A stretch of 29,601 bases of DNA from positions 1 through 29,601 of the IMG/VR virus record IMGVR_UViG_3300000553_000228; one strand, written 5' to 3'. The translations under genes and the position numbers were made by a program. The stretch comes from a virus. Numbering within the stretch: position 1 is the stretch's first letter; every line of letters begins with the position of its first letter. Of the stretch, positions 1 through 29,601 are shown in pieces. The notes beneath the pieces were generated by a model that saw only the letters and a list, made by a program, of their open reading frames with translations, made no database searches and had not been told where the DNA came from.

Positions 1-38
1 AAGATGAAAGGGTCACAACGACACACCAACCGCACTAT

Positions 39-506
39 ATGAAAAACACCACCACCGCCACCACCACCGCCACCACCGCCCAAAAACAGTCGATCCTTGC
101 CGTCAGTGAGGAATGCAAAGCGTTCTTTAATGACTGCCGAGCTACTTTCGGTTGCGCTGGGAAGTCTAAAGACTACGTTGCCGCTACTGAGAAAGAGGTC
201 GGGGATGCTTGCCTTGCCTTCATTGAGGCCCACCGTTTCGAGGAGCAAGTTAAGGAGCGCGAGGTGCCTATGATTGACCCGGAAACCGGGCTTGCCATTG
301 TCGATGAAACCGGGGAGCCGCTCATGGAACTTGAGGAGTACCTGGAAGAGGTTGACTTGTTTGCCTTTGAGGTGAATCGCACGCTTGCCCTTCGTGCCAC
401 TACGTCCCGCTCTACGGCCACGGTTAAGCTCGCGGCCAAGGAAAAGGAGCTTGATGAACTCCGCGCCTTGCTCGCCACTCTGCAAGCCAAGGCGGAAAAT
501 GCCTAA
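39..506 (+). CDS. Hypothetical protein in GC-rich island, 155 aa
   Basis: No family recognised. The protein opens with a low-complexity Thr/Ala stretch (residues 3-14) encoded by a run of acc/gcc codons. It continues with a mostly helical, acidic body containing short Asp/Glu-Pro turns (about residues 75-100) and ends in a charged helix (about 125-153) that could form a coiled coil. Codons are GC-rich (gcc, acc, ctt, gag), unlike the AT-rich genes after position 1150. Its stop codon lies inside the first CTAAC repeat, and a strong hairpin follows 13 bases later. The composition suggests a different origin from the rest of the window. That it is a gene is fairly safe; its role is unknown. Confidence 0.65.
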   Translation: MKNTTTATTTATTAQKQSILAVSEECKAFFNDCRATFGCAGKSKDYVAATEKEVGDACLAFIEAHRFEEQVKEREVPMIDPETGLAIVDETGEPLMELEEYLEEVDLFAFEVNRTLALRATTSRSTATVKLAAKEKELDELRALLATLQAKAENA

Positions 507-518
507 CCGATAGGCAAA

Positions 519-554
519 GGGGAGAGGCTAGGTATAAAGGCCTAGCCCCTCCCC
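519..554 (+). terminator. Strong hairpin after the first gene
   Basis: Arms 519-532 and 541-554 pair at 13 of 14 positions (GGGGAG-A-GGCTAGG with CCTAGCCCCTCCCC) around an 8-base loop. It sits just downstream of the 39-506 gene, as a terminator would, but no U-run follows. It may be a Rho-independent-like hairpin or an mRNA stabiliser. Confidence 0.55.
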
Positions 555-565
555 ACGCGGGAGGT

Positions 566-1034
566 AATTAAAACCACCTTAAAATTTGATTATGAAGATT
601 CTCTTTCAGCTTTACACCTTATGGCGCACAAATCGCCAGCATAACAAAGCCTTGAAAAAAACACAAGTCAAATCGAGGAACGGGCTAATTTTCCTACTGG
701 GGACTTTCGAGGAATTAAAACCACTTTAGAATAATTTCAACACTAACCCCTATTACCCATCCTAGCGGATGTCGCCGCGAGTGCGGAAAGGATTGGAATT
801 AAGACCTGTTTGCAGACAGGCATCTAACGGATAGGGAACCACTACTAACGGTTAGGGAAGTTCAAACCTTCCCAAAGCCTGTAATTAAAACCAGATTTTC
901 TAGGTGATTGGGTGGCCCTAACGGTTAGAGTGAAGCGTGCTAGCTTGTGTCTAACCGTTAGGGTTTCCTAACTGATAGAGAATGATCTAACTGATAGGTT
1001 CAGTTAGAAATTGGTTAGAGGGGTGGTTTTAATT
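566..1034. repeat. Four AATTAAAACCA boxes, the last inverted
   Basis: Exact 11-base copies occur at 566-576, 713-723 and 883-893 on the plus strand and at 1024-1034 in reverse orientation; a degenerate one lies near 795. They alternate with the CTAAC palindromes in the otherwise nearly gene-free stretch 507-1119. Function unknown; a regulatory or replication element is possible. Confidence 0.7.
592..729 (+). CDS. Possible small basic protein, 45 aa
   Basis: A short open frame with start ATG 592 and stop TAG 727-729. It encodes a Lys/Arg/Gln-rich N-terminal two thirds and a hydrophobic stretch near residues 32-39. Its last codons overlap the second AATTAAAACCA box, and no clear ribosome binding site precedes it. 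Nothing recognisable; it may not be expressed. The remaining bases up to 1119 hold only the repeats and small hairpins, for example 853-873. Confidence 0.25.
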   Translation: MKILFQLYTLWRTNRQHNKALKKTQVKSRNGLIFLLGTFEELKPL

Positions 1035-1140
1035 AGGGCGGTAGGGGGGGCCATGACCTAAATTTTTTACAATTTTTTCACATTTATCTATATGGAAATT
1101 TGCTAACTATTTATTTCCATTGCAATTTTATCCCATATTA

Positions 1141-1147
1141 CTAAATA
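1141..1147 (+). promoter_or_regulatory. Late-promoter box CTAAATA, 5 nt before ATG 1153
   Basis: CTAAATA followed by a 5-base spacer and the HNH start codon; it decides 1153 over the upstream in-frame ATG at 1120. Confidence 0.75.
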
Positions 1148-1152
1148 ATAAT

Positions 1153-1944
1153 ATGACCGAAGATAAAGTTAAAGAAATGGCCAAGCGTATATATTGTTAT
1201 GAATATAGTGGAAGATTTTGTAAAAAATGTGGAGTTGATAGCTTTCAAAATCCTTGGATAATGGATTATCATCATCGAGATCCAACAAAAAAGGAATTTG
1301 AATTGAGTAGGAAAATGAAGCGTGGTTCTTTCGAGTCCATTAAAAAAGAAATAGATAAATGTGATTTGGTATGTTCGAATTGTCATAGAAATATACACTA
1401 TGAATTAGAGCTACTGGATTATAATGAAAATATGTCTACCATCTTGTCTCGACTGGAAAAGTTAAAGGAATCAAATGGAAAACCGACTCCCCCTATAAGA
1501 AAAAGTTTATCTGCAAAATATAGCAAAGATGAAATAGAAATATTAATACAAGAAGGTAAAACTATTAAAGAAATTTCAGAATCTTTAGGAGAACAGTATA
1601 ATGCGGTATCATCACTAATAAAAAAATATAAATTGCATACATTAACTAATAAAAGATCTCGATTAGACCAAAAAGAATCTATCATAAGAGATTATGTAAC
1701 TATTGGGTTTAGTTTGTCTTCATTATCTGAAAAGTATTCAATGACAGAGAGCGACATGATAGAAACATTAAAATCTTATAATATACCTATAAGAATAAGT
1801 AAAAAAGTATTCACTCCCTCCGATTTAGAAAATATTAAAACTCTTCTGGGGACGAAAATTAAAGTTAGTAAAATATCACAAATAGTAGGATGTCATCTAT
1901 GTTCGTTATACCGGATAATGAAAAAACATAACTTAACTCGATAA
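1153..1944 (+). CDS. HNH homing endonuclease with DNA-binding tail
   Basis: A free-standing mobile endonuclease that cuts DNA at a specific site. Numbered from ATG 1153, residues 23-26 form a CxxC knuckle, His40-His41 sit in a DYHHRDP motif, and a second knuckle with the last part of the nuclease site follows at 74-82 (CSNCHRNIH, with Asn80 and His82). The region after residue 115 holds several predicted helix-turn-helix units that would bind DNA. The start at 1153 is chosen because a CTAAATA box lies exactly 5 bases upstream; an in-frame ATG at 1120 lies before that box. Codon use is AT-rich, like the phage body, and the gene lies just right of the composition boundary. Its target site is unknown. 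Confidence 0.85.
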   Translation: MTEDKVKEMAKRIYCYEYSGRFCKKCGVDSFQNPWIMDYHHRDPTKKEFELSRKMKRGSFESIKKEIDKCDLVCSNCHRNIHYELELLDYNENMSTILSRLEKLKESNGKPTPPIRKSLSAKYSKDEIEILIQEGKTIKEISESLGEQYNAVSSLIKKYKLHTLTNKRSRLDQKESIIRDYVTIGFSLSSLSEKYSMTESDMIETLKSYNIPIRISKKVFTPSDLENIKTLLGTKIKVSKISQIVGCHLCSLYRIMKKHNLTR

Positions 1945-1954
1945 CGGGCCATGG

Positions 1955-2085
1955 AAAAATTTTTCATACTAGAAAGTTGTCATTTTTCATAGTAGAATTT
2001 TTCAATAGTTGTACCAAAATTTTCAAAAATTTTTCATAGTAAAAAATCTCAAAAGGCCCAATAAAAAATTTTTCATATTTTTTTA
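1955..2085. repeat. Array of AATTTTTCATA(G)TA direct repeats
   Basis: Five imperfect copies of (A)ATTTTTCATA followed by GTA or similar lie near 1958-1969, 1981-1993, 1995-2007, 2029-2041 and 2067-2077. Several are embedded in the palindrome GAAAAATTTTTC. They fill the gap between the HNH gene and the frameshifted gene. They may be a regulatory array or repeat expansion. Confidence 0.6.
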
Positions 2086-2128
2086 CTCCGTTTTTTGCTA
2101 TAGCTCCTCAATTCTCTTAGATATATTC

Positions 2129-2589
2129 ATGCTCTCTTTCAGTATGTTTTTTGAAAACTTTGAGAATTCTGAACAATCTTTGGAACCTTTTCAATATGCC
2201 TTTCCCGATCTTAGCACGGTTTCACCTTCCAAATTTGGATTTCAAAGCAATCTTTCCAATCTTCCTGAAGAACTTCCTTATGGGTTTTGGATTGATAGAC
2301 ACGGTAATTTTATGCCAGTTGGTATTAGAGGTCATGAAAAAGCAGCAATGAATGTAGTTAAAGTTTTACATTCAATGTATCCAGAAGTTAATGCCCCCCG
2401 AGATATGCTTTTCATTTTATGTATGATAATGGATTTATTCGGGTGGTTTGTGTACAAGGACGAAATTACTGTCAGCAATATAAAAAGTCTCTGGTTACTA
2501 TGCCCCAATTAAAGACTCTTAAAGCTATTAGCAATCATTACAATATTTCAGATTTTCAGTTTTCTCCTGAGAAGCAATTCTACTATTAG
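2129..2589 (+). pseudogene. Frameshifted paralogue of the 3966-4382 gene
   Basis: From ATG 2129 the frame encodes an FFENF-type start and then a YGFWIDRHGNFMPV block, which matches the YGFWVDPHGNFIPV block of the minus-strand gene at 3966-4382. The frame is lost at a run of six C (2394-2399) and ends at 2512. One added C would join it to another frame that runs without a stop to TAG 2587-2589. That frame encodes a GFIRV block and TMPQLKTLKAI, matching GWIRV and TMAQLKTLREI in the paralogue. The break is therefore a one-base indel (mutation, sequencing error, or -1 slippage on the C run). The frame is also open from 2009, but that part is repeat sequence. A degenerate promoter box, TTAGATA, lies 5 bases before ATG 2129. 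The function of the family is unknown. Confidence 0.75.
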
Positions 2590-3671
2590 AATCCTGCTTC
2601 CTGACTATAGATCTTTTCCATGTTTTTGGAATAGTGACGACTTCCCATTTCTCTTCCTCCCCTGACTTGCATCAATTGTAGTATTCTCTGTCTATGATAA
2701 GGAGGAAGTTTTTCGAAGTCATCGATTCCGGTGGCCCAGGTTTCATGATGATTGGTTAGACCATAGGATCTTGTCCATTGCACCAATTTCGTTAATTCAT
2801 TTAAATTGATTTTATTTTTTAGCATTACCGGATGGGCCAGTTTATTGACTTCGTTTCGAACTTTGGTGTCTATGGATGCATTGTGGAAATTAGTTACGAA
2901 TTCCGTCGCCTGATTTGAATTTGCAATTATATTATAGACAGTTCTGGACAAGTCCCGTACAAAATCGGGTTCAATTGTACTATACTTTTTTCCCAGAACA
3001 GATACCATATAAGATTGTAATTTTGTATATACTTCTTTCATTGCTTGTTGAGGTTTTATTTTGGAACTAACAAACATTCTGAATAGAGTTTGCATTTGAT
3101 TTGTGAACAAATCAAAGTATGATTTTTCATCTTTGGATATATGAGGATGAGGTAATTTATCTATGTTACTTTGTGTCAAAGCTTCATAATAATCTTTTAT
3201 GGCCTGTGTGAAATTTGTTCCATTATTAAACATCCATAAATGTGCCCATTCATGTACTATGGTTTTTGTCAAGTCCTTTAACATCGTTTCCAGTTCTTCA
3301 TCCATTTCCAATAGCTTATAGTGATGTAGATAAGAAAGATAATAATCGGAACTGATCTTCATATATTTGGAAGATCTTTTTCCTTGGGGATGTTCGGGAT
3401 TGCCCATCGCCCGTCCAACTATGGTCTGTTCCAGAGGACAGAATAAGACATTTGTGTGCATTGACGAAAATCCTATTTTTTGAATTGCGGTTTTGGCGTC
3501 TCTGAATGCCCGCTCGAATTCCGGTTTCAGAGCTACTGCCGAACGATAACTTGTTCCATCCATAGAAGGAACATAAACAGAAAACATTGGATAGTTGGCA
3601 AATAATGTAACTTTGGAGGAATCTCTGAATCGTCTGCCCTCGTTCAATGTATAGTATTCATGAAATGTCAT
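2586..3671 (-). CDS. HExxH zinc metalloprotease, candidate internal virion protein
   Basis: A 361-aa protein with a zinc-protease motif HEWAH at residues 140-144 (His140, Glu141, His144) inside a helix. A distant candidate third ligand is Glu310 in NHHETWATG. The first 11 residues, MTFHEYYTLNE, resemble T4 capsid-targeting peptides, and Leu9-Asn-Glu11 fits the (L/I)xE cleavage rule of the T4-type prohead protease. This suggests packaging in the head, processing, and ejection into the host; that step is inference. The start is fixed by CTAAATA 5 bases upstream. The gene ends convergently, overlapping the stop of the frameshifted plus-strand gene. The substrate is unknown and the rest of the protein matches nothing I can name. 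Confidence 0.7.
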   Translation of the reverse strand: MTFHEYYTLNEGRRFRDSSKVTLFANYPMFSVYVPSMDGTSYRSAVALKPEFERAFRDAKTAIQKIGFSSMHTNVLFCPLEQTIVGRAMGNPEHPQGKRSSKYMKISSDYYLSYLHHYKLLEMDEELETMLKDLTKTIVHEWAHLWMFNNGTNFTQAIKDYYEALTQSNIDKLPHPHISKDEKSYFDLFTNQMQTLFRMFVSSKIKPQQAMKEVYTKLQSYMVSVLGKKYSTIEPDFVRDLSRTVYNIIANSNQATEFVTNFHNASIDTKVRNEVNKLAHPVMLKNKINLNELTKLVQWTRSYGLTNHHETWATGIDDFEKLPPYHRQRILQLMQVRGGREMGSRHYSKNMEKIYSQEAGF

Positions 3672-3676
3672 ATGGA

Positions 3677-3683
3677 TATTTAG
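3677..3683 (-). promoter_or_regulatory. Late-promoter box CTAAATA before the metalloprotease
   Basis: Exactly 5 bases separate the box from the ATG ending at 3671. Confidence 0.75.
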
Positions 3684-3686
3684 TTC

Positions 3687-3935
3687 TCATAGATACCAGA
3701 TTCCCTTGGTCAAATAATAGTGGCCTTTATCATATTGTCCTATACCAATGTATTCACAGGTAGATTCTCTGTTCACTATGGCTTGTTGTTTTAGAGTTCT
3801 ATTATAGAGTTCTATTTCATATAGAAGTCGATCATCTACCATCTTATATAACAAATTCTGCATATAATCATCTATATTAGATTGTTCTTTAATCTCAGTC
3901 ACAGTCACCAAGGGAGCATAAGCAAATTCAAGCAT
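3687..3935 (-). CDS. Hypothetical protein, 82 aa
   Basis: No recognised family. A small, soluble, mixed-charge protein with a predicted long helix over residues 12-45 (acidic, then NRTLKQQ) and a Tyr-rich C-terminus. It lies between the metalloprotease and the 138-aa gene on the same strand, 15 bases upstream of the former. No CTAAATA box precedes it, so it is probably transcribed with the gene upstream. Its N-terminus (MLEFAYAPL) does not look like a targeting peptide. Confidence 0.6.
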   Translation of the reverse strand: MLEFAYAPLVTVTEIKEQSNIDDYMQNLLYKMVDDRLLYEIELYNRTLKQQAIVNRESTCEYIGIGQYDKGHYYLTKGIWYL

Positions 3936-3965
3936 ATCCTTATATTATCACGGTTTTTTGAAAAA

Positions 3966-4382
3966 TCAAGTATCTCTCTTTACAAATTCGAATTCATAAT
4001 GATCTTTGATTTCTCGTAAAGTTTTCAGTTGGGCCATCGTCGGTTGAGCGGTTTTTATCAATTCAAAAAATACAGTTTTAGTATATCCACTTAACATTAC
4101 CCTGATCCATCCCGCTTTAAACATCACATCATATGAATAACCTCCAATATGAGAGTCTTTTCCATTCTCCTTTAGCCATTGTTTTGCTTTAAATATCATG
4201 GTTTCTGCCACATCTGAATGTCCCGTCTCTTCTACCACAGGAATAAAATTTCCATGGGGATCTACCCAAAAACCATAAGGAGGATATTGGGGAAGTTGTT
4301 TGGTGCTTATGGAAATTCCCAAAACATCCTTGGGAATTTCATTTAAAGCACTTTCAATCAAGAATTGTAGAAAGGTTTTCAT
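3966..4382 (-). CDS. Conserved phage protein with GFWVDPHGNF motif, candidate internal protein
   Basis: A 138-aa protein. Its start, MKTFLQFLIES, closely resembles the capsid-targeting peptides of T4 internal proteins (T4 IPIII begins MKTYQEFIAEA as I recall it). Leu8-Ile-Glu10 and Leu13-Asn-Glu15 are potential prohead-protease sites. The block YGFWVDPHGNFIPV (about residues 36-49) is followed by a helix with conserved His/Ala positions and a GWIRV block. The same architecture occurs in the broken gene at 2129-2589, so the two form a family within this genome. Function unknown; packaging is inferred from the N-terminus only. A CTAAATA box lies 15 bases upstream, farther than usual. Confidence 0.65.
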   Translation of the reverse strand: MKTFLQFLIESALNEIPKDVLGISISTKQLPQYPPYGFWVDPHGNFIPVVEETGHSDVAETMIFKAKQWLKENGKDSHIGGYSYDVMFKAGWIRVMLSGYTKTVFFELIKTAQPTMAQLKTLREIKDHYEFEFVKRDT

Positions 4383-4397
4383 AGATTATTATTATCT

Positions 4398-4404
4398 TAT
4401 TTAG
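4398..4404 (-). promoter_or_regulatory. CTAAATA box with long spacer
   Basis: It lies 15 bases before the ATG at 4382, so this transcript would have a short leader. Confidence 0.45.
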
Positions 4405-4436
4405 TTCCTTTTAGATGTACTAATGGTCTATTTGGA

Positions 4437-4443
4437 TTAAATA
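4437..4443 (+). promoter_or_regulatory. Late-promoter box TTAAATA, 5 nt before ATG 4449
   Basis: A one-base variant of CTAAATA with the standard 5-base spacer to the 613-aa gene. Confidence 0.7.
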
Positions 4444-4448
4444 CTCAT

Positions 4449-6290
4449 ATGTCCTTTGAAATACTTCATGATCACTACCTAGTGACGGAAAGATATATTG
4501 CTCCTCTTAACGCACTTGAAAAATATAAAGATGATCCAAATGTATTTGTCACCTTTACCAATAAAGTAGAGCCAAGGGGACAATCCAATGTTTCAAAGTA
4601 TTATCCTTCGGATTTGCGGCCTAGTATAGGAACCAAGGAAGTTGATAAGAGCAGTCATAAAATAGGAATTAATCCTTTAACCCAGTATGGCACTCCTGCG
4701 GGAATTTATTGTTATCCCGTGCAGGCGTACTGGAAAAATTTGAACTCTTATAACATCGATTTTGCAGGACAAAATCCTATTGTTTGGATTTTCAAACCCA
4801 GAGATTCCGATAATATTTGCAGAGCTTCCACATATTCCGATGAGGATTGGGAAAAGGATAAAGATACTCTAGAAGATCTTTATCCCAAATATAACGTAGA
4901 TTCCATACTAGCAGGAATGGATAGGCGATACAGATACACTCCTTTTATAAAATTATGGACAATTACAAGATATATTGCATATAAACAAAAAGGATTTGAC
5001 CCAAATGAAAGATTAAACGACAAAAATAAATTAACCACTTCCGCTACTTGGTCTGTTATTTTATCTTATTTTTATGATGGTATGGTGGATGATACGGGGT
5101 CAGGAACTATTCATAGTAATGAACCCACCCAGGCCGTATTTTGGACGAAGGCACAAATCGAAGTACTGGATAAAATAGACCGAACTAATGGAGGAAAGAT
5201 TAAAGATTACTCGACCAAGGAACAATGGGCAGGGGGCAATGTGTCATTATCCAAGAATACTAAATTGCTTAGTAAAATATATGACATGTTAAAAAATGAA
5301 AAAAAACTTCCAAGGCATATAATACAAGCATATAAAAAAGATACGACATTTAAATTATTGTTCTATGCATATAGGGGTAAATTTGATAAGATGACAAAGT
5401 ATTTGTCGAGTAATGATCTTCCGGAGGCTATAAATAGAAAAATATTTGATCTGTACCTGGATAAGGCAGATCCTTCGGATTATAAAAATATCAATCTTAG
5501 GTCATTGACCAATTTAGATATACAAGCAAAGTATCCGTCAGGAAAAATTTCTGGATGGATGTCTGCTTCATATTTTAAACGGGCAACTCCAGAGGAAATC
5601 TTTAATATAGGAGATAAAGTAAAGTGTATTGATGATTCTGGATATACTAATGTAATTACTATGGGAAAAGAATATGAAGTGCAACGTGTAAATGTTTTTG
5701 GGCCGGGTAATATATTTCTTAGAATTTTAGGGGATAAGGGATTTACTACGGGATTCAGATCGACCAGATTTGAAAAGGTTGAGTCATCAGATGCCCCAAA
5801 ATATAAAGTTGGAAATGAATTTGAACCTAGTCAAATGAAGTCAGACTATAATGTTAAGATTACTGAAGTATTACCTAATACCTATTCATATGATATTTTC
5901 AATACCAAAGTCGAAAATGACAAGCAGGGCGGTAATATGGAGCATAAAGAATTAGAGGGATTTTTAGATAAGGATTATAAACTTATAAGTCCTTCTGAAG
6001 ATAAGCCTTCCCAACTAGATACTATAAAAGATATTAAAAATATTATTCCTACTAAATCTGATAGCTACAATCCAAAATATGAGGTTGGTGATAATTTTAT
6101 TTGTAATCATCCATATGCCCACTGGGATTTAAAAATAATCAAAGTGGACGAACTTAATGATAGTTACTCATATGAAATCATTTCTACTAAATCTGAAAAT
6201 TATGGGCAAGTAATAGACAAAGGAACTATGTCAATCAAAGAACTTGAGGACTATGTGAACAAAGAATATACAGAAGATGTTAAAATTTAA
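4449..6290 (+). CDS. Large multidomain hypothetical protein, candidate internal virion protein
   Basis: 613 aa. The N-terminal third has a block around KIGINPLTQYGTPAGIYCYP (about residues 71-90) followed by FAGQNPIVWIFKP. I recall similar blocks in uncharacterised large-phage proteins but cannot name the domain. The middle (about 150-370) is helical and charged. The C-terminus carries three barrel-like modules of the form Y/F-x-V/I-G-D/N starting near residues 395, 456 and 544. The last two are clear duplicates (SYDIFNTK versus SYEIISTK, each followed by a KELE helix). The first residues, MSFEILHDHYLVTER, weakly resemble a capsid-targeting peptide. It is the only plus-strand gene between minus-strand clusters and has its own late-promoter box. 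Enzymatic activity cannot be claimed. Confidence 0.7.
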   Translation: MSFEILHDHYLVTERYIAPLNALEKYKDDPNVFVTFTNKVEPRGQSNVSKYYPSDLRPSIGTKEVDKSSHKIGINPLTQYGTPAGIYCYPVQAYWKNLNSYNIDFAGQNPIVWIFKPRDSDNICRASTYSDEDWEKDKDTLEDLYPKYNVDSILAGMDRRYRYTPFIKLWTITRYIAYKQKGFDPNERLNDKNKLTTSATWSVILSYFYDGMVDDTGSGTIHSNEPTQAVFWTKAQIEVLDKIDRTNGGKIKDYSTKEQWAGGNVSLSKNTKLLSKIYDMLKNEKKLPRHIIQAYKKDTTFKLLFYAYRGKFDKMTKYLSSNDLPEAINRKIFDLYLDKADPSDYKNINLRSLTNLDIQAKYPSGKISGWMSASYFKRATPEEIFNIGDKVKCIDDSGYTNVITMGKEYEVQRVNVFGPGNIFLRILGDKGFTTGFRSTRFEKVESSDAPKYKVGNEFEPSQMKSDYNVKITEVLPNTYSYDIFNTKVENDKQGGNMEHKELEGFLDKDYKLISPSEDKPSQLDTIKDIKNIIPTKSDSYNPKYEVGDNFICNHPYAHWDLKIIKVDELNDSYSYEIISTKSENYGQVIDKGTMSIKELEDYVNKEYTEDVKI

Positions 6291-6823
6291 ATAACATTTC
6301 CTCTTATCTTCTTCCAATACTCGGGGGAAGCTATAAAATACTTCACTACTGTTCCAATATCAGGATAAGTAAGAGTGACTTTGTTTCCTTCCACCTTATC
6401 TATTGTTGCTCCTCCAAGAACACTTTTCATTCTTTCTGGAGTCATCATTTTTTTAAAAAGCATCTTCTCAATAATATTTGGGCCTCTATATCCCATCTTT
6501 TGTAGAAGTGCGAATATCTTATCATCTACCATCCCCCATACTGGAAGATGTTTTGCGGCCAGTTCCTTAAATCCTTTATATTTGGATTTGTCTGATCCAG
6601 CCGCCCCCACTAATTTAACGAATCCACTGTTTTGCGCCCGAACTGTTATGAATCCATTGGAATCTCCATAGAACACCCAGTTCTGTGCTCTCGATAAGAA
6701 CTTGTCCTTGGCCCAAGATTTTCCAGTGCTTTTCAGATATTCGGCATTAAAAATTTCATATGCCCTGTTCATGTCGATATCTGAACTTACAAAAGATTCT
6801 AAAAATATTTTAAAGGATTTCAT
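6287..6823 (-). CDS. Hypothetical 178-aa protein with capsid-targeting-like start
   Basis: The preferred start is ATG 6823, giving MKSFKIFLESF, rather than the open frame reaching back to 6922. It lies 4 bases after the stop of the upstream gene, and the N-terminus fits the other putative internal proteins here. The next region (about residues 17-75, with WVFYGDSNGFITVR and SGFVKLVGAAG) has a strand-turn-strand pattern reminiscent of GNAT-like folds, but this is weak. The C-terminus holds a KVEGNKVTLTYPDIG strand pair. Function unknown. It is translated from the message of the gene at 6828-7238 and overlaps the end of the 613-aa gene convergently by 4 bases. Confidence 0.65.
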   Translation of the reverse strand: MKSFKIFLESFVSSDIDMNRAYEIFNAEYLKSTGKSWAKDKFLSRAQNWVFYGDSNGFITVRAQNSGFVKLVGAAGSDKSKYKGFKELAAKHLPVWGMVDDKIFALLQKMGYRGPNIIEKMLFKKMMTPERMKSVLGGATIDKVEGNKVTLTYPDIGTVVKYFIASPEYWKKIRGNVI

Positions 6824-6827
6824 TAAA

Positions 6828-7238
6828 TTAGTAATTGAAATTTTTAAGAAGACTCCTATGCCACGCATTTGAAATTTCCTCTGGGTTAGTTTCTTCTCCT
6901 TCTGCTTCGGGGAGATTATCATTATTTATAAAAATCCTCCATGAACCATCTCCGTATAGTTTGAGAATGCTTAATTCTCTTCCCTCCCCGTGAATTGATA
7001 ATTTGGCAGTATGGCTACCTGGAGTTATTTTTTTGGCTAATCCGGTAGGTGCATATGATACATAGACTTTAAATTTATCTGATCCGTGCAGGACATCTTT
7101 GGATAAATATTGTTCAGTTTCCACTTTTAGTTTATCCAGAAGACGATTTTTCTCTTTATATGGATCAGGAGTTTTGTTTCCAAACCAACCTTCTTCCATA
7201 AGAGAAGCCATATTTCTAATATCGTGAGAGAATGACAT
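6828..7238 (-). CDS. Hypothetical 136-aa protein with capsid-targeting-like start
   Basis: The start at 7238 is supported by a CTAAATA box exactly 5 bases upstream; the open frame extends to 7277, but that start lies upstream of the box. The N-terminus MSFSHDIRNMASLMEEG contains Leu13-Met-Glu15, a fit to the prohead-protease (L/I)xE rule. The rest has a Lys-rich helix (residues 25-45) and an SH2- or PH-like mix of strands (KFKVYVSY, AKLSIHG, WRIFINN) without a nameable family. It is likely the first gene of a two-gene unit with 6287-6823. Confidence 0.65.
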   Translation of the reverse strand: MSFSHDIRNMASLMEEGWFGNKTPDPYKEKNRLLDKLKVETEQYLSKDVLHGSDKFKVYVSYAPTGLAKKITPGSHTAKLSIHGEGRELSILKLYGDGSWRIFINNDNLPEAEGEETNPEEISNAWHRSLLKNFNY

Positions 7239-7243
7239 ATTAG

Positions 7244-7250
7244 TATTTAG
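7244..7250 (-). promoter_or_regulatory. Late-promoter box CTAAATA before ATG 7238
   Basis: Spacer of 5 bases (ctaat); the box lies inside the 3' end of the neighbouring membrane-protein frame. Confidence 0.75.
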
Positions 7251-7534
7251 TCTCTTCCATATATATAAGTCTGACATGTCATAATAAAGTGATCACTTAT
7301 CCAACATACACAAGTGTAAAAACAGGCTGATAATAAGACAGGTGTAGGAGAATATATGCCAGAGGCTAGTGCCGCCCAAAAACCTATGTGAAAACCTAGA
7401 CAAAGTGTGCATGATAATAGTTCCTTAAAAAATTTATATTTAATTAGCGGCTTTCGTATGAAATTTAATATGCTTCCATATTTTATTATGAAGCACAATC
7501 CTATCATCGCGAAAACATGAAAAATATCAACCAA
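7247..7534 (-). CDS. Small membrane protein with CTLCLGF motif
   Basis: Up to 95 aa. The frame opens with TTG at 7534; the first ATG is at 7507. Three hydrophobic stretches (about residues 4-17, 39-58, 65-85) suggest two or three membrane helices. A Cys-x-x-Cys-Leu-Gly-Phe motif begins the second. I recall a similar CxxCxGF arrangement in uncharacterised phage membrane proteins. It overlaps the upstream 65-aa gene by 8 bases if TTG is used, which points to translational coupling. Role unknown. Confidence 0.6.
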   Translation of the reverse strand: MVDIFHVFAMIGLCFIIKYGSILNFIRKPLIKYKFFKELLSCTLCLGFHIGFWAALASGIYSPTPVLLSACFYTCVCWISDHFIMTCQTYIYGRD

Positions 7535-7724
7535 GAATAAGTTGTTCTCTATTTAAAGTTTTAACTCCATCAGATAATAGTTGAGCTTCTTCTTTTTTCA
7601 TAACCACTATTCTGCCATCATCATCAGTGATCTCCACTGTGCCATTACCCAGGTCTTTCATAACAGGGCAACCTTTTCCATTGCAACATAGCTTTACACT
7701 ATTTGAATTAATTCGTTTTACCAT
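7527..7724 (-). CDS. Small Cys-rich hypothetical protein, 65 aa
   Basis: Contains Cys13-Cys14 and Cys19 in KLCCNGKGCPV, then an acidic strand-turn segment (VEITDDDGRIVVMKKEEA). A small metal-binding or redox fold is possible but not shown. It is the first gene of a unit with the membrane protein at 7247-7534, with a TTAAATA box 8 bases before its ATG. Typical of short accessory phage proteins. Confidence 0.6.
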   Translation of the reverse strand: MVKRINSNSVKLCCNGKGCPVMKDLGNGTVEITDDDGRIVVMKKEEAQLLSDGVKTLNREQLILG

Positions 7725-7732
7725 AGCTCTCT

Positions 7733-7739
7733 TATTTAA
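7733..7739 (-). promoter_or_regulatory. Late-promoter-like box TTAAATA, 8 nt before ATG 7724
   Basis: Box and spacer depart slightly from the common arrangement. Confidence 0.5.
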
Positions 7740-7766
7740 CTAGAAAACGTAATAATTACAATCAAA

Positions 7767-8132
7767 TTAGTCAATTACTTCGAGTTTTATTCTAGTTATA
7801 CCTCTATTTACAAAATCTAACTTCTTAGCTACCCCGATAGTAACATCTAAAATTCTGCCTTTTATCCAGGGGCCAGAGTCAGTCACTTTACATATTTGAC
7901 TTTTACCATTGAGTAAATTGGTAACTTTTACCTTAGTTCCCATTGGCAAAGTTTTATGAGCCACTGTCATTCCATCATTTTTTAGAGGTATTCCACTGGC
8001 AGTTCTAGTGCCATGGTTACATTTTATAGAATACCAAGACGCCTTTCCTTCTTGGATTGGAAAGGAATCGTTGGCGATTACCCCTGAAATAAGAGCAATC
8101 CATATCATAATTATTAGGTAGATAATTCGCAT
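7767..8132 (-). CDS. Secreted RlpA-like double-psi beta-barrel protein
   Basis: 121 aa. An N-terminal signal peptide (residues 1-20, hydrophobic core IYLIIMIWIALISGVIA) is followed by the RlpA-type barrel. Visible features are ASWYS, RTASG, MTVAHKTLPMGTKVKVTNL, the DSGPW segment with the Asp conserved in this fold, and GRILDVTIGVAKKL. Bacterial RlpA family members are exported, and some cleave denuded peptidoglycan strands. In a phage it could help cell-wall opening or modification; that is inference. It lacks the SPOR domain of full-length bacterial RlpA. It has an exact TATAAATA box 5 bases before its ATG and is divergent from the lysis-type genes to its right. Confidence 0.85.
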   Translation of the reverse strand: MRIIYLIIMIWIALISGVIANDSFPIQEGKASWYSIKCNHGTRTASGIPLKNDGMTVAHKTLPMGTKVKVTNLLNGKSQICKVTDSGPWIKGRILDVTIGVAKKLDFVNRGITRIKLEVID

Positions 8133-8137
8133 TAGGC

Positions 8138-8145
8138 TATTTATA
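8138..8145 (-). promoter_or_regulatory. Exact T4 late-promoter consensus TATAAATA before the RlpA-like gene
   Basis: Spacer of 5 bases to ATG 8132; identical to the T4 consensus. Confidence 0.8.
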
Positions 8146-8219
8146 TCATAGAGATGGATTTTGTCAAGAATTTACATTTCCTAGGTATTTGTCGCACTAT
8201 TTTAACTAACGACTATTAG

Positions 8220-8226
8220 TTAAATA
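8220..8226 (+). promoter_or_regulatory. Late-promoter box TTAAATA, 5 nt before ATG 8232
   Basis: Divergent partner of the 8138-8145 box; it starts the lysis-type plus-strand region. Confidence 0.7.
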
Positions 8227-8231
8227 ATAGT

Positions 8232-8633
8232 ATGACCACTCATAATACCACATTACAAAAAAACACTATTCTTCAAACAGATTTAGAAGATAAAAATGTG
8301 GAAAGTTCTTGGGTGGTTAGAATTGGAGGACTTGTTATGTCTGTTGTAATCATGTTATCTTCTTGGTTTCTAAAGGAAGCATGGGAAAAAATTAACACCA
8401 TTGAAAATAAAGTACAGGCATTGGAAGTATCTAATGCCGCCACTAGTTCAAATAGGTTTACCAGTACTGATTGGAACAATAATAAATCTTTAATCGATGC
8501 AGATAGATTGGCATTAGATCGAAGAGTTATGAGACTTGAGGAAAATTCTACCTCTATTAAAGAATCATTACAGCGAATAGAAAATAGTTTAAATGACCAC
8601 TTAAAAGAGATTAAAGATGGTAAAGGTAAATAA
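8232..8633 (+). CDS. Single-pass membrane coiled-coil protein, lysis region
   Basis: 133 aa. A polar N-terminus is followed by one membrane helix at about residues 28-47 (VVRIGGLVMSVVIMLSSWFL) and then a long heptad-rich helix (about 50-130). This layout suits a small holin-associated or envelope-spanning phage protein, but no family is recognised. It is directly followed by the u-spanin candidate 7 bases later, which suggests a lysis role. A tail-associated or exclusion function cannot be ruled out. Confidence 0.65.
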   Translation: MTTHNTTLQKNTILQTDLEDKNVESSWVVRIGGLVMSVVIMLSSWFLKEAWEKINTIENKVQALEVSNAATSSNRFTSTDWNNNKSLIDADRLALDRRVMRLEENSTSIKESLQRIENSLNDHLKEIKDGKGK

Positions 8634-8640
8634 CCTTGAT

Positions 8641-9333
8641 ATGAAAATTAAATCTGTTCTGATACTGGCCGCAGTGGTATTACTGGGGTGTGTTCATACT
8701 CCTACCCCCCCAGTGGCCATTCCAACTCCCCCTGCAAAGGTTGAGAGTGTGTTGCCCTCTATTACAAAGATTTCAAAAGAAGTACAGGATGGCGTTAATA
8801 CCAATGAAAAAGTTAGTGGTAAATTACAAGAACAAACTACTACCTTAAAAGATCAGGATTCGGATATTGATCAATCCTTGGAAATAGCCAAGGCAATTGA
8901 TTTAAAAATTGCATTGAAACAATTGGTTCTCGGGGAAGATGCAGATAATTTGGTAAAAGAATTACAAAAAGTTAAAACTAGAAATCTATTTTTAGAAAAT
9001 GAAAATTCTGATCTGGTTAAGATGAAAGATGAACAAGATAAAAATCTTAAGATTATGGGGGATTCTTTAGCGGATGCACAGGAAAAGGTTATTAATAAAG
9101 AGAATGAGGCCGATCAATTGAGAACTCAAGATGATTTTCTTTCTAAAAATCTGAACACTAAAAATAAGGAAGTTCAAGAAATGGATAAATCATTAACAAA
9201 GGAAAAGGAAATTGCCGCCACTGCTTTAGTTTATAAACATGCTATCTGGTGGGCAGTTGGTATATTTTTATTATGGACAGTAGTAAAGAATGTTTTAATG
9301 ATTTACTTTCCGGCCACAAAATTCAGAATTTAA
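8641..9333 (+). CDS. Lipoprotein with C-terminal membrane helix, candidate unimolecular spanin
   Basis: 230 aa from ATG 8641; an in-frame ATG at 8617 overlaps the upstream gene and would spoil the signal peptide. Residues 1-17 form a lipoprotein signal with lipobox LLGC (Cys17). A Pro/Thr-rich linker follows, then a long coiled coil (about 45-195), and one membrane helix close to the C-terminus (about 200-222, AIWWAVGIFLLWTVVKNVLMIYF). An outer-membrane lipid anchor and an inner-membrane helix in one chain is the defining plan of unimolecular spanins (phage T1 gp11), which fuse the two membranes in the last step of lysis. It is longer than T1 gp11 (131 aa). The function is inferred from topology, not sequence similarity. 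Confidence 0.65.
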   Translation: MKIKSVLILAAVVLLGCVHTPTPPVAIPTPPAKVESVLPSITKISKEVQDGVNTNEKVSGKLQEQTTTLKDQDSDIDQSLEIAKAIDLKIALKQLVLGEDADNLVKELQKVKTRNLFLENENSDLVKMKDEQDKNLKIMGDSLADAQEKVINKENEADQLRTQDDFLSKNLNTKNKEVQEMDKSLTKEKEIAATALVYKHAIWWAVGIFLLWTVVKNVLMIYFPATKFRI

Positions 9334-9335
9334 GA

Positions 9336-9342
9336 CTAAATA
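9336..9342 (+). promoter_or_regulatory. Late-promoter box CTAAATA, 7 nt before ATG 9350
   Basis: The box and spacer CTAAATACGAATAT recur identically at 10122-10135. Confidence 0.7.
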
Positions 9343-9349
9343 CGAATAT

Positions 9350-10111
9350 ATGAGCAAACAAACCAAAGGTAGAATATATGGATGGTCCCCGCAATTATCG
9401 GACCAACGAGATTTTTTATATGAGCCTAAGACAGAAACTTTACAAACTCTTCCGACATTGGTTGATCTTCGCCCAAAATGTCCCCCGGTTTATGACCAGG
9501 GACAGCTAGGTAGTTGCACCGGAAATGGAATAGCATTTATTCATGAATTTGATCAGTTGAAACAAAATGAAGTTTCATTTCTTCCATCCAGGCTTGCAAT
9601 TTATTATGATGAGAGAAAGCTAGAAGGAACAATTAAAAGTGACGCGGGAGCAAATATTAGAGATGGTATAAAAGTAATCGCCTCTACGGGAACTGCAAGT
9701 GAGATTTTGTGGCCTTATGATATTACCAAGTTTACAAAAGCCCCGCCTACAAAATATTATACTGCTGCCAAGTTACATACAAGTATTACCTATAAATCAG
9801 TATTGAATGATCTTCCTACTATTAAGGCATCTCTGGCCGAATTGTTTCCTATTGTTTTTGGGTTCACAGTATATGCCAGCTTTGAATCAGATGCGGTGGC
9901 AACTACGGGAATTATGCCCATGCCCAAGAAAGGGGAGCAAGTTCTAGGTGGACATTGTGTGGCTATGGTGGGATATGATGATTCTAAACAAGTTATTATT
10001 TGTAGAAATTCTTGGGGGGCTGACTGGGGAATGGCTGGGTACTTTACAATGCCCTATGCATTTTTAGCTAAAAATTGTAGTGATTTGTGGCAGGTTTCAC
10101 AAGTTAAATAA
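9350..10111 (+). CDS. Papain-like (C1A) cysteine protease
   Basis: 253 aa, close in length to a mature papain domain plus a short N-terminal extension. The oxyanion Gln50 and nucleophile Cys56 lie in YDQGQLGSCTGNG, the catalytic His202 in GGHCVAMVGYD, and the Asn220 in CRNSWGADWG; all four papain catalytic positions are present. The first 45 residues (GWSPQLSDQRDF, LPTLVDLRP) look like the short leader common in bacterial and viral C1 peptidases. No signal peptide is visible, so it would act in the cytoplasm or in the virion unless released by lysis. It lies inside the lysis-type region with its own late promoter. The substrate is unknown. Confidence 0.9.
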   Translation: MSKQTKGRIYGWSPQLSDQRDFLYEPKTETLQTLPTLVDLRPKCPPVYDQGQLGSCTGNGIAFIHEFDQLKQNEVSFLPSRLAIYYDERKLEGTIKSDAGANIRDGIKVIASTGTASEILWPYDITKFTKAPPTKYYTAAKLHTSITYKSVLNDLPTIKASLAELFPIVFGFTVYASFESDAVATTGIMPMPKKGEQVLGGHCVAMVGYDDSKQVIICRNSWGADWGMAGYFTMPYAFLAKNCSDLWQVSQVK

Positions 10112-10121
10112 AATTATAATA

Positions 10122-10128
10122 CTAAATA
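10122..10128 (+). promoter_or_regulatory. Late-promoter box CTAAATA, 7 nt before ATG 10136
   Basis: Same box plus spacer as in front of the papain-like gene, consistent with promoter copying or insertion of the endonuclease next to it. Confidence 0.7.
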
Positions 10129-10135
10129 CGAATAT

Positions 10136-10897
10136 ATGAAACTTACGGATAAGTTCGAAAAATGTGCCGGGGTTTATATACTAAAAAATATATGTAATGG
10201 AAAATATTATGTCGGAGAGACTGTCAATATTAAACATAGGATGTATTATCATTCCATAGGAACAAAACAAGTAATCCACAAAGCCATTATAAAATATGGT
10301 ATCGATAATTTTGAAGTTTATGTAGAATACCTTCCAAATTTTAGTAAGGACGACTTAATAGAGTTGGAAGAACAACTTATAAAAAGATTTAATAGTATTG
10401 GGTCTAATGGGTATAATCTATGCCCTAAAGGGGTAAATCATACCGGATTTATCTGCACCGAGGAAACTAAGAAAAAATTAGCATTGGCAAGTTCTCGTAG
10501 AGTTTGGTCAGAAGAGTCAAAATTGAAGATATCTAAATCCAAATTGGGGATTCCTCGATCAGAAGAAACTAAAAGAAAAGTATCAGAATCTAACAAGGGA
10601 AAAGTCTTGTCGGAAGAACATAAACGTAACATATCAAACACTACTAAAGGGAGAATAGGAAAACCGCATACAGAAAAAACAAAAACAAAAATCGGAAACA
10701 TGAATAGGGGAAGAATTCATACCGAAGAACACAAAAAGAAAATTTCGGAGGGAGGGAGAGGACTAAAACGATCCGAGGAAACCAGAAAAAGAATGTCGGC
10801 AGCATCTACTGGCCGAATAATGTCTAAAGAATCTATTCAAAAAGGAATAGAAACCAGAAGAAAAAATAGAGAAAATAAACTAACTCCATTAGACTAA
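10136..10897 (+). CDS. GIY-YIG homing endonuclease with NUMOD3 repeats
   Basis: 253 aa. The catalytic module has Gly-Val-Tyr (12-14), Tyr-Val-Gly (25-27), Arg35 and a Glu-rich helix ending in NGYNLCP (about 93-99). After residue 105 come about seven copies of a SEETKRKISE-like motif, the NUMOD3 DNA-binding unit of SegA-type T4 endonucleases. It is free-standing between the papain-like protease and the holin candidate. It is related to the second GIY-YIG gene at 26605-27312 but clearly diverged from it. It probably spreads by cutting a related phage lacking it near this locus. Confidence 0.9.
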   Translation: MKLTDKFEKCAGVYILKNICNGKYYVGETVNIKHRMYYHSIGTKQVIHKAIIKYGIDNFEVYVEYLPNFSKDDLIELEEQLIKRFNSIGSNGYNLCPKGVNHTGFICTEETKKKLALASSRRVWSEESKLKISKSKLGIPRSEETKRKVSESNKGKVLSEEHKRNISNTTKGRIGKPHTEKTKTKIGNMNRGRIHTEEHKKKISEGGRGLKRSEETRKRMSAASTGRIMSKESIQKGIETRRKNRENKLTPLD

Positions 10898-10900
10898 ATA
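10894..10900 (+). promoter_or_regulatory. Late-promoter box CTAAATA, 7 nt before ATG 10908
   Basis: It overlaps the stop codon region of the GIY-YIG gene and would drive the holin-endolysin pair. Confidence 0.7.
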
Positions 10901-10907
10901 GTGGTAT

Positions 10908-11279
10908 ATGAAAACATTAAAAACTCTATGGGCCTCTATTTCAATTAATGGGAGAGATATTTTATCAACCCTTTTCTGGATTACTGCTATTTTATCTATA
11001 ACTCAAATAATTACAAGCGTCGGAAATAGTTTAAATTTTGATCTTCATGATTTGAAAAACTTCGTTTTTGCTATTGGAAAATTTGCAGCGGTTGCATTAT
11101 TGGGTTGTGGTTACATAACACATTTAACATTTTCGCAGAGTTTAGGAGAATTTGACCGAACAGAATTTATGAGTACTTGGTCTAATGCACTCACACCGAA
11201 AGAACGACTGGACTATTTTATGAAAATAATTTTTATTGGGCTGGTAGCTGCTGCCATAGTATTTTCAATTGGAGTATAA
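10908..11279 (+). CDS. Three-helix membrane protein, candidate holin
   Basis: 123 aa with three hydrophobic segments at about residues 18-39, 52-75 and 107-123, separated by short polar loops, and a Lys-containing N-terminus. Length and topology fit class I holins, which make the inner-membrane hole that starts lysis. Its stop codon shares one base with the start of the endolysin gene, a coupling typical of holin-endolysin pairs. No sequence family is recognised, so the call rests on topology and position. Confidence 0.6.
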   Translation: MKTLKTLWASISINGRDILSTLFWITAILSITQIITSVGNSLNFDLHDLKNFVFAIGKFAAVALLGCGYITHLTFSQSLGEFDRTEFMSTWSNALTPKERLDYFMKIIFIGLVAAAIVFSIGV

Positions 11280-11896
11280 TGAAAATCTTTTTTCTAGGAT
11301 TAATATTATCCATGGCGGGTTTAAGTTCAATCCCTAAATCCTCTGTATCTACTTCTCCAAAATCTTTACAAGAACAAAGATGGAACGAAGCAACTACCAG
11401 AGTTGAAAAGCAAAGCGAAGTCAGATGGATTTGTAAAAAGATTGAGAGAAATAAAGATCGCTATCAAGGACTGGAAAAATCCACCGGAGTAAAATGGGAA
11501 ATCATAGCATGTTTACATAACATGGAATGCGGCCTCCGTTTTGATGAGCATCTTCATAATGGAGATTCTCTGACCAAAAGAACTTGGGAAGAACCCAAGG
11601 GAAGACCTAAGACAGGCAATCCCCCATTTACCTTCGAGTATAGTGCCATTGACGCTCTCCAATATGATCATATGGATAAAGTAAACTGGAAAGATTTAAA
11701 TGCTTCTCTGAATGCGATGGAAGGTTACAATGGATGGGGATCTAGAGCACACGGCATCCCTTCACCGTATTTGTATGCGGGTACGAATATAGAAAAACCT
11801 GGAAAATACATAAGAGATCACGTTTGGTCTTCTACTGCTGTCTCTTCTCAAATAGGAATAGTACCTTTGTTAAAAGAACTTAAAGTTACTTGGTAA
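11279..11896 (+). CDS. Secreted lysozyme-like endolysin
   Basis: 205 aa. A signal or signal-anchor peptide occupies residues 1-18 (KIFFLGLILSMAGLSS). The catalytic domain has the pattern of the phage lysozyme-like family: WEIIACLHNMECGLRF, where Glu83 sits at the usual catalytic place, then HLHNGDSL and GRPKTGNPPFTFEYSAIDAL. It would cut peptidoglycan in the periplasm. Export by signal peptide means the holin mainly triggers rather than releases it. The gene overlaps the holin candidate by one base and is followed by a gap without a clear terminator. Confidence 0.8.
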   Translation: MKIFFLGLILSMAGLSSIPKSSVSTSPKSLQEQRWNEATTRVEKQSEVRWICKKIERNKDRYQGLEKSTGVKWEIIACLHNMECGLRFDEHLHNGDSLTKRTWEEPKGRPKTGNPPFTFEYSAIDALQYDHMDKVNWKDLNASLNAMEGYNGWGSRAHGIPSPYLYAGTNIEKPGKYIRDHVWSSTAVSSQIGIVPLLKELKVTW

Positions 11897-11975
11897 TTAC
11901 TATCATTTTTTAAACTATAGAATCTATATTCTTTTGGATTTTCATTGCATATAGAGTATTATATTCTGGTTTTAA

Positions 11976-12200
11976 TTAAGGAATTCCTGATCGAAGACTT
12001 CCTATTTTTGTAGAATGATAGGAATTTGAAACCGCAAATTCTCCTTTCTTATCTGCATACATTGGCACATTACCAATGCTTATCATATACTTTAGGATAT
12101 GAATATCTATTCGTCCTTTAAGGCAAATATGGATTCCGAATGAAATGTCTGGATATCCAAAATCAGTAATATGAAAATATTTAATTCTACTAAATTTCAT
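11976..12200 (-). CDS. Hypothetical protein, 74 aa
   Basis: No recognised family. A frame with phage-like codon use encoding a strand-rich small protein (HITDFGYPDISFGIHICL, then GNVPMYADKKGEFAVSN). It starts 10 bases after the 3' end of the tRNA-like sequence at 12210. There is no late-promoter box or clear ribosome binding site, so expression would depend on read-through from the tRNA region. It could be a remnant. The 79 bases between the endolysin and this frame show nothing recognisable. Confidence 0.45.
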   Translation of the reverse strand: MKFSRIKYFHITDFGYPDISFGIHICLKGRIDIHILKYMISIGNVPMYADKKGEFAVSNSYHSTKIGSLRSGIP

Positions 12201-12209
12201 ACTTTAAAA

Positions 12210-12283
12210 TGGTCGGGAATGATGGGATCGAACACAGATATTCCGGTTTGGAAACCGGCTCATAACCATTCTGACAAGACTAG
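12210..12283 (-). pseudogene. Chimeric or degraded tRNA (Trp-like arms, foreign 3' end)
   Basis: Reading the minus strand, a D-arm-like segment (TCA-GAATGGTTA-TGA) leads into an anticodon arm CCGGT-TTCCAA-ACCGG. This resembles tRNA-Trp(CCA) but with a 6-base loop. Then come a T loop TTCGATC, ATTCCCG, A and an encoded CCA. The T stem does not pair (CTGTG with CCATC), and the 5' acceptor strand, which overlaps the HNH stop codon, does not match ATTCCCG. The matching CGGGAAT lies 660 bases upstream at 12880-12886. This cannot fold as a normal tRNA; it looks like a recombinant or broken one. Confidence 0.55.
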
Positions 12284-12819
12284 TTGTTATTTAAGTCTAT
12301 CCATTTATTTCTATAATCTTCAACTTTATCTATTATAAGATTTTTATATTTGCTATGCATGTAATGATGATGAGTTGGGCACATAGGTATTAAATTTTCT
12401 TCTGAATTATCATCATGATTTTCATTATAATGATGTACTGCTACCATATTAACTTCCCCACAAATTATACACTTTCGTTCATGACGATTAAAACATATAA
12501 TTTTGTACGACTTTCCTGTCCATGATCCATGATTTACACCCGTTCTAAAATATGTATTGGAACATGATGAAGAACAAGTGATCGTTTCTTTGGGGTGTCC
12601 TAATTTAGTTTTGAATTGATTACCACAAATTGGACATATTTTCGATATATTTGGATACTTTCGTTTAGAATAACCGATATCAAAAATAGTATCATCTAGA
12701 TTTAATTTCAACATCATATTAGAAACTTTCCTAATTCCAGTTCCATTGATTGGTAAATTCATAGCTCTACATACGTCACTTTTACTATTGGAATTATTAA
12801 ATGCTTCAATCCAGTCCAT
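12280..12819 (-). CDS. HNH homing endonuclease, 179 aa
   Basis: A free-standing endonuclease gene. The N-terminal part (about residues 1-55) looks like a helix-turn-helix DNA reader, followed by zinc knuckles CPICG (62-66) and TCSSSCS (81-87). The HNH core follows: Cys117 and Cys120, His129-His130 in VAVHHYNENHDD, Asn142 in EENLIPMC, Cys147, and His150, His151 and His155 in THHHYMHS. The start is fixed by CTAAATA 5 bases upstream. It sits exactly between pieces of tRNA sequence: 12850-12886 before it, 12210-12283 after it and overlapping its stop codon. This suggests insertion into, or rearrangement of, a tRNA cluster. Confidence 0.88.
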   Translation of the reverse strand: MDWIEAFNNSNSKSDVCRAMNLPINGTGIRKVSNMMLKLNLDDTIFDIGYSKRKYPNISKICPICGNQFKTKLGHPKETITCSSSCSNTYFRTGVNHGSWTGKSYKIICFNRHERKCIICGEVNMVAVHHYNENHDDNSEENLIPMCPTHHHYMHSKYKNLIIDKVEDYRNKWIDLNNN

Positions 12820-12824
12820 ATTAT

Positions 12825-12831
12825 TATTTAG
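12825..12831 (-). promoter_or_regulatory. Late-promoter box CTAAATA before the second HNH gene
   Basis: Spacer of 5 bases; box and spacer CTAAATAATAAT are the same as before the first HNH gene at 1141. Confidence 0.75.
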
Positions 12832-12849
12832 TCAAACTACCGAGATTTG

Positions 12850-12886
12850 ATCCAAACTTCCCATTCTACCATTATAATAATTCCCG
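12850..12886 (-). pseudogene. 5' half of a tRNA (possible Pro UGG), 3' half missing here
   Basis: It begins 5 bases after the tRNA-Asn 3' end. On the minus strand it reads CGGGAAT (acceptor 5' strand), a D-arm-like ATTATAATGGTAGAAT, then GGAAG and TTTGGAT, which would be an anticodon loop with UGG. The expected CTTCC does not follow. The acceptor strand is fully complementary to ATTCCCG at 12214-12220, beyond the HNH gene. Tentative. Confidence 0.4.
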
Positions 12887-12891
12887 AAAAA

Positions 12892-12966
12892 TGGATCACA
12901 GATCAAGACTCGAACTTGAAACCCCTTGATTAACAATCAAACGCACTGCCATTGTGCTACCTGTGT
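12892..12966 (-). tRNA. tRNA-Asn (GTT), 75 nt with encoded CCA
   Basis: Complete cloverleaf on the minus strand. The acceptor is ACACAGG with TCTGTGA (six of seven pairs, one G-U, first pair A-A). The D stem GCAC/GTGC has a short 7-base loop. The anticodon arm is TTTGA-TTGTTAA-TCAAG with anticodon GTT. The variable loop is GGGTT and the T arm TCAAG-TTCGAGT-CTTGA pairs fully. The discriminator is T and CCA is encoded. The mispaired first position and the U discriminator are unusual for Asn (normally G). It decodes AAC/AAU, common in this AT-rich genome. Confidence 0.88.
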
Positions 12967-12978
12967 GTTGTGATCTAC

Positions 12979-13197
12979 TTAAACCACTGGAGCAGTTACC
13001 GATGCAACGGCTACTCCTACAGGAGCTTCAGTTACTTCCAACTTAGTTGGATCGGTTACAACTTCAACAGGGACATCTGCCTTAACATGAACATGAAAAG
13101 TGCCATCAAACCAATGGGTAACACCCACTACTAGTTTCTTAACCCCTGTTTCAACATCCACTACCCATTTACCCAATTCTACTTCTAGTTTATTCAT
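12979..13197 (-). CDS. Small Val-rich hypothetical protein, 72 aa
   Basis: ATG 13197 is preferred to the in-frame ATG at 13233 because it gives a compact beta-rich protein (KLEVELGKWVVDVETGVKKL). It alternates Val with charged residues and ends in an Ala/Val/Pro tail (VTEAPVGVAVASVTAPVV). That tail has higher GC than its neighbours. No family recognised. It lies 12 bases upstream of the tRNA-Asn on the same strand. Neither start has a promoter box. Confidence 0.5.
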   Translation of the reverse strand: MNKLEVELGKWVVDVETGVKKLVVGVTHWFDGTFHVHVKADVPVEVVTDPTKLEVTEAPVGVAVASVTAPVV

Positions 13198-13266
13198 AAT
13201 ATTATTTTCTTTTGATTGTTTATCATTTCTCATATCTACCGAGATAAAAGACTTTGATATCTTTAT

Positions 13267-13503
13267 TTATACATATTTCAAAAAAACTTTATCTCCTTCA
13301 ACTCTGGCTATAAATGGAAAATTAATTCCTCTGATGCCTTCCTCTACTTTAGCTTCCTGGTCCCCAATTCTAAGTTTATATCCCGATTGAAATGCTTTAT
13401 GGGTTCCTTCTGGAAGAGAACCTTCGACAATATGAATTTCCCATTCTCCTTCATATTTTTCATTTAAAAGATTGACAATATTTTCTATATCTATTTTCTT
13501 CAT
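13267..13503 (-). CDS. Hypothetical protein, 78 aa
   Basis: The start ATG 13503 is set by a perfect TATAAATA box 5 bases upstream; the frame is open to 13533, inside the dUTPase gene. It is a compact alpha-beta protein: a first helix (MKKIDIENIVNLLNEKY), a WEIHIVEG strand, then GYKLRIGDQEAKVEEG and a final FIARVEGDKVFLKYV strand pair. No family recognised. It lies just downstream of dut but has its own promoter inside the dut-proximal sequence. Confidence 0.65.
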   Translation of the reverse strand: MKKIDIENIVNLLNEKYEGEWEIHIVEGSLPEGTHKAFQSGYKLRIGDQEAKVEEGIRGINFPFIARVEGDKVFLKYV

Positions 13504-13507
13504 GATA

Positions 13508-13978
13508 TTATTTATAAAAATAATATTTATCATTCCTGTAACTTGGGCTATAGAATCTTAAATCAGTATGTCCAAATCCCCCTTCTCCTCTATCACTGTC
13601 GGATAATTCTTTAGCTTCTACAAATTCTACATCTTCTCTAGTTCTCAATTGAATCTGTACAATTCTATCACCAATTTCATAAGGAGGAAGATCTTTAAGT
13701 ACATGATAGAAAAATGCTTTTCCCTCTCCTCTGTAACCTTCATCAATAGTTCCAATACAATTACTAAGAATCAAGCCAGTCTTATAAATGGATGATCTTG
13801 CTCTAGCATCCATTTGAGTATTTGGAGGAAGTTCCATTGAAAATCCCCAACCATATTCAAATACTCCATTACCATGATCCTTTTTTGATACTGCCACTAC
13901 ATCGTAACATGCATCTGTATCAATAGATCTTTTTGGTAATTTTGCCTTTTCGTCTAATAATTTAATGTTTACTATCAT
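13508..13978 (-). CDS. dut: dUTP pyrophosphatase (trimeric dUTPase)
   Basis: Hydrolyses dUTP to dUMP and pyrophosphate, keeping uracil out of phage DNA and feeding dTMP synthesis. All five motifs of the trimeric family can be seen in the 156 aa: DACYDVVAV (1), ARSSIYKTGL (2), NCIGTIDEGYRGE with the catalytic Asp (3), GDRIVQIQL (4) and the Gly-rich RGEGGFGHTD (5), followed by a short Tyr-rich tail. It overlaps the upstream 84-aa gene by 17 bases, implying coupled translation. Together with NrdJ it forms the nucleotide-supply set of the window. Confidence 0.95.
   Translation of the reverse strand: MIVNIKLLDEKAKLPKRSIDTDACYDVVAVSKKDHGNGVFEYGWGFSMELPPNTQMDARARSSIYKTGLILSNCIGTIDEGYRGEGKAFFYHVLKDLPPYEIGDRIVQIQLRTREDVEFVEAKELSDSDRGEGGFGHTDLRFYSPSYRNDKYYFYK
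13509..13516 (-). promoter_or_regulatory. Exact TATAAATA late-promoter consensus before ATG 13503
   Basis: It lies within the last codons of dut and has the 5-base spacer. Confidence 0.75.
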
Positions 13979-14216
13979 AAAATTCTCTAAAAACTTCTTC
14001 TAATTCGTCTTCTAAGGATATATCCTTGAGTTCATACTTTAACACATATTTCCATTCGGCCAATGTTTCTTCTTCGGAGAAGTCCGTACAAGCTAAAATA
14101 TCTCTTAAAAGATCTTGGCTACATTTAGCAAATTCGACACCATCTTTTTTAAATATATATTTGTTATAACCAAAATTAATTGGATCGACTTCAGTTTCTA
14201 TTGTTATCCTGTTCAT
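13962..14216 (-). CDS. Acidic hypothetical protein, 84 aa
   Basis: A small acidic protein: a strand pair at the N-terminus (ITIETEVD, YNKYIFKKDGVEF), then mostly helix with many Glu residues (about 45-82). No family recognised. It overlaps the neighbours on both sides (26 bases with the 60-aa gene, 17 with dut), so it belongs to one translated unit 14373 to 13508. Confidence 0.6.
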   Translation of the reverse strand: MNRITIETEVDPINFGYNKYIFKKDGVEFAKCSQDLLRDILACTDFSEEETLAEWKYVLKYELKDISLEDELEEVFREFYDSKH

Positions 14217-14373
14217 TTTGTTTTACTAATTCTAATAATTTTTCAATTTGTTGTTTCTTACGATCAGAATCTCCAAATTCCACATGATAAAATTGGCGAC
14301 ATTCTTTTTCAGATTCGGCAAGGATTTTTGCCGCTTTCGTAAATTTAGATTTTTGATTTTCAGTTAGTTTCAT
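14191..14373 (-). CDS. Small helical hypothetical protein, 60 aa
   Basis: A charged, almost wholly helical protein (ENQKSKFTKAAKILAESEKE, then DRKKQQIEKLLELVKQNEQD) that may form a short coiled coil. It is first in the dut unit and overlaps the next gene by 26 bases. Its start overlaps the end of an orphan C-terminal frame (14360-14479). No function can be given. Confidence 0.6.
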   Translation of the reverse strand: MKLTENQKSKFTKAAKILAESEKECRQFYHVEFGDSDRKKQQIEKLLELVKQNEQDNNRN

Positions 14374-14479
14374 TTAGTTTAAATGTCATTGGGTCATAAG
14401 TGGTGATTTTGAATTCATAACGACCAAACTTAACACGATTTTTGGCCAAGACAAGGGGAATTATCGATGCTGATTGACT
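14360..14479 (-). pseudogene. Orphan C-terminal coding fragment, possibly DnaB-like helicase
   Basis: An open frame of 39 codons without a start codon near its beginning. It encodes IIPLVLAKNRVKFGRYEFKI and then TYDPMTFKLNETN. The pattern of LAKNR, a Gly, then alternating strands recalls the extreme C-terminus of DnaB-type replicative helicases (AKQRNGPTG...F..). This is a resemblance only. The rest of the gene is absent, and the LAGLIDADG remnant lies immediately upstream. Confidence 0.35.
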
Positions 14480-14733
14480 TTATTTAAAATTGGCCAATTT
14501 GGTAATTTTTCTATCTCTGACAAATATTTTAAATATTTTCTATGTAAGTGAATATTTGAATCCTTATACATCCATTCTAAAAATCTAAACATTTGTTTTC
14601 CACATACTTTTAATGTTCTGGTAGAGGTTATACGATCCTTAAACCTGATAGATATATGAGCATTCATATTGAACTCTTTGTATATGATATCTTTGATCGT
14701 CGAGCAAAACATCTCCCGTGTCCTATAGTGCAT
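14461..14733 (-). pseudogene. C-terminal remnant of a LAGLIDADG-type endonuclease
   Basis: 90 aa. The segment ISIRFKDRITSTRTLKVCGK and then QMFRFLEWMYKDSNIHLHRKYLKYL matches the end of phage LAGLIDADG homing endonucleases (usual pattern: strand, G-x-x-Q-x-x-x-F-L-x-W-L-Y, L-x-R-K-Y). The N-terminal half with the LAGLIDADG helix is missing, so it should not cut DNA. Its ATG overlaps the end of the 118-aa gene by 11 bases, so it could still be translated. It probably remains from an insertion whose other parts were deleted. Confidence 0.6.
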
Positions 14734-15079
14734 CTAATTTTTGCAAATATCTTCGTAAATAGTGTAAACTTTTTTCTCCTCGATGAATCAAGCATTGGGA
14801 ATTGTCCTTGGCTGATTTAAGTAACCACCCCTGAGTAGTCGAATCGACACTCTTCACTGTTCCCGATCTGAGAGCGTGTTTAATCATATCCACAACTTTA
14901 GATACATCTCCATGGCCCGAAGGTTTTTCTTCTAAAACTTCTACTTTTTCCTCCACTGTCTCCTCCACTGTCTCATATATAAGAGTAGTATAATCCTTTA
15001 TACTAGGTTTTATTTTTTCGTTATTATTTTCAGAATAAATATTCTTATATAATTTTTCAATATCTGATTTGTAATTCAT
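14723..15079 (-). CDS. Hypothetical protein, 118 aa
   Basis: The N-terminus SDIEKLYKNIYSEN resembles DDLGKLYNESLRL at the start of the neighbouring 109-aa protein, so the two share a short N-terminal motif. A Glu/Val-rich stretch (about residues 36-52, repeated VEE units) follows, then a helical C-terminal domain with LIHRGEKSLHYLRRYLQKL. No family recognised. The start overlaps the stop of the 15076-15405 gene (4-base overlap), suggesting coupled translation. Confidence 0.65.
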   Translation of the reverse strand: MNYKSDIEKLYKNIYSENNNEKIKPSIKDYTTLIYETVEETVEEKVEVLEEKPSGHGDVSKVVDMIKHALRSGTVKSVDSTTQGWLLKSAKDNSQCLIHRGEKSLHYLRRYLQKLDAL

Positions 15080-15405
15080 AAAGTTTCTATATATGTTTTT
15101 AAAGTTCCCAGAACATTCAAGGCCACCACATCTTGATTATTAGATCTATCCAATCTATCTATTAGCCTATTTACAACATTTAAAATTTTACTTACTGGAT
15201 CTTCAGATTCTTCCTGTTGAGTTCCATTATAAGTAGGAGTAGTCATTGGATTATAATCATCAGTTCCTTTATTGAAAGATCCCTTATAAGGCTTACTGTA
15301 TGTGGTTTCTACGGGTCTATAATGGATAGACCCGATGGAAGGAGGGGCCGGATTATCCAACCTTAAACTTTCATTATATAATTTTCCAAGATCATCAATC
15401 CACAT
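15076..15405 (-). CDS. Hypothetical protein, 109 aa
   Basis: It starts with a short helical motif (IDDLGKLYNESLRL) shared with the next gene. A Pro/Tyr/Thr-rich disordered linker (about residues 17-65) is followed by a C-terminal helix (VSKILNVVNRLIDRLDRSNN) that may oligomerise. No family known to me. It is first in a minus-strand unit reading toward dut, with a TTAAATA box 5 bases before its ATG, and divergent from nrdJ. Confidence 0.65.
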   Translation of the reverse strand: MWIDDLGKLYNESLRLDNPAPPSIGSIHYRPVETTYSKPYKGSFNKGTDDYNPMTTPTYNGTQQEESEDPVSKILNVVNRLIDRLDRSNNQDVVALNVLGTLKTYIETL

Positions 15406-15410
15406 AAAAG

Positions 15411-15417
15411 TATTTAA
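15411..15417 (-). promoter_or_regulatory. Late-promoter box TTAAATA, 5 nt before ATG 15405
   Basis: It lies in the 160-base divergent region before nrdJ. Confidence 0.7.
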
Positions 15418-15454
15418 TCAAAATGGCTTATTTAGCGTATGGGGACATTTTAGA

Positions 15455-15562
15455 ATGTCTATTGATGCCACTGTTTTCAGGATAAATAATCCAGCACAAG
15501 AGATTGACTTTTTCAGATTTCGTGGTTTAATGGAGTCTGTCCAACTGACATTTTACAAATAA
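15455..15562 (+). CDS. Possible 35-aa leader frame before nrdJ
   Basis: ATG 15455 to TAA 15560-15562, ending 3 bases before the nrdJ start. The peptide (SIDATVFRINNPAQEIDFFR and on) is polar and Phe-rich. It may be a leader, a small gene, or the tail of a lost gene; the same frame is open upstream to 15335, where it overlaps the minus-strand gene. Low confidence. Confidence 0.3.
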   Translation: MSIDATVFRINNPAQEIDFFRFRGLMESVQLTFYK

Positions 15563-15565
15563 TTT

Positions 15566-17872
15566 ATGAGTATTAAAGCCTTATCAGATTACACTTATTA
15601 TTCTCGTTATGCGAGATACGACAAACAAAAAAAGAGAAGAGAAACGTGGGAGGAGGCAGTAGGGAGAGTGTTTGATATGCATAGAAAAAAGTATGCTAAT
15701 CAAATTTCGGAAAATCCAAAATTAGATGAATTGATAAGTTTTGCACAATCAATGCAAAATAAAAAAAGAGTTCTTGCCGCCCAACGAACTTTACAATTTG
15801 CAGGAGAACCAATTTTCAAACATGAATTAAAAGTTTACAATTGTCTGTTTACTCATGTAGATAGGAACAGAGTTTTTCAGGAATCTATGTATGCCTTACT
15901 TTGTGGGGGCGGTGTAGGGTTTTCTATTCAAAAACATCACATAAAACAACTAAAACGAATTGTCCCCAAAACCAGTAATAGTAAAAAGTTTGTAATAGAA
16001 GATTCAATTGAAGGATGGTCGGATGCGGTGGGAGTACTATTGAATAGTTATTTTATAAATCCTAACGAATTTGAAGAATTTTCTGGTTGGCAAATAGATT
16101 TCGATTTCGGCCTTATTAGACCCGAAGGGACATTAATTGCAGGACAATTTAAAGCACCTGGTCCAGAAGGACTTAAAAACTCATTGGGAAAAATAAAAGA
16201 AGTCATCGAAAATCGTATGGCATCTTTATATTTCTTAAATGGGGAATTTGCTGGTAAACTTAGACCTATTGATTGCTATGATATTTTAATGCATATTTCT
16301 GATGCTGTGTTGTCGGGAGGGGTTCGTAGAAGTGCTACTCTATGCTTATTTTCTCCTGAAGATGACGAAATGCTCAATGCTAAAATCGGAGATTGGTTCA
16401 TTAAAAATCCTCAACGGGGCAGAAGCAATAACAGTGCCGCTTTACTGAAAGGATTTACTTCAAGAGAATTATTTCGCAAAATAATGCAATCAACCAAAGA
16501 ATTCGGAGAACCTGCCTTTGTATGGCTAGATGATCTGGATATTGGGTATAATCCCTGCGTGGAGATTGGCATGTATCCTAAAACTAGAGATGGTAGAAGT
16601 GGATTTCAAGGATGCAATCTTACAGAAATTAATGGAAAGTATTGTACTTCCAAGGAAAACTTCCTTAAAGCATGTGAAGCATCTGCTATTATCGGAACCT
16701 TACAGGCAGGATATACAAATTTTAAATATCTTTCCAAGGAAACCCAAGAAATTTTTGAAGAAGAGGCATTATTAGGATGTTCAATTACAGGAATGATGGA
16801 TAATCCAGATGTCATTTTTAATGAGGAATTTCAACAGGATACGGCAAAATATATTTTAGAGGTCAATGCTAAGGTAGCTAAAATGATTGGAATTAAACCT
16901 GCCGCCCGTGCAACTTGTGTTAAACCTGCGGGTTCTACATCTTGCGTACTTGGAACCGCTTCCGGTATTCATCCACATCATGCCAAAAGATATATCAGAA
17001 GAGTGCAAGCAAATAAAACTGAATTTTGTCTTCAAGAGACTGAGAGAATTAATCCGGCAGCAGTAGAAGATTCCGTATGGTCCACTAATAAGACGGATAA
17101 GGTAATTTCATTTTTATGTGAGGTTCCAGTGGGCGCAATTGTGAAAAATCAGCTTAAAGCAGTAGAACTTTTAGAAAAAGTAAAATTAACTCAAAAAAAT
17201 TGGGTAGCTTATGGGAAAGTTGCAGATCGTTGTGTGAATCCTAAAGTAAGTCATAATGTTTCCAATACGATTACAGTAAGACCAGATGAGTGGGAAGAAG
17301 TGGAAAATTTTATTTTTGATAACCAACAATGGTTTGCCGGAATTTCACTTTTAGCAGCATCGGGAGACTTGGACTATGCGCAAGCCCCCTTTGCCACTGT
17401 GCTGTCTCCAACCGAATTAGTGAGGGAATATGGCGACGCATCTATATTCGCATCAGGACTGATCGTGGACGGATTACACGCCTTCGATGAAAATTTATGG
17501 AGAGCGTGTGATACTGTTTTGGGGCATGGGGAGGATATAGAGTTAACAATTTCTCCTCCGGAATATCCTACCAAGAAAACAAATAAGGAACTTGCAACAT
17601 ATTTTCTGGAAAGAGAAACATATGATAATTGTTTCTTTAAAGTAGATTGGGTTCGCAGGGTCAATCAATTCGCCGCTAGGTACTTTGACAATGATGTAAA
17701 GCGCGCTACATATTGCATGAAACACGTTTCTTTATGGAAAACCTGGTGTGATCTTAAAAGAGAATATGTGGAACTAGATTGGACAGAAATAGTGGAGGAG
17801 CAGGAAACATACATTCATGCCGACACTATGGGAAGCGCGGCTTGCTCAGGAGGTAGTTGCGAACTAATATAA
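15566..17872 (+). CDS. nrdJ: Class II (adenosylcobalamin-dependent) ribonucleotide reductase
   Basis: 768 aa, close to the 739 aa of the Lactobacillus leichmannii monomeric enzyme. It reduces ribonucleotides to deoxyribonucleotides using a thiyl radical generated from adenosylcobalamin, independent of oxygen. Seen here: Cys93 (YNCLF) and Cys350 (FQGCNLTEI) as the active-site redox pair, Asn329-Cys331-Glu333 in NPCVEI as the radical site, GGVRRSA, PAARATCVKPAGST, and a C-terminal CSGGSC (Cys760, Cys765) matching the swinging reductant pair. No NrdB-type partner is needed. It lies upstream of clpP with a 4-base gap. It has no canonical late box (only ACAAATA 4 bases before the ATG), so it may be an early or middle gene. 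Confidence 0.95.
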   Translation: MSIKALSDYTYYSRYARYDKQKKRRETWEEAVGRVFDMHRKKYANQISENPKLDELISFAQSMQNKKRVLAAQRTLQFAGEPIFKHELKVYNCLFTHVDRNRVFQESMYALLCGGGVGFSIQKHHIKQLKRIVPKTSNSKKFVIEDSIEGWSDAVGVLLNSYFINPNEFEEFSGWQIDFDFGLIRPEGTLIAGQFKAPGPEGLKNSLGKIKEVIENRMASLYFLNGEFAGKLRPIDCYDILMHISDAVLSGGVRRSATLCLFSPEDDEMLNAKIGDWFIKNPQRGRSNNSAALLKGFTSRELFRKIMQSTKEFGEPAFVWLDDLDIGYNPCVEIGMYPKTRDGRSGFQGCNLTEINGKYCTSKENFLKACEASAIIGTLQAGYTNFKYLSKETQEIFEEEALLGCSITGMMDNPDVIFNEEFQQDTAKYILEVNAKVAKMIGIKPAARATCVKPAGSTSCVLGTASGIHPHHAKRYIRRVQANKTEFCLQETERINPAAVEDSVWSTNKTDKVISFLCEVPVGAIVKNQLKAVELLEKVKLTQKNWVAYGKVADRCVNPKVSHNVSNTITVRPDEWEEVENFIFDNQQWFAGISLLAASGDLDYAQAPFATVLSPTELVREYGDASIFASGLIVDGLHAFDENLWRACDTVLGHGEDIELTISPPEYPTKKTNKELATYFLERETYDNCFFKVDWVRRVNQFAARYFDNDVKRATYCMKHVSLWKTWCDLKREYVELDWTEIVEEQETYIHADTMGSAACSGGSCELI

Positions 17873-17876
17873 TTTT

Positions 17877-18533
17877 ATGAATTGGAACTATAAAAATACA
17901 AAAACAATGTGTGAAGAAGAATCCCTAAATAATTCTCCCCTACAACCTATTATCATAAATTCTAGTTCTCCCGAGTTTATGCAAATGGGATCAGGGAATA
18001 TCCGAGTGGTGGAAAATAAGATATTCTTTTATGGAGATATTGAAGAATCTTCAATTTTAGATCTTAATAAAACTCTACTGGAAACAGATCTAAAACTTCA
18101 AAATACTAGAAATATCCTAGGAGGAGATAGTTTCACTCCAATTATTCATTTACACTTGAGTACTTATGGGGGGAGTATTTTTTCCGCATTTGCTGCCGTG
18201 GATATGATTAGATCATTAAAATCGGAAGTCCACACTTATATTGATGGATCAGTAGCATCAGCAGGAACCCTATTAGGAGTAATCGGAAAGAAAAGATTTA
18301 TTGGAGCATATAGTCACATGTTAATTCATCAGCTATCATCTGGAGTTTATGGCAAATTTTCCGAAATGGAAGATGAAATTTTCAACTGCACCAATCTTAT
18401 GAAGATCTTAAAAGATTTTTATAAGAAAACCACTAAGATTCCTATGAAGAAGCTTGACGATCTTTTGAAAAGAGATATTTGGCTTAATGCGGAAGAATGT
18501 TTAGCTTATGGGTTTGTAGATGTAATACTATGA
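17877..18533 (+). CDS. clpP: ClpP-like serine protease
   Basis: 218 aa. The complete ClpP triad is visible: Ser128 in GSVASAG, His151 in HMLIHQLSSG and Asp200 in KRDIWLNAEE; STYGGSIFSA corresponds to the usual NSPGGS oxyanion loop. The first 40 residues are a non-conserved extension; a second Met is at residue 11. ClpP normally forms a double seven-mer fed by a Clp ATPase. No ATPase is in the window, so it may use the host's, or act alone as phage ClpP-family maturation proteases do. A dedicated gp21-like prohead protease is present elsewhere, which argues against a head role. It overlaps the spike gene convergently by 6 bases. Confidence 0.93.
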   Translation: MNWNYKNTKTMCEEESLNNSPLQPIIINSSSPEFMQMGSGNIRVVENKIFFYGDIEESSILDLNKTLLETDLKLQNTRNILGGDSFTPIIHLHLSTYGGSIFSAFAAVDMIRSLKSEVHTYIDGSVASAGTLLGVIGKKRFIGAYSHMLIHQLSSGVYGKFSEMEDEIFNCTNLMKILKDFYKKTTKIPMKKLDDLLKRDIWLNAEECLAYGFVDVIL

Positions 18534-20120
18534 GGAAGTGCTAACTGCCTCTTTCCTTTCATGGTTTTGAGGTAGAGCTTGCGAAACATTGTTATGAACA
18601 TTTATATTTTCCTTGGATGCGAAGTTTCTAACATCTTTATTTGCTGTTGTGAGCCTCATTGGTATTCCATTATGATGATGACTATGGGCATAGTTCAATA
18701 TTAGATTATCTTTTTTGAGGGCATATACTGGATACCATCTATCACCAATATTACATTCCCCAATAACTAATTGACGATCTTCATCTGTAGGAAATTTACC
18801 GAATAAAATAGTATCTTCAGTTTCATGGACTTCCAAAGGAGCAGTAATATGCTGACAATATAGTTCTCCTTCAACTGAGATTCCTCCTCCAACAATAAGA
18901 TTTCCTTTAACTCCTAATGCACTTTCAACATAAACTTGTCTATTGGTGCGGAGAGTAATTGTTCTCAGAGATTGCAATTCCAGCGATGCTTCCGAGCCTA
19001 TCATGATACCGTGAGAGGCATTGAGTTTGATTTCCTTATATCCTCCTTTGAGGATTGTTCCGCCCATTTCAGTAGTTCCTGTGGACTTTAGACTTATGCC
19101 TCCAGATCCCACAGTTCTGGAATATCTATTTCCCACCACCTTATCATCATTGCCACCAGGAAAATTAGAACTATTATCTACTTCCTCAATATGAGGAATA
19201 TAGTCGTGATTTTTGAATGTTCCCGTTTCGGATACCAACATTTCAAATGGTTGACTTCTTCCTTGTTCATCAATACGTACTGATGGATAATCATTAAAAG
19301 ATGCACCTACTTGTTCAAATTTGTTTCTTTTTACAAAAATTGTTTCATCCCCCCCATGACCCATATTTTGTTCAATGGGAGTTAAAGTGTCTTGAATATT
19401 TAAAATTTCGTCATTTATTTGTTGGGCGGTAGAATTGGGAGTCCAATTGCCATTCTCGGTGGCCGCACTTTTAGACGCCCCAAATTCCAAAACACCAGGA
19501 GCATTTGATCCTGATGGCCCTGCAGCTTGGTTGATATCGGATTCAGTTATACTTCTTTTTTGTGCCGCCAATGTATGTCCTCTATCTGGAACTCTAGCAT
19601 AAGCTACTACTTCATCGTGATCTTTTTTAATAATTGGAACACCAGTATAGCCATGAAAAGTATTTTCCACGGTATAAGTATTACTTCCAATTACAGGGTT
19701 ATTATCCCTGGTTCCTTCTAAAGGAGTATCGTTTCCATTTGGATAACCAAATCCTCCTCTATTAATTTTAAAGTCTGCATTTATCTTGGCGACAGGAAAG
19801 TAAGTTTCTTTCCACAATTCCATAGCGTCCAATTGTGCCTGTTCAACAAATCCTTTCAATTGATAGGAATTTTCACCAGTTCTTAAAGTATGAGTTTTGC
19901 CAATAAATTCTGTTTTGTCATTTCCAACAGTCTCAAAAGAATCGTGAACTACATTGACTTGTTTGTTGTTAGTGGCCAATTCTGAATTTACAACATTTGT
20001 AAGATTTATATTAGACCCTGATCGTTGTGAAAGTTTAATTTTTTCTCGTTCTGTTGAATTCTCAATTACCAACGATCCCCCTCGTTGATTTATAATACTT
20101 CTATTTTTATAAATTGCCAT
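18528..20120 (-). CDS. Baseplate central spike, beta-helix subunit (gp5 C-terminal-like)
   Basis: 530 aa. The central part is rich in short strands typical of needle-like spikes (RTVGSGGISLKSTGTTEMGG, YKEIKLNASHGIMIGSEASLELQSLRTI and similar), as in the triple-stranded beta-helix of T4 gp5. A His-rich AHSHHHNGIP segment near residues 475-485 may bind metal. No T4-lysozyme-like domain is found. The gene follows, after 2 bases, the 248-aa protein carrying the OB-fold, so the spike appears built from two genes. It would pierce the outer membrane during injection. Assignment from composition and position, not motif identity. Confidence 0.65.
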   Translation of the reverse strand: MAIYKNRSIINQRGGSLVIENSTEREKIKLSQRSGSNINLTNVVNSELATNNKQVNVVHDSFETVGNDKTEFIGKTHTLRTGENSYQLKGFVEQAQLDAMELWKETYFPVAKINADFKINRGGFGYPNGNDTPLEGTRDNNPVIGSNTYTVENTFHGYTGVPIIKKDHDEVVAYARVPDRGHTLAAQKRSITESDINQAAGPSGSNAPGVLEFGASKSAATENGNWTPNSTAQQINDEILNIQDTLTPIEQNMGHGGDETIFVKRNKFEQVGASFNDYPSVRIDEQGRSQPFEMLVSETGTFKNHDYIPHIEEVDNSSNFPGGNDDKVVGNRYSRTVGSGGISLKSTGTTEMGGTILKGGYKEIKLNASHGIMIGSEASLELQSLRTITLRTNRQVYVESALGVKGNLIVGGGISVEGELYCQHITAPLEVHETEDTILFGKFPTDEDRQLVIGECNIGDRWYPVYALKKDNLILNYAHSHHHNGIPMRLTTANKDVRNFASKENINVHNNVSQALPQNHERKEAVSTSS

Positions 20121-20122
20121 AA

Positions 20123-20869
20123 TTAATTTTCAAACTCTGATGGATATGATGGGCCTATTTCATTTTCATTATCGGCCTCATGAATTAGTAAAGTTTGTCT
20201 TTGGGAAGTATACGTTCCAAAATAAACTGGAAAGTTTAAATCTCCTTCATAATGCATAATCCAAACATTACTTCCGACTTCGGGAATGCCAAATATTCCT
20301 TTTGATTTATTCACAAATTTTGAAGATCTATAAGAGAAGGCATATGGATTACACTTAACTGAAAAATTTTGCAATGGTTGAGAAAATGCATCTCCCAATG
20401 TAGTTTCTATATTTTCGTAAAGATATGCTGGCGAGAATGATCCCGACTGAATTGTTGGGGGATCAGTGTCATTAGTCTGAAATCCCTCTTCATAATTACA
20501 ATCTGATATTGTGGAAATTTCACCATCTTTGAAATATCTAAATGTCCCCGTTTCTCCTATAATGGGGTGACATGGTTCTGCCCATGGAATTATTTTACAG
20601 ACTTCTTCAAATAGTTTGGAATCTTCCCAATCTCCATTGGTTTTTCTTTCGGAATCTGTTTTGGGATTACAATTTGTTCCTATTCCTCGAATATTAAAAT
20701 TTTCAAATTTTTCAAACCAGTCATCATATGATTGATTGGTTAATTCGGGAACAAATACCTTAACTCTATCAAGTCGTAGTGGATCATTATTCTTGACCAC
20801 GATTCCTCTATAAAGAGAAGTATCTACTCTTTTATACTCTTGGCCCGATCCTGATCCTCTGATGAACAT
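20123..20869 (-). CDS. Baseplate hub/spike protein with gp5-type OB-fold
   Basis: 248 aa. YRGIVVKNNDPLRLDRVKVFVPEL (split around residues 19-42) and GIFGIPEVGSNVWIMHYEGDLNFPVYFGTY (near 190-219) are the two halves of the OB-fold at the N-terminus of T4 gp5-like proteins, with a Cys-containing insertion between them. In T4 this fold sits on the gp27 hub and is followed by lysozyme and beta-helix domains; here the chain ends and the beta-helix is the next gene. A TTAAATA box lies 9 bases upstream and a strong terminator hairpin precedes it at 20907. Confidence 0.8.
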   Translation of the reverse strand: MFIRGSGSGQEYKRVDTSLYRGIVVKNNDPLRLDRVKVFVPELTNQSYDDWFEKFENFNIRGIGTNCNPKTDSERKTNGDWEDSKLFEEVCKIIPWAEPCHPIIGETGTFRYFKDGEISTISDCNYEEGFQTNDTDPPTIQSGSFSPAYLYENIETTLGDAFSQPLQNFSVKCNPYAFSYRSSKFVNKSKGIFGIPEVGSNVWIMHYEGDLNFPVYFGTYTSQRQTLLIHEADNENEIGPSYPSEFEN

Positions 20870-20878
20870 TTCTCATAG

Positions 20879-20885
20879 TATTTAA
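20879..20885 (-). promoter_or_regulatory. Late-promoter box TTAAATA, 9 nt before ATG 20869
   Basis: It follows the 20907-20940 terminator, so the spike genes would start a new transcript here. Confidence 0.55.
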
Positions 20886-20906
20886 CCCTGTTGGAAAATA
20901 GTCAAC

Positions 20907-20940
20907 AAAAAATCCTAAGAAATGAATCTTAGGATTTTTT
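20907..20940. terminator. Bidirectional rho-independent terminator
   Basis: Perfect inverted repeat AAAAAATCCTAAG (907-919) and CTTAGGATTTTTT (928-940), extended to 14 pairs by A920-T927, with a 6-base loop and a U-run in either direction. It separates the 132-aa gene from the spike genes. Confidence 0.9.
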
Positions 20941-20964
20941 GAATATGAAACAACACCATAAAAA

Positions 20965-21363
20965 TTAAACGTAACCATAGAGCCACTTTCTGCGCCTTTC
21001 AGGATCAAATACATCAGTTGAGGTCGATAGAGATGAAGTGGCGAGAGTTAAAGTTGCACTTGCAGATAAAGTAGCATAATTAGAAATCGGAAATATGGAA
21101 TAAAATTGAACATTATTGACTGGAAGATTTACCAGAGCAAATGTTGATCCTGCATATGACCAATCTACTTGTAGCACAGTGTTATCGATAGTGACTTGCG
21201 TTGAGGTCAAAAGTAATGCACTGGTAGATTGAAAGGATACTCCTTTATAAGCAGAACCCAACGAAGTTAAAGTTATTCCATTTGCAGATAGCGATGTGTT
21301 TGTGGGCGGAGGATTTCCACAAAGTATAGCAGAAAGAAGAGTGGTATTGAATATGTATGCCAT
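20965..21363 (-). CDS. Small beta-rich protein, possible structural component, 132 aa
   Basis: The start ATG 21363 is fixed by CTAAATA 5 bases upstream; the frame stays open to 21396. The protein is rich in Ser, Thr, Leu and Ala with alternating strands (TSLGSAYKGVSFQSTSALLL, ATLSASATLTLATSS) and ends in a basic patch (DPERRRKWLYGYV). Composition resembles small phage structural or fibre-associated proteins. It has its own promoter and terminator and sits inside the virion module. Function unknown. Confidence 0.6.
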   Translation of the reverse strand: MAYIFNTTLLSAILCGNPPPTNTSLSANGITLTSLGSAYKGVSFQSTSALLLTSTQVTIDNTVLQVDWSYAGSTFALVNLPVNNVQFYSIFPISNYATLSASATLTLATSSLSTSTDVFDPERRRKWLYGYV

Positions 21364-21368
21364 ATTAG

Positions 21369-21375
21369 TATTTAG
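21369..21375 (-). promoter_or_regulatory. Late-promoter box CTAAATA before ATG 21363
   Basis: Spacer ctaat, 5 bases, the same box and spacer as at 7239-7250; it lies just beyond the stop of the nuclease gene at 21372, partly overlapping it. Confidence 0.75.
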
Positions 21376-22949
21376 CGAATTGGCCCACAATTCCAAATAT
21401 AAAGCTTTGATCCACAGTCATAAATACGAAAATATTTTTCTTTTTTCATTATTTCCTCCTCTGTCAAGGCATTATCGTAAGATGGAAAATTAGTTAATTT
21501 TGACTTTTGAAATCGAACCCTATGCAATTTGGATTTGAAATCTTTTGTATAGTAATAATTTATGGGGGTATCCTTTACAAATTTCATTCCTATTTGACCA
21601 TATACTTTTCCAGTATTCCATCTTTTATCGCAATATGAAAATATTTCCTTGGGATTGACAGTTTTTATAAAATGTTGAAATAACTTTCCCGCTCCTCCAA
21701 CTATAGAAAAGTTTGCTATCGTGCAATACCTTCCTAATTCATATATATCCTCTTTACTAGTATTTCCTGTAGCCATTCTACCCTTATTAAAAGTCATTAA
21801 CGCTACTAATTTATTTCTATAAGTTAATCCATATCTATATTTTCCGCCAATATATCCTTGAATATGATACTTGTTTAAGAATGATTTGCATATATTAGGA
21901 GAAATCTCGACAATTTTACATTTACGAGCAAATATTTTTCGTTTTACTGCCCCAATATTTGAGGCTATTCGTTTTAATACTATTTTTTTCTTTTGGTAAA
22001 ATTCATCGTCAAATATAGTTATTAATCTAATTCCTTCTTGTTCACATTCAATATGTTTAGCAAGATGATCCAATTTTCCATAAGACGGAACGACAGTGGA
22101 ATGCCACCACAGTCCACATATTTCTATTCCTAATTTTAAAGAAGGTATATATACATCAATTTCTTTTTTAGATGGTAATATTTTTCGATAATTGTATTCA
22201 TATTGAATTCCTTTAGAATCTAAGAAATTGCGAATAACCAGTTCATGTTTTGTTCCTACTGGCGTACAAGTTGGACATACGGGAGAACTTCCATTATCAA
22301 TTGAAGACATAAACTCATTTTTACAAGTTTTACATATCCATTTGTATTCTATATATCCTTTAACTCCTATATAATCCTCTAAAGAAAATAAAGGTATAAA
22401 GTTTGGATGTCTGGTTGACAGTGAATCGTAAAAGAGTGTTCTATGAGATCGTTTAATTTTTTCAATAGTTTCAGGTGATGAAGTTCGCCCCTCCACACTT
22501 TGTTTATACTCTTCAGTTTGTGTATAGTTCGCAACTCCATATTTTTGCATATTAGTCTCTAATATTTTGGCTTTCCCATATTCGCTGGCAAGAACATTTT
22601 TGGAACCATACTTTTTCAGACAAGTGTTTTGTTTTGCTTCTTGAATTTTACTATTATTATCCCATTTACATTTATTAGAACAATATTGTAAAAATTGTTT
22701 AGTTGTAGTGTTAAATCTTGTATTGTTTCCACAGGGACATTTAGGAGGTTCTAAAATATCATTCATAAAACAAAATGTCGCCAATGAGTATGGAGTATGT
22801 AAAGAAGAATCTATTTTTTTATATATTCGATCTACTCCTTCTTTAGTTATTAACTGTTTAAGTAGTTTTGGTCTAAGATGTCTATAGGAACCTTTATACT
22901 TCTCGTCTGCCATGGTCTGTATTTTTTCTTTGATTTGCTTATCGGTCAT
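21372..22949 (-). CDS. Large free-standing homing endonuclease, Vsr/EDxHD-like nuclease
   Basis: 525 aa from ATG 22949 (GTAAATA box 5 bases upstream; the frame is open to 22982). Order: an N-terminal helical region; zinc knuckles (PKCPCG, then CSNKC near residue 90); repeats of the KQNTCLKKYGSKNV / ETNMQKYGVANYTQT type that read DNA in many phage endonucleases; another knuckle set (CKTCKNEF, CPTC). A nuclease core of the very-short-patch-repair fold follows: GTKHELVIRNFL, KEIDVYIPSLKLGIEICG and LWWHS, then ITIFDDEF. A C-terminal domain follows. It lies just downstream of the capsid gene, a common landing place for such elements. The family name is from pattern memory. Confidence 0.8.
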   Translation of the reverse strand: MTDKQIKEKIQTMADEKYKGSYRHLRPKLLKQLITKEGVDRIYKKIDSSLHTPYSLATFCFMNDILEPPKCPCGNNTRFNTTTKQFLQYCSNKCKWDNNSKIQEAKQNTCLKKYGSKNVLASEYGKAKILETNMQKYGVANYTQTEEYKQSVEGRTSSPETIEKIKRSHRTLFYDSLSTRHPNFIPLFSLEDYIGVKGYIEYKWICKTCKNEFMSSIDNGSSPVCPTCTPVGTKHELVIRNFLDSKGIQYEYNYRKILPSKKEIDVYIPSLKLGIEICGLWWHSTVVPSYGKLDHLAKHIECEQEGIRLITIFDDEFYQKKKIVLKRIASNIGAVKRKIFARKCKIVEISPNICKSFLNKYHIQGYIGGKYRYGLTYRNKLVALMTFNKGRMATGNTSKEDIYELGRYCTIANFSIVGGAGKLFQHFIKTVNPKEIFSYCDKRWNTGKVYGQIGMKFVKDTPINYYYTKDFKSKLHRVRFQKSKLTNFPSYDNALTEEEIMKKEKYFRIYDCGSKLYIWNCGPIR

Positions 22950-22954
22950 ATACT

Positions 22955-22961
22955 TATTTAC
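22955..22961 (-). promoter_or_regulatory. Late-promoter-like box GTAAATA before ATG 22949
   Basis: One mismatch to CTAAATA, with the 5-base spacer. Confidence 0.6.
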
Positions 22962-23000
22962 CACATGCACCAAAGATGTCAACCATTTATTTTAGGGCGT

Positions 23001-23034
23001 AAAAAATGGGAGGTCTTCGGCACTCCCATTTTTT
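23001..23034. terminator. Terminator after the major capsid gene
   Basis: Arms AAAAAATGGGAG (23001-23012) and CTCCCATTTTTT (23023-23034) pair perfectly around a loop containing C(TTCG)G. It lies 33 bases past the capsid stop codon and works in either direction. Confidence 0.9.
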
Positions 23035-23066
23035 CGATTTGTTGTAACTGCGTTACTTAGAAGCTG

Positions 23067-24524
23067 TTAGAGATATACACTAACAGAACCAGGGGTAAAG
23101 GCAACCCCAAGACCTTTTACGATAATTAGATGATAATAAAGATTAGCACCAAAGATATTATTTACAATACCATATCTCGTCATCAGACCCACTCTAGGAG
23201 TGAAGTTGATAGGATCAATGGCACGTTGCACCATGATCGGGATATATGGACAGTAAATGATACCAGTATCATAGTATTCAGAACCTTTATAACCCATTAG
23301 GCAATATTCAATTGGGTCCACGCGAGCGGGGGTGTATTGATTATTTGCATAGTAGGTAGTATTCTGAACTTCAGTTCTTGTATCACGATAGACCGTAAAG
23401 CGGCCTCCCACGGTTCCTACTTTGCTGATACCAACACCAGCAGTCGAAACTGTGCCATTGATTTCATAAATCTTAAAGTCGGGTAGCATTTCCAGAATGG
23501 AGCACACGCGAGGTGTGGCAATCAGGAAGTTAGCAGCACCTCTGCGATTTCTCGCAGCCATACGGCCAGCCTCGATAATAAGTTTTTGGTAGAAGGTCAA
23601 GTTACGTTCAGCGGTCCAGCGACCATCTGCACTAACAGGACTCCAGAAGGAGAATCCAGCCCCATAACCAGCATTGAACGCAGACTGTAGCATACGCATA
23701 ACAACCTCACGGTCGATCTCTGCTTGTAGCTCGTAGCTCATTGCATTTGTGAGTTCGCCATCAATGTCTATGTTTTGCATATTCTTGATGTCTTGCTCTA
23801 GTTCAATGGACCAGCGAGTTGCTAATCTACGGGTTCCTGCCTCTACTGAGGTCTTCTCGAACTTCATTTCAATCTGAGGAATCCTTCCGGTATTCTCATA
23901 ATTTTCTAGAAGTTGAGCTACCCCACGATCTTGATCTGCGAAAAGCCAACCAGAAGCATTACCGGATAGAGCACCAGAGCTAATACCAGTGAAACGAGTA
24001 TCAAGTAATTGATATCCGAGTTCATTAGAATTAGGTAATCCAGTATTACCAGTATAGCCAAGACCAGGATTAGTACCACCGGAGTTACCAGTTTTACCAA
24101 TCATGTCTGTATCTGAGAGGAAATCTGATTGATAAGCATAACGCAAAGCGAAAGCTAGTCCAACAGGTCCCCCCATAGGTTGCACACCACAAATCTCGTT
24201 AGAGATAAGTTCAGGGAAAGTTCTACGAATCATAGGGATCAAGATCTTAGGAAGACGGGAATCATTAGCAGCATAATTGTCACCAACTGCCATAGCCTGC
24301 GGGCCTGAACCAGCAGCAGTAGTTGCGCCAAAGATACCACCAGAACTATTTCCGGCTTCTTGGATACACCATCTCTCTTGATTTTCCATAAGGATGGCAG
24401 TGTTACGATAATCGTGTTCATTCTGGATCTCACGAACATCTTTCGATGTGTAGTCTAGAACATTTTTCCACTTAGCAACAACTTGGTTGACATCTTTAGG
24501 GTCAATATTTTGAGGAATTTTCAT
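23067..24524 (-). CDS. 23: Major capsid protein, T4 gp23-like
   Basis: 485 aa (T4 gp23 has 521). It forms the hexamers of the head shell. Diagnostic blocks: RRTFPELISNEICGVQPMGG and FALRYAY (T4: RRAIPNLIAFDICGVQPM), TRWSIELEQDIKNM, ELQAEIDREVV, the FLIATPRV strand, and near the C-terminus YDTGIIYCPYIP, DPINFTPRVGLMTRYGI. The segment Ile54-Gln-Glu56 before Ala57 (CIQEAG) is the expected prohead-protease cleavage site, comparable to T4 cleavage before Ala66. There is no late-promoter box or strong ribosome binding site; it is probably expressed from the gp21-gp22 transcript. A terminator follows. Confidence 0.96.
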   Translation of the reverse strand: MKIPQNIDPKDVNQVVAKWKNVLDYTSKDVREIQNEHDYRNTAILMENQERWCIQEAGNSSGGIFGATTAAGSGPQAMAVGDNYAANDSRLPKILIPMIRRTFPELISNEICGVQPMGGPVGLAFALRYAYQSDFLSDTDMIGKTGNSGGTNPGLGYTGNTGLPNSNELGYQLLDTRFTGISSGALSGNASGWLFADQDRGVAQLLENYENTGRIPQIEMKFEKTSVEAGTRRLATRWSIELEQDIKNMQNIDIDGELTNAMSYELQAEIDREVVMRMLQSAFNAGYGAGFSFWSPVSADGRWTAERNLTFYQKLIIEAGRMAARNRRGAANFLIATPRVCSILEMLPDFKIYEINGTVSTAGVGISKVGTVGGRFTVYRDTRTEVQNTTYYANNQYTPARVDPIEYCLMGYKGSEYYDTGIIYCPYIPIMVQRAIDPINFTPRVGLMTRYGIVNNIFGANLYYHLIIVKGLGVAFTPGSVSVYL

Positions 24525-24589
24525 ATGATATATTTTCTTTCTATATTTGATTCAAGCCCTTGCGAGCTTCATAGTTCTTGGTGAGATTC

Positions 24590-25468
24590 TTACTTCATAC
24601 CCTTGCCTTTGGAAAGGACAGAGAGGTATTCGTTTTGAAGTTCATTATTATTTACTGATTCTTCTACAACTTTTTGAATTGGAACAACATCAGGCTTGGT
24701 TTCTCTATTTTGAAGAGCTTCTTCTTTTAGAGTTTTCAGTTTGGAAGTCTCTTGTTTTTCAAAGAGACGAAGAGTGTAGTCAAAGTTTTCTTGAATAAAT
24801 TGTAGAGATTTATCTCCAAGAGCTTTGCGGAGGAAGTTCTTTTTAGCTTCTGGAAGTTTTGAAGTTTTAGTTTCAAGGAACATTGCAACTTCGGTTTGTT
24901 TATTCGCCTCGTAAAGTGCTTTGAATTGTTTCTTTAGTTCGGAATTTTCCTTTTGAAGTTTAGTCAATTGAGTTTTTCCATCAACTACTGCATCTTGAAT
25001 CGATTCATTCATTAAAGCGGAATCAACGGCAAGAACCTTTCTCATATTTTCCAGTACAGCATAAGCAGTCTTATTTTTGACCGCTTGAGCAAATTCTTTT
25101 TGATCAAAAACCGTAGCCAAATATTCTTCATCTAAAAAGTTACTAATGGCTTCAGTTAAAGTCTTTTTAAAAGCCTTGGCAGATTTGTTAATATTTCTGG
25201 TGTAAAGCTTAACGATATTTACAAGCTTGGATGCATTATTTTTATCGACTGCCTCCACAACTTTCAACATTTTCTTAGCTCGATCCTTATCAAGAGTATC
25301 AACTAAAAGTTGTAGCTTTTGAGCATACATCTCATCCTGTTCAAGTAATGCGGCCTCTACTCCCAGTTCAACTTTGGCTTTGAATGCTTCCTCGATAGCA
25401 GTTAAAGTTTCCTCAGTTAATACCTTTTGGATTTCTTCAGTGAATAGATTTTTAAGATTGTTCTTCAT
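24590..25468 (-). CDS. 22: Prohead core scaffolding protein, T4 gp22-like
   Basis: 292 aa from ATG 25468, one base after the stop of the prohead-core gene; an in-frame ATG at 25504 would overlap that gene. The chain is almost entirely charged helix and coiled coil (KNLFTEEIQKVLTEETLTAI, long Lys/Glu heptads, KTLKEEALQNRE near the end), as expected of gp22, which fills the prohead and is then degraded by gp21. Several (L/I)xE sites are present, for example Leu17-Thr-Glu19. Its position between core and capsid genes matches T4 order 21-22-23. Confidence 0.88.
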   Translation of the reverse strand: MKNNLKNLFTEEIQKVLTEETLTAIEEAFKAKVELGVEAALLEQDEMYAQKLQLLVDTLDKDRAKKMLKVVEAVDKNNASKLVNIVKLYTRNINKSAKAFKKTLTEAISNFLDEEYLATVFDQKEFAQAVKNKTAYAVLENMRKVLAVDSALMNESIQDAVVDGKTQLTKLQKENSELKKQFKALYEANKQTEVAMFLETKTSKLPEAKKNFLRKALGDKSLQFIQENFDYTLRLFEKQETSKLKTLKEEALQNRETKPDVVPIQKVVEESVNNNELQNEYLSVLSKGKGMK

Positions 25469-25469
25469 A

Positions 25470-25913
25470 TTATTGGAATAGAGGGGTTGAAATTTCTTCT
25501 TCAATTTTACATTGAATTTTAGCTTCTACCGCTTGCTTAATATATTTATTCGCATCGCTATAGTTTTTTGCTAAAATGGCTTCTATAAAATTTTCAATGG
25601 CAGTATTCTCCATAAACTTATCTTTTCTATTATAAGAACCTTTGCCTTTTTTAGCAGGTTCTACCTTAGTTTTAGGAGCGAACTTTTTGCGATCCTTGAC
25701 TACTGGCCCTTTAAATTCTGCCTTTCCCTTTTCTTTGAATTGTTTGGTCATAGATTGCTCATCTTCTTCATTTTTAGAAGGAGTTTTCTTTTTAGATTTT
25801 CCAGCCTTTGAGAACGCAATAGCAACTGCTTGCTTCTGAGGTTTTCCCGCTTTTACTTCTGTTGCAATATTCTGGGAAATGACTTTTTTAGATTTTCCTT
25901 TTTTGAGTGGCAT
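25470..25913 (-). CDS. Prohead core protein (gp67/gp68-like) with basic N-terminal extension
   Basis: 147 aa in two parts. Residues 1-100 are very basic and Lys-rich ([41 protein letters not shown]). I recall related N-termini as separate small phage proteins. Residues 101-147 ([33 protein letters not shown], ending STPLF) resemble the small acidic-helix core proteins gp67/gp68 encoded next to T4 gene 21. The basic part could hold the core together or bind DNA. The fusion is my reading. A TTAAATA box lies 5 bases before the ATG. Confidence 0.65.
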
Positions 25914-25918
25914 ATTCT

Positions 25919-25925
25919 TATTTAA
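25919..25925 (-). promoter_or_regulatory. Late-promoter box TTAAATA before ATG 25913
   Basis: It overlaps the end of the gp21-like gene; spacer 5 bases. Confidence 0.7.
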
Positions 25926-26596
25926 GATAAACTGTTAATAAAACGCACAATTTGCTCTCTTAAGAACTTATCTACGTCATGTTTGGGCAATTTGGAGATT
26001 TTCTTTTCAAAATCCTCATATAATTCTTCATATTTTCCTTCCCCTACAACATTCCAAGATTTTGATTCTAATATACCATCTACAAATGCTGTTGGATAAC
26101 TTGGATCAGCTACACAATCAATAGCAACCAAATACATATTTTCTACAATCTTATGGCCACTCGCTTCACGCAACGATCCCAAACTTCTGGTACTCATACC
26201 CAAGGCTACTCCGTTATTGATGAGTCCCTTTACTATATTTCCACAAGTCATTCCTTCCCCGGATAAAATCTTAGATTTTCCTATCCAAGCTTTACCATTT
26301 TTAACTAGCTCAGTAACTAAATGACACGCTCTTTCAGGATTAACTTCCGCCGTGCTAGAGTGATTGAGTTCGCCCATAGCTCTTTTAGTACGAACCATTT
26401 CATTTAAATATCGCCCAATTTCTCTATCTAATTCATGTTCTGGATATTCTCGACCATTTTTATTAAGTTCCGATCCTAAATATGGTCCTTTAACATAAAG
26501 GGAACTTCCCGTTCCGAGAGTTGATTGTTCTTCTATAACTTCCAACTCATCAAAATGATCGGGATCATTATACATTAATTTTAATTTTAGTGCCAT
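25922..26596 (-). CDS. 21: Prohead protease, T4 gp21-like
   Basis: 224 aa, similar to T4 gp21 (212 aa). It is a herpesvirus-assemblin-fold serine protease that matures the head by cutting after (L/I)xE. His79 lies in MGELNHSS and the likely nucleophile Ser135 in GMSTRSLG, followed by [13 protein letters not shown], all typical of the family. The N-terminal [19 protein letters not shown] is also characteristic. The C-terminal helix region may be removed by self-cleavage. CTAAATA lies 5 bases before the ATG. It is the protease expected to process the capsid protein (site at Glu56), the scaffold and the putative internal proteins at 2.5-7.3 kb. Confidence 0.95.
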
Positions 26597-26601
26597 ATAA
26601 A

Positions 26602-26608
26602 TATTTAG
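26602..26608 (-). promoter_or_regulatory. Late-promoter box CTAAATA before gp21
   Basis: Spacer 5 bases; the box overlaps the stop codon of the GIY-YIG gene. Confidence 0.75.
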
Positions 26609-27312
26609 TTATATCTCCATTTATAGTTGCCTGCCTTACGTCTTTTGCCTTTACAGACTTCGGTTATCTTGGTATTACTAACTCCCGTCATTCTTTCTGC
26701 TTCTCTTATGAAAAAATATTCCTTTATTATTTCTCCCTCCATAGTCATTTGGATTACCGATTTTTTATTAGGATAATTATGTCTTAATTTTTCTATAGTT
26801 GGTTCCGAAAATGTTTTCCCCTTAGCACTCTTTGACATATTTAACTTGTGTTGTTCCGAAAATATTTTTCCGGTATGGGAGATCGATAATGAGGCTTTAT
26901 GCTCTTCAGACAATGGCTTTCCTCGTTTGCCATTGGAAATATTCAATTTATGTTGAGCCGTTTTAGGTTTTTTTAGATACAATAAGCATTTATTTCTCCA
27001 CCCATTAATACAAATATTATAACCATTTGGTGTTATAGTATCATACATGGCTATCATATCCTCTTCCATGGATTGTAATTGTTCTTTGGTCGAGGCGGGA
27101 AAATACTCACAATACACTTGGAAAGAATCTATTCCATTTTTTAAAATTGATCGGTGTATTAGCTGATTTGATTTTGCGTTTTTATGAACTGCCATCCTTC
27201 GCTTTATATTTAGACTCTCTCCAATATATTCTTTTCCAGTTATTAGATTTTTTATAATGTAAATTCCAGGGTATTCTTTGAAATTTGGATCATCCAATTT
27301 AAGTAAACTCAT
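26605..27312 (-). CDS. GIY-YIG homing endonuclease with NUMOD repeats
   Basis: 235 aa. PGIYIIKN and EYIGES carry the GIY-YIG pair, followed by a conserved Arg in NIKRRMAVH, a Glu helix and NGYNICING. NUMOD3-type repeats (LSEEHKASLSIS, FSEQHKLNMSKS, FSEPTIEKL) follow. The end looks like a NUMOD1 module (QMTMEGEIIKEY ... AERMTGVSNTKITEVCKGKR ... YKWRY). It is free-standing between the gp4-like and gp21-like genes. It is a distant relative of the gene at 10136-10897, which lacks the NUMOD1 end. CTAAATA lies 5 bases upstream. Confidence 0.92.
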   Translation of the reverse strand: MSLLKLDDPNFKEYPGIYIIKNLITGKEYIGESLNIKRRMAVHKNAKSNQLIHRSILKNGIDSFQVYCEYFPASTKEQLQSMEEDMIAMYDTITPNGYNICINGWRNKCLLYLKKPKTAQHKLNISNGKRGKPLSEEHKASLSISHTGKIFSEQHKLNMSKSAKGKTFSEPTIEKLRHNYPNKKSVIQMTMEGEIIKEYFFIREAERMTGVSNTKITEVCKGKRRKAGNYKWRYN

Positions 27313-27317
27313 AAGTA

Positions 27318-27324
27318 TATTTAG
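27318..27324 (-). promoter_or_regulatory. Late-promoter box CTAAATA before the GIY-YIG gene at 27312
   Basis: Spacer 5 bases, between the gp4-like stop and the endonuclease start. Confidence 0.75.
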
Positions 27325-27340
27325 TTATATTATTGATAAA

Positions 27341-27799
27341 TCAACCTAAATCCTTATCAGTTATAATAATAAACTCCATATCATGTTCTTTTGCAAATTT
27401 TCTTGCGGCTGGCCATTTATCATTAGAATTATTGATCCACATTAATTGTTCATAAAGCAGAGAACTCTTTTTTTTACCTTTAGTGGCCTTTGGCTCAATG
27501 GTTTGTTTATGTGGTTTTATTTCTACTAGATATTTCTTAACTATTGTTCCTTCTTGGATTTCCACAAAATTATCGATATAGTATTTTCTCGATCTTTTTT
27601 CCACAGTATCGAAATAAGGAATTGCAAAGGGTTCTGAAGACCACCTTAATACCTTTTCATTATTATCTAAGAATTTAAAAAACTTTAATTCTAATCCAGA
27701 ACGATATATTGGCAATTCTTTTCCAATATACTTCTCTCTATTATTAGGTTTAAAAAATCCTTGATAAAACTTATTATTCTTTTTTAGGCCAAGTCCCAT
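27341..27799 (-). CDS. 4: Head completion protein, T4 gp4-like (TnsA-like nuclease fold)
   Basis: 152 aa, the length of T4 gp4 (150). Shared pattern: YRSGLELKFFKFLDNNEKVLRWSSEPFAIPYFD (in T4 YRSNWEKFFFEWLD ... WGSETAVIPYF), then a KYYIDNFVE strand and KYLVEIKPHKQT. The Glu, Asp and Glu-x-Lys residues form a TnsA-like nuclease core. It ends with KWPAARKFAKEHDMEFIIITD. It acts late in head assembly, after DNA packaging, before tail joining. It starts 1 base after the stop of the 89-aa gene, so it is in the same transcript. Confidence 0.9.
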   Translation of the reverse strand: MGLGLKKNNKFYQGFFKPNNREKYIGKELPIYRSGLELKFFKFLDNNEKVLRWSSEPFAIPYFDTVEKRSRKYYIDNFVEIQEGTIVKKYLVEIKPHKQTIEPKATKGKKKSSLLYEQLMWINNSNDKWPAARKFAKEHDMEFIIITDKDLG

Positions 27800-27800
27800 A

Positions 27801-28070
27801 TTATTCTCTACACTCCCATAACATATTCATTAAATCTTCCTCTGACATTCCTGTGGCTTGAACAAATAATGGAATAGCCGACACCAATAAATCATCTACA
27901 CTAGTTAAAAATTGTGCATCATTCCAGTCATTCAAAATCTTGGGATCGCTATTAAGCATAGAATTTAATAATTCTTCTGCCCCCAGTTCTCTCAATTTTC
28001 TACGGAGTCTCAACTTTGAGATTGTAAATAACTGATATTGTATATCATTTTGAATTTGGTCCAGTGTCAT
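27801..28070 (-). CDS. Hypothetical protein in the virion module, 89 aa
   Basis: A helical acidic protein (TISKLRLRRKLRELGAEELL, then ATGMSEEDLMNMLWECRE). No recognised family. It sits 4 bases after the tail-fibre gene and 1 base before the gp4-like gene, so its message is shared and a virion or assembly role is likely. No promoter box precedes it. Confidence 0.6.
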   Translation of the reverse strand: MTLDQIQNDIQYQLFTISKLRLRRKLRELGAEELLNSMLNSDPKILNDWNDAQFLTSVDDLLVSAIPLFVQATGMSEEDLMNMLWECRE

Positions 28071-28074
28071 AAAA

Positions 28075-29601
28075 TTATATTGATTGTATAGTTATCGAAT
28101 TTATTACAGTATCTATAGACCCAGTAGAAGATAAATTGTCCATACCAAGAGTTATAACCGATGCTGTTTCTGCAATGGTTGGACATCCTGATAGACTACC
28201 AGTAAGTAGATCGTTAAGATATAGGTATGCGGTTCCCCCAGATGCTTTAATCATTACTCTGATCATGTTTCCTAACGTGCCTGTGGATAATACTGGAGAT
28301 GTTTGATTAACATATCCCCCAGAAGTGTATGCCCCGTTTCCTGTAGAGGAATTGAGACTAAATGTATTATTATCTAACTTAGTAATAATCCATATATTAT
28401 TAGTGGCAGTGTTTCCCCCGACACCGATAATATCCACATAATTTCCTGTAACATAACCATGATTAGAACAAGTGCAGGATATAGGAGAGGTGTTTGTTGC
28501 CCCCGTAATAGCGTGGTTGGCAAATTGACCTGTCCCCGTCATTAATCTAATATTATATGTAGTTGTGTTAATTGGATTTATCAAGAACCCAATCCCGCCA
28601 TATTGCAAAGTGGCATACTGAGAGGCATTGAGCGGTCGGCCCAACCCGCAAAATAATCTAGTTCCAGTGGCATCTCCAGTTGCCACTGGATTTAAAATAG
28701 TATCCATAAAGATAGTTCTAGTCCAATCACAAGTTTTAAATGGTGAATTTAATGCCCCTAATGTATACCATGCCCCCGTTCCTATGGATGAATAACTACC
28801 TATAGATGAACTGGTCCAAATTTCAAATCCTGGTGCTCTTGCCCCATAACTTCCCCCGCCACCATTAGCACCAGTCATATTAGGCACAAATATATCATGT
28901 CTATTAACATAAGGCCCACTAACCCGATACAAATTCATTGCATCCCTAGTTATTATATCATTTGCTCCTAATGCACTTAATACCCCTTGACCTGAGGAAG
29001 TCATTTTGCCAGAAGTGGACAATCCAACAAATATAGCATTGGAATTGGATGATAATTGCCCTGTGATATTTCCTCCTGATAATGCCAATTTATTAGATAC
29101 TGTTTGCCAGTTTGCACTATTAGCATTAACTGTAGTATAAGAGTTTTGCCAGTTTGCACTATTAGCATTAACTGTAGTATAAGAGTTTTGCCAGTTTGCA
29201 GATAGTGCGTTAACAGTAGAGGAAGCACTTGTCCAGTTGGCATTATTAATATTAACTGTGTTATATGTATTCTGCCAGTTAGTTGACAAGGAATTGAATA
29301 CCGCAGTATCTAATTTTAGATTTAATGCAAGTTGTTGGGCATTTGATACTGGTTTATTAATATCAGAGATATTATTAACATTTCCCAATCCAACCATTGT
29401 AGGGGTGACCCCGGTATAATTAGTGGCAGATATATTTACAAATGTTGCATTAGAATTGGATGATAAGACACCTGTAAGATTTCCTCCTGATAATGCCAAT
29501 TTATTAGATACTGTTTGCCAGTTTGCACTATTAGCATTAACTGTAGTATAAGAGTTTTGCCAGTTTGCACTATTAGCATTAACTGTAGTATAAGAGTTTT
29601 G
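28075..29601 (-). CDS. Tail fibre-like repeat protein, 5' end beyond window
   Basis: At least 508 codons; the frame is open through the last base, so the start lies outside. The N-terminal half is built of 14-residue units (NSANWQNSYTTVNA), predicted trimeric coiled coil, and a larger 137-residue block repeated twice (SGGNLTG / SGGNITG, then LSSNSNA). The C-terminal part (about the last 300 residues) is a Gly/Ser/Asn-rich beta structure. It includes a segment (GYVTGNYVDIIGVGGNTATN, then NNTFSL) of the type seen in phage tail proteins with a small E1-FCCH-like beta domain. Likely a receptor-binding or fibrous tail protein; the exact T4 counterpart is not clear. Confidence 0.75.
   Translation of the reverse strand, partial: QNSYTTVNANSANWQNSYTTVNANSANWQTVSNKLALSGGNLTGVLSSNSNATFVNISATNYTGVTPTMVGLGNVNNISDINKPVSNAQQLALNLKLDTAVFNSLSTNWQNTYNTVNINNANWTSASSTVNALSANWQNSYTTVNANSANWQNSYTTVNANSANWQTVSNKLALSGGNITGQLSSNSNAIFVGLSTSGKMTSSGQGVLSALGANDIITRDAMNLYRVSGPYVNRHDIFVPNMTGANGGGGSYGARAPGFEIWTSSSIGSYSSIGTGAWYTLGALNSPFKTCDWTRTIFMDTILNPVATGDATGTRLFCGLGRPLNASQYATLQYGGIGFLINPINTTTYNIRLMTGTGQFANHAITGATNTSPISCTCSNHGYVTGNYVDIIGVGGNTATNNIWIITKLDNNTFSLNSSTGNGAYTSGGYVNQTSPVLSTGTLGNMIRVMIKASGGTAYLYLNDLLTGSLSGCPTIAETASVITLGMDNLSSTGSIDTVINSITIQSI
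29105..29599. repeat. 42-bp tandem units within a 411-bp duplicated block
   Basis: Identical or near-identical 42-base units at 29105-29146 and 29147-29188, with degenerate ones to about 29272, and again at 29516-29557 and 29558-29599. The two arrays and their flanks are offset by 411 bases, equal to 137 codons of the fibre gene. The near-identity of bases, not only of residues, points to recent duplication. Confidence 0.85.

What the first reader, a model, noticed from the sequence alone, without database searches (positions are those of the whole stretch)
2129..7238. Cluster of putative capsid-packaged proteins with targeting peptides
Seen: neighbouring genes start with short aromatic/aliphatic peptides: MTFHEYYTLNE (2586-3671), MKTFLQFLIES (3966-4382), MKSFKIFLES (6287-6823), MSFSHDIRNMASLMEE (6828-7238), and more weakly 4449 and 2129. 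Three contain an (L/I)xE site. Known: T4 internal proteins use such N-terminal peptides to enter the prohead, and gp21 then removes them after (L/I)xE. A gp21-like protease and a capsid protein with an IQE site are in the same window. Inference: this block is a cargo island of proteins injected with the DNA, likely acting on host defences or metabolism.
Basis: partly seen in the sequence, partly recalled or inferred. Interest (0 to 1): 0.7.

Follow-up and report, generated by a model that had tools for sequence, protein, structure and literature searches.

The report
Head-packaged enzyme cargo of T4-like phage
A block of neighbouring genes in an uncultured T4-like phage, and many genes in its relatives, begin with short removable "address labels" like those that send T4 proteins into the phage head for injection into bacteria, so these phages probably carry a sizeable set of injected enzymes rather than the handful known from T4.

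Summary
The named genes and N-termini are at the stated coordinates, and three of the leaders carry (L/I)xE. The peptides match the T4 capsid-targeting sequence (CTS): MKTFLQFLIE has the aromatic-4/7, hydrophobic-8, Glu-10 pattern of T4 MKTYQEFIAE. In seven large uncultured relatives plus the window, F-type or Y-type leaders start 82/387 late-promoter genes, against 2.6% of internal methionines (p=8e-40). They sit on many non-homologous bodies. The loose scan gives 134 proteins in 76 body clusters. The block is collinear with a 206-kb relative (five orthologue pairs), and a Glu recurs at each leader/body junction. The major capsid protein keeps [LIMV]xE in nearly all of 72 sequences. AlphaFold leaves the leader outside the fold. 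One window body is probably a GNAT acetyltransferase, another an HExxH metalloprotease. Leader-bearing relatives include ADP-ribosyltransferases (as T4 Alt), CCA-adding-type enzymes and NUDIX. Three fusions carry a candidate cut site at the junction. Best explanation: prohead-packaged, protease-trimmed, injected effector cargo. This is a new, expanded variant of the T4 internal-protein system. Packaging, cleavage and ejection remain experimentally untested.

The parts
2129..2512 (+). Leader MLSFSMFFE on a frameshifted paralogue of 3966-4382 (PYGFW family); the remaining C-terminus reads in another frame to about 2589
   Evidence: shift lies near a C6 run at about 2394-2399 (mutation or sequencing error not distinguishable)
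2586..3671 (-). Leader MTFHEYYTLNE|G + HEWAH...ExWA[TV] zincin-type metalloprotease-like body (361 aa)
   Evidence: orthologue G001 44247-45350 (31% id)
3677..3682 (-). TAAATA late-promoter-like box 5 nt before the 2586-3671 ATG
3687..3935 (-). 82-aa ORF inside the block, no clear leader
3966..4382 (-). Leader MKTFLQFLIE|S (closest match to the T4 IP CTS) + PYGFW-family body, unknown function
4398..4403 (-). TAAATA box 15 nt before the 3966-4382 ATG
4438..4443 (+). TAAATA box 5 nt before the 4449 ATG
4449..6290 (+). Weak leader MSFEILHDHYLVTE|R + 613-aa body of unknown function; orthologue G001 40623-43787 starts MPRFEDIFEVICE|R
6287..6823 (-). Leader MKSFKIFLE|S + predicted GNAT acetyltransferase-fold body (178 aa)
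6828..7238 (-). Y-type leader MSFSHDIRNMASLMEE|G + 120-aa body; orthologue G001 39719 (MGNLVEE|A)
7244..7249 (-). TAAATA box 5 nt before the 6828-7238 ATG
15076..15405 (-). Y-type leader MWIDDLGKLYNES outside the reported block, late box upstream
23067..24524 (-). gp23-like major capsid protein with conserved cleavage site CIQE|A (residues 53-57)
24590..25468 (-). gp22-like scaffold candidate (no confident database match; by position, and LTE sites in MKNNLKNLFTEEIQKVLTEE)
   Evidence: inference from gene order
25922..26596 (-). gp21-like prohead protease (Peptidase_S77, E 1.5e-29), own N-terminal VIEE|Q site

Best explanation
The block is a late-expressed cargo island of a T4-like phage. Each protein starts with a 9-16 residue capsid-targeting leader that most likely binds the prohead core, so that the protein is enclosed when the shell closes. 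The gp21-like S77 protease then cuts after the junction Glu, releasing the mature enzyme inside the head, and the enzyme is ejected into the host with the DNA. The window cargo includes a probable GNAT acetyltransferase, a probable zinc metallopeptidase and several proteins of unknown activity, likely acting on host proteins or defences at the start of infection. Shown by sequence: leader, modularity, junction Glu conservation, late promoters, protease and capsid site in the same genome, enzyme-type bodies. Inferred: core binding, cleavage, ejection, host targets.
For: Statistics against internal methionines. Match to the experimentally mapped T4 CTS, where residues 4 and 7 target and 8 and 10 are needed for processing (PMC9026906), with T4 itself as positive control. 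In late F-leader proteins [LI]xE lies in residues 6-22 of 25/44, against 12/132 equal windows downstream in the same proteins (p=4e-10); [LIMVF]xE in 40/44 against 23/132. The capsid site has I, L, M or V in the P3 column and Glu at P1 in 72/72. The metalloprotease family keeps the Glu right before the body while the leader changes length. Five collinear orthologue pairs with G001. F and Y leaders exchange on homologous bodies. Candidate sites sit at domain junctions of three fusions: ART-zincin L095:4356 VFLTE|N; DUF5661 fusion G001 19425 YLSE|M; G009 46369 LMRE|Y. AlphaFold leaves residues 1-10 unfolded. Leader-bearing relatives carry ART/PARP, PolyA_pol/HD and NUDIX domains.
Against: No virion proteomics exists for this lineage. 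6287 and 2129 have Phe at P3, outside the T4 L/I rule, and Phe was added to the site pattern post hoc. 4449 is weak. Unstructured N-termini are common in predictions. Patterns were defined after inspection, and orthologues among the relatives are not independent. Some pattern matches are probably ordinary structural proteins. Interaction with the scaffold cannot be tested by sequence.
Confidence: 0.82

Rival explanations
1. The leader-bearing proteins are packaged and trimmed, but serve as prohead core or scaffold-filling or head-size proteins rather than injected effectors.
For: T4 gp22, gp67 and gp68 are cut at the same kind of site, and IPIII also affects head assembly (PMC9026906).
Against: Bodies are enzyme-like and differ between close relatives at the same locus. 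The core genes proper are conserved elsewhere in the window. Catalytic HEWxH and the downstream Glu are invariant in 14/14 homologues, which scaffold filling would not need.
Confidence: 0.1
2. The N-terminal peptides are a docking signal for another late structure (tail, baseplate or cell envelope), not the prohead.
For: The loose pattern also hits some tail-like proteins. The island lies beside lysis-type and envelope genes.
Against: Near-identity to the T4 CTS, junction sites of the gp21 type matching the capsid cleavage column, junction sites retained in fusions.
Confidence: 0.06
3. Chance: hydrophobic N-termini picked out by eye.
For: Single genes such as 4449 are weak, and (L/I)xE alone is common (67/277 other late N-termini).
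Against: Enrichment over internal Mets and over non-late genes in the same genomes. Absent or rare in P-HM2 and HTVC008M under the same scan.
Confidence: 0.02

Closest known systems
T4 internal proteins IPI, IPII, IPIII (CTS; Ip1-3 each inhibit a different GmrSD type IV restriction enzyme)
   Same: Roughly 10-residue N-terminal leader with aromatic 4 and 7, hydrophobic 8, Glu 10; leader shared by unrelated bodies; S77 protease in the genome; variable accessory loci (PMC9026906; PMC12373910)
   Different: T4 has 3 IPs plus Alt, and at least 10 IPs are reported across related phages. Here about 11-17 late leader genes are found per 144-225 kb genome, in two leader classes, including predicted enzymes and fusions. 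Packaging unproven
T4 Alt (head-packaged ADP-ribosyltransferase)
   Same: ART/PARP-like bodies occur behind leaders in relatives (L095:4356 ART-PolyVal 3.5e-6; L085:473 PARP 2.9e-4)
   Different: No ART was recognised in the window itself; the relatives' proteins are not Alt orthologues by these searches, and one is fused to a metalloprotease
SPN3US / phiKZ ejection proteins with prohead-protease propeptides
   Same: Many head-internal proteins trimmed by a gp21-related protease before ejection (PMC5694885 and PMC10052503 abstracts)
   Different: This lineage is T4-like by gp23 and gp21, with short T4-type leaders

Membership tests
T4-type internal protein (CTS cargo) | N-terminal CTS with aromatic residues 4 and 7 and hydrophobic 8 | tested here: met
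   3966, 6287 and 2129 in exact register; 2586 shifted by one residue; 6828 is Y-type and 4449 weak
T4-type internal protein (CTS cargo) | (L/I)xE prohead-protease site at the end of the leader | tested here: inconclusive
   Strict in 3 of 6 window genes. Junction Glu conserved in all five orthologue pairs but P3 is F, V or M in some
T4-type internal protein (CTS cargo) | gp21-family protease and self-consistent capsid site in the same genome | tested here: met
   PF03420 1.5e-29; MCP site Glu 72/72
T4-type internal protein (CTS cargo) | Same leader on non-homologous mature bodies | tested here: met
T4-type internal protein (CTS cargo) | Late expression | tested here: met
   By promoter sequence only: TAAATA box 5 nt before three window cargo ATGs and 15 nt before a fourth; leaders enriched in late-box genes
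T4-type internal protein (CTS cargo) | Located inside the capsid, cleaved, ejected into the host | not testable with these tools
   No cultured isolate or proteome
GNAT acetyltransferase (6287-6823) | GNAT fold | tested here: inconclusive
   The listed PDB rows are GNAT-type acyltransferases, Z 6.3-7.9, but the model has pLDDT 59 from 2 sequences and Z is under 8
Gluzincin-type zinc metallopeptidase (2586-3671) | HExxH plus downstream Glu | tested here: met
   H140 E141 H144 and E310 invariant in 14 homologues
Gluzincin-type zinc metallopeptidase (2586-3671) | Zincin fold | tested here: inconclusive
   M1 family cores (LTA4H, IRAP, EryP) among the best rows, Z 5-6.7, mixed with unrelated rows; Pfam SprT-like E 0.035

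The most novel reading that the evidence does not exclude
An uncultured T4-like lineage has turned the T4 IP device into a modular head-loading system. It uses two interchangeable leader classes and multi-enzyme polyproteins cut apart in the prohead, with one to two dozen injected cargo proteins per virion, including acetyltransferase, metalloprotease, ADP-ribosyltransferase, CCA-adding enzyme and NUDIX.
Probability: 0.55. Interest if true: 0.75.

Novelty: new variant of a known kind. Interest (0 to 1): 0.6.

Why it matters
Injected proteins act before the phage makes anything of its own, yet few are known beyond T4. A leader that can be read from sequence gives a way to list candidate injected effectors in uncultured phages. 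Here it points to enzyme types (GNAT, zinc protease, tRNA CCA-adding enzyme, NUDIX) that the papers read here do not describe among T4-type head cargo. It also yields cheap tests: leader-reporter packaging, and cleavage by the lineage's own S77 protease.

Tried and rejected
Close DNA relatives among sequenced phages: none. Window metalloprotease in cultured phages by tblastn: none. Pfam, PHROGs and PADLOC on window cargo: no confident family. PDB by sequence for 6287 and 4449: none. Viral-contig scans with 4449, 6828 and 3966 found nothing and with 6287 only G001, because single-protein patterns reach close relatives only. Strict (L/I)xE as the sole criterion rejected: too common in other late N-termini (67/277). 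A cyanophage (P-HM2), a pelagiphage, KVP40 and Cr30 scanned as comparison: leaders absent or few (KVP40 about 3, Cr30 1-2 incl. MKTFKQFFNESLTESDDYYYHGTS), so the expansion is not general to T4-like phages. Zn_protease/PF05618 and a 146-156 aa MSKFL..LIEE family carry the motif in several large relatives, but their role is unknown.

Full report
What the window is. G000 is a 29,601-base uncultured viral record. Its gp23-like capsid protein is at most about 34% identical to that of cultured phages, best among cyanophages, but about 60-91% identical to 80 uncultured contigs. It has an S77 prohead protease. I read seven large relatives: G001 206 kb (88% capsid identity), G002 202 kb, G004 225 kb, G006 144 kb, G007 154 kb, G009 97 kb, G010 57 kb.

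The observation. The six starts and the three (L/I)xE sites are as described. Corrections: 2129-2512 is a frameshifted paralogue of 3966-4382, its C-terminus continuing in another frame to about 2589 beyond a C6 run. 6828 carries a second kind of leader.

Chance test. With internal methionines of the same proteins as null, the F pattern starts 80/1372 ORFs against 36/4349 (p=5e-25). Splitting by a TAAATA late-promoter box, F or Y leaders start 82/387 late genes (21%), 35/985 others (3.6%) and 107/4062 internal Mets (2.6%). Non-late genes are not clearly above background. The strict T4 pattern finds ipII and ipIII in T4 (missing IPI and Alt), 15/1372 starts in the relatives plus window, and 2/4062 internal Mets. 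T4 mutant work places targeting at residues 4 and 7 and processing at 8 and 10 (PMC9026906), the positions that recur here. The patterns were formed on these data and orthologues are not independent, so I rely on effect size and on the independent tests below.

Cleavage site. The capsid protein's N-terminal site is I/L/M/V in the P3 column, Glu at P1 in 72/72, Ala or Ser mostly at P1'. Late F-leader proteins have [LI]xE in residues 6-22 in 25/44, against 12/132 equal downstream windows of the same proteins (p=4e-10); allowing M, V, F at P3, 40/44 against 23/132. Phe was added after seeing the data.

Homologues. The metalloprotease family varies in leader sequence and length, yet a Glu stands at the junction: TLNE|G, IIRE|G, LIKE|A, RLNE|S, FINE|G, VLTE|G, LLTE|A, ILTE|K, VVE|K. 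The block is collinear with G001 37-47 kb: five orthologue pairs at 31-80% identity, with a Glu recurring at or next to each junction (LMEE|G/LVEE|A, FLE|S/FFE|S, VTE|R/ICE|R, LIE|S/LLE|G, LNE|G/IRE|G). The window lacks the CCA-enzyme gene that G001 has in this island. F and Y leaders exchange on homologous bodies (G001 19425 against G007 151662; W3966 against G006 84028).

Fusions. L095:4356 joins an ART-PolyVal domain with its own leader to the metalloprotease and keeps VFLTE|N where the free protein has its leader end. G001 19425 joins DUF5661 to a body that keeps YLSE|MAL. G009 46369 joins an upstream domain, PolyA_pol/HD and NUDIX, with LMRE|Y at the first junction. I infer polyproteins cut apart in the prohead.

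Bodies. AlphaFold for 2586-3671: residues 1-13 below pLDDT 50, body core about 80-93, HEWAH in a long helix; weak matches to M1 gluzincins, Z 5-6.7. For 6287-6823: residues 1-10 at 27, and the listed PDB rows are GNAT-type acyltransferases, Z 6.3-7.9, aligned mostly from about residue 11. Model confidence is moderate, so the fold is likely rather than proven. Leader-bearing relatives hold PARP/ART, PolyA_pol/HD (1e-23), NUDIX, DUF5661 and PF05618 domains.

Mechanism. Late transcription; leader binds the prohead core (inferred from T4); shell closes; S77 protease cuts after the junction Glu (inferred from site conservation); mature enzyme is ejected with DNA (inferred). T4 Alt and Ip1-3 (the last three each inhibiting a different GmrSD enzyme; PMC12373910) are precedents for host take-over and counter-defence.

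Comparison. Scanned identically, P-HM2 and HTVC008M show none beyond background, Cr30 1-2, KVP40 about 3, T4 its IPs. The relatives have 11-17 late leader genes per 144-225 kb genome. Finding IP genes by their signal sequence in T-even phages is old (PMC12373910 citing Repoila 1994). New here are the scale, the predicted enzyme repertoire, the second leader class and the fusions. I found no paper describing these in the searches made; the library is incomplete.

Limits. No virion data, no host, no activity. Gene starts were chosen mechanically. The 4449 leader is weak.

Noticed in passing
window, 15 of 38 genes; relatives G001-G010: A TAAATA late-promoter-like box lies 5-7 nt before the ATG (206 of 352 boxes at exactly 5 nt), with almost no Shine-Dalgarno; T4, KVP40 and Cr30 show none and HTVC008M a few. 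Late mRNAs of this lineage may be leaderless.
   Followed up: partly
window 480-1010: Non-coding stretch with 5 or more copies of CTAACNGNTAG(G) and 4 copies of AATTAAAACCA-like sequence, direct and inverted: possible early promoter or operator array.
   Followed up: no
window 1-1000 against 1001 onward: GC falls from 55% in the first 500 bases to 27-37% after base 1000, near the border of the island.
   Followed up: no
window 1120-1944, 10136-10897, 26605-27312: HNH and two GIY-YIG homing-type endonucleases, one directly beside the prohead protease gene.
   Followed up: no
window 9350-10111: Papain-family cysteine protease (PF00112, 3e-13) with a late box; unusual in a phage.
   Followed up: no
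window 17877-18533 and 15566-17872: ClpP-like protease (1.4e-26) next to a ribonucleotide reductase.
   Followed up: no
L098:158-1660 (G001 38158-39660), G002 130838, L093:8471, G009 46369: CCA-adding/poly(A) polymerase-type enzyme with a T4-like CTS leader: candidate injected tRNA-repair enzyme.
   Followed up: partly
Caulobacter phage Cr30 28015 (L191): A cultured phage gene starting MKTFKQFFNESLTESDDYYYHGTS, leader plus ART-like HGT start: a testable case in an isolate.
   Followed up: no
L093:793-3008: Tandem array of four related proteins each starting MKDFKTYFE or similar.
   Followed up: no
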